A stretch of DNA of 64,000 nt from Draconibacterium mangrovi. GTDB taxonomy: Bacteria > Bacteroidota > Bacteroidia > Bacteroidales > Prolixibacteraceae. Numbering within the stretch: position 1 is the first letter of the stretch; each line of letters begins with the position of its first letter. Location: positions 62,001 to 126,000 of the forward strand of contig NZ_JAAAGB010000002.1 in the NCBI RefSeq assembly GCF_010586825.1, read 5' to 3'. This document shows, in pieces, positions 1-64,000 of this stretch. The position numbers and the translations under genes are program-made. The notes beneath the pieces are model-generated. The model was not told the DNA's origin, made no database searches, and saw nothing but the letters and a program-made list of their open reading frames with translations.

Positions 1-351
1 GGTTTTTATTACAAGCGTTAAATCGGATAATTTACCAAAAAATGAATCTTCGAAAAGCGCCTTTCTTAAACGATACTTGGGAAATTCAATGGAATTATAG
101 GCCTTTCCGGTAAAACTGATCACTTTGTAATAGCGAAGAATAATTTTGTCTGCATCGTCGGAATATTCGATGTATTGATAATCGGCCACATGAAAATAAA
201 GGTACCACATGGAGAAAACTCCCAACCCGGCCAGTGCAAGCAGAACATGGTCGAGTAAAAACAGCGCCAGAATACCCAACGCAATTAGTATGGAAACCAG
301 GAAGAATATTTTTTTGATCTTCGAAACCTTTTCGGTGTTTTTTATTGTCAT
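1..351 (-). CDS. membrane protein of unknown function, 3' part outside window
   Basis: An open frame runs from an ATG at 351-349 to the window edge without a stop, giving 117 residues. The protein starts MTIKNTEKVSKIKKIFF and shows two adjacent hydrophobic stretches (about residues 15-33 and 36-56). A polar part follows that mixes aromatic and charged residues (YIEYSDDADKIILRYYKV), like the beta-rich cytoplasmic domain of small bacterial PH-like membrane proteins. That resemblance is only an impression. It is divergent from aroB with about 97 bases between the starts. The function is unknown; the start and the membrane segments are well supported. Confidence 0.7.
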   Translation of the reverse strand, partial: MTIKNTEKVSKIKKIFFLVSILIALGILALFLLDHVLLALAGLGVFSMWYLYFHVADYQYIEYSDDADKIILRYYKVISFTGKAYNSIEFPKYRLRKALFEDSFFGKLSDLTLVIKT

Positions 352-448
352 CGTTCGTTATTAAATATCTAAAACTATTGCCACGTGCACCCTTAAAAAA
401 AGGCAATGCCATTTTTATTGTAACTTTATCGCAATTTAGCAGCTACTT

Positions 449-1513
449 ATGGGAAATTCAAAAATTTACTCTAAAATAATTTACAGCCGAAAGTTGGAAC
501 AGGAACTTCAGGCTTATATCAATAACTATCCGAAGGGCAAAGTGTTTCTGGCAACCGAAGAAACCGTTGATAAACTTTGGGTGGCCAACCTGGATAATTT
601 TTTGGCAGAAAACAGCATTAAAAAAGTTGTTGTTCCGGCCGGTGAGCACAATAAAAAAATTGGTTCGGTTGAAACCATTTGGCAGTTTTTATCGGAAAAC
701 GAGGGCGACCGCAAATCCTTGCTTATTAATATTGGTGGAGGAATGCTTACCGATCTTGCCGGTTTTGCAGCCAGCACTTTTAAACGCGGTATCGATTTTC
801 TGAATGTGCCAACAACTTTGTTATCGCAGGTTGATGCCTCGGTGGGTGGGAAAACCGGGTTTAATTTTAACGGCTTAAAAAACGAAATTGGCGTATTTAA
901 AGAACCGGTTGCCGTTCTTATAAATACCGATTTTTTGAAAACCATTGATCGTAACAATTTTATTTCGGGGTTTGCCGAAATGATCAAACACGGATTGATT
1001 CACAGTCCTGAGCATTTGGCAGAGCTGAAAGATTTTGATTTCGATACTATTGATTACGATCTGTTGCAGGAAATTATTCGCCACTCGGTAAACGTGAAAG
1101 AATATTTCGTAGCCAACGACTTAACTGAAAATAATATCCGTAAAGCACTGAATTTCGGGCACACGGTTGGTCATGCTTTCGAAAGTCTGGCCATGAAACA
1201 AAACCGGCCCGTTTTGCATGGTTATGCCGTTGCTTACGCCATGATCGCTGAACTTTTTCTGTCGGTGAAAATGTGTGGCTTTCCGCAAGCCGATTGCGAT
1301 GAGCTGACCAATTGGATGTTGGATATTTACGGCAAATTCGAAATTGAAGAATCCGATTTTGAAGCTTTGTATCAATTAATGACACACGACAAAAAGAACG
1401 AATCGGGACGGATTAATTTTACACTTCTACCAAAAGTTGGCGAAATTGCCATCAACCAGAATTGCAGCAAAGAACTGATTCTGGAAGCGCTTAAATTCTA
1501 TAAAAGTCTGTAA
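449..1513 (+). CDS. aroB: 3-dehydroquinate synthase
   Basis: Second step of the shikimate pathway: DAHP is converted to 3-dehydroquinate, using NAD+ and a divalent metal in the cytosol. The 354 residues match the usual family length. The glycine-rich NAD-binding part GGGMLTDLAGFAA is near residue 95, followed by VPTTLLSQVDASVGGKTG near 122. Metal-site histidines appear in MIKHGLIHS (about 180) and FGHTVGHAFE (about 236). It is followed within 40 bases by aroA, so two shikimate genes are probably co-transcribed. The ATG at 449 gives a normal N-terminus. Family identity is clear. Confidence 0.95.
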   Translation: MGNSKIYSKIIYSRKLEQELQAYINNYPKGKVFLATEETVDKLWVANLDNFLAENSIKKVVVPAGEHNKKIGSVETIWQFLSENEGDRKSLLINIGGGMLTDLAGFAASTFKRGIDFLNVPTTLLSQVDASVGGKTGFNFNGLKNEIGVFKEPVAVLINTDFLKTIDRNNFISGFAEMIKHGLIHSPEHLAELKDFDFDTIDYDLLQEIIRHSVNVKEYFVANDLTENNIRKALNFGHTVGHAFESLAMKQNRPVLHGYAVAYAMIAELFLSVKMCGFPQADCDELTNWMLDIYGKFEIEESDFEALYQLMTHDKKNESGRINFTLLPKVGEIAINQNCSKELILEALKFYKSL

Positions 1514-1549
1514 TTGACAGACGGAATTAACCTCATTATTACATTTGAA

Positions 1550-2785
1550 ATGATTTACCAGGTAACTACCGACATAAAAGAAATTAAGGGAGCAATTAAT
1601 CTTCCGGCTTCAAAAAGTATAAGCAACCGGGCACTCATTATTAATGCTTTGAGTTACAGTCCGTATCCGATTCGAAACCTGTCGGACAGCGACGATACAA
1701 AAGTTCTGACGGCAGCATTGTTTTCAAACAGTAACAAATTCGATATCGGGCATGCCGGAACCGCGATGCGTTTTCTTACCGCTTTTCTGGCAAAAATTGT
1801 TGGCGAGTGGGAGATAACCGGATCGGAGCGCATGCAGCAACGCCCCATTTCTATTTTAGTAGATGCGCTAAATAAACTGGGAGCGCAAATTGAGTACTTG
1901 GGCAATGAGGGCTGTCCGCCGCTGAAGATTTTGGGTTCGCATTTAAAAGGGCAAACCATTGAGTTGGATGGAAGTGTATCGAGCCAGTATATTTCGGCGC
2001 TTTTGCTAATTGCTCCAACCATTGAAAACGGACTGACTTTAAAGCTAAAAGGCAACATCACATCGCGGTCGTACATAAAACTTACGCTGGAATTGATGGC
2101 AAAATTTGGCATTCAGTACCGCTGGGACGATAACGTGATTTTTGTGCCGGAACAAAAATATTTTGCCCTCGATTTTACCTGCGAAGCCGACTGGTCGGGT
2201 GCTTCCTACTGGTACCAGATTATGGCCCTGGTTGACAATGGCGAGCTATTGCTGGAAAATCTTTTACTCGATAGTTTGCAGGGCGATGCCAACATTGCCG
2301 CCTGGTTTGAGCAGTTTGGACTTACTTCAACACAAAAAGAAGAGGGTGTTCTCTTGGAAAAGCACAAAAACCGACAGCCGGAGAAACTGGTACTTGATTT
2401 TATTGAAAATCCCGATGTGGCGCAAACCATGGCGTGTTTGTGTGTGGCTAAAAATATTCCGTTTCACTTTTCAGGTTTAAAAACTTTGAAGATCAAAGAA
2501 ACCGATCGGATTACGGCGCTGCAAAACGAGTTGGCAAAATTTGGTGCGTCCATAGCCGAACCTCAGTTTGGAGAACTGGCCTGGGATGGAAAGCTGGACC
2601 AGGAACAACAGGAAGAAAATCCAATTATAAATACCTACCACGATCACCGAATGGCACTGGCTTTTGCGCCAATGGTTTTAGCGGGCTTTTCGATGCGAAT
2701 TGATGATCCGATGGTGGTTTCCAAATCGTACCCCGGTTTCTGGGAAGACCTGAAACAGGTGGGGTTTTCGATTGAAGCGGATTAG
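1550..2785 (+). CDS. aroA: 3-phosphoshikimate 1-carboxyvinyltransferase (EPSP synthase)
   Basis: Transfers enolpyruvate from PEP to shikimate-3-phosphate, the sixth shikimate step. The N-terminal LPASKSISNRALIINAL carries the substrate-binding lysine and arginine. GHAGTAMRFL (about residue 67) matches the PEP/glyphosate-site loop, and YHDHRMALAFAPM and SKSYPGFWEDL are near the C-terminus. An upstream in-frame TTG at 1514 directly follows the aroB stop, but the ATG at 1550 starts the family-typical MIYQVTT, so I chose it (411 residues). In GHAGTAMRFL the usual second-position Asn is replaced by His, as in some Bacteroidota homologues. Transcription probably continues from aroB. Confidence 0.94.
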   Translation: MIYQVTTDIKEIKGAINLPASKSISNRALIINALSYSPYPIRNLSDSDDTKVLTAALFSNSNKFDIGHAGTAMRFLTAFLAKIVGEWEITGSERMQQRPISILVDALNKLGAQIEYLGNEGCPPLKILGSHLKGQTIELDGSVSSQYISALLLIAPTIENGLTLKLKGNITSRSYIKLTLELMAKFGIQYRWDDNVIFVPEQKYFALDFTCEADWSGASYWYQIMALVDNGELLLENLLLDSLQGDANIAAWFEQFGLTSTQKEEGVLLEKHKNRQPEKLVLDFIENPDVAQTMACLCVAKNIPFHFSGLKTLKIKETDRITALQNELAKFGASIAEPQFGELAWDGKLDQEQQEENPIINTYHDHRMALAFAPMVLAGFSMRIDDPMVVSKSYPGFWEDLKQVGFSIEAD

Positions 2786-2870
2786 AACGCCGGTGACGCT
2801 GATTGAGAAGATAATCGCTGATAAAACGCTGTGAAAATCATTTTTATCAGTGTCATCAGCGTTCTAAATC
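2783..2870. terminator. imperfect inverted repeat between convergent genes
   Basis: The stretch right after the aroA stop (about 2783-2802) and the stretch at about 2847-2866 form a 20-base imperfect inverted repeat (about 16 of 20 pairs). The short motif GCTGAT recurs inside it. It separates aroA from the convergent membrane acyltransferase and could stop transcription from both sides. It also resembles the interspersed GCTGAT/ATCAGCG repeats seen in many bacterial genomes, so it may be a repeat element used as a terminator. Confidence 0.45.
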
Positions 2871-3965
2871 TTATAGTTTTATAAATATCTTCTTCTTATA
2901 AAGGATCCAGGCCGGAATAAAATTGAAGCCAATAAACAGGGCGGCATACAAAAAGCTGCCCATTTCCATACTCCAACCGGCATTTTCAAACCAATTCATC
3001 CAGTGGTTGTTTAAGCTGCTTCCACCAAATTTCCAGGAATAAAAAGGCATACGCCACACATCGGCCAGTACATAAACGGCAATGGCATTCGATCCAAATA
3101 TAATTCCCGGTTTGGTTAAACGTGTACGGCCAAGCATATCTACAAAAAAGATGCTCACAGCTAGAACCATTCCTGCCAGTCCCGAAGTAACCAACACAAA
3201 CGAACTGGTCCAGATGTTTTTATTAATGGGGAAAATGTAATTCCAGAAATAGCCGATAATAAAAGCAAAGAACGAAAAGGCGAAAAGGTAAATTACTTTT
3301 CGTTCCGCAGTCATTTTGCTCAGTACTAAATGACCTGCCAGCATTCCGGTAATTCCGGTGGCAATGGCCGGAAGTGTACTTAGCAGCCCTTCCGGATCCC
3401 AGGTTTTCTGCCATAGATAACCGGGCAGGAATTTGCTGTCGACCCAGGCAGCAATATTGGCACCGGGTTCCAGCATTACTTTGCCGTAACCCGGAGTAGG
3501 TATGAACATCATTACCAGCCAGTAAATTACAAGCAAAGCACCGGCAACAATGGCCTGAGTTTTCCATTTCGAGTTCAGGAATAAAAAGGCACAGGCAAAA
3601 AATACGATGGCAATGCGCTGCAGTACTCCGGCAATCCGTACATCTTCAAAACTAAAACTGGGGAACAACCAAAGCAAAATACCAACAGCAAATATTTTTA
3701 CGGAACGAAAAACGATTTTCCTGTACATCGGGCCTTTGTCAACACCTGCGTTCAGTCGTTTGGTGTACGCCAATGCGATGGACACGCCAACGATAAATAT
3801 AAAAAACGGAAATATCAGATCAGTGGGTGTTAAGCCGTTCCAGCTGGCGTGTTCCAGCGGCGGATAAATATGTGCCCAGGTGGCAGGATTGTTTACCATG
3901 ATCATTGCGGCAATCGTAAATCCGCGGAAGGCATCAAGCGAAATAAGTCTCTTAAATTCAGCCAT
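2871..3965 (-). CDS. HGSNAT-like membrane acyltransferase (COG4299 type)
   Basis: An integral membrane protein of 364 residues with about ten hydrophobic segments. The N-terminal ISLDAFRGFTIAAMIMVNNP followed by LTPTDLIFPFFIFIVGVS is the signature of the heparan-alpha-glucosaminide N-acetyltransferase-like family (COG4299). Members are thought to move an acetyl group across the membrane onto sugars, and in Bacteroidota they often lie near glycan or N-acetylglucosamine genes. No such neighbour is present here, so the substrate is unknown. It is a single gene, convergent with aroA. Family assignment is firm and the activity is inferred. Confidence 0.85.
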   Translation of the reverse strand: MAEFKRLISLDAFRGFTIAAMIMVNNPATWAHIYPPLEHASWNGLTPTDLIFPFFIFIVGVSIALAYTKRLNAGVDKGPMYRKIVFRSVKIFAVGILLWLFPSFSFEDVRIAGVLQRIAIVFFACAFLFLNSKWKTQAIVAGALLVIYWLVMMFIPTPGYGKVMLEPGANIAAWVDSKFLPGYLWQKTWDPEGLLSTLPAIATGITGMLAGHLVLSKMTAERKVIYLFAFSFFAFIIGYFWNYIFPINKNIWTSSFVLVTSGLAGMVLAVSIFFVDMLGRTRLTKPGIIFGSNAIAVYVLADVWRMPFYSWKFGGSSLNNHWMNWFENAGWSMEMGSFLYAALFIGFNFIPAWILYKKKIFIKL

Positions 3966-4147
3966 TTTGTTTATTTGGTTTAGTAAAATATTCTAATAGG
4001 CTTAAAATTGTTTTTAAAAATATTAGAAAGTCAAACTTAGCAAAAATATTGTGATGAAAAAGATGGCCGTTTAAAATTATTCGGGGAACTCAAAAATATG
4101 AGAACGAGGCTTGATTCGAATTTTCTCCTCCTGACATGAGGAGTACC

Positions 4148-4382
4148 CGGCTATGCCCGGCAATGTCATTAAGTTAAGGCTGTAAGCCTATGTTAATTCA
4201 GCCCAAGGCAATGCCATGGGGACAAGGATTGATGTTTTTGGTCGCCCTGAAAGGGCAGCTAAATTGCCCTTTCAGGGCGCTGTTCTTGTTTGTTGCATAT
4301 TCCCCAATGCAACGCATTGGGCTGAAATAAATATGACTTTCAGTCATTCTGCTCTTAACTTAATGACATTGCTATGCCGGGG
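4148..4382. repeat. MITE/REP-like cassette with 19-bp terminal inverted repeats and internal hairpins
   Basis: Positions 4160-4178 and 4354-4372 are perfect 19-base inverted repeats, each flanked outside by CCGG-containing sequence. Inside are several perfect or near-perfect hairpins. The 14-base arms at 4244-4257 and 4265-4278 are built on GCCCTGAAAGGGC. The arms at 4303-4310 and 4314-4321 read CCCAATGC/GCATTGGG. A small stem lies at 4177-4189. It occupies most of the 461-base gap between the acyltransferase and tadA. No credible gene is present in it. The layout suggests a non-autonomous mobile or REP-type element, not a simple terminator. Confidence 0.6.
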
Positions 4383-4426
4383 AGGTTGTGTAAAATAGAT
4401 GTTGTGGATGATAAGGTCTGAGCCTT

Positions 4427-4873
4427 TTATTTCCGTTTTTTCTGAAAAAACTCCTGCAACAATTCAGCGCACTCGGTTTCAAAAATGCCGCTAACAATTT
4501 CTGTTTTTGGATGAAGTGCTTTGGCTGCAAATTTTTTAAAACCACGTTTTTCATCGGAAGCGCCATAAACGATTTTGCCAATTTGCGACCAGCCCAATGC
4601 GCCGGCACACATTACGCAGGGTTCGAGCGTAACATACAAGGTACAGTCGTTCAGGTATTTTCCACCCAATAAGTTGGCAGCAGCAGTAATGGCCTGCATC
4701 TCGGCGTGTGCTGTTACATCATTCAGGGTTTCGGTAAGGTTGTGGGCGCGTGCAATTATCTTTCCTTTTGACACTACCACTGCTCCAACCGGAATTTCGC
4801 CTTCGTCAAAAGCCTGAACAGCTTCTGCAAAGGCTTTTTTCATAAAATATTCGTCGTTAAACGGTTCAATCAT
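4427..4873 (-). CDS. tadA: tRNA adenosine(34) deaminase
   Basis: Deaminates adenosine 34 to inosine in the anticodon of tRNA-Arg(ACG). The 148-residue protein has the zinc-dependent cytidine/adenosine deaminase fold. HAE at residues 56-58 carries the zinc ligand and catalytic Glu, and PCVMC at 85-89 carries the two zinc cysteines. IPVGAVVV near residue 27 is also typical. Related Bacteroidota proteins are sometimes annotated simply as nucleoside deaminase or guanine deaminase, so substrate is inferred from length and motifs. It stands alone, with a palindromic repeat element on each side. Confidence 0.88.
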   Translation of the reverse strand: MIEPFNDEYFMKKAFAEAVQAFDEGEIPVGAVVVSKGKIIARAHNLTETLNDVTAHAEMQAITAAANLLGGKYLNDCTLYVTLEPCVMCAGALGWSQIGKIVYGASDEKRGFKKFAAKALHPKTEIVSGIFETECAELLQEFFQKKRK

Positions 4874-4881
4874 AATTTTTT

Positions 4882-5029
4882 ATTTAGCCCCGTCCTTTAG
4901 GGCGGGGTTTCTAAATTCGCGATGAAGATAGAATTTTTAGGATTTTTGTACTTTAAATCAGAATACAAAAATCCTAAAAATTCTTGAATGTTCCTTTTTT
5001 TGTCCCCGCCCTAAAGGACGGGGCTAAAT
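4882..5029. repeat. palindromic REP/BIME-like element
   Basis: Two perfect 26-base inverted arms (4882-4907 and 5004-5029), each beginning or ending ATTTAGCCCCGTCC, enclose a second perfect 20-base inverted pair (4931-4950 and 4964-4983) with a 13-base loop. Each outer arm is itself a hairpin, with CCCCGTCCT pairing to AGGGCGGGG apart from one wobble. Two REP-like units head to head form a structure of about 148 bases between the divergent tadA and aspS starts. It may contain or disturb their promoters; the aspS promoter should lie in 5030-5140. Confidence 0.7.
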
Positions 5030-5140
5030 ATATTCGTTTTTAGAGCAACTGCTGTACAATTCCCCGAAAAGCTGCCAAATGTTTCCGGTTTAATTGCCAA
5101 AATATCACTATTTTCGCGGCGTAAATAAAAGAAAGATATC

Positions 5141-6898
5141 ATGTACAGAACACATACTTGTGGCGAACTTCGAATTGAGAATGCAGGAAATGAAGTAACT
5201 CTGGCCGGTTGGGTGCAACGCGTCCGCGACCTGGGAGCCATGACTTTTGTTGACTTACGCGACCGCTACGGCATTACGCAGCTGGTGGTTGACGAGAATA
5301 CCGATAAAGCGGTTGCAGTTGCAATTGTGGAGCTGGGACGCGAATTTGTGATCCAGGCAATAGGAACAGTTCGCGAGCGTCAGAGCAAAAACAAAAATAT
5401 ACCAACCGGTGAAGTGGAAATTGCTTTGTCGGAAATTAACGTGTTAAGCCCGGCAGAACTTCCGCCGTTTACCATTCAGGATGATACTGATGGTGGCGAC
5501 GACCTGCGGATGAAATACCGTTACCTCGATTTACGCCGCGATGCAGTACGTGAAAACCTGGTGTTACGCTCGAAAATGGCACATGCCGTTCGTAATTACC
5601 TGAACTCAAAAGATTTTATTGAAACAGAAACGCCGGTATTAATTAAATCGACTCCGGAAGGAGCGCGCGATTTTATTGTGCCGTCGCGTATGAATGAAGG
5701 CCAGTTTTATGCACTGCCACAATCGCCACAAACCTTTAAACAGCTGTTGATGATTGCCGGTTTCGACCGATACTATCAGATCGTAAAATGTTTCCGAGAC
5801 GAAGACCTGCGTGCCGACCGTCAGCCGGAGTTTACACAAATCGACTGCGAAATGTCGTTCGTTGAGCAGAAAGACGTGCTGGAAATGTTTGAAGGATTAA
5901 CCCGCCACATGTTCAAAGAAACGCTGAATGTGGAAGTGGATGAGTTCCCATGGATGCCTTATTCTGAAGCCATGGAGAAATACGGATCGGACAAACCCGA
6001 CACCCGTTTCGAAATGCTGATCAACGATATTACCGAAACCGTAAAAGGAAAGGATTTTGTGGTGTTCGACTCGGCTGAATACATTGGTGCTATTTGTGCC
6101 AAAGGATGTGCCGAATACACACGTAAACAACTCGACGGATTGACCAATTGGGTAAAACGCCCGCAAATTGGTGCCAAAGGTTTGGTTTATGTGAAATGTA
6201 ACGAAGACGGTACGTTTAAATCGTCGGTAGATAAATTTTACTCGCAAGACGACCTGAAGGCGTGGGCAGAAAAAACAGGAGCCGAAGCCGGCGACCTGAT
6301 CCTGGTAATGAGTGGCGACAAAAAACACATGTTGGATGCCCTTGGCGAGTTGCGCCTTGAAATGGGTAAACAACTTGGTCTGCGTGACAAAAATGTGTTT
6401 AAACCTTTGTGGGTTGTCGACTTCCCGTTATTGGAGTGGGACGAAGAATCAAAACGTTTTTACGCGATGCACCACCCGTTCACTTCTCCAAAACCGGAGG
6501 ATATTGAACTAATGGATACCGATCCGGGTAAAGTCCGTGCCAATGCCTACGACCTTGTAATTAATGGTGTTGAAATTGGTGGTGGTTCGGTTCGTATTTT
6601 CGATTCGGAACTGCAGTCGAAAATGTTCAGCCTGCTAGGCTTTACAAAAGAAGAGGCCGAAGCACAGTTTGGCTTCCTCATGAAAGCCTTTAAATTCGGT
6701 GCGCCGCCACATGCCGGAATTGCTTTTGGTTTCGACCGTTTGGTATCGTTATTTGCCGGTTTGGATACGATCCGCGACGTTATTGCTTTCCCGAAAAACA
6801 ATGCGGGCCGCGACGTAATGATCGATTCGCCATCGGCAGTTGCCGAAGCTCAGTTGGACGAGTTGAATTTGAAACTGAATCTGAAAGAAAAGAAGTAA
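5141..6898 (+). CDS. aspS: aspartyl-tRNA synthetase
   Basis: Charges tRNA-Asp with aspartate. The 585 residues match the bacterial-type enzyme. It has an N-terminal OB-fold anticodon-binding domain (about 1-110, starting [11 protein letters not shown]), then the class II catalytic core with [18 protein letters not shown] as motif 2. The bacterial GAD insertion lies at about 290-410, and motif 3 [15 protein letters not shown] is near residue 525. The core residues look intact. It is a single gene with its own downstream hairpin terminator. Whether it also charges tRNA-Asn (non-discriminating type) cannot be decided by eye. Confidence 0.96.
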
Positions 6899-6922
6899 TT
6901 TCTACCACATACAATTGATTTA

Positions 6923-6948
6923 AAGGAGCCTTCTCGGGCTCCTTTTTT
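6923..6948 (+). terminator. rho-independent terminator of aspS
   Basis: AGGAGCC and GGCTCCT pair around a five- to six-base loop and are followed by a T run. The hairpin lies 25 bases after the aspS stop. Confidence 0.8.
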
Positions 6949-7010
6949 GTTGAAACCGTTAAATCTGACGAAGAATAACAAAAGATTGTATTGGTGATTG
7001 AACTTCCGGT

Positions 7011-7018
7011 TAATTTTG
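7011..7018 (+). promoter_or_regulatory. candidate -7 box (TAnnTTTG) of the Nfn-like gene
   Basis: TAATTTTG fits the Bacteroidota -7 consensus TAnnTTTG and lies 46 bases before the ATG at 7064. TTG-containing sequence at about 6986-6993 could serve as the -33 box. The assignment rests on consensus and position only. Confidence 0.45.
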
Positions 7019-7063
7019 CACGAAAATCAAAAAACAGACAGCCAACCTTGACTGATAAAAATT

Positions 7064-9325
7064 ATGCATAAAATATTACGTAAAAGAATTCTGAATCCTG
7101 CCGTTGAGGAGATCGTTGTGGAAGCGCCATACGTAGCCAGGAAATGCCAACCCGGACAATTCATTATCATTATTGTGGAAGAAGGAGGCGAACGCATCCC
7201 GCTAACCATTGCCGACTTTAACCGCGAAGAGCAGTCGGTAACAATGATTTACCAGGTTGTGGGGCACTCAACGCAATTGCTTCAGCAAAAAAATGTTGGG
7301 GATTATCTGAGTGATGTTGCCGGCCCGTTGGGTTTGCCTTGTGTCGATCATAAACCGAAAAGAGTTCTTGGAATCGGCGGAGGTGTTGGTGCGGCTCCTT
7401 TGTATCCTCAAATAAAAATGCATGCCGAAAACAATGCAGAAATTGACGTTGTTTTAGGAGGCCGAAGTGCCGAATTTGTAATTCTGCAGGAGGAATTCTC
7501 GAAACAGGCGAAGAACGTATTTGTAGCTACCGATGATGGAAGCCTCGGAACGAAAGGTTTTGTTACCACTATCGTTCAGAAATTGCTGGAAGAAGGAAAT
7601 CAGTACGATGAAATAATCGCTATTGGACCTATTCCGATGATGAAGGCGGTGGTGAACGTGGTAAAACCATTTAATATTCCGATCTCGGTTTCACTAAATC
7701 CTTTGATGGTGGATGGTACCGGAATGTGTGGAGGTTGCCGTGTTTCCATTGACGGAAAAACAAAATTTGCCTGTGTTGACGGTCCCGATTTTAATGGTTA
7801 TGATGTGGATTTCGACGAAATTACCAGCCGCCAGGGAATGTACAAAGACCAGGAGAACGGTCATAATTGCCGAATCGGTTTGTCGGCTGAAAATACGATC
7901 GTAGCAAAGAAAGTAGCGCCAATCGCTGCCCAAATGAAAGGCAAGTTTAATATGCAGCCGCTTAGAACGCCAATGCCGGAGCTTGACCCGATTGAACGAA
8001 GTAAATCGTTTGGCGAAGTGGCAATGGGTTATTCAGTGGAAGAGGCCATAAACGAAGCGAAACGTTGCATCCAGTGTAAACGACCTTCGTGTGTAAGCGG
8101 TTGCCCGGTAAATGTGCAAATCCCCGAGTTTATCGGTCATATTGCCGAAGGCGATTTTCAGGAAGCCTACAAAAGCATAAAATCATATAATAGTCTGCCG
8201 GCCGTTTGTGGTCGCGTGTGCCCGCAGGAAAACCAGTGCGAAGCGATTTGTGTTCGTGGTAAAAAAGATGAACCTGTGGCGATCGGTCGTTTGGAACGTT
8301 TTATTGCCGATTATGCGCGTGAAAATAACTTTGAAGAAGAACTTCCGCAGTACAACTCAGGAAGGAAAGTGGCTGTAATTGGCGCCGGTCCTGCAGGAAT
8401 TGCATGTGCCGGCGAGTTGGCAAAAAAAGGTCACGAGGTGGTTGTATTTGAAGCACTTCACACGCCCGGCGGAGTATTGATGTACGGTATTCCGGAATTT
8501 CGCTTACCCAAACAAATCGTACGCGAAGAAATCGACTCCATCAAAAAAATGGGCGTTAAAATTGAGAAAAACGTAATCGTAGGAAAATCGTTAACGGTGG
8601 AAGATTTGAAGGAAGATGGTTTTGAAGCCATATTTATTTCTACCGGAGCAGGATTGCCACGATTCCTGAATATCGATGGTGAAAACCTGAATGGTGTTTA
8701 TTCGGCGAACGAATTTCTCACCCGTGTGAACCTTATGGAATCTTTTAAACGGGAAACGCCAAGCCCGGTGCAGAAAGGCGATAAAGTTGCTGTTGTTGGT
8801 GGTGGTAACGTAGCTATGGATGCCTGCCGAACTGCCCTGCGTTTAGGAGCCGGGGAGGTTTATATCATTTACCGACGCGGAGAAGATGAACTGCCTGCGC
8901 GAGCTGAAGAAATTGAACATGCAAAAGAAGAAGGCATTCAGTTTAAGTTGCTTGCCAATCCTGTAAAAATTCATGACAATGGTAACGGTTGGGTAGGAGC
9001 GATCGAAAATCAGCAAATGGAATTGGGCGAGCCCGATGCATCAGGACGTAGAAGACCGGTTGCGATAGAAGGAGAGACTTTTATGCTCGATGTAAATAAG
9101 GTTGTAATTGCAGTGGGGCAGTCGCCAAACCCGTTGATTACACAAAGCACTAAAGGGCTTGATTTGCATTCGTGGGGTGGTATTATCGTTGACGAGCAAA
9201 CCATGAAAACAAGTATGGAAAGTGTGTATGCCGGTGGCGATGTTGTTACCGGAGCAGCAACAGTAATTTTGGCCATGGGTGCGGGAAAAACCGCCGCACA
9301 AGCTATCGATACGCAATTGAATTAG
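7064..9325 (+). CDS. fused Nfn/Sud-type oxidoreductase (FNR-like subunit plus GltD-like subunit)
   Basis: A 753-residue natural fusion of two proteins that are separate in many bacteria. The first part (about 1-280) is a ferredoxin-NADP reductase/DHODB-like flavoprotein with the [2Fe-2S] cysteines CGGCR near 221 and a later Cys near 237. The second part is GltD-like. Its iron-sulfur cysteine clusters are CIQCKRPSCVSGCP near 334 and VCGRVCPQENQCEAIC near 384. An FAD site GAGPAGIACAGELAKKGH is near 440, and the NADPH site GGGNVAMDACRTALRLGA is near 579. Known relatives are NfnAB (electron-bifurcating transhydrogenase) and sulfide dehydrogenase SudBA. No glutamate synthase large subunit lies nearby, which favours an Nfn-like role. 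Usual database name: bifunctional DHODB/GltD protein. Confidence 0.9.
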   Translation: MHKILRKRILNPAVEEIVVEAPYVARKCQPGQFIIIIVEEGGERIPLTIADFNREEQSVTMIYQVVGHSTQLLQQKNVGDYLSDVAGPLGLPCVDHKPKRVLGIGGGVGAAPLYPQIKMHAENNAEIDVVLGGRSAEFVILQEEFSKQAKNVFVATDDGSLGTKGFVTTIVQKLLEEGNQYDEIIAIGPIPMMKAVVNVVKPFNIPISVSLNPLMVDGTGMCGGCRVSIDGKTKFACVDGPDFNGYDVDFDEITSRQGMYKDQENGHNCRIGLSAENTIVAKKVAPIAAQMKGKFNMQPLRTPMPELDPIERSKSFGEVAMGYSVEEAINEAKRCIQCKRPSCVSGCPVNVQIPEFIGHIAEGDFQEAYKSIKSYNSLPAVCGRVCPQENQCEAICVRGKKDEPVAIGRLERFIADYARENNFEEELPQYNSGRKVAVIGAGPAGIACAGELAKKGHEVVVFEALHTPGGVLMYGIPEFRLPKQIVREEIDSIKKMGVKIEKNVIVGKSLTVEDLKEDGFEAIFISTGAGLPRFLNIDGENLNGVYSANEFLTRVNLMESFKRETPSPVQKGDKVAVVGGGNVAMDACRTALRLGAGEVYIIYRRGEDELPARAEEIEHAKEEGIQFKLLANPVKIHDNGNGWVGAIENQQMELGEPDASGRRRPVAIEGETFMLDVNKVVIAVGQSPNPLITQSTKGLDLHSWGGIIVDEQTMKTSMESVYAGGDVVTGAATVILAMGAGKTAAQAIDTQLN

Positions 9326-9635
9326 TATATCCGGCAGTGATGGTCTCACTGAAGGGAGGCTATCACTAAGCTAGTTCACTTTGATAAGAACATAAAATAT
9401 AAAGGAGCTTTCGGGCTTCTTTTTTATTGCAAAATAGTTTCTGTTGCATTCGTACCCATCCTCGTATCCTTCCCTACCAGCAAGGAAGGACGATTGACCT
9501 GTGGTTCATCGCAATTTCGTCTCAGGAACTTTTTGTTCGTATTTTATTTTGGAGGCCAATCGCCTTTCCCTTCGAAGAAGGGAGAGACAGGAGCGCGGGT
9601 ATATTTGTTTCATTTGAATGAAATTGTGCCGATTT
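9326..9635. other. non-coding gap with hairpins and repeat remnants
   Basis: No supported gene. A hairpin at 9336-9367 follows the Nfn-like stop by 11 bases, and a weak terminator-like stem with a T run lies at 9402-9426. Further on, 7-base inverted repeats at 9467-9473/9484-9490 (TCCTTCC) and 9567-9573/9577-9583 (TCCCTTC) look like decayed copies of interspersed repeats. Short open frames here show no family resemblance. Confidence 0.5.
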
Positions 9636-11429
9636 TCATTTCTCAGCCTTCAAAACCAACACTTTATCGCCAGCCTGCACACTATCCGCTGAGCTAAATA
9701 ACCTGATGCTTCCTTTTTCATTTTCGATCAGAATCGGTAAGGTGTTCTCCAGATCGATTTTATTTTCAGCAATCCATTCTTTGCACGACATTTCTTCTTC
9801 AACAAGAATGCTGCTTTCACCGGCTTCATCATGCTGCATTTTGTGCATCCATGCATCAAGGCCAACCGGCGAAGCAAATAAGAGGTTTATATTCTCAAGT
9901 TCTGTGATTTCATTTAACTCTTCTGACGGAGATTGAGCTACAGCAATTTCAGGAACAAGGAACTTTTCTTTTGCCATTTTTGCGGCCAGTGTATTTACCC
10001 GGTTATTTGTTGTCATTCCTACAACTGTTAACACATTGTCGGCTTGTAAGTCTTCCCACATGTCTTCGTGCAGTGCGTTGCCAAACAGACTGTTGAAACC
10101 TGCTTTTTCTGCCCTGGCAGCCAGTTCGCGGTTATTATCAATAAGCGTAACCGGAGTCTGATCTTTGAAATATTTAGCCAGAATAAGGCTTAGTGGATTT
10201 ACTCCGAGGAATACAATTCCACGGCGTTCGTCCATATAAACCAATTCGCCCCGTTTGCGCAACCATTTGGTGGTCCAGCTTAAAAGCACAGGTACAGTAA
10301 GGGTGGTAAAAATGGCCATAAATACCAGTATCGAAAAAATGGTTTTATCGATGATGCCCATTCCCAGACCGATTTCAGCAATAATAATTTCAACGGCTCC
10401 ACGTCCGTTCATCCCTGTCCCGATGGTAATACCTTCGCGCCAGCCATTTCGCGAGGGGAGGTAGAACAAAGCAGTACCCACAATTTTACCAACTATCGCC
10501 AGAGTGGTAACCAGTATCAGCAAACCCAGATCGGTTTGAAAAACGGTAACATCAACGAAAAAACCAGCGGTAACAAAGAAAATCGGCGCCATAAACCCGA
10601 TGGAGACATCGTAAAAAGCTTTGTTCAGTTCTTTCGAGATCTTTTTGGGGAAGAGGTTGTCCTTTATAAACAAACCGGCCATAAATGCTCCTAAAATGCT
10701 GTGCATTCCCGCCAGTTCTGCCAACTCGCAATAACCAAAAGTTACAATCAGAATAAGCGTAAAATAGGCGGTGCTGTTTTTCATTCCTGAGCGTGTAATG
10801 TACTTTCCGAGGTGCGGCAAAAGGAATACGCCTATTGAAATAGTAAGGCCAAAAAATACCAGGATCTTACCGCCAATCAGCAGCAGTTCGCTGATGTTTA
10901 TCACATTGGTTTCGGCAAAGTTGGTAATGCCCGAAAAGATAACCAGTGCCAGCGTATCGGAGATGAGTGCACCAGCCATTAACACATAGGCAATGCGCGT
11001 ATTCAACAGTTTCAAATCGATTAGGATTCGGCTTTTGGTAGCCAGCGAAGTTACGCCAATGGCAATGGCAACAAACAATCCGGCAATTGGTGTTCCGCCC
11101 GTCCATACAATGGCAAAGTAACCCAATACAAAGGGTACAAAAAATCCACCGATGGCCGCCAGTAACCCCGCCCACGAAGCTTTTTTCAGGTCGCGAAAAT
11201 CGATTTCCATCCCGATGTAGACCATCAGCAGAATAATACCGATTTCGGCCAGCACTTTAACCGCCTCGGAATATTCAAGCCAGCCCAATACGGCCGGTCC
11301 AAGCACAATCCCAATCAGTAATTCGCCAAGAATGGCGGGATAACCGATTTTACGAATGGCAACTCCTCCAAGATATGCCGCAAGTAATACTGCAGAAATA
11401 TTCAGAATATTAATGTGAAACTCCTCCAT
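9636..11429 (-). CDS. CPA2-type cation:proton antiporter with TrkA-N domain (Kef/RosB-like)
   Basis: A membrane antiporter of 597 residues. About the first 390 form the Na/H-exchanger fold with roughly a dozen hydrophobic helices (GYPAILGELLIGIVLGPAVL near residue 28, GAFMAGLFIKD near 235). A short linker leads to a cytoplasmic Rossmann domain starting near 395 (RRGIVFLGVNPLSLILAKYF), like the TrkA-N/RCK domains of KefB/KefC. A C-terminal RCK_C-like strand pattern ends in AGDKVLVLKAEK. It probably exports K+ or Na+ in exchange for protons, with nucleotide gating. No KefF/G partner is adjacent. Ion specificity is not visible. Confidence 0.88.
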   Translation of the reverse strand: MEEFHINILNISAVLLAAYLGGVAIRKIGYPAILGELLIGIVLGPAVLGWLEYSEAVKVLAEIGIILLMVYIGMEIDFRDLKKASWAGLLAAIGGFFVPFVLGYFAIVWTGGTPIAGLFVAIAIGVTSLATKSRILIDLKLLNTRIAYVLMAGALISDTLALVIFSGITNFAETNVINISELLLIGGKILVFFGLTISIGVFLLPHLGKYITRSGMKNSTAYFTLILIVTFGYCELAELAGMHSILGAFMAGLFIKDNLFPKKISKELNKAFYDVSIGFMAPIFFVTAGFFVDVTVFQTDLGLLILVTTLAIVGKIVGTALFYLPSRNGWREGITIGTGMNGRGAVEIIIAEIGLGMGIIDKTIFSILVFMAIFTTLTVPVLLSWTTKWLRKRGELVYMDERRGIVFLGVNPLSLILAKYFKDQTPVTLIDNNRELAARAEKAGFNSLFGNALHEDMWEDLQADNVLTVVGMTTNNRVNTLAAKMAKEKFLVPEIAVAQSPSEELNEITELENINLLFASPVGLDAWMHKMQHDEAGESSILVEEEMSCKEWIAENKIDLENTLPILIENEKGSIRLFSSADSVQAGDKVLVLKAEK

Positions 11430-11693
11430 AGCGCTGTTTTTAAGTTATACCAATTGTTTTTCAGTGTGAGCCTTATGCGAAACGGTGAAATTACAATGGT
11501 TAATGCCGATAGAGAGGGAATTATAATAGATAAGGCTCATTCTGATCACACATCGGTGTTATCTCCTTTTTACAATATAGGAAATTTAGCTCATATAGAA
11601 TACCTGAAAGTATTTAATGAAATGTTAATGTATTTGCGGCTGCATTACTGCAATTACAGGGGAAGGAGTGGACTGTAAATATTTATCCGGCTA

Positions 11694-12233
11694 TTAATCC
11701 GGGGTTTCGTTTTTTCTAAATGGCGAAGGAATATAGGGTTCGCCGTTCAGCACTTTTACGGTATTTGTTATTGAAAGTAAGGTGTTAATCAGAAGTACAC
11801 CAAAGAGCGGAGTAGTAACATTTGCTTTCCAGTAAACCCACAGACAACCTGTAAGAACACCACAAATAAGGAGTTGAAAGCTGATAACCGAACGGTAGTG
11901 ATGTGACATGGCTATTGTTTTATGCTTTCTGGCCCGCCACATCAGCATGGTTGGAAATACCAGCGGAAGGATGCCACTCAAATGTAAAAATCCTAACCAG
12001 ATGTTGTTGCTGTGTTCTTTTTCCTCGCATTCCCCGGCATCGGTGGCTGCAAATAAACCAAAATCAACTTCCAGTGCCTTGGCAATCATTTGCAGGGTAT
12101 ATGACCGCGGATCTACCTGCCCGTTTTCGATGCGCTGAATCGTTCGGGTGCTCACTTCTGTTTTTTCGGCCAGCTCCTCCTGGGTCATGCCCTTTTTAAT
12201 CCGTAATTCTTTAATGAGTTTTCCGGTTTCCAT
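11694..12233 (-). CDS. XRE-family regulator fused to a small membrane domain
   Basis: 179 residues. The first 65 are a clear Cro/CI-type helix-turn-helix (ELRIKKGMTQEELAEKTEVSTRTIQRIENG). A short acidic linker is followed by three or four hydrophobic segments (about 80-165) resembling the DUF4870-like membrane region found after HTH domains in other Bacteroidota. A membrane-tethered regulator that senses an envelope state would fit, but no signal is known. It is a single gene. The 264-base gap before the antiporter holds only a 10-base inverted repeat (11467-11476 and 11530-11539) and no supported gene. Confidence 0.8.
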   Translation of the reverse strand: METGKLIKELRIKKGMTQEELAEKTEVSTRTIQRIENGQVDPRSYTLQMIAKALEVDFGLFAATDAGECEEKEHSNNIWLGFLHLSGILPLVFPTMLMWRARKHKTIAMSHHYRSVISFQLLICGVLTGCLWVYWKANVTTPLFGVLLINTLLSITNTVKVLNGEPYIPSPFRKNETPD

Positions 12234-12343
12234 TTTGTTTTATTTAGCACTTCAAATGTCTGATTGATTCCGATAATTTACAACTGCATCAGCACGACAT
12301 TTACACGACAAATAAGTTTCTCTGCCGTCAGAACCGTACTCGT

Positions 12344-13876
12344 TTATTCCATTTCACTTAATTTTTGCTGTATTTCTGTTAAAACTCGTTTGTGGGAATA
12401 ATTCGAGCAATGTCCTTTCATAGGTGTAAATTCAATTTGCGCGTCAGATTTAGGGTTTGTAGTACTTTTCAGGTATTGATCAAAATCCCGCATCGAATTA
12501 TTGAGGTAAAAATTATCCATATCACCCATCCAGATATGAATTTTCCCTTCGAGTTTTGGCCCAAGCTCTGGCCAGTTCGACGCGGTGTATTTCAATAAAT
12601 CATATTTCTTCCAATGCTCGGCAACTTCTTTATCAATTGCACCGGTAACAGGATCAAAAATCGTTTTGGGCATTCCGTCTTCTCCTTTGGGGCTGTACAA
12701 TGCATTCCATGCTCCCCACTGACCGCCCGATGTCACATAGGTGTTCGAATATCCCTGAACATTCTCTGCAGTCATTTCCTGTTTTATCGAAAATTGAGGT
12801 TCGCCATAAATATCCCGCATACTTGGTCGCAAGTACCCTCGGTCGTTATAAAAAGCATTTTCATTTTCGTAAACATTAACCAGTTGCATTTTAGCAAAAC
12901 ACACCGGATCCGGGCTATACGACCAGCATCCGTTAAAAGTTTCGGGGTAAATTAATTGTAAGGCGAGCGATACCCAACCTCCGGTAGAACAACCATCAAC
13001 AAAACGGCTTTCGGCAGTTCCTTCAATTCTGAATTGTTTCTCAATTTCTGGAATTAACTCGTTAATTAAGGCCTCTCCGTAAGGGCCGTTGTTTTCTGAA
13101 TCGAGCTGATAACAATCGCCAAACGGTCCCTCTCCATCAAGAAAAACAGTAATGATTTGTGGCGCATCCTCCGAAGTCCACCACGACATAAACTCCTCAT
13201 TTTTAATTAAAGAATTGATTCGCGTATACCGACCACCATATCCGGCTACATTATACCGTACCGGATATTTTGTGTTTGGATGGCTTTTGTAACCCGAAGG
13301 AAGTAAAACCGAAGCCTTTAAATGCATTGATTTGTTCCACCATTTTGTTAAAACCGGACTTTCCATTTCAAAAAACTCAACTAACTCGTTATCCTCTAAT
13401 TTCTTTTCAGGAATGATTTCAGAAAAGTTTAGTTCAACCAATTGTTTGTTTTTTGTATCAACTTTTACAGGCGTACTATATAAATTGCCGGCAGTGTTGC
13501 TGCGCGATTCAGAATCCCTGTTTTGAACCCAAACTGCCTGTATAAAATATACGCCGTGAGGAACCGAGTTGAAATCCCATTCAGAGGTTTTTGCCCAATC
13601 TCCATCGCCATTTACTCTCCGGGATTTGTTCTTGCCCCAGTTCTCGAAATTCTTTCCGAAGACAGATTCATTACCATCATAACCCGATGAGAATCTCGGC
13701 TCCGACTTATCAGTGTCTGAAATATAAATTAGTAACCTTCCACTGGATTTAAAGCTGTCTTTGAGGTTATCATCCACCGAAATGGTAAAAGCTAATTTCG
13801 TAGATTGCTGTTGCGCAAATCCCGAAAAAAAAGTAATAGCCAGAAAAGACAGTAGGAGAAAACTTTTGATATTCAT
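12344..13876 (-). CDS. secreted alpha/beta-hydrolase, putative esterase
   Basis: The ATG at 13876 starts a signal peptide (MNIKSFLLLSFLAITFFSG ending in FAQ), so I prefer it over a more upstream in-frame ATG at 13915. The mature protein of about 490 residues has an N-terminal beta-rich domain, then an esterase-D-like alpha/beta hydrolase. The nucleophile Ser is in DGCSTGGW, an acid candidate in WMGDMDNFY, and the His in MKGHCSNY. Family members hydrolyse esters of sugars or other small substrates in the periplasm or outside. No polysaccharide locus is adjacent, so the substrate is unknown. Confidence 0.82.
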   Translation of the reverse strand: MNIKSFLLLSFLAITFFSGFAQQQSTKLAFTISVDDNLKDSFKSSGRLLIYISDTDKSEPRFSSGYDGNESVFGKNFENWGKNKSRRVNGDGDWAKTSEWDFNSVPHGVYFIQAVWVQNRDSESRSNTAGNLYSTPVKVDTKNKQLVELNFSEIIPEKKLEDNELVEFFEMESPVLTKWWNKSMHLKASVLLPSGYKSHPNTKYPVRYNVAGYGGRYTRINSLIKNEEFMSWWTSEDAPQIITVFLDGEGPFGDCYQLDSENNGPYGEALINELIPEIEKQFRIEGTAESRFVDGCSTGGWVSLALQLIYPETFNGCWSYSPDPVCFAKMQLVNVYENENAFYNDRGYLRPSMRDIYGEPQFSIKQEMTAENVQGYSNTYVTSGGQWGAWNALYSPKGEDGMPKTIFDPVTGAIDKEVAEHWKKYDLLKYTASNWPELGPKLEGKIHIWMGDMDNFYLNNSMRDFDQYLKSTTNPKSDAQIEFTPMKGHCSNYSHKRVLTEIQQKLSEME

Positions 13877-14020
13877 CTGTTTCGTTTTTATAAATGGATA
13901 AGATTTGTGTGCCACTATTTTTTATTGAGAGGTTTGCATGTGTATTTGGCAGCAGTAATATACAGTATTAAATATAATTTTTTTCCCATTAAATTAAAAA
14001 TAACCAATAACATACTGTTT

Positions 14021-14356
14021 TTACTTACCCGCCAGGTCGCGAATGGTTTGCCGCAGTATATTTACTTCCAGTTCCAGCTCTTTAACCCGGTTTAGCAGGC
14101 TTGCATTCTCGTTTACCAATTCGGTATCGGCGCAATCAGGTTCCGCATAGGGGAATTTGGTGGCCAGCTCACGAAAAAAGTTGTAGTGCAGTAAATTACT
14201 CAGATCGGCCAGCTTTTGCACCTGCAGGGTAGGCCGGTGTAGCATGCCGTTAACCGAGGTCGGGTGTAAATTAAAGGCACGGGCAATGTCGGCACCTGTA
14301 ACATTCCTGCTTTTCATTACTCTTTTTACGCTCGGAAGTACTGAAATCTTCTCCAT
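14021..14356 (-). CDS. small HTH DNA-binding protein with C-terminal coiled coil
   Basis: 111 residues. The first half reads as a Cro/CI-like HTH (VMKSRNVTGADIARAFNLHP, then TSVNGMLHRPTLQVQKLADL). The C-terminal 35 residues form a heptad pattern (NENASLLNRVKELELEVN, then ILRQTIRDLAGK), predicting a coiled-coil dimer or oligomer. The start lies just 35 bases from a tandem array of eight 21-bp repeats with an internal dyad, the obvious candidate for its binding array and for autoregulation. I know of no characterised function for this type of small Bacteroidota protein. The gene stands alone, with no target gene other than itself directly at the array. Confidence 0.8.
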   Translation of the reverse strand: MEKISVLPSVKRVMKSRNVTGADIARAFNLHPTSVNGMLHRPTLQVQKLADLSNLLHYNFFRELATKFPYAEPDCADTELVNENASLLNRVKELELEVNILRQTIRDLAGK

Positions 14357-14390
14357 AAGTATTAAGTTAATTGATTACACCTATAAATAT

Positions 14391-14558
14391 ACGTAAAAAA
14401 CATAAGTGAATATGTAAAAAGCAGGAAATGAGATGTTTTAAGCATATAATGCGATGCTAATAACATCGAAATAGGGGTAAAGAGAATATAAGCCGAGGTA
14501 AATAACATTGAGAAATATGTAAAAAAGATCTGGTAAGAGGTAAAAAGCATATTATTTG
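14391..14558. repeat. array of eight degenerate 21-bp tandem repeats upstream of the HTH gene
   Basis: Eight units start at 14391, 14412, 14433, 14454, 14475, 14496, 14517 and 14538, all exactly 21 bases long. Consensus is roughly ATGTAAAWARCAT followed by eight variable bases. Base 3 of the unit is G in all eight, GTAAA is kept in six, and the CA core of the RCAT half is kept in most. ATGT-N5-RCAT is an imperfect dyad, so each unit could bind a dimer, and 21 bases equals two helical turns. Read on the minus strand the array is also an open frame (14550-14362) encoding a seven-residue repeat of the type MLFTSxx. The rest of the 14357-14711 gap holds a 10-base inverted repeat (14667-14676 and 14695-14704). 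Confidence 0.85.
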
Positions 14559-14711
14559 ACGATCAGAAGTACCCGTTTGGATATAAAAGCTTCAGCTTTG
14601 CAGGTTAGAGCAGGTGTTCATCGGTTGAATGGCGGCGAATTCGATTAATTATTACTCCGCGGGTATCAAAGGATGTCATCTTTCCAAAAAGAAAACATCC
14701 TTTGGTGGATT

Positions 14712-15164
14712 TTAAACGTCGAAATAATAAATCGATTTGTAATCGAGTTTTTTAGCGCCAATCCGGTCGTAAAAGTCCATGGCGCTGTGGTTGCGCTTAT
14801 TAACATACCAGTCAATCACTTTTGCTCCTTTACTTTTTGCAAAGGTTTTCAGGTGTTTCATCAGCATTGCGCCAATGCCCAGTTTTCGGTACTCAGGAAA
14901 TACAAACAGGTCTTCGATGTGGTAATTGGTAACCGCTTTAAACGTTGAGAACGATTTAAAAATAAGTGTAAAACCACAAACTTTTTTGTCTTCGTTTTCG
15001 GCCACAAAAACCTTCACGTGTGTGTCGGGGGCAAAAATGGTGTTGCGTATATCCTGCTCGGTGGCGGTAACCATCTCCACCTGATCAACATGAACGGCGA
15101 GGCCTTTAATACATTCCAGGATAATTCCTGCATCCTCCGCTTGGGCTTCTCGTATTTGTATCAT
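14712..15164 (-). CDS. GNAT family N-acetyltransferase (diamine acetyltransferase-like)
   Basis: 150 residues with the GNAT fold. The acetyl-CoA pyrophosphate loop is in YRKLGIGAMLMKHL (about residue 91), preceded by HIEDLFVFPEY. The C-terminal WYVNKRNHSAMDFYDRIGAK is typical of the spermidine/diamine acetyltransferase branch (SAT-like). The substrate is probably a polyamine, thialysine or another small amine; this is an inference from the branch. It has no operon partner, and a 92-residue lipoprotein gene lies further upstream on the same strand. Confidence 0.85.
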   Translation of the reverse strand: MIQIREAQAEDAGIILECIKGLAVHVDQVEMVTATEQDIRNTIFAPDTHVKVFVAENEDKKVCGFTLIFKSFSTFKAVTNYHIEDLFVFPEYRKLGIGAMLMKHLKTFAKSKGAKVIDWYVNKRNHSAMDFYDRIGAKKLDYKSIYYFDV

Positions 15165-15292
15165 TTATTCATCAATTTAATATGTTCTGTTGTACGACGA
15201 AAGTGGCATGAAATTACAAAAAATGTATAATCCTACCCGTTTGGGCAAGTTCGAATGAGTTCTTTTTTCCTGCTTAAAACGCACTGTCCCGG

Positions 15293-15571
15293 TTACTCGT
15301 CATCAACAATCCGCACATGGTTTTCAATCCGGTTTTGTGTCGAGTCGTTGGTAAAGCTCGTAACGTCGCCCCGGCAATTGGTAAAATACACGTATTCTCC
15401 CTGATCGTAGAATCGATACACTTTGCAGCCTTCGTACTCAAACAAGTATGATACATAGTACGAGTCGTTATTGTCCGTCTTATTTGTTGTAACGGGTAAT
15501 TGTTCAAAACTTGAGCAGGCTGTAAGCCCCAGCAAAAGGGCCCCGGCAATGGCTTTCTGAATTGTTTTCAT
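15293..15571 (-). CDS. small lipoprotein, DUF4884-like
   Basis: 92 residues with a lipoprotein signal peptide (MKTIQKAIAGALLLGLTACS, Cys at 19). The mature part contains YEGCKVYRFYDQGEYVYFTN followed by CRGDVTSF. This resembles the DUF4884 group of short Bacteroidota lipoproteins, whose function is unknown. Two cysteines could form a disulfide in the periplasm. It is a single gene with about 110 bases of non-coding sequence on the upstream side. Confidence 0.75.
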   Translation of the reverse strand: MKTIQKAIAGALLLGLTACSSFEQLPVTTNKTDNNDSYYVSYLFEYEGCKVYRFYDQGEYVYFTNCRGDVTSFTNDSTQNRIENHVRIVDDE

Positions 15572-15679
15572 GGGTTTAAATATTGATGTTTGCAGGGGAA
15601 ATACAAGAATGATGCCATGTGTTTATGTAAAGCAAGAGGGGGGAGAATTAGTATGTTCCTTCCGGGAACCCGTGTTGGA

Positions 15680-16123
15680 TTATAAGTCCTCGATATCGCA
15701 ATTGTACCAGGTTTTGTCCACCGTAAAACCGCTTTTTTCATAAAGTTTTATTGCCGGGTGGTTCCAGTTCAGCACCTGTAAGCGCATACGTTTGCACTTT
15801 TCGGCTTTGGCTACTTCAAACATTTTATCCATTAAACGGCTGCCCAATCCGTTGCCGCGATAAGCTTCTTTAACATACAGGTCATCGAGGTACAAGGTTT
15901 TTCCTACCCAGGTATAATAAGCGAAATAGTAAAGTGCCATGCCTATAATTTCCTTTTCTTCGGTTTCGGCCACATAACATTTAAAGTATTCTTTTTGCTC
16001 GTACATTAATTCCAGCGAGTTGCTTACCTTTTCAGGGCTTTTTTCGTATTCTGCCAGTTCCATAATCAGCCCGAACATTGCCGGGAAATCGTTTTCAGTT
16101 GCTTTTCTAATTTTAATATCCAT
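15680..16123 (-). CDS. GNAT family N-acetyltransferase
   Basis: 147 residues. The acetyl-CoA loop is in YRGNGLGSRLMDKMFEVA (about 91-108), preceded by LYLDDLYVKEA. The C-terminal LQVLNWNHPAIKLYEKSGF is again the diamine-acetyltransferase-like pattern. It is the last gene of a tight minus-strand trio with the AlkC-like repair gene (9 bases upstream) and a lysophospholipid acyltransferase. It differs clearly from the GNAT genes at 14712 and 21700, so these are separate family members and not recent duplicates. Confidence 0.85.
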   Translation of the reverse strand: MDIKIRKATENDFPAMFGLIMELAEYEKSPEKVSNSLELMYEQKEYFKCYVAETEEKEIIGMALYYFAYYTWVGKTLYLDDLYVKEAYRGNGLGSRLMDKMFEVAKAEKCKRMRLQVLNWNHPAIKLYEKSGFTVDKTWYNCDIEDL

Positions 16124-16132
16124 GAATAAATT

Positions 16133-17215
16133 TTAATTGAGTTCAAGTTTGGCCGAAGCTTTTACATCTCCGTTTATAACAATTTCGAAAGTATGCTCGC
16201 CGGGGTAATGTTTGCGCGTGGTCATATTTTTGAAGGTGTGTTTTTTGTTGATGGTGTGCACGCCCGGTTTCATTTCCACTTCTTTTATCTGAAACACTTT
16301 TGGCGATGTTTTGCCATTGGCTTTTACAAAGTGAACGATGTATTCGATACGCACTTTTTGCTTTTGTTTGGTATCGAGGGCGAGTTTGAAACGAAACGAA
16401 ATATCATCGCCAATGGCTGGCGAAGTGTTTGAAAGTTGAAAATCTTCCACTTTCATCAGCTCCGGATAGGCAAAGCCAAACAGCAGCATTGCTCTTTTAT
16501 TTCCTTGTTTTAACAGGGTGCGGCAGGCATGTTTTATAATCCAGTCGGTGTTTTTTGAATTTCCCTGCCAACGCTCGCAAATTTCCAGCACCAGCTTCGG
16601 GTGATCTTTCGAAATGTCGTTGAGATTATTGGCCACACTTTTTCGCACAAACTCTTCCGGATCGTCTTTTAACTTTTCCAGAATTGGCAGGATCAACGAT
16701 GGATCTTTTTTCAAAGCCGGAACTCCTGCAGCCCACGGCAGGCGGGGGCGACATCCCTCGCTGGCAAAGCGCCTTACCCGAAAATCGTCGCTGTCGGCCC
16801 AGGCAAGCATATATTTCATGGCGCCTTCCAAATCCTTATTTAAAAACGGCCTGATACCAAATTCCGAACTTCCGCATATAGTCAATTCGCCCAATGCCGG
16901 CAAGGCAATATCCCAGTGTTGTTGTCCGTATACCTCAACATAGTCGGGTAAAACAATGGCCTCGAAACCGGTAACTTTTGGTACAATAGCCACCAGAATT
17001 TCAACTGCTTTTTCAAAATTATCGGGCAGAAACTGGTGAAGACACAAAGTGGTATGCCGCATTTTTTCTTTTAACTCGCGCTCCGGCCAGTCTTTGTCAC
17101 ACACAGCGGCAACAAATTCTTCCGATTGAAACGACGGATACACTTCTTTTAAAACGGTACCGAAAAGTTGTACTTTCTCCAACGGAAACAGGGTGTCTTT
17201 AAGTTTGTCGGCCAT
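16133..17215 (-). CDS. AlkC-like DNA alkylation repair glycosylase
   Basis: 360 residues. About 1-245 are HEAT-like helical repeats (DDFRVRRFASEGCRPRLPWA and EEFVRKSVANNLNDISKDHP are typical), the fold of AlkC/AlkD DNA glycosylases that remove N3- and N7-alkylpurines. The C-terminal 100 residues look like an immunoglobulin-type beta domain (SPAIGDDISFRFKLAL onwards), which is known from AlkC proteins. The coding region lies between an acyltransferase (11 bases) and a GNAT gene (9 bases), so the three are likely one transcript. Catalytic residues were not traced individually. Confidence 0.85.
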   Translation of the reverse strand: MADKLKDTLFPLEKVQLFGTVLKEVYPSFQSEEFVAAVCDKDWPERELKEKMRHTTLCLHQFLPDNFEKAVEILVAIVPKVTGFEAIVLPDYVEVYGQQHWDIALPALGELTICGSSEFGIRPFLNKDLEGAMKYMLAWADSDDFRVRRFASEGCRPRLPWAAGVPALKKDPSLILPILEKLKDDPEEFVRKSVANNLNDISKDHPKLVLEICERWQGNSKNTDWIIKHACRTLLKQGNKRAMLLFGFAYPELMKVEDFQLSNTSPAIGDDISFRFKLALDTKQKQKVRIEYIVHFVKANGKTSPKVFQIKEVEMKPGVHTINKKHTFKNMTTRKHYPGEHTFEIVINGDVKASAKLELN

Positions 17216-17226
17216 GGTAGTAGTTT

Positions 17227-18564
17227 TTAGCTGAGTTTATTGAGTTCATCAAAAAGTTGTTCCTGCTTATTTTTTAAGTTTTGCCATTGTTGTTTCCTGA
17301 ATGTTTTCAGGATAAAAAGCCGTCCCCGCCCAATTGTTTTTAGTAAATGAATGTACCATCGAAAAGCCAGTTTGCCGGCAAATGGAAGCAAGGCAAGAAA
17401 CAACAGTTTGTGCCACCATAAAGGAAGCCAGCCCGAAACTGCCCAGAGCTCGAGTAGATAAACAATAGGGAAGAGGGTAAAACCCAAAACCAGTGAAAAG
17501 GAACTCCAAAAGGCAAAGTCTTTTATTTTTTTTCGAACAATGGTATCGATGGCAATAAACGGAATGGCGTTGAATAGAAAACCAAAAGCAAAAACCGGCA
17601 AGCAGATCAGTAAAAGCAGTTTGTTGAGGCCAAGTTTCCGGAAGTTGTTTTCAGGGTTTTCAACCAGCCAGGGGCGTAAACCGTATTTCCGCACATGGGT
17701 ATCGAATCGTTTTGCGGCGCTGCAAATTTCATCCGTTTTTTCTTTGTTGATGGTTTCCAGCTCATCGAGCTTTTTTACCAGTTGCTGATCGCTTTTAAAG
17801 CGCTGAACAAATCCATTTTGTTGGCCTGTTTTTTGGGCAAAAGCTTTTCCGTAAATCGCCCGGATAAGCTCGAAATTATCGTAATTTTCTTTGCTTTTAA
17901 TGTTTAATGTAAGTGGCTCAATCGCTTTTTCAAGCGCATCGCGTAAAGTCAGCGTCGCAGCGCTGGGGTTTTCATTATAGGCTTCCAAAAAATCATTCAC
18001 TAATAACGGCTCACCAAAATTAACCAGCACACTGCGGTTAAATTTCCAGTAACTGCTGTAATAAATTCCGGTTGGCACAATGTGGATGTCGAGGTTATTA
18101 TCGGCTTTTTCTTCGGCCTGAAAAACAATACGCGGAACAGCTTTTTTGTGCGATAGCATTTGTCGTTTTGCCGAGTGGGCCGCCTCTGGAAAAAGGGCCA
18201 GGGCACCATTGTTTTCCAGTACTTTTATCGAGTCGGCAAAGGTTTTTTCATTTTTAGCGAGCTGATCTTTCCCGTCGCGCATGCGGTAAACGGGCATGAT
18301 TTTCAGAAAACGTAATGCCAGCGTTATAATACCGGGTTTAAAAATATCGGCACGCGCCAGCCATACCGGCTGAAAACGGGTGTGCAGAAGTATAGCCATC
18401 GGGTCGCTCAATGCATTCTGATGGTTGGGTGCAATAAGTATTGGTTTATTTTGGGGGATGTTTTCTGTCCCATTTAAAATAATTTTTTTATGAATGGTCC
18501 AGTCGACAAAACGGATGTACTGCTTTAAAAGCCAGTATCCCCATGACCACTTTTCGTATTTCAT
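17227..18564 (-). CDS. lysophospholipid/glycerol-phosphate acyltransferase
   Basis: 445 residues. The N-terminal PlsC-type domain has the acceptor motif NHQNALSDP (an H-x5-D spacing, seen in this branch, instead of the classic H-x4-D) near residue 47 and the later FPEAAHS near 124. The C-terminal part (about 290-420) has three or four hydrophobic segments, so it is a membrane-bound enzyme. It probably makes or remodels phosphatidic acid. It is the first gene of the trio with the AlkC-like and GNAT genes. Confidence 0.85.
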   Translation of the reverse strand: MKYEKWSWGYWLLKQYIRFVDWTIHKKIILNGTENIPQNKPILIAPNHQNALSDPMAILLHTRFQPVWLARADIFKPGIITLALRFLKIMPVYRMRDGKDQLAKNEKTFADSIKVLENNGALALFPEAAHSAKRQMLSHKKAVPRIVFQAEEKADNNLDIHIVPTGIYYSSYWKFNRSVLVNFGEPLLVNDFLEAYNENPSAATLTLRDALEKAIEPLTLNIKSKENYDNFELIRAIYGKAFAQKTGQQNGFVQRFKSDQQLVKKLDELETINKEKTDEICSAAKRFDTHVRKYGLRPWLVENPENNFRKLGLNKLLLLICLPVFAFGFLFNAIPFIAIDTIVRKKIKDFAFWSSFSLVLGFTLFPIVYLLELWAVSGWLPLWWHKLLFLALLPFAGKLAFRWYIHLLKTIGRGRLFILKTFRKQQWQNLKNKQEQLFDELNKLS

Positions 18565-18695
18565 CTTATTAAAATTGTTTGTTCTCTATGGTATAAGATG
18601 CCTGCCTTTTGGCAGACAGGGAACGTCCATGATTTTAATATTTCTACCTCGGTGTTCGGAATTTAACCATGGTCGTTTCATATCTCAAAAGCTAA

Positions 18696-19643
18696 TTATT
18701 TGGTTAATTTAAAACGTGCCATAAACGAAGATACGGCAAATCCGCTTAAAATATGCCAAACACCCCACCAGGCTGCAATAATTGTCATACCACCAAGCTC
18801 CAGTTCGGGAGGGAATATTTTAGGATTAAACATGAGTACCAGGGCCAAACCCGAGTTTTGGATACCAGTTTCTATTGTAATCGTTCGTTTGTCAATTCTT
18901 GGTAAACGGAAAATGCTGCTAATGCTGAAACCTGCCAAAAGTGCGAGTCCGTTATGCACCAGTACAATAAGAAATACCAGGTGGATAAACTTCATAAAAT
19001 GTTGGAAGTTGGCGCTTAACAAAGCGATTACAAACCCGATAAAAATGACTATCGAGATTTTGCGAATGGGTTTCTTAATTCGATGCGTTAACACCGGAAA
19101 ATATTGTGCGATCAGCAATCCGGCAATAACCGGAATACCCAACAATATTACCACGGTTTGCACCATTTGGAAGAAATCGATTTTTATGGGAACAAGATAG
19201 TCGCCGGCGCCCTGGTTGTTGTAAAAGCGAATAAACAGATCGCCCCAGAATGCAAAGTTTATGGGGGTCATAAAAGTGGCCGAAATCGTTGCAATGGCAG
19301 TTAAACTCACCGATAGTGCGAGGTTGCCTTTTGCCAGGGCACTCATAAAATTCGAGATATTACCGCCCGGGCATGATGCAATTAACAACATTCCGAGTGC
19401 TACGGTTGGCGTAGGATTTAGCAATATCACAAACAAAAAAGTTACCGCCGGAAGAAGCACAAATTGCGAAATAACACCAACAACAACCGATTTGGGGCGC
19501 ATTATAAGTTGTTTAAAATGTTCGATTTTAATGTCGAGAGCAACGCCAAACATTATAAATGCAATGGTGATATTAAGAGCTAATAAACCTGTTGGAGAAA
19601 AATTAAGCCTTACATTGTCAAGAACTTCCAGTGCTTCTTTCAT
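18696..19643 (-). CDS. bile acid:sodium symporter family transporter
   Basis: About 315 residues from the ATG at 19643 (MKEALEVLDNVRLNFSPTG). An earlier in-frame ATG at 19706 would add an unlikely Cys-rich stretch and overlap the neighbouring terminator. It has nine or ten hydrophobic helices. IASCPGGNISNFMSALAKGN near residue 90 is the crossover-helix signature of the BASS family, which moves organic acids with Na+. In non-gut bacteria substrates include pyruvate, pantothenate and sulfated sterols; none can be chosen here. Confidence 0.85.
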   Translation of the reverse strand: MKEALEVLDNVRLNFSPTGLLALNITIAFIMFGVALDIKIEHFKQLIMRPKSVVVGVISQFVLLPAVTFLFVILLNPTPTVALGMLLIASCPGGNISNFMSALAKGNLALSVSLTAIATISATFMTPINFAFWGDLFIRFYNNQGAGDYLVPIKIDFFQMVQTVVILLGIPVIAGLLIAQYFPVLTHRIKKPIRKISIVIFIGFVIALLSANFQHFMKFIHLVFLIVLVHNGLALLAGFSISSIFRLPRIDKRTITIETGIQNSGLALVLMFNPKIFPPELELGGMTIIAAWWGVWHILSGFAVSSFMARFKLTK

Positions 19644-19691
19644 ACGATTAGTTTTGAGGCGGCAAAATACTAAACAATGCTGATATTTCAT

Positions 19692-19733
19692 AAAAAAAAC
19701 CGGCATTGAACGCTAATGGTCAATGCCGGTTTT
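19692..19733 (-). terminator. strong rho-independent terminator of the alkaline phosphatase gene
   Basis: AAACCGGCATTGA pairs perfectly with TCAATGCCGGTTT over a 10-base loop, and on the minus strand a T run follows. It lies 19 bases after the phosphatase stop and separates it from the symporter gene. Confidence 0.88.
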
Positions 19734-19751
19734 GTAATTATAAGGTTTTCC

Positions 19752-20906
19752 CTATTTGCTTAGAAGCAATTTTTTCATTTTGTCGTGAATGTCGGTATTT
19801 TTCATGATTCCCATAAACTCTTCAGCTCCCGGGCCATAAGCAAACACCGGAACCATAACGGCTGTATGGCCAGTTGTCGGGTAGTCGGCTTTCACCCTTC
19901 CGGTACTCATGTCGCCACCTGTTAGTGCCATTCCGCCGGTTTCGTGGTCGGCAGTAACCAGCACCAGTGTTTCGCCGTCTTTTGCTGCAAACTCAAGCGC
20001 TTTGCCGATTGTCTGGTCAAAATCCAGCATATCTTCCACAATGTAAACGGTGCTGCTGGCGTGTCCGCCCCAGTCGATTTGCGAACCTTCAATCATCAGG
20101 AAGAAACCTTTATCGTTATTATCCAGGATATCAAGCGCGGTAGTTGTTGCAACCGGGAGCATGTCGCCACGCTCTGTTGTTCTTCCGTTGTGAACTTCGG
20201 CGGTTAAACCGGCCAGTTTTCCACTTTTTACTTTTGCTATTTTATCAATATCGTTTTCAACAGTGTAGCCTTTTTCCTTTAATTCATTTGCCAGGTTACG
20301 ACCGTCTTTACGTTTTGTAAAATGATCGTTTCCACCGCCAATAAACACATCGATATCGGTGTTCAGGAAATCTGCAGCAATGGCTTCGTACATATTCCGG
20401 CTGGGCTGATGTGCAATAAACGATGCCGGAGTGGCATGTGTAATCGCCGATGTTGAAACCAGCCCTGTGGCCAAACCTTTAGCTTCGGCTTCCTCAAGTA
20501 TTGATTTTACTTTAGCGGTGTCGGTATCAACGCCAATAGCTCCGTTATAGGTTCTTACACCACATGCAAGGGCTGTTCCGCCGGCTGCCGAATCGGTAAT
20601 GTAATTGTCGGCCGACTGGGTTTTTGAAAAACCAATATGACGGAAGTTGTCGAGAAACAAGTGCCCCTGGTTAGCTGTGATTCCTGCGAAAACCTGGCTT
20701 ACTCCCATACCGTCGCCGATAAGGAAAATAATGTTTTTTGGTTTCTCAGCTTTAAACTTTTGCGGATACATTTTTACCTCGTAAGGAGCGTTTCCCGGGT
20801 AAACTTTATCTGTATCTTCTGATTCTGCATTCAGGTATGCATCTTGCGCAAATGTCCCGAAAGAAAGGGCACAAAAGGCAAGTGAAAAAAATAATTTCTG
20901 TAACAT
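19752..20906 (-). CDS. phoA: secreted alkaline phosphatase
   Basis: 384 residues with a cleavable signal peptide (MLQKLFFSLAFCALSFG ending in TFAQ), so it acts in the periplasm. Metal and catalytic residues are visible. NIIFLIGDGMGVSQ binds the metals, DSAAGGTALACGV holds the nucleophile Ser (about residue 106), GGGNDHF follows, MIEGSQIDWGGHA supplies Glu/Asp/His ligands and LVTADHETGG supplies a His ligand. It cleaves phosphate monoesters and is usually induced when phosphate is low, but no clear Pho box could be recognised. Confidence 0.93.
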   Translation of the reverse strand: MLQKLFFSLAFCALSFGTFAQDAYLNAESEDTDKVYPGNAPYEVKMYPQKFKAEKPKNIIFLIGDGMGVSQVFAGITANQGHLFLDNFRHIGFSKTQSADNYITDSAAGGTALACGVRTYNGAIGVDTDTAKVKSILEEAEAKGLATGLVSTSAITHATPASFIAHQPSRNMYEAIAADFLNTDIDVFIGGGNDHFTKRKDGRNLANELKEKGYTVENDIDKIAKVKSGKLAGLTAEVHNGRTTERGDMLPVATTTALDILDNNDKGFFLMIEGSQIDWGGHASSTVYIVEDMLDFDQTIGKALEFAAKDGETLVLVTADHETGGMALTGGDMSTGRVKADYPTTGHTAVMVPVFAYGPGAEEFMGIMKNTDIHDKMKKLLLSK

Positions 20907-20996
20907 GTCTTTTCTTTATTTAGTGCTGTAAATGTATAGTATTTCAATTATTGAACCTTAAATTAACAATAAAAAACTGTGAATAGTTTTGTAAAG

Positions 20997-21659
20997 TCAA
21001 CTGAACTTTTCAATTTCTTCTTTATCAAATTCGGTATTCAGCGTAAAATAGGTTCCATCCTGCGTGGTATGCATTTTTATGATGTCGATAATTACAAAGT
21101 TGCTCAGTATTTCTTCTGCTTTTTTACGCGATAAATGTGCCTTTCGCATGAATTTTGAAAAAGTGATGGATTCATTGTTTCGTAAATAGTCGATCAGAAA
21201 ACGCTCGTCGTCGGAATAGCTAAAGTAAACGCCTTTAGGGCTTTTCTCTTTGCTCCACACCTCTAACTGTATTTTGTGGGCCAGAATATTTTCGTCTTTC
21301 TGCCTGATGTAGGCCAGCCATTTTCCGTTTTCGTCTTTTGCAAAATGTGGTTTTTTATCGCTGGCTTCAATCCCGATCTCTAAAATGGTTTTCCCCTCAA
21401 TTTGCCATTGGTGTGTGGTAAAATCAATCTGAGGTTTGCTGTATATTTTTGCCGCCGCCTCAATCATATAAAACTCTTCGTCGCTGCTGATGCCGGCAAT
21501 TTTGCCATTGTCTTTTACGCCAATAAGCAAACGCCCTCCATCGGTATTGGCAAAGGCCACCAACGATCTGGCTATTTTTTTCGAGTCGTTAATACAAAAC
21601 TTAAAATCCTGCTGCTGATGCTCTCCCTCTGCAATAAGTTTATAGATATAACTGCTCAT
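20997..21659 (-). CDS. AlbA_2 (Schlafen-like) domain protein
   Basis: 220 residues. The N-terminal half carries the AlbA_2 pattern SLVAFANTDGGRLLIGVKDN (about 33-52), seen in putative ATP-binding regulators related to the Schlafen core. The C-terminal part (about 145-205) reads like a winged helix (RFLIDYLRNNESITFSKFMR, then AHLSRKKAEEILSNFV). A regulator or nucleic-acid-interacting protein is likely; the molecular role is unknown. It is 90 bases upstream of phoA on the same strand. Confidence 0.8.
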   Translation of the reverse strand: MSSYIYKLIAEGEHQQQDFKFCINDSKKIARSLVAFANTDGGRLLIGVKDNGKIAGISSDEEFYMIEAAAKIYSKPQIDFTTHQWQIEGKTILEIGIEASDKKPHFAKDENGKWLAYIRQKDENILAHKIQLEVWSKEKSPKGVYFSYSDDERFLIDYLRNNESITFSKFMRKAHLSRKKAEEILSNFVIIDIIKMHTTQDGTYFTLNTEFDKEEIEKFS

Positions 21660-21699
21660 GCGTTAATTGTTTTTTGGGCTTTTCAATAAAATCTGATCA

Positions 21700-22146
21700 C
21701 TATTTCATCCACTCAAACGTTACATAGTGGTCCTGGTTCATTCCCAGATTCTCGTATGTTTTTTGTGCCGCTACATTCGTTTTGTCGGCATACAGACGAA
21801 TTCCGTTCAGGTTGTCGGCTTTCATCACCATATCTTTAATGAATGCATACATTTTGCGGTAAACACCTTTTCTTCTGAATTCGGGCCTCACGTAAACCGA
21901 TTGTATCCACAATATTGTTCCGTTGCGCCAGTCGCTCCATTCAAAAGTGGTTAGCAGCGAGCTTACTACCTGCCCGTTAACTTCGGCTACGTAGTAGTGG
22001 CCTTTGTTGCTGTCGTTTAAAACGGCTTCAACACCCAAATCAACGGTTGGTGCGTGCAGTTCGATGCCTTCTGTTTCGTGTGCCATTGCCAGCTGAAATT
22101 CTACTAAGGTTTTGTGGTCTTTTAAAGTTGCTTGTCGTATTATCAT
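21700..22146 (-). CDS. GNAT family N-acetyltransferase
   Basis: 148 residues with the acetyl-CoA loop in FRRKGVYRKMYAFIKDMV (about 90-107) preceded by LWIQSVYVRPE. The C-terminus has VAAQKTYENLGMNQDHYV. The loop has GVYR in place of the usual GIG, as in a subset of GNAT proteins. Its substrate is unknown. It is divergent from yjjX, with 68 bases between the starts. Confidence 0.83.
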   Translation of the reverse strand: MIIRQATLKDHKTLVEFQLAMAHETEGIELHAPTVDLGVEAVLNDSNKGHYYVAEVNGQVVSSLLTTFEWSDWRNGTILWIQSVYVRPEFRRKGVYRKMYAFIKDMVMKADNLNGIRLYADKTNVAAQKTYENLGMNQDHYVTFEWMK

Positions 22147-22214
22147 GTTATAAGTTTGAAATCAACGAAAATAGTAATTCCACAGAAATCATTAATTTTC
22201 GCCAAAGTTAATTT

Positions 22215-22733
22215 ATGAAGATAGTTGTAGCCTCAAAAAATCCGGTGAAGATAAATGCCACCGATGCAGGATTTAGTACCTATTTTGAAGGAGTTGAAGT
22301 GCTGGGTGTTTCGGTTGAGTCGGGTGTTTCGGATCAGCCCAAAAGCGATGAGGAAACATTAAACGGCGCGTTAAACCGCGTGGAGAATGCCCGAAAGAAA
22401 TTTAGTGATGCCGACTATTGGGTGGGTATTGAAGGTGGGCTTTCGGTTAATTGTTCGGAAGTTGAAGCTTTTGCCTGGATCGTCATCTCATCAGGAGAAA
22501 AAACCGGCAAGGCACGAACAACAAGTTTTCAGTTGCCCGTTAAGGTTGCAGCGTTAATTGCCGAAGGTTATGAGTTGGGCGAGGCCAACGATATTTTATT
22601 TAAACAGGAAAACTCGAAACAAAAAAGCGGGGCAGTGGGGCTGCTAACGGGGAATAAAATTAACCGGACCGCCCTTTACAAACAGGCGGTACAGCTGGCA
22701 TTGATGCCATTTTTAAACCCCGGTTTATATTAG
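22215..22733 (+). CDS. yjjX: inosine/xanthosine triphosphatase
   Basis: 172 residues of the YjjX family, starting MKIVVASKNPVKINATDAGF with the typical SKNPVK phosphate-binding motif. YWVGIEGGLSV near residue 74 is the second signature. It removes non-canonical ITP/XTP from the nucleotide pool. Its stop overlaps the stop of the convergent NifX-like gene by four bases, so the two transcripts must overlap. Confidence 0.9.
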   Translation: MKIVVASKNPVKINATDAGFSTYFEGVEVLGVSVESGVSDQPKSDEETLNGALNRVENARKKFSDADYWVGIEGGLSVNCSEVEAFAWIVISSGEKTGKARTTSFQLPVKVAALIAEGYELGEANDILFKQENSKQKSGAVGLLTGNKINRTALYKQAVQLALMPFLNPGLY

Positions 22734-23050
22734 CTTTCTATTCGGTCCATAATTTCGTCAACACGGATGCGCTCTTCGTTTAAAAGCACTAGTTGTAGTT
22801 TTTCTTTTTCCAGACGTTCGCTAACCATTGGCCCTACTTCGCCGGTTACAATAGTGGTTACTCCCTGTTCTTTTAAAAAATCAACTAATTTAATTCCGCT
22901 GTGCGATTCTTCAATAAATTTATTTTCCTCAATTGAATACTGGTTTTTGTCAACGTCAAACAGCACAATGTATTCACACTTTCCAAAACGAAGGTCGAGA
23001 AATGACTTTTCTGTTTTGCCTGAGGATGTAATCGCAAATATTTTACTCAT
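22730..23050 (-). CDS. NifX/NifB-C-terminal-like protein (dinitrogenase Fe-Mo cofactor fold)
   Basis: 106 residues beginning MSKIFAITSSGKTEKSFLDL and continuing RFGKCEYIVLFDVD, the pattern of the NifX/NafY/NifB-C domain. No nitrogenase genes are near, and such stand-alone proteins are common in anaerobes, where they may handle Fe-S or Mo precursors. The usual conserved His is partly replaced in this copy. The start is 48 bases downstream of the AhpD-like gene stop, so the two may be co-transcribed. Confidence 0.8.
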   Translation of the reverse strand: MSKIFAITSSGKTEKSFLDLRFGKCEYIVLFDVDKNQYSIEENKFIEESHSGIKLVDFLKEQGVTTIVTGEVGPMVSERLEKEKLQLVLLNEERIRVDEIMDRIES

Positions 23051-23098
23051 AGTATAACTCTTTTAGATTTTAATAATAACAATTATATCCCAAAATGT

Positions 23099-23452
23099 TT
23101 AATCTTTTTTTAATTTGTTCAGTTCTTCCCAGTATTCAACGGCTCTTCGCGTGTGCGGAATACAAATGGTTCCGCCTACTACATTGGCCACACTAAATAC
23201 TTCAAAAACTTCGTCGGTGGTAACATTTAGCTCGTGGCATTTTTCGAGGTGATATTTTACGCAGTCGTCGCAGCGCAGCACCAGCGATGTTGCCAGCCCC
23301 AGCATTTCTTTTACGTTGGCACCCAGAGCACCTTCTTTATAAGTTAGCGTATCGAGACTAAAAATGCGCTTCATCACTTTATTATCCGAAGCCAGAATTT
23401 TCTCATTCATTTTTGCCCGGTAACTGCCAAACTCTTCCACTAAATTTCCCAT
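23099..23452 (-). CDS. carboxymuconolactone decarboxylase family (AhpD-like) protein
   Basis: 117 residues. The redox motif RCDDCVKYHLEKCHELNVTT (about 70-89) contains the CxxC and the following His typical of AhpD-like alkylhydroperoxidase proteins. VANVVGGTICIPHTRRAVEY follows. It is a likely peroxide or thiol-disulfide partner in the cytosol; a decarboxylase role is unlikely. It is first in a possible two-gene minus-strand unit with the NifX-like gene. Confidence 0.85.
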   Translation of the reverse strand: MGNLVEEFGSYRAKMNEKILASDNKVMKRIFSLDTLTYKEGALGANVKEMLGLATSLVLRCDDCVKYHLEKCHELNVTTDEVFEVFSVANVVGGTICIPHTRRAVEYWEELNKLKKD

Positions 23453-23624
23453 AACTTCATTACTATTAATGTGGCGGTAAAGTTAGGTTAAGTTTTAAAA
23501 TCCTGAAAAAGCAATTTAAAAAATATCAACAGGAAATAGCATTGTTTTCGGGCTCTCATATTACTTATAGATTAAGGCAATGTTATGTGGATAAAAACCG
23601 TTCGTGTTTTATATGTTTTTAAAC

Positions 23625-23632
23625 TATATTTG
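23625..23632 (+). promoter_or_regulatory. candidate -7 box for the SPOR/PurF-like unit
   Basis: TATATTTG matches the Bacteroidota TAnnTTTG element, 22 bases before the SPOR-gene ATG at 23655. No obvious TTTG -33 element stands at perfect spacing. Confidence 0.5.
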
Positions 23633-23654
23633 CGCACTCAATAAAAAAGGAATA

Positions 23655-24119
23655 ATGAGGACTTTTTTGCTGGTTTTAGTTGGTCTGTTGGCCACAAATT
23701 TCTCGTTCGCCCAGGTTGATCTTTCTGAAGAAATGGTTGTTGATACAAGCAACATTGCGATTATAGACCGACTGGATGTGAATAGAGACGCACGGCTCGA
23801 CAAAATGCTAAAATGGCATATTGAAAAGAACCAAAAAAGAGAGGGGATGGATGGATACAGGGTTGAGATCTTTTTTAGTTCTAGTTTGGACGCGAAAGAA
23901 CAAGCCCTTAACCTTAAAACTGAATTTCTGACAAACTACCCGGATTTTCCCGTTCATATAAAATTTATTGCACCAAACTTTCGGGTTCGTGTAGGCGATT
24001 TTAGAACGAAAAATGAGGCTCTGAAGTTGTATAAGCAAGTTCAAAAAGATTATCCTGCAGCTTTTATTGTTCCTGATGTAATCGAATTTCCATTGTTGAA
24101 ACAAAATCAGTATGAGTGA
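23655..24119 (+). CDS. exported SPOR-domain-like protein
   Basis: 154 residues from the ATG at 23655, which opens a signal peptide (MRTFLLVLVGLLATNFSFAQ). An earlier in-frame ATG at 23604 adds a non-signal-like leader upstream of the promoter box, so I reject it. The C-terminal 75 residues (GYRVEIFFSSSLDAKEQA to FRVRVGDFRTKNEALKLYKQ) have the SPOR pattern, which binds glycan-stripped peptidoglycan at division sites. The stop overlaps the start of the PurF-like gene by eight bases, so translation is coupled. Confidence 0.8.
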   Translation: MRTFLLVLVGLLATNFSFAQVDLSEEMVVDTSNIAIIDRLDVNRDARLDKMLKWHIEKNQKREGMDGYRVEIFFSSSLDAKEQALNLKTEFLTNYPDFPVHIKFIAPNFRVRVGDFRTKNEALKLYKQVQKDYPAAFIVPDVIEFPLLKQNQYE

Positions 24120-26010
24120 CCAGATTAAACACGAGTGTGGCATTGCTTTAATTCGTTTGTTAAAACCGCTTTCTTACTACCATAAAAAGTATGGTACCTG
24201 GAAGTACGGTCTGAACAAGTTGTACCTTTTAATGGAAAAACAGCATAACCGCGGACAGGACGGCGCCGGAATTTGCTGTGTAAAATCAGAACTCGATCCG
24301 GGGAATCCGTACATAAGCCGGTTCCGCTCGGTTGAGCCAAATCCAATAAAAGATGTTTTTGATAAGGTGAATAAACCTTTGAAAAAAGCCAAGCGTAACA
24401 ACTTCGACATCAACGACCCGGAATGGGCCGAAAACAATTTCCCGTTTGCCGGAACACTTTACCTGGGGCACTTGCGCTACGGTACCTTCGGTAAAAACAG
24501 CATCGATTTTACGCATCCGGTAATGCGCCAGAACAACTGGAAATCGCGTAACCTGGTGTTGGCAGGTAACTTTAACCTTACCAATACCGACGAGCTTTTT
24601 AATGTACTGCTTAATTTGGGGCAGCATCCAAAAGCTTATACCGATACGGTAACTGCGCTCGAAAAAGTGGGGCATTTCCTTGATGAGGAAAACCAACTGC
24701 TTTTCAGAAAATATAAAAACGAAGGTTACGATAATAACGAGATTTCGCCGCTGATTGAGCAAAACCTCGATATTCAGAATATTCTGGAGCGTGCTTCGAA
24801 AGACTGGGATGGTGGTTATGCCATGGCCGGTTTGGTTGGTCACGGCGATGCTTTTGTGGTTCGCGATCCGTGGGGAATTCGCCCGGCACATTATTATGCC
24901 GACGATGAAATTGTGGTGGTGGCTTCCGAGCGCCCTGTAATTCAAACAGTAATGAATTTGCAGGAAGACGATGTGCAGGAAATTGGCCCCGGCGAAGGAC
25001 TGATCATTAAAAAGAACGGAAAGATTTCGAGAGAAATGATCCGTGTGCCGCATAAAAGAAAGTCGTGTTCGTTCGAGCGTATTTATTTCTCGCGTGGTAG
25101 CGATAAAGCGATTTACCAGGAAAGAAAACAGCTGGGACGTTTGCTTACCCCGATTGTTTTGGAAGCTGTGGATTACGATTACGAAAATACCGTATTCTCG
25201 TACATTCCGAACACTGCAGAAACCGCTTTTTATGGTTTGGTTGATGGCGTTCGAAATCATTTGGTAGATTGGAAGATCGAGCAGATTCAGAAGAAGAACG
25301 GTTCATTATCCGACAAGGATATTAAACGAATTTTATCGTTTGAACCACGGGTAGAAAAAATTGCCATTAAAGACGTGAAGCTGCGAACCTTTATCGCCGA
25401 CGATGCCAGTCGAGATGATTTGGTGGCGCACGTTTACGATGTTACCTATGGCGTGATTCAGAAAGACAAGGATACGCTGGTAATTATCGACGACTCGATT
25501 GTACGTGGTACAACCTTGAAAAAGAGTATCCTTAAAATACTCGACCGTCTGAAACCGAAAAAGATCATTGTTGTGTCGTCGGCACCACAAATTCGTTACC
25601 CTGATTGTTATGGAATCGACATGGCGCGTTTGGATAAATTTATTGCCTTTAACGCGGCTATTGAATTGTTGAAAGACAATGGTAAAGAATCTTTGATTCA
25701 GCAGGTTTATAAAAAATGTAAAGAGCAGGAGAATTTACCAAAAGAAGAAATGGTAAACTACGTGCGCGAAATTTATCAGCCATTTACAGCTGAAGAGGTT
25801 TCTGCAAAAATTGCTGAATTGCTGAAACCGGAAGACTGTAATGCAGAGGTTGAGATTGTTTATCAGTCAATCGAAAACCTGCACAAGGCGTGTCCGAACG
25901 ATTTGGGCGACTGGTATTTTACCGGTAATTACCCAACTCCGGGAGGAAACCGTGTGGTTAACGGATCGTTCATCAACTACATTGAAGGAAAAGACGCCAG
26001 AGCCTACTAG
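24112..26010 (+). CDS. amidophosphoribosyltransferase-like protein, enlarged
   Basis: 632 residues, longer than ordinary PurF (about 470-510). The N-terminal glutaminase has a catalytic Cys at position 9 (HECGI), then RGQDGAGI, GHLRYGT and AGNFNLTN. The phosphoribosyltransferase part carries the PRPP loop VIIDDSIVRGTT (about 463-474). The extra length comes from insertions after residue 15 (about 20 residues), after about residue 70, and C-terminal sequence beyond the PRTase core. Bacteroidota often have this second PurF-like protein beside the true purF. It may make phosphoribosylamine, but this is inference. It is coupled to the SPOR gene and ends at a strong terminator. Confidence 0.85.
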   Translation: MSDQIKHECGIALIRLLKPLSYYHKKYGTWKYGLNKLYLLMEKQHNRGQDGAGICCVKSELDPGNPYISRFRSVEPNPIKDVFDKVNKPLKKAKRNNFDINDPEWAENNFPFAGTLYLGHLRYGTFGKNSIDFTHPVMRQNNWKSRNLVLAGNFNLTNTDELFNVLLNLGQHPKAYTDTVTALEKVGHFLDEENQLLFRKYKNEGYDNNEISPLIEQNLDIQNILERASKDWDGGYAMAGLVGHGDAFVVRDPWGIRPAHYYADDEIVVVASERPVIQTVMNLQEDDVQEIGPGEGLIIKKNGKISREMIRVPHKRKSCSFERIYFSRGSDKAIYQERKQLGRLLTPIVLEAVDYDYENTVFSYIPNTAETAFYGLVDGVRNHLVDWKIEQIQKKNGSLSDKDIKRILSFEPRVEKIAIKDVKLRTFIADDASRDDLVAHVYDVTYGVIQKDKDTLVIIDDSIVRGTTLKKSILKILDRLKPKKIIVVSSAPQIRYPDCYGIDMARLDKFIAFNAAIELLKDNGKESLIQQVYKKCKEQENLPKEEMVNYVREIYQPFTAEEVSAKIAELLKPEDCNAEVEIVYQSIENLHKACPNDLGDWYFTGNYPTPGGNRVVNGSFINYIEGKDARAY

Positions 26011-26028
26011 TTCTGGATTTAGAGATAA

Positions 26029-26067
26029 AAAAATGGCCCGATACTTTTTAGTACCGGGCCATTTTTA
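26029..26067. terminator. bidirectional hairpin between PurF-like gene and glsB
   Basis: AAAATGGCCCGATAC pairs with GTACCGGGCCATTTTT with a single mismatch, and there are A and T runs on the two sides. It lies between convergent genes and can stop both. Confidence 0.85.
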
Positions 26068-26079
26068 TTTGTAAGCTAT

Positions 26080-27039
26080 TTATTCAACCGTTGGCCATTC
26101 ATCGTCTTCCTTACCTTTAATGTAAGTTTCAATGTGGCGGTCGACTTTAACCTCGTAAATATCTTTAATCGTCAAAATAATTCCGGTCTCAAGTACATTT
26201 CCAAACACCTCGTTTTTAATGGTTCCAAAAGTTTTCATCGATGGTGAAAGGTTCATGTAGGCATTTACCAGCGGAGGGATATTTTCTCCAAATGTGCGTA
26301 CGCTTTGTACCAGTATTTTGTAGTCATCCTTGTATTCCGGGCCAACAAATAGTTTCTTCATGGCATCCATGTCGATGTTGAATTCAACAGGATTTAAGGG
26401 ATACACAAGATTCTCCTTGTCGCGGAAATATTTTTTAAAGAAATACTGAATCAGGTTACGCGCTTCGTTATGGAAGTGCTCGTACATAGTAATTTTTCCG
26501 AAGAAATATTTTATCTCCGGATGATCAACGGTAAGTGCTCCCAATCCGTCCCAAAGGTTGTCGAGTGCAAAAAGAGCCTTGGCTCCGGCTTTGCTCGATT
26601 GGTAGGCCGGTTGTACAAACGAGCGCCCCAGCTCCAGCGTGTAGGGCAGGTAGTTCTCTTCAAATTCTTTCGAAAAGTGAAAAACCCGCGAAGTGGCCAG
26701 TTTAATATTGCCGTCTTCGTCGCGTGGCGCATCGGCGCACAACACATAGCGGTAACCGCCTAAAATCTCTTTCGCGTCCGGATCCCAAACAATCAACTGC
26801 TTGTAAGGATTTTTTGCGGTGTCGTAGGCATCGATGTCGGTTTCTTTACCGGTACCGCCACCTGCATCTCTGAAAGTGATTTCGCGTAAACGACCCAACT
26901 CGTGCATAATTGCAGGCGAGTCGTGTGCTGTTACAATATATATTTCGTTACCACCTTTGTTGGTTTTGCGAAGTAATTTCTCAGGCGTTAGCTCAGCGTA
27001 AATTTCTTCTCTTGCTATAGGTGCTATTATGTCCTTCAT
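26080..27039 (-). CDS. glsB: glycine N-acyltransferase-like protein (GlsB/OlsB-type)
   Basis: About 320 residues from MKDIIAPIAREEI; an in-frame ATG ten codons upstream (27069) is possible. The protein belongs to the hemolysin/OlsB-type GNAT group. Typical stretches are LGRLREITFRDAGGGTGKET, LGGYRYVL and LELGRSFVQPAYQ (about 160). In Bacteroides thetaiotaomicron GlsB N-acylates glycine with a 3-hydroxy acyl-ACP and GlsA adds the second acyl chain, making glycine lipids needed for stress and gut colonisation. The neighbouring gene here is GlsA-like, which supports that reading. The acceptor could also be ornithine or serinol. Confidence 0.75.
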   Translation of the reverse strand: MKDIIAPIAREEIYAELTPEKLLRKTNKGGNEIYIVTAHDSPAIMHELGRLREITFRDAGGGTGKETDIDAYDTAKNPYKQLIVWDPDAKEILGGYRYVLCADAPRDEDGNIKLATSRVFHFSKEFEENYLPYTLELGRSFVQPAYQSSKAGAKALFALDNLWDGLGALTVDHPEIKYFFGKITMYEHFHNEARNLIQYFFKKYFRDKENLVYPLNPVEFNIDMDAMKKLFVGPEYKDDYKILVQSVRTFGENIPPLVNAYMNLSPSMKTFGTIKNEVFGNVLETGIILTIKDIYEVKVDRHIETYIKGKEDDEWPTVE

Positions 27040-27207
27040 TTGAATCTTTTTATCTGTCTGTGTCCCCAAACCCCCGAAACAGAGTGCGGAAATATGTGTC
27101 TCATTGACATTACGCTAATTCTCCTTACTTGTTTCGAGTTCCCGTTCCTTTTGAAAATTGGAATACAAAATTAAAAAAATCATGAGAATGCAGTTCGATA
27201 ATGCTGT

Positions 27208-28059
27208 TTAATTTACTGAATCAGAACTTTCTTTTAGTTTATAAACTTTTTGTTTAACCCATTCGGCCCATTCCTGGTGCGTTTTTGTGTGGTCGAAAGT
27301 AGTATAAGGAATGGGTTTCCCAAAATAAAGATGCACATCGGTGTTTTTGTGTTTCATGGTCTCGTCGGGAAGAAAAAACATTTCGAGGTTCCATTTTATT
27401 TTGAAAAACTTACGGAATTTAGCTATTCGATAGAATCGGTTTGAGTTTCTGCCACTGATAAACACAGGGATAATATCTCTTTTGTGTTTTATTGATTTGC
27501 TGATGAAATGTTTTTTCCACTCCAAATCCATGATCTGTCTCTTAATTTTTCGCGATGCCAGTCCAGACGGGAAAATAAGAATCTGATCTTCTGAATTGTA
27601 ACATTCCGCTAGCTTTTTTGCAGCCTCACGCGCATGCCCGCCATGTTTGTTTACCGGCACAAAAACCGGTTTTAACTGAGGTATATTGAGTAAAATATCG
27701 TTGGATAAAAACTTGAATGATCCCAAACGTGCGTCTATGTTTTTCATGAGCAACATGCCATCAAAACCGCCCAGCGGATGGTTGCTGGCAATTATGTAAC
27801 GCCCTGATTCAGGAATGTTTTCCAGGTTGTGAACGAATTCGTGAACATTAAATTCCTCAACCACTTTGTCTACAAATTCAATTCCCTCGAGGTGTCCGTA
27901 CTTTTTAAGGAACGCGTTCACTTCGTCGAGATGCAGAATGTTGTTTAACCAACGGTATACAAATCCCGGGATGTATTTTGCCAGCCCCGGGCTTTTGGCG
28001 GCAAATACCTCCCTGATCCGAATTGGCTTGGAGCTTTTTATGCTATTCTCTGTCGTCAT
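27208..28059 (-). CDS. glsA: O-acyltransferase of the PlsC superfamily, probable glycine-lipid second step
   Basis: 283 residues. The acyl-acceptor motif SNHPLGGFDGM (about 93-103, H-x5-D spacing) and FPSGLASRKIKRQIMDLEW (about 164) fit the GlsA branch of PlsC-type acyltransferases. It is upstream of the GlsB-like gene on the same strand, separated by about 170 bases that hold no gene. It probably adds a fatty acid to the hydroxyl of the N-acyl glycine. A role in phospholipid synthesis is the alternative. It is divergent from the dcw cluster. Confidence 0.75.
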   Translation of the reverse strand: MTTENSIKSSKPIRIREVFAAKSPGLAKYIPGFVYRWLNNILHLDEVNAFLKKYGHLEGIEFVDKVVEEFNVHEFVHNLENIPESGRYIIASNHPLGGFDGMLLMKNIDARLGSFKFLSNDILLNIPQLKPVFVPVNKHGGHAREAAKKLAECYNSEDQILIFPSGLASRKIKRQIMDLEWKKHFISKSIKHKRDIIPVFISGRNSNRFYRIAKFRKFFKIKWNLEMFFLPDETMKHKNTDVHLYFGKPIPYTTFDHTKTHQEWAEWVKQKVYKLKESSDSVN

Positions 28060-28340
28060 TTCTGGTTTATTTGCGGCGGCAATTAACTAAAAATTGCTTA
28101 ATCTGAAAAATGTCACCATGCAGATCTTTTGATTAGTCTTTCCCTTCTTTTGTTTTTAACAGCCTGAAGTTTTCATGATGTAATCTTCGTTGATAAAATA
28201 AATATTGCCAAAATACGAGTTATTAACGATGTGTTGGTTGGGTTTGGATGTTTGTAAGAAGCTGTAAATCAATGGTGGGGTTTGGGTTTTTAACAGAATT
28301 GAACAGGTTTTAAACATTTTATGGTCAGGTTATTAACAGA

Positions 28341-28413
28341 AAGTGTAAAATGTAGTGTGGAATGAAATGGAATAATATGGCACAAAATGGAATAAAATTG
28401 TATTTTTACACTT
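28341..28413 (+). promoter_or_regulatory. MraZ operator: four 10-bp direct repeats, flanked by a 10-bp inverted repeat
   Basis: Four direct repeats with a period of exactly 10 bases start at 28358, 28368, 28378 and 28388 (TGGAA, TGGAA, TGGCA, TGGAA, each followed by five AT-rich bases). This is the architecture known for MraZ operators (TGGG-type boxes with 10-bp spacing), here with TGGAA boxes. AAGTGTAAAA at 28341-28350 and TTTTACACTT at 28404-28413 form a perfect inverted repeat around the array. A -7-like TATTTTTA at 28401 lies at its edge, so binding should affect the dcw promoter. The rest of the 28060-28436 gap shows nothing else that I can support. Confidence 0.75.
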
Positions 28414-28436
28414 GATAAAAAGACTTTTAGGGATTT

Positions 28437-28883
28437 ATGGCATTTTTCGCAGGAACATATCAGGCTACCATCGACGACAAAGGGCGGGTGGTTCTTCCGT
28501 CGGCTTTTAAGAAGGCGATGGGCGAAAATATTCCTGATCAGGTTGTTCTGGAGAAAAACCGACTGGGGAAATGCCTCGATATTCATCCGATGGAAGTGTG
28601 GCAGGAAAAAGTGGAGAAGTTTCAGGCGAAAGTACGCGCCAGTACCAATCCTGCGCATTTCGCAGCTTTGCGTCAGTATTTCCGGAATTTTGCTCCGGTA
28701 AGCCTTGCCGCAAACGGTCGGATAAATATTCCTGATGAATATTTAAAGTACGCGAACCTGGAGGGCAAGGTGACATTCCTTGGAATGGGTGCCTCTATTA
28801 GCCTGAGCAACGAAATCGTGGCAGAAGTCGACGATATATCTGATGATGCTTATCTGGACATGTTGAGAGAATTTGATTTGTAG
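28437..28883 (+). CDS. mraZ: division/cell wall cluster transcriptional regulator MraZ
   Basis: 148 residues with two SpoVT/AbrB-like halves: FAGTYQATIDDKGRVVLPSA at 4-23 and APVSLAANGRINIPDEYLKY near 86-105. MraZ forms ring-shaped oligomers and binds repeated boxes before its own gene to control the dcw operon. Four such boxes lie 40-79 bases upstream. It is the first gene of the cluster, five bases before rsmH. Confidence 0.94.
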   Translation: MAFFAGTYQATIDDKGRVVLPSAFKKAMGENIPDQVVLEKNRLGKCLDIHPMEVWQEKVEKFQAKVRASTNPAHFAALRQYFRNFAPVSLAANGRINIPDEYLKYANLEGKVTFLGMGASISLSNEIVAEVDDISDDAYLDMLREFDL

Positions 28884-28888
28884 GGAAG

Positions 28889-29794
28889 ATGTCTGCTATT
28901 TATCACATACCGGTTCTGGCAGCCGAAAGTATCGAGGGGATGAATCTGCATCCCGGTGCCAGTGTTGTCGATGCTACTTTTGGTGGTGGCGGTCATTCGG
29001 CAATGATTTTGAATGCACTTGACAGTGGTGGTCGTTTGTTCGCTTTCGATCAGGATGAAGACGCTGCCGGGAATGCCATAGAGGATGACCGGCTTTTTTT
29101 TATTCGTCATAATTTTCGTTACGTCCGTAATTTCCTGCGTTACCACGATGTGGAGCAGGTGGATGCGGTTTTTGCAGATTTGGGCGTTTCGTCGCATGAG
29201 TTTGATGAAGCCGATCGTGGTTTTTCATTTCGTTTCGATGCTCCGCTCGACATGCGTATGAATCGTGAAGCCGGACTTGATGCCGCAAAAGTGGTAAATG
29301 AGTACGACGAAGAAAAACTTCAGATGATTTTTCGGATGTACGGCGAAGTTAAAAACGCGCGGAAGCTGGTTGCACAAATTGTAAAAGCCAGAAGCGAAGC
29401 TCCGATTAAAACAACAACACGCTTAAAAGAAATTGCATCATCGTGCGCTCCAAAAGCAATCGAGAACAAATATTTGGCGCAGGTTTTTCAGGCACTTCGC
29501 ATTGAGGTGAATGAAGAGATGGAAGCCTTGCGCGAATTTCTGGCTACTTCGCTCGATATTCTAAAACCCGGCGGCCGCCTGGTGATTCTTACTTATCACA
29601 GTTTGGAAGATCGCCTGTGCAAGAATTTTATGAAGTCGGGAAATTTCGAAGGAAAGATCGAGAAGGACTTTTATGGAAATGTACAGTCGCCTTTCAAAAT
29701 AATAAACCGAAAAGTGATTATAGCCGGGGAAGAGGAATTGAAGGCCAATCCGCGATCGAGAAGTGCAAAACTGAGAATCGCAGAACGAATTTAA
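28889..29794 (+). CDS. rsmH: 16S rRNA (cytosine(1402)-N4)-methyltransferase
   Basis: 301 residues. The SAM-binding motif VVDATFGGGGHSAMIL is near residue 25, AVFADLGVSSHEFDEADRGF near 92 and PLDMRMN near 115, with LTYHSLEDRLCKNFM near 233. It methylates C1402 of 16S rRNA and is a standard dcw member. ftsL starts two bases after its stop. Confidence 0.95.
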   Translation: MSAIYHIPVLAAESIEGMNLHPGASVVDATFGGGGHSAMILNALDSGGRLFAFDQDEDAAGNAIEDDRLFFIRHNFRYVRNFLRYHDVEQVDAVFADLGVSSHEFDEADRGFSFRFDAPLDMRMNREAGLDAAKVVNEYDEEKLQMIFRMYGEVKNARKLVAQIVKARSEAPIKTTTRLKEIASSCAPKAIENKYLAQVFQALRIEVNEEMEALREFLATSLDILKPGGRLVILTYHSLEDRLCKNFMKSGNFEGKIEKDFYGNVQSPFKIINRKVIIAGEEELKANPRSRSAKLRIAERI

Positions 29795-29796
29795 CG

Positions 29797-30147
29797 ATGG
29801 CAGAGCAAAATAAAAATACAAGAAAACGCACGGGGATGAAATCCTTTATCGGAGGAACCATCCTTACCGATGAACGCACTTTGCGGCAGATGCCGTTTGT
29901 GGCATTTCTGGCGGTTTTGGGTTTGTTATTGATTGCCAATCGTAACTGGTCGGAAAGTACGTTGCGTGAGATTGTAGTGTTGCAAGAGGAGTTGGAAGAG
30001 TTGCGTTCGGAATCGGTAACGCTTTCTGCCAAATTGATGGACGCCAGCCGTCCGTCGGAAGTAGCAAAACGAGTTGAAGAGGCCGGAATTGGCTTGCAGG
30101 AACCAATGCGCCCGCCGCAAAAAATAACGGTTGAAAAAGAAGATTAG
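29797..30147 (+). CDS. ftsL: FtsL-like cell division protein
   Basis: 116 residues from the ATG at 29797, two bases after the rsmH stop. A longer reading into rsmH is not credible. A basic N-terminus, one transmembrane helix (about 36-50, FVAFLAVLGLLLIANR) and a coiled coil (LREIVVLQEELEELRSESVT) fit the Bacteroidota FtsL type. It bridges FtsQ/DivIC and activates FtsWI in the divisome. Sequence conservation is low in this family, so position between rsmH and ftsI carries much of the weight. Confidence 0.85.
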   Translation: MAEQNKNTRKRTGMKSFIGGTILTDERTLRQMPFVAFLAVLGLLLIANRNWSESTLREIVVLQEELEELRSESVTLSAKLMDASRPSEVAKRVEEAGIGLQEPMRPPQKITVEKED

Positions 30148-30149
30148 GA

Positions 30150-32249
30150 GTGGGGATCAGGAAAACCATATTGTCGCGTATTGCAATTGTATACTTCGTG
30201 TTGACGTTGTTCGGAGTTGTGGTTGTTTTTAAGCTTGTTTCTGTTCAGCAGATTAAAAATGAGCGCTGGCAGAAAATTGAGAAAAACCTGACAAATAATA
30301 CGGTTATTATTCCGCCGGTACGGGGAACGATTTGTGCCGACGATGGCAGTGTTTTGGCTACATCGGTTCCGGGGTATAAAATCCGCATCGATTTAGCGGC
30401 CGAAGGTGTTAAAAAAGTGTTCGACAACGAGGTGGATTCCTTAGCCTGGCATTTGTCTGCTTTTTATAAAGATGCTTCAAAAAACGAATATGCCAGACGA
30501 TTGCGTTCTGCCTACAAAAACAGGAATCGTGGTTATTTGCTCACTCCTGAAAAAATAGATTACAATCAACTGCAGGAATTTAAAAAATTTCCGATTCTGC
30601 GCCGTGGGCGATTTGGTGGCGGGCTTATCGTTGAACAGGAGAATAAACGCCTGAATCCTCTGGGTATGTTGGCTCAGCGAACCATTGGAAGTCTGAATAA
30701 AGAGAATGCCTTAACTCCGGTTCCGGTTGGTTACAACGGACTGGAACGTTCATATGAAATGTACCTGCGTGGTGAAAACGGTATCAGTTACAAACAAAAC
30801 CTATCGGGACGTTGGGTGACCCGAACTGAAATTGAGCCGCAAAACGGGATGGATATTATTACCACCATTAATGTAAAGATGCAGGACATTGCGGAGAGTG
30901 CATTGTATAAACAGGCGCTAAAATCGAATCCGGAATGGGCAACCGCAGTTTTAATGGAAGTAAAAACAGGGGAGATCAAAGCGATTGCCAACCTCGGTAA
31001 AACAGCAGAAGGCTATTACGAAAAAGATAATTACGCTCTGGGGCATCGCGGATGTTACGAGCCGGGATCAACATTCAAACTGGTTTCGTTGATGGTGGCC
31101 TTGGAAGATGGTGTAGTGGATACCAGCGATGTGTTCGATACCGGAAACGGTTACTGGGCACAAGAAAATATTACCGACGACCATGCTTGCGGAAGAGTGA
31201 ATGTGAAGCAGATTTTGGAACAGTCGTCGAATATCGGAACTGCAAAAGTGATATTGTCGAAGTATACTAACAATCCAAAAGATTACGTTGACCGCATTTA
31301 TGGATTTGGCATTCAAAAACCTTTGGGATTGGAATTATCCGGTGAAGGACAACCTTATATAAAGTACCCCGGAAACGCTGATTGGTGGGGGACTACCACT
31401 TTAGGTCGTATGTCGTATGGTTACGATTTGCGTCTCACTCCACTGCAAATTTTGAATTTCTACAACGCCGTTGCCAACGATGGCGCCATGGTAAAACCGC
31501 GTTTGGTAAAAGAAATTCGAAATAATGGAGCACTGGTAAAAACATTTAAACCTGAATTGCTGAATCCGATGATTGTGTCGAAAGAGACCATTGCAAAAGC
31601 GCAGGCCATGTTGGAAGGTGTTTGCCAGAACGGAACCGGTCGTGGTGTTCAGGGCGATCAGTTTAAGGTAGCCGGAAAAACCGGAACAGCGCGTGTGGCA
31701 CGTTCGGATGGTAAAGGTTACGAATATGGAGCTTACTATGCATCCTTTGTTGGGTATTTTCCTGCTGACAATCCAATGTATTCGCTGATTGTGACCTTCA
31801 AAAAACCACGGAATTCGATTTACGGAGCTGCAGTTGCCGGTCCTGTTTTTAAAGAAATTTCGGAGAAAGTTTATGCCAGCCAGATAATGAATGCCACCCC
31901 TGAAGACGATAATGGTGAAGGAGAAGACATTCCTCAGATAAAAAGCGGGCAACGCGATGATATTCTTCGTTTGTCCGAAGAGCTGGAGCTGAAAAATGTA
32001 CGTGGATTACCCGATTCAAGAATGGTTTCGCTGAATACACAGGATAGTACCATTGTGCTGGAAGAGAATGTGATGCCGGTGAATACTGTTCCCGATGTTG
32101 TTGGGATGGGCGCCAGTAACGCCATTTTCCTGTTGGAGAATGCAGGCTTGAAAGTGAAAATAAACGGAATAGGAAAAGTTAACAAACAATCGTTAAAGCC
32201 CGGCAGTTCGTACCGCCCGGGACAAACGGTATATCTCTCATTAAGTTAG
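30150..32249 (+). CDS. ftsI: peptidoglycan transpeptidase FtsI (PBP3) with C-terminal PASTA domain
   Basis: 699 residues, with a GTG start three bases after the ftsL stop. One N-terminal membrane helix (about 12-30) is followed by the PBP dimer domain and the transpeptidase. The active Ser is in PGSTFKL (about 304), with QSSNIG near 357 and AGKTGTAR near 508. The end (about 646-699) is a PASTA domain (VPDVVGMGASNAIFLLENAG), which is usual in Bacteroidota FtsI. It crosslinks septal peptidoglycan together with FtsW. Confidence 0.95.
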   Translation: MGIRKTILSRIAIVYFVLTLFGVVVVFKLVSVQQIKNERWQKIEKNLTNNTVIIPPVRGTICADDGSVLATSVPGYKIRIDLAAEGVKKVFDNEVDSLAWHLSAFYKDASKNEYARRLRSAYKNRNRGYLLTPEKIDYNQLQEFKKFPILRRGRFGGGLIVEQENKRLNPLGMLAQRTIGSLNKENALTPVPVGYNGLERSYEMYLRGENGISYKQNLSGRWVTRTEIEPQNGMDIITTINVKMQDIAESALYKQALKSNPEWATAVLMEVKTGEIKAIANLGKTAEGYYEKDNYALGHRGCYEPGSTFKLVSLMVALEDGVVDTSDVFDTGNGYWAQENITDDHACGRVNVKQILEQSSNIGTAKVILSKYTNNPKDYVDRIYGFGIQKPLGLELSGEGQPYIKYPGNADWWGTTTLGRMSYGYDLRLTPLQILNFYNAVANDGAMVKPRLVKEIRNNGALVKTFKPELLNPMIVSKETIAKAQAMLEGVCQNGTGRGVQGDQFKVAGKTGTARVARSDGKGYEYGAYYASFVGYFPADNPMYSLIVTFKKPRNSIYGAAVAGPVFKEISEKVYASQIMNATPEDDNGEGEDIPQIKSGQRDDILRLSEELELKNVRGLPDSRMVSLNTQDSTIVLEENVMPVNTVPDVVGMGASNAIFLLENAGLKVKINGIGKVNKQSLKPGSSYRPGQTVYLSLS

Positions 32250-32250
32250 G

Positions 32251-33708
32251 ATGAAACTAGAGAAGTTGTTGGAACATATAGGGATTATTGAATGCATTGG
32301 TAACATCGATAAGGAAGTTGCAGGTATTCAGTTCGATTCAAGGAAAATCACCGAAGATAATTTGTTTGTGGCGCAAAAAGGCGTATCTGTTGACGGGCAT
32401 CGTTTTATTGATACTGCCATAGAGAAAGGCGCAACAACAATTGTATGCGAAGATCTTCCTGAAGAAACAAAACCTGAAGTCACTTATGTACCGGTTGAAG
32501 ATTCCAATAAGGTTTTGGGAGAAATTGCAGCAGCTTTTTACGGTTTTCCATCATCAAAAATGAAAGTGGTTGGCGTTACCGGAACAAACGGTAAAACCAG
32601 TATTGCCAGTTTGCTGCACAAACTTTTCAGAATGCAGGGCTACAATGTTGGTCTGCTTTCAACTATTTCATACAAAATAAACGAGAAAGAGGAAGTTGCC
32701 TCGCATACCACTCCTGATTCGCTAAAAATTCAGCAGTTGATGGCCGAAATGGTGGAAGCGGGTTGTGAATATTGTTTTATGGAAGTGAGTTCGCATGCCA
32801 TTCATCAGCAGCGTATTGCGGGAATTCAGTTTGCAGGTGGTATTTTTACCAATATCACGCACGATCACCTCGATTATCACAAAACTTTTGCTGAATACAT
32901 AAAAGCTAAAAAAGCCTTTTTCGACGGATTGACCAAAGATGCTTTTGCGCTTGTAAATGCCGACGATAAAAATGGTTTGGTGATGCTGCAAAATACAAAA
33001 GCCCGAAAACTGACTTATTCCAACCGTACCATGGCCGATTACCGTTGCAAGGTAATTGAAAGTCATTTTGATGGTATGCTTTTAAATATGGACGGGCAGG
33101 AAATATGGACACGATTTGTTGGCCTGTTTAATGCCTCGAACCTGCTGGCGGTTTATGCAACAGCTGTAGAGCTGGAGCAGGATAAAAATGAGGTGTTGAC
33201 CATTATCAGCAATTTGCAATCGGTGCAAGGCCGCTTCGAAACCATCCGCAGCGAAGACGGGAAATACGCGATTGTTGATTATGCACACACGCCCGACGCA
33301 TTAAAAAATGTGCTGGCGGCAATTGCTGAAATCAGAACAAGAAACGAGCAGGTGATTACAGTGGTTGGTGCCGGTGGCGACCGCGACAAAACAAAACGCC
33401 CCGAGATGGCACAGGAAGCACTGGCCGCCAGCGATAAGGTGATTTTAACTTCGGATAACCCGCGAAGCGAAGATCCTGAGGCAATTATAAAAGATATGGA
33501 AGCCGGCGTTGAGCCGCAATATAAAAATAAAGTGGTGTCGATTGTAAGTCGTCGTGATGCCATTAAAACAGCAGTGATGCTGGCGCAACCGGGCGATATT
33601 ATTCTGATTGCGGGAAAAGGGCATGAAGACTACCAGGAAGTAAATGGAGTGAAACATCATTTCGACGACAGAGAAGAAGTAAGGAACTGTTTTGGACTAA
33701 ATAATTAA
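32251..33708 (+). CDS. murE: UDP-MurNAc-Ala-Glu ligase MurE, DAP type
   Basis: 485 residues. The ATP loop GVTGTNGKTSIASLL is near 108 and HDHLDYH near 206. DNPRSEDP near 402 is the arginine-containing motif that selects meso-diaminopimelate, so the cell wall is DAP type. The start ATG at 32251 follows the ftsI stop by one base. Confidence 0.95.
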   Translation: MKLEKLLEHIGIIECIGNIDKEVAGIQFDSRKITEDNLFVAQKGVSVDGHRFIDTAIEKGATTIVCEDLPEETKPEVTYVPVEDSNKVLGEIAAAFYGFPSSKMKVVGVTGTNGKTSIASLLHKLFRMQGYNVGLLSTISYKINEKEEVASHTTPDSLKIQQLMAEMVEAGCEYCFMEVSSHAIHQQRIAGIQFAGGIFTNITHDHLDYHKTFAEYIKAKKAFFDGLTKDAFALVNADDKNGLVMLQNTKARKLTYSNRTMADYRCKVIESHFDGMLLNMDGQEIWTRFVGLFNASNLLAVYATAVELEQDKNEVLTIISNLQSVQGRFETIRSEDGKYAIVDYAHTPDALKNVLAAIAEIRTRNEQVITVVGAGGDRDKTKRPEMAQEALAASDKVILTSDNPRSEDPEAIIKDMEAGVEPQYKNKVVSIVSRRDAIKTAVMLAQPGDIILIAGKGHEDYQEVNGVKHHFDDREEVRNCFGLNN

Positions 33709-33717
33709 AAACAAGAT

Positions 33718-34968
33718 ATGTTTTATTGGCTATACGAACTTTTGGCAGGATACGATATTCCGGGAATTGGAATGCTTCCGGGCATTACCTTTCGCTCGGC
33801 AGCAGCAATTATTCTTTCGTTGTTTATTACAACGATTTTCGGGAAAAAGCTGATCCGTGTTTTGCAACGTAAGCAAATTGGCGACGAGGTACGCGACCTT
33901 GGACTTGAAGGACAAATGCAAAAACAGGGAACACCAACAATGGGCGGAATTATCATTCTTATGGCCATTATTATTCCAACATTGCTTTTTGCCCGCCTCG
34001 ATAATATTTACATACTGTTAATGCTGATCACCACTGCGTTTTTAGGGATGATCGGTTTTGTCGATGATTATATCAAAGTATTTAAAAAGAATAAAGAAGG
34101 GCTGGCCGGACGATTTAAGATTCTCGGGCAGGTAAGTTTGGGGCTTATCGTTGCTGCCACACTTTTTATTAGCGAGGATGTAAAAGTTCGTGAGCACGTA
34201 ACAGATGAAAACGGCACTTTCCTTTCTGAACAAGTTGTTGATCCGGCTACCGGAGAAAGCACCGAGCAGTTTGTGATGGAAGATGTGAAGTCTACTAAAA
34301 CGACTATTCCGTTTATTAAAAAGAATGAATTCGATTATGCCTGGTTGGTAGCTTTTGCAGGCGATGCTGCGTCGTGGTTAAAATGGCTGGTTTATGCCGT
34401 TGCAATTATATTGATCATTACAGCAGTGTCAAATGCTGCCAACCTAACCGATGGAATTGACGGACTGGCGACAGGAACTTCGGCCATTAGCGGAGCTACG
34501 CTGGGAATTCTGGCCTACGTAAGTGGTAACGTAATTTATGCCGATTACCTGAATATCATGTACATCCCGAACATTGGTGAGTTGACTGTTTTTATTGCAG
34601 CTTTCATCGGTGCAACAGTTGGATTTTTATGGTACAACTCTTTTCCTGCACAGGTTTTTATGGGCGATACCGGAAGTTTAGCGCTGGGTGGAATTCTGGC
34701 AGTTTTTGCAGTTATCATCCGCAAAGAAATTTTGATTCCGCTCTTGTGTGGAATTTTCCTGATCGAAAATCTGTCGGTGGTTATTCAGGTGTTCTGGTTT
34801 AAATACACGAAACGTAAATATGGCGAAGGACGCAGGGTGTTCCTCATGAGCCCGATTCATCACCATTTTCAGAAAAAAGGTTTCCCCGAGCCAAAGATTG
34901 TAACACGCTTTTGGATTGTCGGAATTATTCTGGCAGTGATAACAATTGCAACATTAAAAATGAGATAG
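33718..34968 (+). CDS. mraY: phospho-MurNAc-pentapeptide transferase
   Basis: 416 residues with about ten membrane helices. It makes lipid [19 protein letters not shown] (catalytic Asp pair, about 104), [10 protein letters not shown] and [11 protein letters not shown] are all present. It is about 55 residues longer than the Escherichia coli enzyme because of an insertion at about 156-215 ([20 protein letters not shown] onwards) in an extracytoplasmic loop, which is common in Bacteroidota. It is nine bases after murE. Confidence 0.95.
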
Positions 34969-34969
34969 A

Positions 34970-36307
34970 GTGAAAGGATTGGTAGCCATATTAGGAGGAG
35001 GCGAAAGCGGCGTTGGAGCAGCCATTCTTGCACAAAAACAAGGATACGATGTATTTGTGTCCGACCTTGGAAAAATCAAGGAAAAATACAAAGACGTTCT
35101 TTCAAATTATAAGATCGGTTTTGAAGAAGGCCATCATTCAGAAGGAAAAATTTTAGGAGCCGAACTGGTAGTAAAAAGCCCGGGAATTCCGGAAACAGCA
35201 CCGCTGGTTAAGCAGCTAAAAGAGCAAGGCACACCGGTGATTTCGGAAATTGAATTTGGCGGGCGTTTTACGTCGGCTAAAACCATTTGTATTACCGGAA
35301 GCAACGGCAAAACAACTACCACTTTGCTAACCTACCATATTCTGCAAAAAGCAGGATTGAATGTTGGCCTGGCAGGAAACGTTGGTAAAAGCTTTGCGTG
35401 GCAGGTGGCCGAAGAGAATTTTGATGTATACGTAATCGAGTTAAGCAGTTTTCAGCTCGACGGAATGTACGAATTCAAAGCCGATGTAACAGTGTTGATG
35501 AACATCACACCGGATCATTTAGATCGTTATGGCTATGATATGCAGAACTACATCGATTCAAAATTCCGGATTCTTCAAAATCAAACATCAGATGACTACT
35601 TCGTTTATTGTGCCGACGACGAAGTGATTCAAAAAGAAATACAAAAAAGAGAGATAAAACCTGTTCAACTTCCTTTTGGGTTGGGAGAGGCTGCCGGGCC
35701 TGGAGCAGGTGTGAGAGACAATCGGATAATTATCAACTTTAATCAAAATCAATTCAGCATGTCGATACTGGATTTATCTTTACAGGGGAAACACAATACC
35801 TACAACAGCATGGCCGCAGGCATTGCAAGCATGGTATTCAAAATCAGGGATGAACAATTAAGAGAAAGCCTTTCGGATTTTACAGGTGTTGAACACCGTT
35901 TGGAGCGCTTTCTTAAAGTTCATGGCATCGAGTTTATCAACGACTCGAAAGCGACGAACGTAAATTCATCGTGGTATGCGTTGGAAAGTGTACACAAACC
36001 GGTGATTTGGATTGCCGGCGGAGTGGACAAAGGCAATGATTACACCATGTTGCAGGGGCTGGTTACGAACAAAGTAAAAGCCATTGTTTGTCTGGGTAAA
36101 AACAATGCCAAGCTGCACGAAGCTTTTGGCGATTGTGTTGCCGACATTGTAGATGCATCAAGCATGGAAGAGGCAGTGAAAGCTGCTTATTACCTGGCCC
36201 GAAATGGCGACACTGTGCTTTTATCGCCGGCGTGCGCAAGTTTCGATCTATTTGAGAATTACGAAGACAGAGGAAATCAATTTAAAAAAGAAGTAAGGAA
36301 TTTGTAA
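34970..36307 (+). CDS. murD: UDP-MurNAc-L-alanine:D-glutamate ligase
   Basis: 445 residues from a GTG start one base after the mraY stop. It has the N-terminal Rossmann loop LGGGESGVGAAILAQ, the ATP loop ITGSNGKTTTTLLTYH (about 107), NITPDHLDRY and FINDSKATNVNS (about 322). It adds D-Glu to UDP-MurNAc-L-Ala. Its TAA overlaps the ftsW ATG by one base. Confidence 0.95.
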   Translation: MKGLVAILGGGESGVGAAILAQKQGYDVFVSDLGKIKEKYKDVLSNYKIGFEEGHHSEGKILGAELVVKSPGIPETAPLVKQLKEQGTPVISEIEFGGRFTSAKTICITGSNGKTTTTLLTYHILQKAGLNVGLAGNVGKSFAWQVAEENFDVYVIELSSFQLDGMYEFKADVTVLMNITPDHLDRYGYDMQNYIDSKFRILQNQTSDDYFVYCADDEVIQKEIQKREIKPVQLPFGLGEAAGPGAGVRDNRIIINFNQNQFSMSILDLSLQGKHNTYNSMAAGIASMVFKIRDEQLRESLSDFTGVEHRLERFLKVHGIEFINDSKATNVNSSWYALESVHKPVIWIAGGVDKGNDYTMLQGLVTNKVKAIVCLGKNNAKLHEAFGDCVADIVDASSMEEAVKAAYYLARNGDTVLLSPACASFDLFENYEDRGNQFKKEVRNL

Positions 36308-37530
36308 TGCAACATTCCATTCTGAAATTATTTAAGGGCGACCGCGTGCTTTGGATGGTGCTGATGCTGTTATCGGTGTTGTCGCTGCTTATCGTGTACA
36401 GTTCAACGGGTGCACTGGCCTATCGTGTGGCTCAGGGAAACACCTTAAAATACCTTTTTCGTCAGGTAGTATTTCTGGGTACAGGAATTGGGGTTATTTT
36501 ATTAATGGTAAATGTTTTACCCATAAAATTATACTCGAAACTGGCGTGGTGGGCTTTGCTGGCAAGTATCGGCTTTTTACTTTTTTCCATTGCCATGCGC
36601 GGAACATCGTTTGTTTCTTCCAGCGGACGTACACTTAATTTTTGGGGTGCAACATTTCAGCCGGCCGAAATGGCTAAGATTTCACTCGTCTTATTCTCAG
36701 CCAAAATTTTAGGAAAACGCCAAAAAACAAAAGGCGACTTGTGGGAAGCATTTAAGAAGATAATATTTTATACAGCTATTGTTTGTGGTTTGATTTTTAT
36801 ATCCGATTTCTCAACCTCGGCATTGCTTTTCGCAACCATCATGACGATGATGTTTTGTGGGCGTATTCCATTAAAATATTTGTTTTCACTAGTTGGTATT
36901 GGGATCGCTTTGGTAGTAACAATCTATTTTACTGCCGATCTTTTGCCGGATAGTATTGGCCGTGTGCATACCATAAAAGGACGGATCGAACGTTTTATAA
37001 ATCCTCCGCCACCGGAAGCATCGCAGGGAATTACACAGGCCGACTATGCCAAGCTGGCCATTTATTCAGGCGGAATAATTGGAAAAGGTCCCGGCCATTC
37101 TGATGTAAGTAATTACATGGCCGCTGCGTACAACGATTTTATTTTTGCCATAATCGTTGAAGAATATGGTTTGTTGGGCGGTATTGCGGTAATTATGCTT
37201 TTCCTGATTTTCTTTTTCAGGGGAGTCGTGATTGTAAGACGGGCCACCCGGACGTTTCCGGCATTTATGGTAATTGGACTAACATTGGTACTGGTCTTTC
37301 AGGCCATGATAAATATAGGTGTTTCAAGTGGTGCGTTACCTGTAACCGGGCAGCCACTGCCATGGATTAGTCTTGGAGGAACATCGCTGTTGTTTACTTC
37401 GCTGGCTTTTGGCTTAATTCTTAGTGTGAGTCACCAAAATCAGCAGGACAAAGAAGTAGTGGAGCAACCGATTATGATTAAAGCTCCTGATGAAGATTAC
37501 GAAATAGAGAATGATGCAGTCAATGACTGA
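36307..37530 (+). CDS. ftsW: septal peptidoglycan polymerase FtsW
   Basis: 407 residues of the SEDS family with about ten membrane helices. SSGRTLNFWGATFQPAEMAK (about 101) and PVTGQPLPWISLGGTSLL near 345 are the usual motifs. It polymerises lipid II with FtsI at the septum. The cytoplasmic tail is acidic. A 77-base gap follows before murG, the longest inside the cluster, which could hold a secondary promoter. Confidence 0.94.
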   Translation: MQHSILKLFKGDRVLWMVLMLLSVLSLLIVYSSTGALAYRVAQGNTLKYLFRQVVFLGTGIGVILLMVNVLPIKLYSKLAWWALLASIGFLLFSIAMRGTSFVSSSGRTLNFWGATFQPAEMAKISLVLFSAKILGKRQKTKGDLWEAFKKIIFYTAIVCGLIFISDFSTSALLFATIMTMMFCGRIPLKYLFSLVGIGIALVVTIYFTADLLPDSIGRVHTIKGRIERFINPPPPEASQGITQADYAKLAIYSGGIIGKGPGHSDVSNYMAAAYNDFIFAIIVEEYGLLGGIAVIMLFLIFFFRGVVIVRRATRTFPAFMVIGLTLVLVFQAMINIGVSSGALPVTGQPLPWISLGGTSLLFTSLAFGLILSVSHQNQQDKEVVEQPIMIKAPDEDYEIENDAVND

Positions 37531-37607
37531 AATAATAAGTGAGTAATATTGGAGCATAAATGAATTTTTATCTCACCCAAGATCGGGGAATATAAAAATT
37601 GCGATAG

Positions 37608-38714
37608 ATGAAACAAAAGATAAATAAAGCCATAATTAGCGGAGGTGGTACCGGGGGGCATATTTTCCCGGCGCTGGCCATTGCCAACGAAATTAAAAAG
37701 CGCAATCCCGACGCTGACATTTTATTTGTTGGTGCCGAAGACCGGATGGAAATGGAGAAAGTGCCTGCCGCCGGTTATGAAATTATTGGCTTGCCGGTGA
37801 TGGGATTTCCACGGAAGCCCAGCATGAAAATGATTACGTTCTTTAAAAAGCTTCGCCAGAGTTCGAAGCTGGCGAAAAAGATTGTAGCCGATTTTAAACC
37901 TGAAGTAGCGATTGGAGTTGGTGGTTATGCCAGCGGTCCGTTGTTAAGGGCGGCTGCAAAAGCTAAGGTGCCGTGTTTAATTCAGGAACAGAATTCGTAT
38001 GCCGGAATTACCAATAAACTCTTGAGCAAAAAGGTAAATTCCATTTGTGTGGCTTACGATAAAATGGATCGCTTCTTTCCGGCCAAAAAACTGATTTTTA
38101 CAGGAAATCCTGTACGCGAAAATTTGACCGAAAAGCAAAACAGAAAAGAAGCTTTTGAGTTTTTTAAAGTAAACGAGGAAGATAAAATTATATTGATTGT
38201 TGGCGGTAGTCTTGGTGCACGTTCAGTAAACCAGGCTGTGCTGAAAAATATTAAGGAAATTGAAGCTTCGGGTGTTCAGGTGATCTGGCAAACCGGGGCG
38301 TATTATTACGATAAAATTCAGGAAGAACTAAAAGAGACAAAACCGAAAAACCTGCAGATCCACAAGTTTATAACACGCATGGATCTGGCTTACGAAGTGG
38401 CGGATTTGGTGATTTCGAGAGCAGGAGCAGGAACCATTTCGGAGTTGTGTTTGGTTGGAAAAGCATCGATTTTGGTGCCGTCGCCAAATGTTTCGGAAGA
38501 CCATCAAACAAAAAATGCGATGGCTTTGGTAGAGCAGGATGCCGCATTAATGGTGCGCGATGATGAGATTAACGAGAAATTATTCCCGTTGGCTTTTGAG
38601 GTGGTGAAAGATGAAGCGCATTGCAATGCGTTGGCAGCAAAAAGTAAAGAGCTGGCCAAACCTGATGCTACCAAACAAATAGTTGATGAAGTAGAAAAAT
38701 TAGTGAGACAATAG
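37608..38714 (+). CDS. murG: lipid II synthase MurG
   Basis: 368 residues. The N-terminal GGGTGGHIFPALAIA (about 11) binds the lipid I phosphates. VGGYASGPLLRAA and the UDP-GlcNAc region RAGAGTISELCLVGK (about 270) are present. It adds GlcNAc to lipid I on the inner membrane face. murC follows after one base. Confidence 0.95.
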   Translation: MKQKINKAIISGGGTGGHIFPALAIANEIKKRNPDADILFVGAEDRMEMEKVPAAGYEIIGLPVMGFPRKPSMKMITFFKKLRQSSKLAKKIVADFKPEVAIGVGGYASGPLLRAAAKAKVPCLIQEQNSYAGITNKLLSKKVNSICVAYDKMDRFFPAKKLIFTGNPVRENLTEKQNRKEAFEFFKVNEEDKIILIVGGSLGARSVNQAVLKNIKEIEASGVQVIWQTGAYYYDKIQEELKETKPKNLQIHKFITRMDLAYEVADLVISRAGAGTISELCLVGKASILVPSPNVSEDHQTKNAMALVEQDAALMVRDDEINEKLFPLAFEVVKDEAHCNALAAKSKELAKPDATKQIVDEVEKLVRQ

Positions 38715-38715
38715 A

Positions 38716-40104
38716 ATGGACAACATTCAGAAAATAAAGAATGTATATTTCCTTGGGATAGGAGGAATAGGGATGAGTGCGCTGGCCCGTTATTTTAAAT
38801 TTTCAGGGCGCAATGTGGCAGGATACGATCGCACACCAACGGCACTGACCGACGCTCTTCAGAAAGAGGGAATCGATGTGCACTTTGATGACGATATCAG
38901 AAATATTCCGTCGAAATGGAATCCGGCAGAAACCATTGCTGTTTACACACCGGCTTTGCCCGACGAGCATAAAGAACTGAATTGGTTTAAAAGCCAGCCA
39001 ATCGGTTTATTTAAGCGGGCGAAAGTTTTGGGCATGATCTGCAACGAGCGAAAGGGAATTGCTGTTTCCGGTACTCACGGAAAGACGACAACAAGTACCA
39101 TTGTTACCAATATTCTGAGTAAAACGGAGCAAGGATGCGGCGCATTTTTGGGCGGTATATCAAAGAATTTTAGAAGTAATCTGGTGTTGCCTGAAAACGA
39201 TTCGCCATGGATTGTCGCAGAAGCCGATGAGTTCGACCGTTCGTTTTTGCACTTGAAACCACAATTGGCACTGGTAACTTCGGTTGATGCCGACCATTTG
39301 GATATTTATGGCGAAAAGGAAAAGATCGTTGAGTCGTTTGAGAAATTTATTTCGCAGATCCGTCCCGATGGAAGTTTGGTGATAAAAGAAGGAGTAGATT
39401 TGGATACTTCGAAAACCGAAGCAAAAGTTTATTCCTACTCGCTAAAAGGTAAAACGGATTTTGCAGCATTAAATCTGCAGCTGAATTCGGAAACGGGTTT
39501 TTATTCGTTCGATTTAAAAACTCCGGATGGAATTATTGCCAACTGTAAAATGAATTATCCGGGGCTGGTAAACGTAGAAAATACGGTTGGAGCCAGTGCT
39601 TTGGCCTGGTTGGCCGGTGCATCGGCGAACGCTATAAAGGCAGGTATTGAGGATTACGAGGGCGTGGCACGTCGTTTTGATATTCGCTACCGTTCGGAGA
39701 ATCGGATTTACATCGATGATTATGCACATCACCCAGCGGAATTAGAGGCATTTATAACTTCGGTTAGAGCTTTGTTTCCTGATAAGAAGGTGACCGGAAT
39801 TTTTCAGCCTCACCTGTTTTCGCGCACCAAAGATTTTGCGCCTGAGTTTGCACAAAGTCTGGATTTGCTGGACAAAGCTATTCTTATTCCGCTTTACCCG
39901 GCTCGCGAAGAACCAATTCCCGGCGTTTCATCAGCTATCATCTACAAAGAAATGAAGCTGGAGAACCGGACGCTGGCCGAACGCGATGAGGTACTGAAAA
40001 TACTAAAATCGGACCCGAACGAAATTGTACTCACAATGGGTGCCGGCGATATAGACCGAATGGTGGAGAGTATAATTGAACTGTTGGAAAGTAAAGAAAA
40101 ATGA
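38716..40104 (+). CDS. murC: UDP-MurNAc:L-alanine ligase
   Basis: 462 residues starting MDNIQKIKNVYFLGIGGIGM, with the ATP loop VSGTHGKTTTSTIV near 117, EADEFDRSF near 175 and IDDYAHHPAELEAF near 336. It starts the pentapeptide side chain. Its last four bases overlap the ftsQ start (ATGA). Confidence 0.95.
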   Translation: MDNIQKIKNVYFLGIGGIGMSALARYFKFSGRNVAGYDRTPTALTDALQKEGIDVHFDDDIRNIPSKWNPAETIAVYTPALPDEHKELNWFKSQPIGLFKRAKVLGMICNERKGIAVSGTHGKTTTSTIVTNILSKTEQGCGAFLGGISKNFRSNLVLPENDSPWIVAEADEFDRSFLHLKPQLALVTSVDADHLDIYGEKEKIVESFEKFISQIRPDGSLVIKEGVDLDTSKTEAKVYSYSLKGKTDFAALNLQLNSETGFYSFDLKTPDGIIANCKMNYPGLVNVENTVGASALAWLAGASANAIKAGIEDYEGVARRFDIRYRSENRIYIDDYAHHPAELEAFITSVRALFPDKKVTGIFQPHLFSRTKDFAPEFAQSLDLLDKAILIPLYPAREEPIPGVSSAIIYKEMKLENRTLAERDEVLKILKSDPNEIVLTMGAGDIDRMVESIIELLESKEK

Positions 40105-40853
40105 TAAAGAAGTTTGCAAAAATAGGCGGTTTGTTGGTGTTGCTGGTATTTCTACTGGTAACATTGTCATTTACTTCACTGAAGTATAATCACGTCAATT
40201 GCAACGATATTCAGGTGAATTATAATCCGGAGGAAGTTATAAAAGTAAATCGCACGGAACTGATAAATCTGGTGAAGTCGATCGATAAAGATATAATAGG
40301 GAAGGATTTTGACAGTATAAATACAGTGCAAATTGAGCAGGCGGTTGAAAAGCATGAAGCGATATTGAAAGCCGAGGTTTATAAAGTTGTTACCCGCACC
40401 GACAGTGCTACTTTTAGGGGTGTGCTGGCCATCAATCTGAAACACCGGAAACCGGTGATACGCGTTTTTTCTGATAAAGGAAATTATTACCTCGATGAGT
40501 TTGGTGGTAAAATTCCGGTGTCGACAAATTATGCGGCAAACGTGCTCGTTGCCACCGGAGATATCAGTGAAGAGTTTGCAAAAGAAACACTTTTGCCATG
40601 TGTTTTAACGATAGAGAGCGACGAATTCTGGAATGCACAAATTGAGCAGATTCATGTGCAAAAAGATGGCGACGTGCTGTTGATTCCCCTGGTTGGCGAT
40701 CATACCATTGAGTTTGGTACGCTGGAGAATTACGAGGAGAAGTTGCGGAATATGAAAGCTTTTTACAAGCAGATTATGGCAAAGAATAATTGGAATAAAT
40801 ACAAAACGATCAGTTTAAAATATAAAGATCAGGTAATAGCAAAAAGAAGGTAA
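40101..40853 (+). CDS. ftsQ: FtsQ-like divisome protein
   Basis: 250 residues with a short cytoplasmic N-terminus, one transmembrane helix (about 8-28, GGLLVLLVFLLVTLSF) and a periplasmic part with the POTRA-like beginning YNPEEVIKVNRTELINLV. Sequence similarity in FtsQ is low, but position between murC and ftsA and the topology make the call solid. It recruits FtsL and DivIC. It overlaps murC by four bases. Confidence 0.88.
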   Translation: MIKKFAKIGGLLVLLVFLLVTLSFTSLKYNHVNCNDIQVNYNPEEVIKVNRTELINLVKSIDKDIIGKDFDSINTVQIEQAVEKHEAILKAEVYKVVTRTDSATFRGVLAINLKHRKPVIRVFSDKGNYYLDEFGGKIPVSTNYAANVLVATGDISEEFAKETLLPCVLTIESDEFWNAQIEQIHVQKDGDVLLIPLVGDHTIEFGTLENYEEKLRNMKAFYKQIMAKNNWNKYKTISLKYKDQVIAKRR

Positions 40854-40855
40854 TT

Positions 40856-42139
40856 ATGGCTTCAAGAACAAATCTTTCAGTTGTTATCGACATGGGAACC
40901 TCAAAAATGGTTGCGCTTGCAGGCCAGGCAACAGCCGAGGGGAAAATGGAAATACTGGGTACTGCCCAGGTGCCGTCAAAAGGCATAAAAAGAGGAATGA
41001 TTTTTAATCTTGCAGATGCGACGGAGTCCATCACTGCAGTGTTGGAACAGTTGGATGCACAGCTCGAAGATGAAATCACGGTTGTTGATGTGGCGTACGC
41101 CGGAAAACGTATGCGAACCATCGATTACAAAGCTTCGCGTTTTACCGGCGAAGGTGGCGTGGTAACCAGTCTCGATATTGACGAGTTGTACAATGAAGCG
41201 AAAAGCCTGAAGATCAAAAATGATTACCGTATTCTGAAAGTTATTCCAACTTCGTTTATTATCGACGATGAAACGGAGGAACTAAAACCTGTTGGAGCCA
41301 CAGGGAAAAAGATTGAAGCCCGTTACAAGCTGGTGATTATGCCTGATCAGGAATACCAGATTCTGAACCGCGTTTTGGAAAGTGTTGGTGTTGAACTAGG
41401 CGAAGTTTTCCACTCGTCGCTGGCACTGGCAGAAGCCGCGCTTTCAAAACCTGAAAAGGAAATGGGTGGTGTGGTACTCGATATTGGTGCCGGAACTACC
41501 AATCTGGCTATTTACTACGAAAACGCACTGGTACACACGGCTGTAATTCCGTTTGCCGGAGCAGTTATTACCAACGATTTAAAAGTGGGCTGTTCTACAT
41601 TCCTTGAAAAAGCAGAGTTGCTAAAAGTACGCTACGGACAAGCCTTGGGCGACCAGATTAAAACTGAGGACACCGTAACCATTGCCAAAAATAATGGCTG
41701 GGAACCAAAAGAAATTACCATTCGTAGTTTGGCGTATATTATCCAGGCGCGATTGGAAGAGATTGTAGATTGTGTAGTTACCGAGATCGAAAGATCGGGT
41801 GTTGCCGATCGTTTGGGAACCGGAATTGTTCTGGCCGGAGGAACCTCAAATCTGGGGCACATTATTACGCTGGTAAAATTTCATACCGGTTTAGATGCAC
41901 GCAGAGCACACCCGGTAATTCTTCCTGCAAATCGTAGGGAAGAAGCAAAAAATCCGGCATTTCTAACGGCTTTGGGAGCGTTAAAACTTTCGATAGCTCA
42001 AAATGTTGGAGAAGAAAGAACATTGCCCGAGCCAAAAGTGCATCGGAACGGACGTGGTTTAATGACCAATGTTAAAGGAGCTTTGCAAAGTGCGATCAAC
42101 TTTTTTGGCGACGACAACGATGATCTTGAATTCAATTAA
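40856..42139 (+). CDS. ftsA: cell division protein FtsA
   Basis: 427 residues, actin-like fold. The phosphate loop VVIDMGTSKMVALAG is near 8, the second VVLDIGAGTTNLAIYY near 206 and GIVLAGGTSNLGHI near 322. The tail (about 400-427: MTNVKGALQSAINFF) is an amphipathic membrane anchor. It links the Z ring to the membrane and binds the FtsZ C-terminal peptide, here most probably that of the second ftsZ. It is two bases after ftsQ. Confidence 0.94.
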   Translation: MASRTNLSVVIDMGTSKMVALAGQATAEGKMEILGTAQVPSKGIKRGMIFNLADATESITAVLEQLDAQLEDEITVVDVAYAGKRMRTIDYKASRFTGEGGVVTSLDIDELYNEAKSLKIKNDYRILKVIPTSFIIDDETEELKPVGATGKKIEARYKLVIMPDQEYQILNRVLESVGVELGEVFHSSLALAEAALSKPEKEMGGVVLDIGAGTTNLAIYYENALVHTAVIPFAGAVITNDLKVGCSTFLEKAELLKVRYGQALGDQIKTEDTVTIAKNNGWEPKEITIRSLAYIIQARLEEIVDCVVTEIERSGVADRLGTGIVLAGGTSNLGHIITLVKFHTGLDARRAHPVILPANRREEAKNPAFLTALGALKLSIAQNVGEERTLPEPKVHRNGRGLMTNVKGALQSAINFFGDDNDDLEFN

Positions 42140-42150
42140 AACAAAAAGAT

Positions 42151-43506
42151 ATGACCGAAGAATTAGCAAATTTTCAATTTCCGAAGGCAGCATCATCAAT
42201 TATTAAAGTAATTGGAGTTGGCGGTGGTGGTTGCAATGCGGTCAATCACATGTTCGAAGAGGGAATAACAGGTGTTGATTATATCATTTGTAATACCGAT
42301 TCGCAAGCCATGGACAATAGTCCTGTGCCGATTAAAATACAGCTTGGAACCACATTAACAGAAGGGCGGGGCGCCGGAAATAAACCCGAAAGAGGAGCCG
42401 AAGCCGCCCGCGAAAATTACGAAGACCTGAAAAAGGTGCTGGGTGACAATACTAAAATGTTGTTTATCGCGGCAGGAATGGGAGGTGGAACCGGAACCGG
42501 AGCAGCTCCTGTTATTGCAAGTCTGGCCCGCGAACTCGATATATTAACCATTGCGGTGGTAACCATTCCGTCGCCGGCCGAAGGAAACAAACGCCGCGCA
42601 CAGGCACAGGAAGGTATAGATAAAATGGCCGAGTTTGTTGATAGTATGCTGGTGATCAGCAACGACAGGCTGCATCATATTTATGGCGATTTACCCGCAA
42701 GCCAGGCCTTTAAAATGGCCGACAACATTGTGTCAACTGCCGTTAAAGGAGTTGCCGAAATTATTACCGTTCACGGAAATGTAAACATCGACTATACCGA
42801 TGTGGAAACGGTGATGCAAAAGAGCGAGGTGTTTATTATGGGTACCGGTTTTGCCACAGGCGAAGGCCGTGCCATGGATGCCGTGAATGCAGCTCTGGAA
42901 TCGCCATTGTTGGATAGTAACGATATTTACGGAACAAAAAATATACTGCTGAATATTATCTCCGGAAGTGAGGAGATTAGGATTGGAGAGATTGGTGAAA
43001 TTATTGAATCGCTACAGGAAAAAGCTGGTCAGGATGCTGATATTATTTGGGGTAATGGCTACGACGAGCGTCTTGGCGACAAAATTAGTGTGACCATTCT
43101 GGCCACCGGTTTTGATACCAATCCTAACAAAGAATTGCAACCGGAAAAAGAGATTCAAAATTTTGATCTCGACGACGACCTGGAAGATTCAGTTGCCGGG
43201 CAAGAGCCGATGAATGAAACAGCAGAAACAATCTATTCGGATTTATACGAAGAAAAACCATACGAGCCAGAGCAGGAAGAGGAAGAAATAATAATGTTTG
43301 TTCCTCCGCAACCAAAACCAAAAGCCAGGCCAAAATCCAAATCGACAGGTTTTGGCTGGAAGTCAAAGGAAAAGACCAAAACCAGGGAAAAGGCCGAAAA
43401 AAAGAAAGACGAGCCTGTTACTGAATCGAACATCGATAACTGGTTTTATAAAAATTTTGGCAGCAAGATTTTTAATGATGGTGATGAGGATCAACCTCTT
43501 GATTAA
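42151..43506 (+). CDS. ftsZ: FtsZ paralogue 1, without the usual C-terminal peptide
   Basis: 451 residues. The tubulin/FtsZ GTPase core looks intact: GVGGGGCNAVNHM at 22-34, GMGGGTGTGAAP at 109-120 and the catalytic T7 loop NIDYTDVETVM from 212. The tail (about 325-451) is acidic, then rich in Pro and Lys (PPQPKPKARPKSK). It ends in an aromatic segment, SNIDNWFYKNFGSKIF. The common IPAFLRR-like FtsA/ZipA-binding peptide is missing. It sits between ftsA and a second ftsZ. Polymerisation is likely; how it is tethered or bound is not clear. Confidence 0.9.
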   Translation: MTEELANFQFPKAASSIIKVIGVGGGGCNAVNHMFEEGITGVDYIICNTDSQAMDNSPVPIKIQLGTTLTEGRGAGNKPERGAEAARENYEDLKKVLGDNTKMLFIAAGMGGGTGTGAAPVIASLARELDILTIAVVTIPSPAEGNKRRAQAQEGIDKMAEFVDSMLVISNDRLHHIYGDLPASQAFKMADNIVSTAVKGVAEIITVHGNVNIDYTDVETVMQKSEVFIMGTGFATGEGRAMDAVNAALESPLLDSNDIYGTKNILLNIISGSEEIRIGEIGEIIESLQEKAGQDADIIWGNGYDERLGDKISVTILATGFDTNPNKELQPEKEIQNFDLDDDLEDSVAGQEPMNETAETIYSDLYEEKPYEPEQEEEEIIMFVPPQPKPKARPKSKSTGFGWKSKEKTKTREKAEKKKDEPVTESNIDNWFYKNFGSKIFNDGDEDQPLD

Positions 43507-43530
43507 TAACGACAAAACAGGGTGAAGAAA

Positions 43531-44919
43531 ATGGAAGATATGGCTGATTTTGTAATGGAAAAAACTCCTGGTGCCGCGATTAAGGTTATCGGTGTTGGTG
43601 GCGGTGGCGGAAATGCTGTAAACCATATGTTTAAGCATGGAATTCGCGATGTGGATTTTGTTATCTGCAACACCGATGCGCAGGCTATGGAGGCAAGTGC
43701 TATTCGAACTCGTGTACAGCTTGGGGCTTCATTAACCGAAGGGCGAGGAGCCGGTAATAAACCGGAAGTAGGCAGGCAGGCGGCTATTGAAAACATCGAG
43801 GATGTAAAAAAGACCTTGTCGGAAAACACCAAAATGGTATTTGTAACTGCCGGGATGGGCGGAGGAACCGGAACCGGAGCTGCTCCTGTAATTGCACAGT
43901 GCTGTAAAGAGCAGGGATACTTAACTGTGGCTATTGTTACCATTCCGTTCCGTAACGAAGGAAAAAGACGCATAAAACAAGCCTACGAGGGTATTAAGGA
44001 ATTGGCTACTTATGTCGATTCGTTGCTGGTGATCAATAATGAACGTATTCGCGAGATGTTTGGCGATTTTGGAATTTCCGAGGCCTTTGCGAAAGCTGAT
44101 AATGTTTTGTCTACCGCCGCAAAAGGAATTGCCGAAATTATTACCGTACCCGGATATATAAATGTTGACTTTGCCGATGTTGAAACTGTAATGCGGAAAA
44201 GCGGAATGGCGGTTATGGGAACCGGTGTAAGCGACGAAGAAAACCGGGCAGAAGATGCTGTGAGAAAAGCATTAAACTCGCCATTGTTGAATGATAATGA
44301 AATTCGCGGAGCACGAAATATCCTGGTAAATATCAATTCGGGAGCCAAGGAAGTTACCATGGATGAAGTTGGCCGCATTACCGATTATGTGCAAAACATG
44401 GCCGGTTTTGATGCCGATTTGATCTGGGGAAATGGCACCGATGAAAGTCTGGGCGATAAACTGTCGGTAACAGTTATTGCTACCGGATTCCCAACCAGTA
44501 TTATTTCTGAGCTATCGGAGCAAAGCCAGCGAAAAGTGGTTTCGCACACTCTTGAAAAAGAGTCGGTATCGGTTACAAAAAATGTGCATTTCTCAGAGCA
44601 TAAAAACGAAGATAGCAGAAGCCAGTCGACTTTTGAATTTAGTGTGGAGAACAAAAGCGTTAACGATGACGATGAATTTGAATCGTTGTACCCAATAACG
44701 TCGCGCGAAAGAAACAGTGCGGAAAAGGAAATTGACGTTAATGATTACGCTAATCTCAGTGACGACGATGTAGACGAGCTTGAAAATGTACCGGCATTTA
44801 AACGCCGCAATATTCGCATTAACGACCCAAAATACAAACGCGACCGTTCAGGTTATTCCGTGAACCGCGACAACCGTATTTCAGACAGAAACAGTTATCT
44901 TCACGATAATGTAGATTAA
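43531..44919 (+). CDS. ftsZ: FtsZ paralogue 2, with C-terminal conserved peptide
   Basis: 462 residues from the ATG at 43531; a GTG three codons upstream is the alternative. The core motifs are complete: GVGGGGGNAVNHM at 21-33, GMGGGTGTGAAP at 108-119 and NVDFADVETVM from 211. Near the end, ENVPAFKRRN (about 418-427) matches the FtsA-binding peptide of Bacteroidota FtsZ. Unusually it is followed by about 36 mostly basic and polar residues. The start is about 25 bases after the first ftsZ stop, so both are co-transcribed. The two cores are clearly related but diverged, so this is not a recent duplication. Confidence 0.92.
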   Translation: MEDMADFVMEKTPGAAIKVIGVGGGGGNAVNHMFKHGIRDVDFVICNTDAQAMEASAIRTRVQLGASLTEGRGAGNKPEVGRQAAIENIEDVKKTLSENTKMVFVTAGMGGGTGTGAAPVIAQCCKEQGYLTVAIVTIPFRNEGKRRIKQAYEGIKELATYVDSLLVINNERIREMFGDFGISEAFAKADNVLSTAAKGIAEIITVPGYINVDFADVETVMRKSGMAVMGTGVSDEENRAEDAVRKALNSPLLNDNEIRGARNILVNINSGAKEVTMDEVGRITDYVQNMAGFDADLIWGNGTDESLGDKLSVTVIATGFPTSIISELSEQSQRKVVSHTLEKESVSVTKNVHFSEHKNEDSRSQSTFEFSVENKSVNDDDEFESLYPITSRERNSAEKEIDVNDYANLSDDDVDELENVPAFKRRNIRINDPKYKRDRSGYSVNRDNRISDRNSYLHDNVD

Positions 44920-44936
44920 TAAAAAAATTGAATGTT

Positions 44937-45386
44937 ATGGCAATATTTGATCAAATTAATGAAGACATAAAAGCGGCCATGAAAGCCCGCGAAAAGGAAA
45001 AGCTGGAAGCTTTGCGTGGCATTAAAAAAGTAATGCTTGAGGCGCAAACAGCAAAAGGTGCCAGCGACGTTTTGGCCGATGATGATGCGTTGAAAATTAT
45101 CTCTAAACTGGCAAAACAAGGTTCCGATTCGGCAAATATTTACAAAGAGCAGGGACGTGAGGATCTGTACGAACAGGAAATGAAACAGGTGGCTATATTT
45201 GAAAGTTATCTGCCCGCAAAAATGTCGGACGAAGAGTTAACGGCAGCTGTAAAAGCCGTTATCGAGCAAGTTGGTGCAAGCAGCATGAAAGACATGGGAA
45301 AAGTAATGGGAATTGCTTCGAAGAAACTCGCCGGTCAGGCCGACGGCAAAGATGTTGCCGATAAAGTTAAAGTTTTATTAGCATAA
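44937..45386 (+). CDS. GatB/YqeY domain protein
   Basis: 149 residues from the ATG at 44937 (an in-frame TTG lies three codons earlier). It is helical, starting MAIFDQINEDIKAAMKAREK, with LEALRGIKKVMLEAQTAKGA and a C-terminal GKVMGIASKKLAGQADGKDV. These are the features of YqeY, a protein related to the tRNA-binding tail of GatB. Its function is not established. Genes of this family commonly follow ftsZ in Bacteroidota. It is the last gene of the dcw transcript. Confidence 0.88.
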   Translation: MAIFDQINEDIKAAMKAREKEKLEALRGIKKVMLEAQTAKGASDVLADDDALKIISKLAKQGSDSANIYKEQGREDLYEQEMKQVAIFESYLPAKMSDEELTAAVKAVIEQVGASSMKDMGKVMGIASKKLAGQADGKDVADKVKVLLA

Positions 45387-45414
45387 CAGACGAAACGTTC
45401 AATACGAAAATAAG

Positions 45415-45447
45415 AAAGCAGGTTTGTACATACATACCTGCTTTTTT
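45415..45447. terminator. bidirectional terminator at the end of the dcw cluster
   Basis: AAGCAGGT and ACCTGCTT form a perfect stem followed by a T run on the plus strand and an A-rich flank giving T on the minus strand. It serves both the YqeY gene and the convergent acidic-protein gene. Confidence 0.85.
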
Positions 45448-45452
45448 ATGTT

Positions 45453-45776
45453 TTAATCTTCCAATTGATCCGCAACGTGGTCGAGGTCCGAATATTTATC
45501 TTCGTAATCTTGTTTAACCTCGTCTTTTAAGAATCCGTCATCGTCGTAATCGTCGTCCTCATCAACCAGAGCAACGGCTTCGTTTTCGGTCATTCGTAAC
45601 ATGTAATACTTGTCTTCCGTTTCAAATGGTAAAACCGTAATTTTCTGCCCGGTTTTATCAAAAAAATGGATAAGGTTGTCAGCAAAACCATCCGCATATA
45701 TTAGCTTAATCTGCTCCTGTAAATCCTTATCAAGTTTGCTGTAATCCTTAATTACCTTCGGTTTATTATTTGCCAT
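45453..45776 (-). CDS. small acidic protein of unknown function
   Basis: 107 residues. The first 70 look folded (DYSKLDKDLQEQIKLIYADG, then ITVLPFETEDKYYMLRMTEN) and the last 35 are strongly acidic (EDDDYDDDGFLKDEVKQDYE). I have seen similar proteins next to the dcw end in Bacteroidota but know no function. No signal peptide or membrane segment is present. The codon use matches the neighbours, so it is a real gene. It is convergent with the YqeY gene. Confidence 0.78.
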   Translation of the reverse strand: MANNKPKVIKDYSKLDKDLQEQIKLIYADGFADNLIHFFDKTGQKITVLPFETEDKYYMLRMTENEAVALVDEDDDYDDDGFLKDEVKQDYEDKYSDLDHVADQLED

Positions 45777-46239
45777 TTTTATACCAGTTAAGTTTGTGAA
45801 AATAAAATTTAATAGGACAAAAGATTACTGGTTTTAATCTTCGCTATAGTTAGAGTTTACTTCTACATTACACGAACAAATAAATAGGATGGAAACGACA
45901 TTTGCAATAGCTAAATAATAAATTTTGCAATTTTAATAACTAAACTTTTCGAGTCAAATAGTTGAATAATGAGGAAGGGTTAAATTACAATTGTTTTTAA
46001 AGACTAGTAATGGTGTGATGCGGTGAAGGTATGTTGTGTAAGATTTAGTTAATGAGGGGTTTGTGTGTATTTGTGCATCTTTATCTAATTTATTTGAATA
46101 GTGCTGATACACGAATAAAAACAGAACCTTGTAATTTGAAATGCTTAGAAACGATAAAAGAAAGGTGTGTTTTTATGTCGTATTAAGCATGATTCGAAAC
46201 AACCTGAGAAGGAAATACAATAAGTAGCAAATTGTGCAT
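45777..46239. other. AT-rich non-coding stretch
   Basis: More than 460 bases without any supported gene. It is AT-rich with scattered short repeats and no convincing hairpin until the terminator at 46240. It may contain the promoter of the acidic-protein gene near its left end. No tRNA-like fold was found. Confidence 0.5.
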
Positions 46240-46269
46240 AAAAAAAGGGAGCCTGTAAATGGCTCCCTT
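46240..46269 (-). terminator. rho-independent terminator of the cyclophilin gene
   Basis: AAGGGAGCC and GGCTCCCTT form a perfect nine-base stem with a seven-base loop. On the minus strand a T run follows. It lies 20 bases past the stop of the cyclophilin gene. Confidence 0.9.
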
Positions 46270-46288
46270 GATCTTATCTTTGGTGAAA

Positions 46289-46726
46289 CTATTCTTCCGA
46301 GATAATTATTTTTTCAATTTCATCTCCCTGGCGGATGTCGTCGATTACATCAAGTCCTTCAAAAACGCGTCCGAAGCAAGTGTGATGACGATCGAGATGT
46401 TGCGTGTTTTCACGGTTGTGACAGATAAAAAACTGAGACCCACCGGTATTTCTCCCTGCGTGTGCCATCGACAGAACACCTTTGTCGTGGTATTGGTTGT
46501 TCCCGCTTGTTTCGCAATCAATTGAATAGCCTGGTCCACCAGCTCCGGTTCCGTCAGGGCATCCTCCCTGGATAACGAAGTTAGGGATCACACGGTGAAA
46601 AGTTAGCCCGTCATAAAAGCCCGATTCGGCAAGCTTAATAAAATTAGCAACAGTTCCCGGGGCATCTTCTTCGTAAAACTTAACTTTCATTACTCCTTTT
46701 GAAGTATGTATTTCAGCTGTTTTCAT
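46289..46726 (-). CDS. cyclophilin-type peptidyl-prolyl isomerase
   Basis: 145 residues, without a signal peptide, so cytosolic. FHRVIPNFVIQGGCPDGTG (about 43-61) holds the catalytic Arg, MAHAGRNTGGSQFFICH (about 86-102) follows, and LDRHHTCFGRVFEGLDVID is near the C-terminus. It catalyses cis-trans isomerisation of prolyl bonds. In the usual active-site tryptophan position there is His (LDRHHT), as in PpiB-type bacterial enzymes with lower cyclosporin affinity. Confidence 0.93.
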   Translation of the reverse strand: MKTAEIHTSKGVMKVKFYEEDAPGTVANFIKLAESGFYDGLTFHRVIPNFVIQGGCPDGTGAGGPGYSIDCETSGNNQYHDKGVLSMAHAGRNTGGSQFFICHNRENTQHLDRHHTCFGRVFEGLDVIDDIRQGDEIEKIIISEE

Positions 46727-46867
46727 TCTAAATTATTTTAATTCGGCACAAATGTAGAAAAAAAGAACAATTTTCATAATGACCTCTTACAAGCCACTGA
46801 ATGTAATTGGGTTAGCAGGGCGTTTGAGATATGCTAAAAGGTTGAAGAATAGCGATTTTTACAGAAA

Positions 46868-46950
46868 GTATAAAAAGAAAGAAGGAGACTCAACAGTCTC
46901 CTTCCTAAATGTTAACCCCCAAACACACAATATGGGATGAATCCCAAATG
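46868..46950 (-). ncRNA. candidate small RNA with own promoter and terminator
   Basis: On the minus strand a TATATTTG box (46963-46956) fits the -7 consensus. About 75 bases later a perfect 10-base hairpin (46895-46904 with 46881-46890, four-base loop) is followed by a T-rich tail, the form of a terminator. Between them is a second short stem (46933-46938/46941-46946). No open frame of note lies inside. The layout in the gap between divergent genes suggests an RNA of about 80 bases; no known family was recognised. The remainder of 46727-47200 shows no other feature. Confidence 0.35.
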
Positions 46951-47200
46951 CATTACAAATATATGTTTTCTCAAGCATAAAAAAAACAATTACAAAATAA
47001 TTTATTCTTTTATCTATGAATTTAGATGATTTGATACGTTGGTAATCGAATACATGAAAATTATGTTATGCTTAAATGATAAGATTTTTAGATTGACAGA
47101 ACTATTTTAGAACACGCCGAAATCCTAAAACTTTAATATTTTCTTGGAGAATTTATTATCTTGCTTGCTTTAAAGCCAATACTGATTTCAATTTACGATA

Positions 47201-47836
47201 ATGAAGTACCGACTATTTATGCTATGCTTATTGGGAGTTCTGGCTGCATTTACAGCTTGTGGTCAATATCCTGAAACAGAAAATTCTCTCGACAAAAAGG
47301 TAAAAGCTTTTCTTGAGAAAAACGCCAGCGAATGGCGCGATATGAATGTTCCTTTAACAGATGGGAAAATTCTTTACGATATTATTGTTGAAAATGGCTA
47401 CACTTCGGCCGTTGAAATTGGAACGTCAACCGGTCACTCTGCCATTTGGATTGCGTGGGCAATGAGCAAAACCGGAGGAAAGCTAACAACGATTGAGATT
47501 GATAAAACCCGATATTTACAGGCCAAGGCAAACTTCCGTAAAGCCGGTGTTTCAAAATATATAGATGTTAGACTGGCCGATGCACACGAGTTAGTGCCGG
47601 CATTAGAAGGAGTGTACGACTTTGTTTTCTGCGATGCGGATAAATACTGGTACAAAAACTACTTTATTGCGATGGATCCAAAATTGAAAAAAGGAGGTTG
47701 TTTTACTGCTCACAACACTGCAACAATGGTGAATGGCATTGGTGAGTTTCTTCGCTATATTGAAAATCTGGAAACTTACGATACAACTATCGACCGATCC
47801 AGTCGTTCCGGAATATCAAAAAGTTTTAAAAAATAA
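47201..47836 (+). CDS. O-methyltransferase-like protein with lipoprotein-type signal
   Basis: 211 residues. The N-terminus MKYRLFMLCLLGVLAAFTAC is a lipoprotein-type signal with Cys at 20. The rest is a class I methyltransferase of the catechol O-methyltransferase type: AVEIGTSTGHSAIWIAWAMS (about 72) is the SAM motif, LTTIEIDKTRYLQAKANFRK follows and VFCDADKYWYKNYF (about 143) is the metal region. A SAM enzyme outside the cytoplasm is unexpected, because SAM is cytosolic. It may be anchored with the domain inside, use another ligand, or be mis-started; no later ATG fits well. The amino-acid permease gene follows by 11 bases. Confidence 0.82.
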   Translation: MKYRLFMLCLLGVLAAFTACGQYPETENSLDKKVKAFLEKNASEWRDMNVPLTDGKILYDIIVENGYTSAVEIGTSTGHSAIWIAWAMSKTGGKLTTIEIDKTRYLQAKANFRKAGVSKYIDVRLADAHELVPALEGVYDFVFCDADKYWYKNYFIAMDPKLKKGGCFTAHNTATMVNGIGEFLRYIENLETYDTTIDRSSRSGISKSFKK

Positions 47837-47847
47837 ACGAACTCATC

Positions 47848-49209
47848 TTGCATAATCTGCAAAAGAAATTGGAGCGCCGACTTGGCTTATTTTCTGTAAC
47901 AAATATCGTTATTGCCAATATTGTTGGTGCCGGAATTTTTACTACAACCGGCTATTTAATGGGATTTTTGCAGAACCCTGTTGTTATGCTGATTTTGTGG
48001 GGAATTGGCGGTTTGGTAGCCTTGTGCGGAGCCATTTCGTTTGGCGAATTGGGAGCTGCTTTTCCCGAAGCCGGTGGCGAATATGTATTTATTTCAAAAC
48101 TGTACTCGCCAATGCTGGGCTTTTTAAGTGGCTGGCTATCGCTCATTGTTGGTTTTTCGGCACCCATTGCTGCCTCGGCAATCGGCTTTGCAAAATATTT
48201 TACCTGGGCGTTTCCTCAGTTGCAAAACTGGCTGATGCTAAATGAAATCCTCAGCGTGGAAGATTTTAGCCGTTGTATGGCCATTCTTGTTATCGTTGGT
48301 TTTAGTTTTGTGCATTCGCGCGGGATAGTGCTTGGCGCCAGGGTGCAAAACTGGCTCACCTTACTAAAAATACTTTTGGTAGTAGGATTAATAATTGCCG
48401 GTTTGCTTTTGGGCAATGGAAGTATGCAAAATGTACACCCGGCCTTGCCCTTTCAGTTTTCGTTCGACAATTGGAAAGCAGTTGGTCTTTCGCTAATGTT
48501 TATCATGTTTGCCTACAGCGGGTGGAACTCGGCAACTTACATCGGTTCCGAAATTCGGGAGCCGGGAAAGGTAATACCTCGTTCCTTACTTATTTCAACC
48601 TTAACGGTAACCGTTTTATATATTTTGCTGAACCTGTTTTTTGTGTATTCAGTGCCGGCATCGCAAATGCGAAACGAACCTGAAATTGGAGGTTTAGCCG
48701 CCGGTATGGCGTTTGGTGCAACTGCCGAAACCATTGTTTCATTACTTATTTCGTTTGCTCTTTTTTCGTCGTTAAGTGCATTTATTATTCTGGGACCGCG
48801 GGTTTATTATAAGATGGCCAGCGATGGTTTGTTTTTTCAGTCAGTGGCCCGAATTAGTCCGAAACATAAAGTGCCCTCTAATGCTATTTTGTTGCAGGCA
48901 GGAATTGCTATTGTGTTGGTTCTTTCGGGTACTTTCGAGCAGATTTTAACCTACATGGGGTTTTCATTGGGAATCTTTCCGATTATAGCGGTGGCCGGTA
49001 ATATAAAATTACGACGATCGGAACATCAGAGGCTGCGTTTGCCGGGGTATCCGTATGTTCAGCTGTTTTTTATTTTGGTGAGTACGGCCATTTTAGTTCT
49101 TGCGTACCTGGAGCGACCAGTTGAGTCGAGTATTGCTGTTTTAACAGCTCTTTCGGGTATTCCGGTGTATTACTGGTTTCAAAGAAAGAAGGTTAAGCCG
49201 ACTGAATAG
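47848..49209 (+). CDS. APC-family amino acid permease
   Basis: 453 residues with about twelve membrane helices. The first helix contains NIVIANIVGAGIFTTTGYLM, the APC substrate-binding glycine motif, and SFGELGAAFPEAGGEYVFIS (about 67) is the consensus region. The start is TTG at 47848; the next Met (about 38) would remove the first helix. It imports or exchanges an amino acid not identifiable by eye. It follows the methyltransferase gene by 11 bases, so the two share a transcript. The end overlaps the convergent acyltransferase by 17 bases. Confidence 0.88.
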   Translation: MHNLQKKLERRLGLFSVTNIVIANIVGAGIFTTTGYLMGFLQNPVVMLILWGIGGLVALCGAISFGELGAAFPEAGGEYVFISKLYSPMLGFLSGWLSLIVGFSAPIAASAIGFAKYFTWAFPQLQNWLMLNEILSVEDFSRCMAILVIVGFSFVHSRGIVLGARVQNWLTLLKILLVVGLIIAGLLLGNGSMQNVHPALPFQFSFDNWKAVGLSLMFIMFAYSGWNSATYIGSEIREPGKVIPRSLLISTLTVTVLYILLNLFFVYSVPASQMRNEPEIGGLAAGMAFGATAETIVSLLISFALFSSLSAFIILGPRVYYKMASDGLFFQSVARISPKHKVPSNAILLQAGIAIVLVLSGTFEQILTYMGFSLGIFPIIAVAGNIKLRRSEHQRLRLPGYPYVQLFFILVSTAILVLAYLERPVESSIAVLTALSGIPVYYWFQRKKVKPTE

Positions 49210-49939
49210 ATTTCAGCATCGATTCAATTTGCTCCTTGGTCTTTTCCTGCAACTGTTTGTGATCGTTGTCTAGAATAGGTTCGCCATAACGAATAGTAAC
49301 GTGAGTAAGAGGTTTCCCCAGCTGCCGGAAAAAATGCCCCACAAAAGTGTCTTTGTCAACCCAGGCATCATCAACATCTTTAAAATCAATTGCCATCGGG
49401 ATAACAGGAATGTTCCCATCGGCCGCAATTTTGAAGCTACCGTTTTTAAACTTTTTGGTAAGCGGTCCTTTGTAAGTTGTTCCTTCAGGAAAAAGAATTA
49501 CCGGGATTCCGCCATCAACCGATTCTTTTATTTTTTTCATCGTCAGCAGAAGGCTTTTCTGATTTTTCCGGTCAACCAAAATCGAGTTGGTAACACGTGC
49601 TCCCAAAGCCACAAAAGGCCATGTGGCTATTTCTGCTTTTCCAACCATGGCTGCGGGTGTCATTGCGGCAACAATAAAAATATCGATGTAGCTCCGGTGA
49701 TTGGGCATTAGAATATAATTACCAGCTTGGGGAATTTCGTTTTTATCCACTTTAATTCCGCAAATAAAAAGGATGGTGCGCCCCCAGGTGCCGGCCACCC
49801 ACTGTTGCATGCGCCGACTAAAACCTTTTGTTTTTAGCCAAAACCACCCGATTATGGTAACATAAGCACTCATAAACAGCACCAGTAAAAGCCTGATGAA
49901 AGCAAGTGGCGAGAATAAAATTATTCGAGCGATCTTCAT
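49193..49939 (-). CDS. lysophospholipid acyltransferase (PlsC-like)
   Basis: 248 residues with an N-terminal membrane helix (about 10-32). It has the classic acceptor motif PNHRSYIDIF (H-x4-D, about 79-88) and the FPEGTTYKGP motif (about 150-159). It probably acylates lysophosphatidic acid at sn-2. It is convergent with the permease gene and overlaps it by 17 bases. It is different in motif spacing from the acyltransferases at 17227 and 27208. Confidence 0.88.
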   Translation of the reverse strand: MKIARIILFSPLAFIRLLLVLFMSAYVTIIGWFWLKTKGFSRRMQQWVAGTWGRTILFICGIKVDKNEIPQAGNYILMPNHRSYIDIFIVAAMTPAAMVGKAEIATWPFVALGARVTNSILVDRKNQKSLLLTMKKIKESVDGGIPVILFPEGTTYKGPLTKKFKNGSFKIAADGNIPVIPMAIDFKDVDDAWVDKDTFVGHFFRQLGKPLTHVTIRYGEPILDNDHKQLQEKTKEQIESMLKSIQSA

Positions 49940-50044
49940 TTAAAGCATATCTGTTTAATTGCAAGCGTTTCGGATTTATTAGCGCATCCGAATCACGACA
50001 ACATTCTTACTGATTACAAATATGCGAAAACAAGCAATACGGAT

Positions 50045-50082
50045 AAAAAAAAGGATTCCAGGTTTTAATCGCGCTGGAATCC
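50045..50082 (-). terminator. rho-independent terminator of the molybdenum hydroxylase genes
   Basis: GGATTCCAG and CTGGAATCC form a perfect nine-base stem with a 12-base loop. On the minus strand a run of eight T follows. It lies about 67 bases after the large-subunit stop. Confidence 0.85.
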
Positions 50083-50149
50083 AGGTTTTGTGGTTGATTC
50101 TATTAAAAAGTGACAAATTGTAATTCGTAGGATTATTTCTACTTAATGA

Positions 50150-52297
50150 TTATACATTTTTCAAAGCCTGAAGTACTTTGTCAGGAGTCATTGCCATTTC
50201 AAGTAATCGGGCTCCCGTCTGATCGTAAATAGCATTTCCGATTACGGCTCCCATACAAACAATTGCCGGTTCTCCACCTCCCTGCGGAGGCGTGGTTCTT
50301 TGCAAAATTTTAGTTTCCATTTCCGGTATCCACGAGAACCGTGGAATTTCATAGGTGTCGAAATTTTTGGTTATAACTTTTCCGCCCTCAAACTCAATAA
50401 CCTCTTTCAGCGAATAACCCAACCCCATGTTTATACAGCCTTCCATCTGAATGGTTGCGCCCTGCGGATTTACACAAAACCCCATTTCCTGAGCAACCAA
50501 AACCTTTAAAACTTTCACTTCACCAGTTTCTTTGTTAACATCAACTTTGGCAATGTGCGCAACATAGGTTCCGGCATCAGAACCTATGGCTACGCCAAAT
50601 CCTCTGCCCGATGATGATTTCGCTGGTTTCCAGTCGGCCATTTCTGCCACTGCCTTTAGCACATCGATAGCTCGTTGGTCTTTAAGGTTTTTTAACCTGA
50701 ACTCAACCGGATCCATTCCCGCTTTGGCAGCCATAATGTCCACCTGCGTTTCGCGTGCAAAGGTGTTGGTGCTGTTGCCCGGTCCGCGCCAGGCTCCGGT
50801 GTCGAAAGGATGTATTCCCGGGGCTGTCCATCCACGTCCGTAAACCGTTCTTTTCTGATGTGGCACATCGTACAGGGTTTCCGAGCCGCGGTCCCCGGCA
50901 TAATAAACGTGGTAATCCCAGAAGGTAATTTTGCATTCGTCGTCGATTCCCGAGTTTACTTTTAAAACTGCTGCCGGACGGAAGGTATCATAGAAAAACT
51001 CTTCTTCCCGTGTCCAGTCAACCATAATCGGATTACCGGTTAGTTTTGCCAGTTTTGCTGCCTCAACGGCTTGCCCGTGGGCCGATTTCCCACCAAAACC
51101 ACCTCCCAGATACGGAGGTTTCACGCGAACTTTCTCTGCTTCCATTCCCAATATCCTGGCGATATTTGATTGTGCTGGAAACGGTGTTTGTGTTCCGGCC
51201 CAAACGGTCATTTTATCACCATCGAAATATGCCATTGCAGTGTGAGGTTCCATGGGCGAGTGGGCAACGTATCCGTCGTGGAATTCGGTATTAAAAACCG
51301 AAGTTGCCAGTTCTTCTCCTTTTGAAAGGTCACCCTCGTTTATATTTACATTTCCTTCCGGTGCACGTTCCTTTAGGTAATCGAAAATGTTGTCATTATT
51401 AACCGGTTTGTCCGCTTCCTCAAATTTGGCTTTGAACAAGCCTCGTGCTTTTTCTGCCATTTCCGGGTCTTCATGCAAAGCAGCCACAAGGTCGCCATCT
51501 TTTACAATTTGAACTCCATCTACTTTTTCAGCCTCCGATGTATCCACCGAAATTAATTTTGCACCGTGTGATGGCGGACGTAATAAACGGGCATAAAGCA
51601 TTCCAGACAAACGCAAATCGCCTGAATATTTGGCTTTTCCGGTAACCTTTTCCATGCTGTCGGCACGGAATTTCGGCTTGCCCATTATTTTGTATTTCGA
51701 ATAATCTTTAACGGTAGCATCTTTTTTCGCAACCCGTTCAATGCGTTGCCCATTAGCAAGTTGCGCGTAAGTTACCTTTTTCGCTCTGTTACCGCGATCA
51801 AAAACCACACCTTCAGCAACTTCGAGCTTGTCCACTTCTGTACCCAGTTTTTCCGCAGCCAGTTCCAATAAAACCTGGCGCGCTTCTGCTGCAGCGGCCA
51901 ACATCGACGGCCCGAACATGCGGGTTGTGAGAGAGCCAAAAGTTCCCATGTCCCACGGACAGAGGTCTGTGTCGCCCATTACCATTTCAACTTTTTTGTA
52001 CGCTACATCCAGCTCATCGGCCAGCATCATGGCCAGACCGGTATTTGCACCCTGGCCCATCTCTATTTTTCCGGTATAACACGATACTTTTCCATTCTCA
52101 TGAATACGCAGAAAAGCATTAAAATCATCGGGTAACTGCCGTTGATTGCCTTCAGCTGCCATCAGTTTTAGCGCTGCTCCGGCATGAAAGAAAACATAAA
52201 TACCTCCGCCTAGCAGTTGAATAAAGTTTCGGCGTTTTATGGTGTTGGCCGGGGTGTGTCCTTCTATATAATCCTGAATATTTTTTGCCTTATCCAT
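50150..52297 (-). CDS. molybdopterin-binding large subunit, isoquinoline 1-oxidoreductase-like
   Basis: About 715 residues from the ATG at 52297 (MDKAKNIQDYIEGHTPANTI). Longer in-frame starts would run into the small-subunit gene. IKRRNFIQLLGGGIYVFF (about 20-37) is a Tat-type signal, so folded enzyme is exported. The Mo-cofactor domains follow: GKIEMGQGANTGLAMMLADE near 78, PPYLGGGFGGKSAHGQAVEA near 395 and WRGPGNSTNTFARETQVDI near 510. It belongs to the IorB branch of xanthine-dehydrogenase-like hydroxylases and works with the [2Fe-2S] subunit encoded just before it. No FAD subunit is present, in keeping with the two-subunit type. The substrate, an N-heterocycle or aldehyde, is not determined. 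Confidence 0.88.
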   Translation of the reverse strand: MDKAKNIQDYIEGHTPANTIKRRNFIQLLGGGIYVFFHAGAALKLMAAEGNQRQLPDDFNAFLRIHENGKVSCYTGKIEMGQGANTGLAMMLADELDVAYKKVEMVMGDTDLCPWDMGTFGSLTTRMFGPSMLAAAAEARQVLLELAAEKLGTEVDKLEVAEGVVFDRGNRAKKVTYAQLANGQRIERVAKKDATVKDYSKYKIMGKPKFRADSMEKVTGKAKYSGDLRLSGMLYARLLRPPSHGAKLISVDTSEAEKVDGVQIVKDGDLVAALHEDPEMAEKARGLFKAKFEEADKPVNNDNIFDYLKERAPEGNVNINEGDLSKGEELATSVFNTEFHDGYVAHSPMEPHTAMAYFDGDKMTVWAGTQTPFPAQSNIARILGMEAEKVRVKPPYLGGGFGGKSAHGQAVEAAKLAKLTGNPIMVDWTREEEFFYDTFRPAAVLKVNSGIDDECKITFWDYHVYYAGDRGSETLYDVPHQKRTVYGRGWTAPGIHPFDTGAWRGPGNSTNTFARETQVDIMAAKAGMDPVEFRLKNLKDQRAIDVLKAVAEMADWKPAKSSSGRGFGVAIGSDAGTYVAHIAKVDVNKETGEVKVLKVLVAQEMGFCVNPQGATIQMEGCINMGLGYSLKEVIEFEGGKVITKNFDTYEIPRFSWIPEMETKILQRTTPPQGGGEPAIVCMGAVIGNAIYDQTGARLLEMAMTPDKVLQALKNV

Positions 52298-52334
52298 GTT
52301 GTCATTTTTTAGGAGTGAATACATAGAAGCTAAA

Positions 52335-52811
52335 TCATTTGCTGTTTTGCATTTTGTTTGCAGCGGCTTCAATCGCATCCAGAATACGGTTGTGTGCACC
52401 ACAACGACACAGGTTGTCTTCCATTCCCAAAATGATATCTTCCCTGCTCGGTGTTGGCTGGTTGTTTAGTAATCCCACAGCATTCATTATCATGCCCGGA
52501 GTGCAGTAGCCGCATTGCAGTGCATCATGGTCGGCAAATGCCTGCTGCACCGGATGCAGCTTTTCGCCTTGCGCAAGTCCCTCAATCGTGACAACGTTTT
52601 TGCCGGCTACATCGCCAATAGTGGTGGCGCACGACCGGGTTGCCGAGTTGTTGATTAGAACGGTGCAGGCGCCGCAATACCCTTCGCCGCAACCATATTT
52701 GGTACCTGTTAAGTTGAAATGTGTTCGCAAAACCCAAAGCAGCTTTTTCGACTCTTCCAGTTCCACCGAAACATTTTTTCCGTTTAAAGTAAATTCGATT
52801 TTTGCATTCAT
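52335..52811 (-). CDS. [2Fe-2S] small subunit of the molybdenum hydroxylase
   Basis: 158 residues. The plant-type cluster is YGCGEGYCGACTVLI (about 39-53) with a fourth Cys in ATRSC. The second cluster is in LQCGYCTPGMIMNAVG (about 98-113) and the following DNLCRCGAHNRI. It passes electrons from the Mo site to an acceptor, probably a cytochrome. It is the first gene of a two-gene unit with the large subunit (37 bases). Confidence 0.92.
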   Translation of the reverse strand: MNAKIEFTLNGKNVSVELEESKKLLWVLRTHFNLTGTKYGCGEGYCGACTVLINNSATRSCATTIGDVAGKNVVTIEGLAQGEKLHPVQQAFADHDALQCGYCTPGMIMNAVGLLNNQPTPSREDIILGMEDNLCRCGAHNRILDAIEAAANKMQNSK

Positions 52812-53088
52812 TACAGTTGGTTTAATATGATTTAGATTTTCTGCAGAATTTAGTGTTGTTTCTAATTCCGCGTGAAATCATTTTTGGCAAAAATGCTCTT
52901 CCTTCAAATTTACTAAGAATTAATCAGAAAGAAAATGGTGGAGTGGTAATGGTGTAATTCTCCTTGGAAGAACAGAAGTTATTGAATGGAGATAATGCGT
53001 GCAGTAATACTAAGAACCAAAACAGGATTCCGCATTTGCGGTTTGATTAAGGGTTTTAAAGCTAAAACAATTGATTATCTGAAATAAA

Positions 53089-53114
53089 AAAGAGAGCCGT
53101 TATTGCTCTCTTTT
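53089..53114. terminator. hairpin with T run upstream of the integrase
   Basis: AAGAGAGC and GCTCTCTT pair around a seven-base loop, followed by a short T run on the plus strand and preceded by A bases. It marks the last host-type signal before the integrated element. Confidence 0.6.
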
Positions 53115-53270
53115 GTTGAGGTTCCTGGCGAACCCGAAACTATCCATTTCGAAGTGTTTTAGAACGCCTTTAAATCCTCTAAAAAGGGTGTGAAAATCAA
53201 TGAAAGGGGCGTTTGTGGGGGTGTTTGCTATATTTAATGAAATTTAATAAAATTGAATGTTATTTAAATT

Positions 53271-53292
53271 TGGTTGCCCAATGGTTGCCCAA
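53271..53292. repeat. perfect tandem 11-bp repeat before the integrase gene
   Basis: TGGTTGCCCAA occurs twice without a gap (53271-53281 and 53282-53292), 54 bases before the integrase ATG. The pair is enclosed by AAATT/AATTT-type inverted sequence. Such repeats near int are typical arm-type binding sites for integrase or a regulator site; the exact role is inferred. Confidence 0.6.
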
Positions 53293-53345
53293 ATTCAATT
53301 TTATGCCTAAATTGGGGAAGTGTTTGAATGATAAAAATCTAATCA

Positions 53346-54710
53346 ATGGCAACCGTCGCATATTACCTACGAAGTGAACGAAATCCAGCAAATATTTATT
53401 TACGACTTTCTGTTGGAAGAGGAACAGTAATTAAACGTAAATCGGGTTATGTCATCGATCCTGATAAATGGAGTTCTGATAAAAAGGCGAAACAATCAGG
53501 GAAGAAGTATTCTGTTGTCGAGAAAGTAGGCTTTCCGAAAGTTGCCAGAACTATAGAGGATAAGCAGGAGGCGATGAGAGATAAGCTTAAAAAACTCTCT
53601 GATTCGGTATTCGAAAGCTACAACGAAGCTGTAAAGGATGGAGTAACTGTGAATGTTGAGTGGCTCCAGGAGCAGATTGATAAGCATCATGGGAAGGTTG
53701 AGGAAGTTGATGTTGACAGTCTGGTTTATCAAATTCAAGCTTATGTAGACTTCCTTCCACGGAAGAAACTTAATAATGGGAAGGTTGGTGCAAGTGCAGC
53801 AACCATCCAAAAACAGAAATCATTAAAGACTAAGATCGAACAGTACCAGGCGTATACCAAGAAGAAGTTTAAAGTTGCGGATATTTCCCCGAAGTGGGTA
53901 GAAGCTTTTGAGAAATACTTATTCGAAGTGGATAAGCTGAATCCAAATACATCTGGCCGGTATGTGAAGCATTTAAAAACAGTTTGCCGTTTTGCCAGCA
54001 ATAATGAAGTGCTTACCCACAAGAACTTTCATGCGGTTAAGGGATACAGCGTTAAGCGGGATGTTATTTACCTAACATTTGAAGAACTTGATAAAATAGA
54101 AAATAAGACCTTTGAACGTGAAGCATTGAATAATGCCAAAGACTGGTTGGTAATTGGATGCTATATTGGACAACGTGTTAGTGATTTGTTGAACCTAACG
54201 CATAAGAACCTTACAACAGTATCGGGAATGGAAATGATTAGCCTTAAACAACAAAAAACCGGAAAGCAAGTAATGATACCGGTCCATGAAAAAGTGAAAG
54301 CGATTTTAAAAAAGAACAATGGTAAGTTTCCAAAGAAAATAGCAGATCAGAAATTCAATAAACACATTAAGGATGTTTGCGAAATTGCCGGTATCGATGA
54401 GGCAACCTACGGAGGGAAGATGGTAAAGGATAAAGAAACCAAAATAACACGGAAGCAGTTTGGAATGTTTCCGAAGCATGAATTAGTTTCTTCACACATT
54501 TGTAGGCGCTCTTTTGCATCAAACTTTTATGGTGAGATTCCTACCTCTCTACTTAAGGACATAACGGCACATTCGACAGAACAACAATTTTTAGCTTATA
54601 TCGGCAAAAGTAGTTCGGATAGTGCACTGCAGGTCGCTGAATATTGGAGTAAACAAGCTGCCAATAAAAAGAAAGAACCTCAAATGACAGTATTAGGAAA
54701 AGCAAATTAA
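53346..54710 (+). CDS. int: tyrosine recombinase/integrase
   Basis: 454 residues. The N-terminal arm-binding domain (about 1-95) starts MATVAYYLRSERNPANIYLR, the core-binding SAM-like domain is at about 125-225 and the catalytic domain is C-terminal. Catalytic residues: Arg in GCYIGQRVSDLL (about 278), HICRRSF (His and Arg, about 382) and Tyr in QQFLAYIGK (about 418). It resembles integrases of Bacteroidota prophages and genomic islands. It is located at the left edge and reads into the element. Confidence 0.93.
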   Translation: MATVAYYLRSERNPANIYLRLSVGRGTVIKRKSGYVIDPDKWSSDKKAKQSGKKYSVVEKVGFPKVARTIEDKQEAMRDKLKKLSDSVFESYNEAVKDGVTVNVEWLQEQIDKHHGKVEEVDVDSLVYQIQAYVDFLPRKKLNNGKVGASAATIQKQKSLKTKIEQYQAYTKKKFKVADISPKWVEAFEKYLFEVDKLNPNTSGRYVKHLKTVCRFASNNEVLTHKNFHAVKGYSVKRDVIYLTFEELDKIENKTFEREALNNAKDWLVIGCYIGQRVSDLLNLTHKNLTTVSGMEMISLKQQKTGKQVMIPVHEKVKAILKKNNGKFPKKIADQKFNKHIKDVCEIAGIDEATYGGKMVKDKETKITRKQFGMFPKHELVSSHICRRSFASNFYGEIPTSLLKDITAHSTEQQFLAYIGKSSSDSALQVAEYWSKQAANKKKEPQMTVLGKAN

Positions 54711-54736
54711 TTACATAGCTAACCAAACAACTAATC

Positions 54737-55342
54737 ATGAAAACTTTTACCAAACTTATTTTAATCGTTGTTCTAATCTTTGCAACATTTGCCTGCAGTA
54801 CACAAAAGAAGATAGCAAAGAAGAATGAGAAACTCGAAATAATCATCCAGCGAGAAGCAATATACTACGATGTAGATTTTAAAAGCATTACTTCCGGGAA
54901 CCTGTCGAAACAGTATAAAGACAATATCATCGAAACAGTATTGAAGATAGCTCCGGCTGAAATAAAGAAGGATATTTCCGAATTCGTGAAAGAGTATGAC
55001 GGTCCGGAATTAACAGATCCACCGCAATATTTAATTGATGAGATTTATGATTCTGTCAGGCGAGAGAGAAGTTCCAGGTGGGCCGATGCGCTTTATGCTT
55101 TTGGTGAAGGAGCACAGGGATATACGGCCGATCAAAACGCAATGGCTTCAAATAAGATTCGGAACAAGCGCGAGGTGCTTTATTTGAAGCTAAAGGAAAT
55201 TGACAGTCAGAATAATGCAGCACAGGATGTTTGGGAGCGCTATTTCCTTGAAGATTTACAAAAATTTGTTGCGTTAAAAATGGCAATCCAAAAAGAAGGA
55301 TGGATGAAGTTTAAGGATGAGGTTGAGTATATCTCCATGTAA
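54737..55342 (+). CDS. element-borne lipoprotein sharing a domain with the virion-type protein
   Basis: 201 residues with a lipoprotein signal (MKTFTKLILIVVLIFATFAC, Cys at 20). The mature part is helical. Residues about 100-175 resemble residues about 115-190 of the 452-residue protein encoded at 60023. Both contain RWADALYAFGEG followed by QG-T-A--NAM and a K/R-rich helix, and later a W-x8-9-L pattern. It lies 26 bases after the integrase stop, a position often taken by lysogeny-expressed genes. Its role is unknown; interference with a related phage would be one idea. Confidence 0.82.
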   Translation: MKTFTKLILIVVLIFATFACSTQKKIAKKNEKLEIIIQREAIYYDVDFKSITSGNLSKQYKDNIIETVLKIAPAEIKKDISEFVKEYDGPELTDPPQYLIDEIYDSVRRERSSRWADALYAFGEGAQGYTADQNAMASNKIRNKREVLYLKLKEIDSQNNAAQDVWERYFLEDLQKFVALKMAIQKEGWMKFKDEVEYISM

Positions 55343-55441
55343 GAACAAATTCTCTTATTGCTCTTAGTAGTTATGAAGGCACGTTGGAAGCTTCTAATTG
55401 TTAATTAACTGGTGGACATCATGTTTATAACATTCATTTTA

Positions 55442-55467
55442 AAAGGTTGTAGTTAATTGCAACCTTT
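55442..55467 (+). promoter_or_regulatory. operator-like palindrome upstream of the XRE gene
   Basis: AAAGGTTG (55442-55449) and CAACCTTT (55460-55467) form a perfect eight-base inverted repeat with a ten-base spacer, 16 bases before the ATG at 55484. Position and form suit autoregulation by the XRE protein. The 140-base gap before it shows no gene. Confidence 0.55.
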
Positions 55468-55483
55468 AATACTTTTAAGGATT

Positions 55484-55732
55484 ATGAAAACAGTACCACA
55501 CGATGAGGAATTAAAGACTGCTCTTGCACAACAGTTTAAAGAGTTACGTTTAAAGAACAAGTTAACTCAATCGCAATTGGCCGACCGCTTAGGTGTAGAA
55601 AAGGGACAAGTATCAAAAATAGAAAACGGAAAGTTTAATCTTACTCTGGCAACTATAACCCGGATAGCAGCCGCACTTGATGTCACAGTGAATTTTGATT
55701 TACGTCCGATTGTAAATAATCAAATGAAATAG
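55484..55732 (+). CDS. XRE-family transcriptional regulator
   Basis: 82 residues from the ATG at 55484 (MKTVPHDEELKTALAQQFKE). The helix-turn-helix is LTQSQLADRLGVEKGQVSKI followed by ENGKFNLTLATITRIAAALD. It is of the size of antitoxin-like or repressor-type regulators of mobile elements. It lies 12 bases before the 273-residue unknown gene, so the pair could be a regulator-effector or toxin-antitoxin unit; I see no known toxin motif in the partner. Confidence 0.88.
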   Translation: MKTVPHDEELKTALAQQFKELRLKNKLTQSQLADRLGVEKGQVSKIENGKFNLTLATITRIAAALDVTVNFDLRPIVNNQMK

Positions 55733-55744
55733 TAAAACTTTCTT

Positions 55745-56566
55745 ATGAAAGATTGGGACGATTTCTTAAAAAAACTCATAGCAAAATTAAATTCATTTAG
55801 AAATGATGGATTAGGTAATTATCTTTATTATCCAGAAGAAAAGTTAACGGAGGTAAAAGACGATATAAATGAGTTGTTTCATAATTCTGCCGAAGATGAT
55901 TATCTATGGCCATACTGTAGTTTTACAGTGTTTAAAAACAATTTAAAAATTGAGTTCGAAAAATTCAAAGCAAAATATCCTAATGAAGATCCGGAGCCAA
56001 AGGATTTTGCGGATGAAATTATCGGATATGTACAGAAAACCTCCTGCCATTCAGTAACTCCTAATTCAAAACCATTTTCGCCACATTTGGTAAGTGATAA
56101 GCCGATTCTAAAATATCTTTTAGGGGGGCATGATTTAAAACGGATTACTGGCTCACGTACTTATGAAAATATTGAGTTTGCCCAAAAAAAGAAACAAAGG
56201 TATCTCCAAGAGATACAACAGACCAATAAGTTTGCAAAGATAAGCACGAAACCCAATAAAACTGATATATCTGTAGATTTGATCAATCCGCATCTGAGTG
56301 CCCTCAGAGACGTTCAACCACCAATAATTAATAAAGAAGGGCAATATAATCTTGGAGAAAGAAGCAAGGGAGCTATTACTGCTTGGATTGAAGTCTTAAA
56401 ACTACGAGGGCACTTACCCCAAAAGGATAATTCCAGAGAACTTGTGTCTATCCTAAATGAGCTTATTCCAGGCTTAAATATGGGCATTGATGGAAAGACT
56501 TTGAGAAATATCGAAACTTCCGCCTATAAAAAATATCATACCAAACTGCTAAGTCTAATTTCTTAA
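55745..56566 (+). CDS. protein of unknown function next to the XRE regulator
   Basis: 273 residues, mixed charged and aromatic, no signal or membrane segment. The N-terminal 110 residues (MKDWDDFLKKLIAKLNSF onwards) and the C-terminal 70 (GAITAWIEVLKLRGHLP, then LNMGIDGKTLRNIETSAYKK) seem to be separate helical domains joined by a polar linker. The C-terminal pattern is of a kind I have seen in uncharacterised Bacteroidota mobile-element proteins, without known function. A+T content is higher than in host genes, suggesting transfer. Confidence 0.75.
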   Translation: MKDWDDFLKKLIAKLNSFRNDGLGNYLYYPEEKLTEVKDDINELFHNSAEDDYLWPYCSFTVFKNNLKIEFEKFKAKYPNEDPEPKDFADEIIGYVQKTSCHSVTPNSKPFSPHLVSDKPILKYLLGGHDLKRITGSRTYENIEFAQKKKQRYLQEIQQTNKFAKISTKPNKTDISVDLINPHLSALRDVQPPIINKEGQYNLGERSKGAITAWIEVLKLRGHLPQKDNSRELVSILNELIPGLNMGIDGKTLRNIETSAYKKYHTKLLSLIS

Positions 56567-56646
56567 AGCACATTATTTACCAAGGGTAATTACAGGTAGA
56601 TAACATTCTTTTACTTGCTCGTGAATTAGTTGAAACACCATTAATT

Positions 56647-56817
56647 ATGAGCAAAGAAACAATTCTTTTATCGGTATCAAAATCAGAATTTAAGGCATTA
56701 ATCGTAGATAGTGTAAATGCCTGTCTGACTACACACTTCCCTAACGACAGGCCATCGGTCATGAAGCCTCCATGTACTGTAGTGAAGAAATCAAAAGAAA
56801 GGGAGGAAGAACTATGA
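56647..56817 (+). CDS. 56-residue protein upstream of the excisionase-like gene
   Basis: A short open frame, MSKETILLSVSKSEFKALIV continuing DSVNACLTTHFPNDR and ending KKSKEREEEL. Its TGA overlaps the ATG of the next gene (ATGA), a strong sign of coupled translation. The N-terminal pattern (short hydrophobic strand, then a helix with ALIVDSVNACL) resembles the first part of Bacteroidota excisionase-type HTH proteins. It may be a split or duplicated N-terminal piece of such a protein. No function is assigned. Confidence 0.6.
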   Translation: MSKETILLSVSKSEFKALIVDSVNACLTTHFPNDRPSVMKPPCTVVKKSKEREEEL

Positions 56818-57083
56818 AAGGGGAAATTTTTATCCATCTACCTCCAGAACTGGATGAAAAGCTTCAAGAGATAAAAGCAGAGATTGAGGCTTTAAAAAGT
56901 GATTTCCAGCCTAAGCAACCCGAAGAATATGTTCCATTAGATGAAGCTGCCAAGAGACTGCATGTCGATAAGTCGACGCTTCATAATTGGCGAAAGAGAG
57001 GTATTGTCAGAGGATGGCAAATAGGGAATCGAGTATATCTGAAGTGGTCAGAGGTAGAAGCTTCTATCCAGCCTTTAAAATAA
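56814..57083 (+). CDS. excisionase-like MerR-type HTH protein
   Basis: 89 residues from the ATG at 56814, overlapping the preceding stop. The C-terminal half EYVPLDEAAKRLHVDKSTLH continuing NWRKRGIVRGWQIGNRVYLK is the winged HTH_17 type found in excisionases and small plasmid or phage DNA-binding proteins. The N-terminal half is a short coiled coil (PELDEKLQEIKAEIEALKSD). It probably directs the integrase towards excision or regulates the operon. Confidence 0.85.
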   Translation: MKGEIFIHLPPELDEKLQEIKAEIEALKSDFQPKQPEEYVPLDEAAKRLHVDKSTLHNWRKRGIVRGWQIGNRVYLKWSEVEASIQPLK

Positions 57084-57090
57084 TGGTGTT

Positions 57091-57462
57091 ATGAAGTCAA
57101 TTGATACCTTAAAAAATATCGCCGATAGTAATTCTTTCGTAAATGCCCTACGCGAACAAGTAGAGCGTGGAACTGGTAAATCTTTCTTCCAGTTAAAATT
57201 GGAATTTGGAGAAGACAAGCTATTCTTTATTGCACTTCAACATGTGACCGCAACCAAAAAAGCGATTTGTGAAGCAATGGGAATACCGGTTGAAGCCGCA
57301 TGCAGATACAAAAGGAGCTGGCAAAAGGATGGTTTACTGGTTGAATCGATCGATGAGGTGAAATGTCCGATCACTAAGCATTCTGCACACTTGCTCTCTA
57401 CTAATCCAGCGGAATTTGATAGGCTCCGAAAATCAAAGTTTAAACAGCTAAATCTATTCTAA
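57091..57462 (+). CDS. small winged-helix-like phage protein
   Basis: 123 residues. The middle (FIALQHVTATKKAICEAMGI, then PVEAACRYKRSWQKDGLL) reads as a helix-turn-helix with a wing, a pattern common in phage genes before replication genes. C-terminal residues are basic. Its stop overlaps the start of the replication-like gene by one base (TAATG). Function is inferred as DNA binding. Confidence 0.72.
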   Translation: MKSIDTLKNIADSNSFVNALREQVERGTGKSFFQLKLEFGEDKLFFIALQHVTATKKAICEAMGIPVEAACRYKRSWQKDGLLVESIDEVKCPITKHSAHLLSTNPAEFDRLRKSKFKQLNLF

Positions 57463-58370
57463 TGATTGAAGGTGGATACATATTGCAACCACGAAAAATT
57501 AAGGAGAGTGATATTTCAAAAGCTCCTCCTTATGTTAGAGAAATATGGCACTACCTACTTAGAGAAGCAAATAGTGCAGATAATAAATATGCAGGACACA
57601 CCATTAGTAGGGGACAGTTGTTTCGGGATTACAAATCAATCCGTGAAGATTTGGCCTGGTATGTAGGTTATAGAAAAGAAATGTATAACGAAAATCACAC
57701 GAAGAAGGCTATGAAGTTTTTACGAGATACCGGGCGAATAACCACAATGAAAGAACTCGGTGGTGTGCTTATAACTATTTGTAAATATGATTATTACCAA
57801 ACTCCGAGGAATTACGAAAGAACTATTGGGAGAACCATTGAAAGAACCAATGCAGAACCAATGCAGAACCAACCCCTACCCGATAATAACAAGAATGAAA
57901 AGAAAGATAAGAACAACAAGAATTCTCTTTTTAGACAGAGATTTTTTTCAGTTTTAGAAATTTTTTATTTCAAGAATTTTAATAATCCAATTGCCGTTAC
58001 TAACGCCTTCTTCAACCACTACGAAGGAGTAGGATGGAAAAATGCTCGCGGTCTTGATATTGAATCAGTAGAATCGGTTGCTGAGAATTGGGAAAACAAA
58101 ACTACCGAAGGCGCAAATTGCCCGGAACAATTGCTAACAAAATGGAAAGTAATGTTCGGAATACTGAAGAATAACACTGACCACTACAACAAATTCCTTC
58201 TTATTCGGCCGGCAAAACTCGAGAACAAAACCTTTGTAATTCGCGGAAAACAAAAAGACATTGAAGCTATTGAAGCCGACAAAGAACTATTAAAAGTGTG
58301 GCGCAATGCTCTGTTTATGACTTTCGGCAAACTAACTATACAATACGAACTCGATAAACAATTAGCATGA
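57462..58370 (+). CDS. phage replication protein-like (winged-helix/primosome type)
   Basis: 302 residues. The N-terminal 110 (PPYVREIWHYLLREANSADN, YKSIREDLAWYVGYRKEM and FLRDTGRITTMKELGGVLIT) are the winged-helix domain seen in phage replication initiators and helicase-loader partners. A low-complexity Asn/Lys linker (about 140-152) leads to a C-terminal helical domain with the pattern of DnaD/DnaB-like proteins. No primase or helicase Walker motif is visible, so it must recruit the host machinery. It is coupled by overlaps to the genes on both sides. Confidence 0.75.
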   Translation: MIEGGYILQPRKIKESDISKAPPYVREIWHYLLREANSADNKYAGHTISRGQLFRDYKSIREDLAWYVGYRKEMYNENHTKKAMKFLRDTGRITTMKELGGVLITICKYDYYQTPRNYERTIGRTIERTNAEPMQNQPLPDNNKNEKKDKNNKNSLFRQRFFSVLEIFYFKNFNNPIAVTNAFFNHYEGVGWKNARGLDIESVESVAENWENKTTEGANCPEQLLTKWKVMFGILKNNTDHYNKFLLIRPAKLENKTFVIRGKQKDIEAIEADKELLKVWRNALFMTFGKLTIQYELDKQLA

Positions 58371-58747
58371 AACTAACGCAATTACATACAGGCAATAAAA
58401 ATGTGCTCTTATCTGATTTATACTCCCATACCATTTCTTGCTTGATCAAAGGAGGATTTACTCCTGATCAAACGAAAGCGGTATCAGAAATGCTTGTCGA
58501 ACTGGATTGGATTGAACCAGCAATTCGTGGTATTCCCGTAGCGGGAAGAACGCAGATTTATCGAACAATATTAAAAGAAATGAAAGAGGACATTTATCCG
58601 GTTCATCCGCTTGGGTGGTCCGCAATGTGTCACTTCTTCAAAGAAATTGGTATAGATACAATCGAAATGATGGTGACCATCAACACCAGTAAAGAATTAC
58701 GAAAAGAAGTAGAATCATCAATATTATACCGACTGATATGGAATTAA
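58367..58747 (+). CDS. unknown small acidic family, copy A
   Basis: 126 residues, all helical by pattern, start overlapping the replication gene stop (ATGA). It belongs to a family with two further copies at 58738 and 59634. Shared features are a GG-F/Y-x-P/S-E/D block, a helix ending L-x2-I, a Q/R-rich helix, then P-x2-W/L-S with aromatic residues, G-[IV]-DT, and a final ELxxE[IV]ExxI-type helix. In this copy IKGGFTPDQTKAVSEMLVEL and FKEIGIDTIEMMVTI show it. No database name is known to me. Confidence 0.75.
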   Translation: MKLTQLHTGNKNVLLSDLYSHTISCLIKGGFTPDQTKAVSEMLVELDWIEPAIRGIPVAGRTQIYRTILKEMKEDIYPVHPLGWSAMCHFFKEIGIDTIEMMVTINTSKELRKEVESSILYRLIWN

Positions 58748-59103
58748 ATAAGATTGATCCGAATAACGACTCTATGTCATATTTATTTCAAGGCACAATC
58801 GAGCGTTTGGTACATGGAGGGTATTTCTCACCGGAGGAAGAAGATCATATTTTGTATGAATTAAAGAAACTCCAAGGAATAAAGAAACAGGTTTTATCAA
58901 TTCCTGAGGACCGACAGCAGTACTTCTGTGATCGGCTCTTAACTGAACTCAAAAGTGGGAATTGCCCAATGCTTCCGATGGCGTTGTCTCTGATTTATTT
59001 CAATCTTACTCAGATGGGTGTTGACACCAGCCTATTAAAAGACTTTTTGGATGAAAGCGAAGAACTGCAACACGAAATAGAAAAAATAATAACTGCGGAT
59101 TAA
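58738..59103 (+). CDS. unknown small acidic family, copy B
   Basis: 121 residues. Its start overlaps copy A by ten bases, and the terminase small subunit gene begins directly after the stop. VHGGYFSPEEEDHILYELKK, FNLTQMGVDTSLLKDFLDES and ELQHEIEKII align with copies A and C in the same order and spacing. The family is acidic and lacks signals and membrane segments. A virion-assembly or DNA-packaging accessory role is suggested only by position. Confidence 0.75.
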   Translation: MELNKIDPNNDSMSYLFQGTIERLVHGGYFSPEEEDHILYELKKLQGIKKQVLSIPEDRQQYFCDRLLTELKSGNCPMLPMALSLIYFNLTQMGVDTSLLKDFLDESEELQHEIEKIITAD

Positions 59104-59637
59104 ATGGAATTGACACACAAACAAGAATTATTTGCACAAGAAGTTGCTGAAGGAAAGACTTACGCCGATGCCTATCGGAAGGCTTATAGTTGCGCAAAAA
59201 TGTCTAATAATTCTATTTGGGTTAATTCGTCAAAACTAATGGAGAACACTAAGGTTGCACTAAGGGTAAAAGAAATTCAGGAGGAAATAAGGGACCGCAA
59301 TAAAGTTATACTGGATGAAGTATTACGAGAAATGGCCCGCTGGCTACGGTTTAACCTGAAGTCGATAATGAAAGAGGACGGGACAATGAAAAACTTCGAA
59401 GAAATGACAGAAGAAGAGGCAGCTTGTATTGCAAGTTTCGAAGTCGTAGAACTGTTTGAAGGTAAAGGGAAAGACCGTGAAAAGATCGGTTACTTGAAGA
59501 AGGTGAAGCTAATTGATAAACGAGCAATTTCAGATCAGTTTATGAAGCATTTTGGGGCTTACCAGGATGCGAAAATGAAAGTGCAATTTGAAGATTTAAG
59601 TCATCTGGAAGATTTATTAAACGGGATAAAAGAATGA
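59104..59637 (+). CDS. terS: terminase small subunit
   Basis: 177 residues. The N-terminal LTHKQELFAQEVAEGKTYAD, then AYRKAYSCAKMSNNSIWVNS is the HTH domain of the Terminase_2 family, which recognises the packaging site of phage DNA. The central part makes the oligomeric ring, and the C-terminus LSHLEDLLNGIKE is a usual end. It starts right after copy B and overlaps copy C by four bases (ATGA). A large subunit gene should be nearby but is not seen in the next 4.3 kb. Confidence 0.88.
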   Translation: MELTHKQELFAQEVAEGKTYADAYRKAYSCAKMSNNSIWVNSSKLMENTKVALRVKEIQEEIRDRNKVILDEVLREMARWLRFNLKSIMKEDGTMKNFEEMTEEEAACIASFEVVELFEGKGKDREKIGYLKKVKLIDKRAISDQFMKHFGAYQDAKMKVQFEDLSHLEDLLNGIKE

Positions 59638-59999
59638 AAGAAGTAATTGAAAAATACCACACGAATACAGTATTACGCGCTGATGCTTACGAATGGCTCC
59701 TGCTTCAGTTTGAAGAAGGAAGTTTAACATCGGAAGAAGAAGCCGATATTCTAAAAAGCCTTTCTTATCTCGAAATGATAAAAAAGGGAACCGACAAACT
59801 GCCAAAGGAGCTGCATCAAGAATTCTATTTCAACATTCTATCGCAAATGGAAGATGGAAGCTTTCCTCCGGATTTGATTTTTTGGTCGGCAGTGTATTAC
59901 AACTTAACACGGATTGGCATTGATACGTCTGAGATGCGTGAAGTGATTAATTACAGTCCCTTTTTATCCGAAGAAATAGAAGACAACATTTTACAATAG
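59634..59999 (+). CDS. unknown small acidic family, copy C
   Basis: 121 residues, third member of the family at 58367 and 58738. EGSLTSEEEADILKSLSYLE, IFWSAVYYNLTRIGIDTSEM and LSEEIEDNIL align with copy B best. It overlaps the terminase small-subunit stop by four bases. The family flanks the terminase gene on both sides, which argues for a common origin by duplication, with the terminase gene kept between copies. Confidence 0.75.
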   Translation: MKEVIEKYHTNTVLRADAYEWLLLQFEEGSLTSEEEADILKSLSYLEMIKKGTDKLPKELHQEFYFNILSQMEDGSFPPDLIFWSAVYYNLTRIGIDTSEMREVINYSPFLSEEIEDNILQ

Positions 60000-60022
60000 C
60001 AATAACCATAAAAAATACAGAG

Positions 60023-61381
60023 ATGAAACCAGAAGAATTAAAATCAATTAAGAGTAAAGAAGCGAATGTGAAAACTTCCGGCAAGCCAGAGGTGAAGCTT
60101 GAAGCGATGGCAGAACGAACACCAACCTCCGATTCCCGACGAGAAATACGGCGTAACCATAAGGACTATGAACAACTAACGTCCGAAGCCCGAAGCCAGG
60201 GGCTTGATCTTAATAACGTTTTAAAACAGCCTTTGAACGCAAAAACGAAAAAGGATCTAAGCATTTCAGCCGACAAGATATATTCCGAGGATTTAGCCAC
60301 AAGCGTCAAGGGCCTTTCTGAGGCATTTGGAGAAGCTCCGCAAGAGCCGCTTCCCGACATCGATTATAAAGACTTGCAAGAATCGGCAAGAAAACAACGT
60401 CGTGCGCGTTGGGCCGATGCACTCTACGCATTTGGCGAAGGTTTACAGGGACGCACAGCCAATCCGAATGCAATGGTTGGAACGAAGTATCAACGTCAAC
60501 GCGACCAGCAATTCCAAAACTATAAATCAACCGTTGAGCGAAATCGCAAAGCAAAAGAACTTTGGGATCAGCGTCGCAACAATGAAATATTGAACTGGAT
60601 ATTGGAACGCAAAAACGACCAAACACTCACCGCGACAGAACGTGAAAAGTACCGGCTCCTGGAAGCTCAAATCAATTCATCGAATCGAAAAACGGTATTG
60701 GGAGAAAACGAACTTGCGGCCCGTAAGGACAATAGTTACTACAACACTAAGTCTGGGAAGACTACGCAAAATCCTGTGTATACCCAGCAGCTTGATAATG
60801 GAAGCTGGCAGCTTTCATCTGGAAAAACACCTTATACTGATTTGCTCTATTCGATGACCGATGCCCCGGATGAATTATTTCCCGATCCTGGTAACAGACG
60901 ATATACTCCGGCAGAAAAAGAGGATATGGCAAAGCAAATTATCAGCCAGGCTTTTCAACTGTCAACAGACAAAAATGGAAATACAATCGCCCGGCCTATT
61001 GAAGGACGTGAGAGTTACGTACAGGATATTCCGGTTAGACAAGAGGTAGCGAATCTCGACGAATTAATTTCGATAACAGAGAAGGATTTAGCCTTCATAC
61101 AGGAACGGTATGATGGAGCAAGTAGAAGAGAAAAAACGCAGGTTAAAGAGGAACTGGACCAAAAACAGAAAGAACTGGACCAGATTAAAACAAACAGAAG
61201 CAACCTTCAATCACGTTTGAAAACTACCCTGAAAAACTCAGATCATGATAATACGAAAAGCGATGAATACAATTCGTTTTGGAATGGAACGAAAAAGGAA
61301 AGTACCTTTTCTGAGATAGTAAAAAAACACCAGCAACCTGCAGTAAACTCTACAAAGAAACTTGAAGCCTTTTTCGAATAA
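60023..61381 (+). CDS. putative phage virion/scaffold-type protein with shared WADALYAFGEG domain
   Basis: 452 residues, hydrophilic, with charged coiled coils (about 155-205 and 345-395). The N-terminal 110 residues are polar and disordered-looking. Residues 129-160 hold RWADALYAFGEGLQGRTANP and NAMVGTKYQRQR, the domain also present in the lipoprotein at 54737. The middle (about 235-300) is rich in Tyr/Asn/Gly like a structural protein. It stands between copy C and the large protein and is probably a virion or ejection protein; no family was recognised. Confidence 0.75.
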   Translation: MKPEELKSIKSKEANVKTSGKPEVKLEAMAERTPTSDSRREIRRNHKDYEQLTSEARSQGLDLNNVLKQPLNAKTKKDLSISADKIYSEDLATSVKGLSEAFGEAPQEPLPDIDYKDLQESARKQRRARWADALYAFGEGLQGRTANPNAMVGTKYQRQRDQQFQNYKSTVERNRKAKELWDQRRNNEILNWILERKNDQTLTATEREKYRLLEAQINSSNRKTVLGENELAARKDNSYYNTKSGKTTQNPVYTQQLDNGSWQLSSGKTPYTDLLYSMTDAPDELFPDPGNRRYTPAEKEDMAKQIISQAFQLSTDKNGNTIARPIEGRESYVQDIPVRQEVANLDELISITEKDLAFIQERYDGASRREKTQVKEELDQKQKELDQIKTNRSNLQSRLKTTLKNSDHDNTKSDEYNSFWNGTKKESTFSEIVKKHQQPAVNSTKKLEAFFE

Positions 61382-61397
61382 ACTTTAATGAATAGCA

Positions 61398-64000
61398 ATG
61401 AAAGATTTACCAGGTACTGACACAATAACGATCAAAGAACCGAAAGGAATTAAATCGTTCCTTAAGTATGCCATTGAACGCGAAGGCAAAGAGTATAATG
61501 ATGAGGCCGCCGATAAGTATATTAATTCATACAACGGAGACAATAACCAGTTAATTAACGATGTTGCTGCAAGAGCCGGAGTCCCGGAAACGGAGTTAGA
61601 GTCTTTCCGCGAGCGTGCATACCGGGAATTTGAATTATCTGATAAATCAGCTTCCCAAAGAATTGAGAAGGTACTTAAGCAATCTCCGAAAGTAATAAAA
61701 GACAAAAACATTGACCTCAATTCCCCACTTGTAGCCGGTACACCAAAGATGCCAGCAAATGAAGATCAATCCTTTTTAGGCAAACTTGGTAAAACTGCAT
61801 GGAACGAACTGAACGTTGGAGGAAGCCAACTTGGTTCATGGATGGCCGACGTTCCCGGACTTATTTATGATCTGGCCGGGGCTCCTTTTCGTGCCGTTGG
61901 TATGAAGGTTCCGAAATCAGAAGATTTTGAAGATGGAGCACTGGAACAAGTTTCGGATTACTATAAACAAAATGCAAAAGCCTTTGAGCAGAAAGTGGAC
62001 AAAATTAATCCTGACCGGGAACAAGGGATTGTAGACTCGTACACAAACGGAGATTTTCAGCAGGGAACTTTAAACCTTGTTGGAAGCATTTCCGAAAGTT
62101 TACCGGCTTCAATTGCAATGATTATTACCGGAGGTTCTACTCTCCCTACAATTTTAGGAAGTGCCGGTGTATTTGGTGCTGCAAAAGTTCAGGAGCTGGA
62201 TGAAAACGCCCCGGAAATGGACTACGATAAACGGCGTATTATTGGTGTAGTGAACGGAACTTTGGAGGGAGTATTTGAAACGCTTCTTGGTTCCGGTGCT
62301 GTTGGCCGGTCGTTGTCGGAAATTATTAAACAGAGCGGGAAGAAAGAGGCCAAAGAACAAATTAAGCGGTCTGTCTCCACCATGTTTTCGGACATGATCA
62401 CTAAAAATCCGTGGTTGGCACCATTGGGCGAAGGGTTTGAGGAAGTGGGAACGCAGATTTCGCAAAATATGGTAGACAAATATTCCGGTTATCGCCCGGA
62501 TATTTCCATAACGGAAGGAGTAGGTGATGCATTTGCTGCAGGTGTGACCATGGGGGCCGTACATGGTTCTGTTATTGGCTTAGCAAAGAAAGCTGTCGCC
62601 AACAAACAACAATCAAATACGGAACAATTACCGGGGGAACCAGCCACCGGGACACCGGGACCAGTGAATCCGAACGGCACAATTACAACGGCCGAAATTG
62701 AAGGGCAAAAGTACACCATCCTTAACCCGGAAGATTTGGGCCATAAGAAACCAGTCTTTGCCAAAAATGAGAAAGGCGAAAGGAAATTTTTCCAATGGAC
62801 CAAAGTGAACAATGAGACAATTAGTACGGAACCCATTCGTCCCGAAATCAACAATGAAGGGAATGGTCCAGTATTGGGCATTTCGTCTCAAGATCCAGCG
62901 ACTAGCGATCCGAACCCCAAGATTTCCCCAAGAAATCAGGAACCTTTCGAGCTTATTCGTTCTGAAACAAAAATAGAACCTGCTGAACAGCCAAAAGCAG
63001 ACGTTGAGAGCCCAAGCACAAACGAAGTCGATATGAATAGCCTTTCACCGGAAGAACGCTTTAAAACGCTTATAAAGGACGACGAGCAGATTGCAAAAGA
63101 AATGTTGCAGTTTGATATTGAAGAACTAAAAAAGGAACTGACGGAACTGCAAAAGCAGAATCCGGACAAGCCTTCTACTAAATTCGCCAGGTTAAAACGG
63201 TTGAAAGAGGTAAACAAGCAATTAAAAGAATTGCCAAAGCTTCTAAATTTGAAAGCTAAGGACTTCGAAACAAATGATGTACCTTTACAAAACGATGAAA
63301 ACAGACCGAGAAAAAGTGAAAGCCCGGATGTTGAAAATCTTCCGAACAATCGGGAAGGAAACCGGGGAAACCGAACTGGAAGTATCCAGGCGAATCAGGA
63401 ACAACGTGAGGCGGAAAACGCCTGGAATAAATTAATAAACGACGAATCCAAGAAATCATCAACATCCATTAACCAGGATGCTTATCACCCCGAGACAGTT
63501 TCTCTTATTGGCAAAATCAATGCAGATGAGGCTTTGGCCTCCAAACGGCTGAAGGAACTAAAGGAAGACGAAAAGCAAGCTATTGTCTTTGAACGAGATG
63601 AAATCAGAAAACAAATATCTGCATTCAAAGAAGGTGTACGTCTGGGACAAAAAGATACCAAAGAACGGATAAAAGCTATTCAATCGGCAATTATCCAGTA
63701 TGCACAGCGCAACATGCCTTACGACGAGGTGGGTAAACGCGATATGTTTGCAGTAATCAACAAAATACGCGATGCACAAACTCCGGGAACTATCGAGAAA
63801 GCTTTTGATAAGATCGATGAAATTACCAAAGAGAACGAATCGAATAAAAACATCCGGGCAGTTGAGCGATTGATTAAGTGGATGACCAACTTCCGTCAGA
63901 AAGGACAAAACAAAGAAGGTAAATTCACCTACGAAACCGTTAAGGAGTTCGAAAAATTCAAACGCATCCACAAAGAAGCTATTGCCATTGGAGCTGTTAA
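61398..64000 (+). CDS. large phage protein, virion-internal/ejection type, runs off the window
   Basis: An uninterrupted frame of at least 867 codons starts with the ATG at 61398 (MKDLPGTDTITIKEPKGIKS). No stop was met up to the window end. Residues about 1-110 are a helical N-terminus. At about 235-330 there are hydrophobic glycine-rich segments (ESLPASIAMIITGGSTLPTI, GAAKVQELDENAPEMDYDKR and GVGDAFAAGVTMGAVHG), after which comes EGFEEVGTQISQNMVDKY. These are features of phage ejection proteins and large polyvalent proteins. A Pro-rich linker and long coiled coils (about 550-640 and 710-850) follow. Domains further on cannot be seen. Confidence 0.82.
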   Translation, partial: MKDLPGTDTITIKEPKGIKSFLKYAIEREGKEYNDEAADKYINSYNGDNNQLINDVAARAGVPETELESFRERAYREFELSDKSASQRIEKVLKQSPKVIKDKNIDLNSPLVAGTPKMPANEDQSFLGKLGKTAWNELNVGGSQLGSWMADVPGLIYDLAGAPFRAVGMKVPKSEDFEDGALEQVSDYYKQNAKAFEQKVDKINPDREQGIVDSYTNGDFQQGTLNLVGSISESLPASIAMIITGGSTLPTILGSAGVFGAAKVQELDENAPEMDYDKRRIIGVVNGTLEGVFETLLGSGAVGRSLSEIIKQSGKKEAKEQIKRSVSTMFSDMITKNPWLAPLGEGFEEVGTQISQNMVDKYSGYRPDISITEGVGDAFAAGVTMGAVHGSVIGLAKKAVANKQQSNTEQLPGEPATGTPGPVNPNGTITTAEIEGQKYTILNPEDLGHKKPVFAKNEKGERKFFQWTKVNNETISTEPIRPEINNEGNGPVLGISSQDPATSDPNPKISPRNQEPFELIRSETKIEPAEQPKADVESPSTNEVDMNSLSPEERFKTLIKDDEQIAKEMLQFDIEELKKELTELQKQNPDKPSTKFARLKRLKEVNKQLKELPKLLNLKAKDFETNDVPLQNDENRPRKSESPDVENLPNNREGNRGNRTGSIQANQEQREAENAWNKLINDESKKSSTSINQDAYHPETVSLIGKINADEALASKRLKELKEDEKQAIVFERDEIRKQISAFKEGVRLGQKDTKERIKAIQSAIIQYAQRNMPYDEVGKRDMFAVINKIRDAQTPGTIEKAFDKIDEITKENESNKNIRAVERLIKWMTNFRQKGQNKEGKFTYETVKEFEKFKRIHKEAIAIGAV

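Follow-up and report, generated by a model that had tools for sequence, protein, structure and literature searches.

The 64,000-nucleotide stretch of Draconibacterium mangrovi DNA analysed here (the window) contains a gene for a small helix-turn-helix (HTH) protein with a coiled-coil tail and, directly upstream of it, an array of eight 21-bp repeats. Judged from sequence comparisons across the class, the two probably form a self-contained autoregulatory nucleoprotein module, a reading to which we give a probability of roughly 0.6. In such a module the protein would bind its own phased array cooperatively and control its own promoter. The features concerned are the following.

14021-14356, minus strand: open reading frame of 111 amino acids, with an HTH at about residues 8-65 and a coiled coil at about residues 81-108.
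14391-14558, minus strand: repeat array of eight contiguous 21-bp units, with an autocorrelation of 0.558 at 21 bp.
14384-14391, minus strand: candidate promoter box TATATTTA, close to TAnnTTTG, which touches the gene-proximal unit.

The eight exact 21-bp units reported in the first-pass annotation were confirmed by autocorrelation. Self-identity was 0.558 at a shift of 21, 0.540 at 42 and 0.524 at 63, with values mostly of 0.25-0.39 elsewhere, and the maximum reached in 5000 mononucleotide shuffles of the array region (periods 10-40) was 0.472. When 168-bp stretches of the window were scanned every 10 bases, the top scores belonged to 14391-14558 and the stretches overlapping it. On the gene strand, each unit has a core of approximately ATGYTWTTTAC followed by a variable spacer. 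The array lies upstream of the HTH gene, at a distance of 34 bp from the ATG at 14356; the annotation gave 35 bases. Tandem Repeats Finder, at a minimum score of 30, did not include 14391-14558 in its output. The annotation had also placed an imperfect ATGT-N5-RCAT dyad in every unit. On direct reading, the unit at 14433 was the only one of the eight to have this dyad complete, and in unit 5 it was barely recognisable; a palindrome test of a trimmed six-unit segment of the window array gave a P value of 0.33, so that the claim is weak. The array of the second copy in Draconibacterium sediminis gave P 0.005, and family arrays reached P<0.05 in 14 of 60 cases, against 3 expected. Two other readings of the array were considered and rejected: a known RNA, as Rfam returned no match in the region 13900-14720 at E up to 1, and coding sequence, because the periods of 20, 22, 40, 41 and 44 bp found in the family are indivisible by three.

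The 111-residue open reading frame was as the annotation described it. Residues 8-65 of the protein resemble Cro/C1 HTH domains; the Pfam family HTH_26 matched at E 0.017, under its curated cut-off, and among 16 aligned homologues, 11 had an HTH_26 match with an E value no higher than 0.1 (the best 2e-7) and five matched HTH_3 (best E 1.8e-6). The KfrA N-terminal domain was not among the four Pfam matches listed for the window protein up to E 10, a range in which HMMER filters drop most matches above 0.1. The annotated coiled-coil tail was borne out by a heptad pattern in the C-terminal part of the window protein (z 3.3), and this pattern was present at P<0.05 in 46 of 59 members with an array and in 13 of 33 arrayless members. 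AlphaFold models, one made from the single sequence and one from three rows, were of poor quality (mean pLDDT 54.7 and 53.7) and consisted mainly of helices, and a search for relatives of solved structure gave weak matches only (best E 0.036). The gene is present as a single copy in its own genome and as two copies in D. sediminis. The dN/dS value between the window gene and its D. sediminis orthologue was 0.143, and nine of ten pairs, several of which share a member, fell between 0.12 and 0.24, the tenth pair having a dS of 0. By these ratios, the protein is under purifying selection. A role as a defence system was rejected on PADLOC, which gave no match for the window protein; with the 16 homologues, five candidate models were returned, each matching one homologue.

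Homologues, relics included, were found in 16 of 101 relatives (E<=0.001), in 33 of 140 genomes of the taxonomic family (E<=1e-5) and in at least 99 of 395 genomes of the class (E<=1e-4), with up to 12 candidates scored per genome. Presence in the taxonomic family of the window gene was patchy, with up to 5 loci per genome. The survey of upstream regions used 103 members, which were the unique fetched rows, best matches first, from more than 150 places listed. The match of a member had to span profile positions 12-60 and to have at least 190 bp upstream (L059 and L113, with less, were left out), and rows that agreed in their first 60 residues and in 40 bp upstream were counted as one member, whereby one G042 copy was merged with its G160 relative. 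Two coil-less members, L007 and L052, both with arrays, were counted among the 103. Each member was scored for periodicity by the highest self-identity that any 84-bp stretch in the 700 bp upstream reached at shifts of 12-60, and an array was called from 0.54 over 84 bp, a threshold chosen after the scores were known.

Arrays were present upstream of 61 of the 103 members. The best period was 21 bp in 33 arrays, 42 in 16, 41 in six, 44 in three, and 22, 40 and 15 in one each; 60 of the 61 arrays were at 20-22 or 40-44 bp, which corresponds to about two or four helical turns. The helical spacing that the annotation had pointed out in the window thus holds for the family. The only above-threshold case off whole helical turns was the 15-bp array upstream of the L065 gene. 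Some arrays had near-identical units (scores of 0.80-0.88), and the longest reached about 16 units, the arrays being trimmed and the unit numbers approximate. Downstream of the genes, 4 of 114 rows reached 0.54, two at 42 bp (L018 and L107) and two at other periods. None of 332 background regions upstream of other open reading frames passed at these periods; the raw count was 2 of 334, and the two rows set aside by hand belonged to the merged G042 copy, being the array of this family member itself, in L099, which had escaped the mask. For unrelated HTH_3 control genes, a helical-period repeat was found within 800 bp upstream in 2 of 30. One of these consisted of some three units of 22 bp and preceded a larger HTH gene, and the other control lay near a 40-41 bp array beside a different open reading frame, whose product looks SymE-like. 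Such arrays therefore exist elsewhere, yet are uncommon. In L231, an array of 40-41 bp at about positions 730-1065 was seen upstream of a minus-strand open reading frame, with no family member adjoining; we take the product of this frame to be SymE-like.

A midpoint-rooted tree was made of 100 members, with L007, L052 and L111 left out. One branch, with a support of 99/97, separated 56 rows with 51 clear arrays (the window gene among them), five weak ones and no arrayless row. Of the other 44 rows, 33 were without an array, eight had one and three were weak, and therefore the array distinguishes one large group but is not shared by all homologues. The array label changed 10 times on the tree compared with 31.8 times in shuffles, and none of 500 shuffles was as low. 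Tandem pairs of arrayless HTH coiled-coil paralogues were observed at L061, L067, L072, L080 and L123, all in one bacterial family. A profile made from 46 rows of the array-bearing group matched at least 21 of 395 phylum genomes (E<=1e-6), with up to 11 candidates scored in each. Seven strong and previously unexamined places, two of which (in G425) were already in the class listing and unfetched there, gave five clear arrays, one borderline case (0.51 at 21 bp) and one without; two strong G729 matches lay outside the seven. One of 20 weaker places passed, several of the 20 being members already known, and the weak row L209 had a misplaced start.

A four-unit array profile was built from 14 half-arrays of seven loci and run on 37 genomes of the genus, with up to 123 candidates scored per genome. 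At least 16 matches were obtained at E<=0.0017, all at eight loci in seven of the 37 genomes and each beside the gene, and the next-best match anywhere in the 37 genomes, among the candidates scored, had an E of 0.0086. Seven of the eight loci had built the profile and match it by construction; the eighth, in G003, had not contributed and was found. In the D. mangrovi genome itself, no second multi-unit site rose above noise among the candidates scored (best other 16.3 bits, E 0.04). Arrays without the gene, whose presence in most genomes the annotation would have counted against its interpretation, were not seen above noise in the 37 genus genomes with this profile, which detects repeats of similar letters and would miss others. 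In 12 of 20 fetched 20-kb loci there were likewise no solo arrays, all matches being at the family gene, and two loci were without a match at 0.55. Homologues lacking an array were to be the other adverse observation; all seven full-length genus copies have one, whereas members outside the main group are mostly arrayless. Among the relics, G012 has kept the HTH and the array and lost the coil, and G006, G008 and G030 have lost the HTH and have no array, which in each may reflect one deletion. In G024 and G005, the neighbouring GNAT gene is kept and the HTH gene is absent, and no array was detected in the adjoining 1.5 kb by eye and blastn.

The letters of the repeats changed with the protein. 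Among 43 period-21 arrays, mean repeat similarity was 0.79 at an HTH identity of 85% or more (15 pairs), 0.66 at 70-85% (10 pairs), 0.42 at 50-70% (93 pairs), 0.35 at 35-50% (126 pairs) and 0.31 below 35% (659 pairs); column-shuffled arrays had a mean similarity of 0.30 and a 95th percentile of 0.42. By this comparison, under about 35% HTH identity the repeat letters are no more alike than chance, while the period persists. Diverged paralogues of one genome (L054, L115, L118, L125) had different consensus strings by eye, and the close copies in G038 had alike ones. Between the window and the D. sediminis orthologue, the eight units align one to one without an indel, and the cores are more conserved than the spacers. 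The two 84-bp array halves of six other loci in the genus, cut at matching distances from the start codon, could be aligned gap-free. Free alignment showed a whole unit of 21 bp inserted in the second D. sediminis copy, and one locus had a 2-base gap at its outer unit. Closely related arrays differed in several places by gaps of entire units (21 or 42 bp). Many inter-array gaps had other lengths; most of these were in pairs that have diverged or at ends where arrays had been trimmed, but gaps of 1 bp (L017/L003), 3 bp (L036/L102) and 8 bp (L030/L031) also occurred. Ten pairs together showed five indel events within the arrays (1530 aligned bases) and 11 within the flanks (1832 bases).

TAnnTTTG is the -7 box of Bacteroidota. 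The box at 14384-14391 is a possible promoter of the HTH gene, and TAnnTTTR was found by eye to touch the gene-proximal unit in six of seven aligned loci. The strict TAnnTTTG form was present within 250 bp upstream of 21 of 59 array members, compared with 11.0 expected, and is absent from that interval at the window gene.

The window lies in a 593-kb contig, and the single-contig relatives G029 and G034 carry the gene on contigs of 4.9-6.2 Mb. No match to the window protein was obtained by tblastn in 72,556 plasmid records (E 0.01) or in 50,697 phage records, and alignment A1 had none in viral contigs; on these results a phage, plasmid or viral origin was rejected. The dS of the gene to D. sediminis was 0.338, with five of nine neighbours at 0.33-0.40 and the remaining four at 0.035, 0.16, 0.21 and 1.46. 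The gene therefore appears to have been inherited with the chromosome there, and its dS gives no support to rapid horizontal movement of the window copy. The neighbour with a dS of 0.035, an esterase-like gene at 12344-13915, has no match in L084 and L086, which together with the low value suggests a recent transfer or recombination. The second D. sediminis copy, which is elsewhere in that genome (L083), shares the following with the window.

13969-14626, minus strand: DNA shared with the second D. sediminis copy, in blastn pieces 13969-14525 and 14542-14626.

Besides the gene and the array, this extent takes in some 70 bp on the far side of the array and some 50 bp past the gene. No other piece of at least 60 bp was shared at E 1e-5 between window positions 4001-24000 and the 20 kb around the L083 copy, and within D. 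sediminis the second copy has only about 0.68 kb in common with the first. In G038, copies 1 and 3 share about 0.69 kb, and copies 1 and 2 share 0.96 kb plus short flanking pieces. A scattered repeat of up to about 130 bp was noticed near two module copies of this genome (L092, about 6300-8350, and L093, 11900-12029). At four genus loci (L082, L084, L085 and L086), blocks matching the window flank the copy on either side, apart from inserts.

No general partner gene was found among 433 neighbour open reading frames of 105 members, mostly within 1.5 kb. Among the listed clusters of neighbours shared by at least three members, some were close relatives and some belonged to large general families, with repeat-rich secreted proteins beside five members and sensor-kinase-like proteins beside four; two were small families that had no Pfam match. 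No recurring ATPase partner was present among the neighbours examined. A gene for a small protein (about 150-170 amino acids where complete) was observed immediately upstream of the array and in the same orientation at L054, L055, L077, L056, L060 and L112, and the two examples scanned had no Pfam match. An open reading frame about 650 bp upstream of the G038:C37 gene copy, in L092, presumably encodes a TIR-domain protein.

In the autoregulatory module that we favour, the protein would dimerise or oligomerise through its C-terminal coiled coil, and its HTH pairs would bind the array units upstream of their own gene. Binding to this array is proposed on account of the linkage, the joint turnover of protein and repeats, and the selection. 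With units two (elsewhere four) turns apart, all bound proteins would be on one face of the DNA and able to touch, and this is the reason why binding is proposed to be cooperative; whole-turn spacing makes most sense if the proteins touch or act together, for which the coiled coil would be the natural means. An ordered filament or loop might then cover the gene-proximal unit and the adjoining promoter, repress the gene and set its level, autorepression being the likeliest outcome in view of the promoter-like box at the array edge. Consistent with this are the arrays in 61 of 103 members, the 51 clear and five weak arrays among 56 rows on one side of the tree and the 0 of 332 in the background, together with the genus linkage, the purifying selection, the whole-unit gaps, the heptad pattern and the possible promoter box. 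Against it, only 14 of 60 arrays had a significant dyad (P<0.05) of the kind that a symmetric dimer would read, the 100 tree rows include 33 arrayless and eight weak ones, 2 of 30 unrelated HTH_3 controls also have helical-period repeats, and the heptad pattern also occurs in 13 of 33 arrayless members. Furthermore, up to about 16 units are more than simple autorepression needs, some inter-array gaps are not whole units, and the structure models are poor. The interpretation in the annotation is partly supported: the array and gene do form a unit, but the view that this is not a simple operator is unsupported, because such an operator, if cooperative and autoregulatory, would account for most of the data.

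A bolder version is doubtful, though worth keeping in mind. According to it, these genes would be a class-wide chromosomal family in which each protein has its own array as main or only site, like a private address, and protein and array drift to mutually exclusive specificities. The fixed two- or four-turn geometry would then exist because the product is an ordered structural filament, and the array would be no ordinary operator. The long arrays and the seemingly private specificities also make a centromere-like or DNA-anchoring system the chief rival, one in which the protein on its array would position, pair or compact DNA, with autoregulation secondary. The anatomy recalls StbA, with repeats at its own promoter, and KfrA, with an HTH head and a helical tail, as far as the available parts of their reports describe them, and the differing repeats of diverged paralogues in one genome are reminiscent of incompatibility types. 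However, the module is chromosomal, the window protein has no match among the 72,556 plasmid records and the 50,697 phage records, alignment A1 has none in viral contigs, the loci number up to 5 per genome in the taxonomic family and are patchily present, and no ATPase partner recurs among the neighbours examined. We consider such an anchoring role unlikely.

Spread of gene and array as a minimal selfish or mobile cassette, with no benefit to the host, could account for the patchy presence, the broken relics and the short extents shared by copies (about 0.68 kb in D. sediminis, about 0.69 and 0.96 kb in G038). Against it stand the purifying selection, a dS of 0.338 that is within the range of five of nine neighbours, and the copies at L082, L084, L085 and L086 being flanked on both sides by window-matching blocks; no ends or target duplications were noticed in the course of these comparisons, and the explanation is quite improbable. 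HTH regulators usually have several targets, and a core of about 11 bp could occur singly, so the array might be only the strongest site of a wider regulator that controls other genes through single sites. No second multi-unit site above noise was seen in the D. mangrovi genome among the candidates scored, a search in which single sites are undetectable, and we rate this regulator as no less improbable than the cassette. A neutral slippage minisatellite, or a repeat-coding or RNA element, in which the protein has no role, would fit the near-identical units (0.80-0.88) of some arrays, as in fresh expansions, and a 62-codon frame that runs through the window array. It is nevertheless highly improbable, given that the window units are diverged yet exactly spaced, that the arrays are linked to one protein group, that periods of 20, 22, 40, 41 and 44 are not multiples of three, and that Rfam had no match.

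If the autoregulatory module is correctly identified, it would represent a regulatory architecture in which evolution has conserved the spatial arrangement of the sites rather than their sequence. The family would also be a natural experiment on how a DNA-binding protein shifts its specificity together with a dozen sites, and a source of many possibly orthogonal protein-array pairs, for study or as DNA tags. Arrays of this kind can be missed by a standard repeat finder, as happened with Tandem Repeats Finder. Should the filament be structural, a major bacterial class would turn out to have a type of chromosomal element that has gone unrecognised.

No description of this system was found in the open-access literature, a coverage outside which most subscription papers and all bioRxiv preprints fall. 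Par of plasmid pSK1 is a single plasmid partition protein with an HTH and a coiled coil, and has repeats upstream of its gene. In the accessible part of its report, KfrA of the IncU plasmid RA3 has an HTH head and an alpha-helical tail, is an autoregulator with an operator of five 9-bp repeats overlapping its own promoter, and needs to bind DNA for plasmid maintenance (PMC7783346). The present protein resembles it in the N-terminal HTH and in a C-terminal helical tail that may serve oligomerisation, and its array, which lies 34 bp from the ATG and is touched by a promoter-like box, may be an iterated operator at its own promoter. KfrA is a plasmid protein with a tail extending to residue 355 and an HTH likened to KorA (PMC7783346). 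StbA of R388 is likewise described, in the available portion of its report, as a single DNA-binding protein on direct repeats at its own promoter, which are needed for plasmid stability (PMC3098194). It differs in being plasmid-borne, in its operon with StbB and StbC, and in its two sets of five 9-bp repeats with two-base spacing, about one turn (PMC3098194). BldC of Streptomyces, according to the accessible text, is a small protein that forms cooperative head-to-tail multimers on direct repeats, but is MerR-like, without a coiled coil, and controls a regulon (PMC5859096). The ArdK/KorA family includes an HTH dimer able to read direct repeats; ArdK, however, is a plasmid repressor of five R388 genes, and long arrays and a coiled-coil tail go unmentioned in the abstract (PMC9723621). 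The BrickBuilt minisatellite-bearing MITEs of P. gingivalis, in the available part of their description, comprise 19 dispersed segments in one strain (PMC4596501), in contrast to the window array model, which is above noise at one place only in its own genome. The 22- and 41-nt repeats of P. gingivalis are only a lead for a link to these arrays. On our best reading, the system resembles KfrA and StbA with their repeats, but would belong to another protein family, is chromosomal, and appears to keep its period while the letters turn over.
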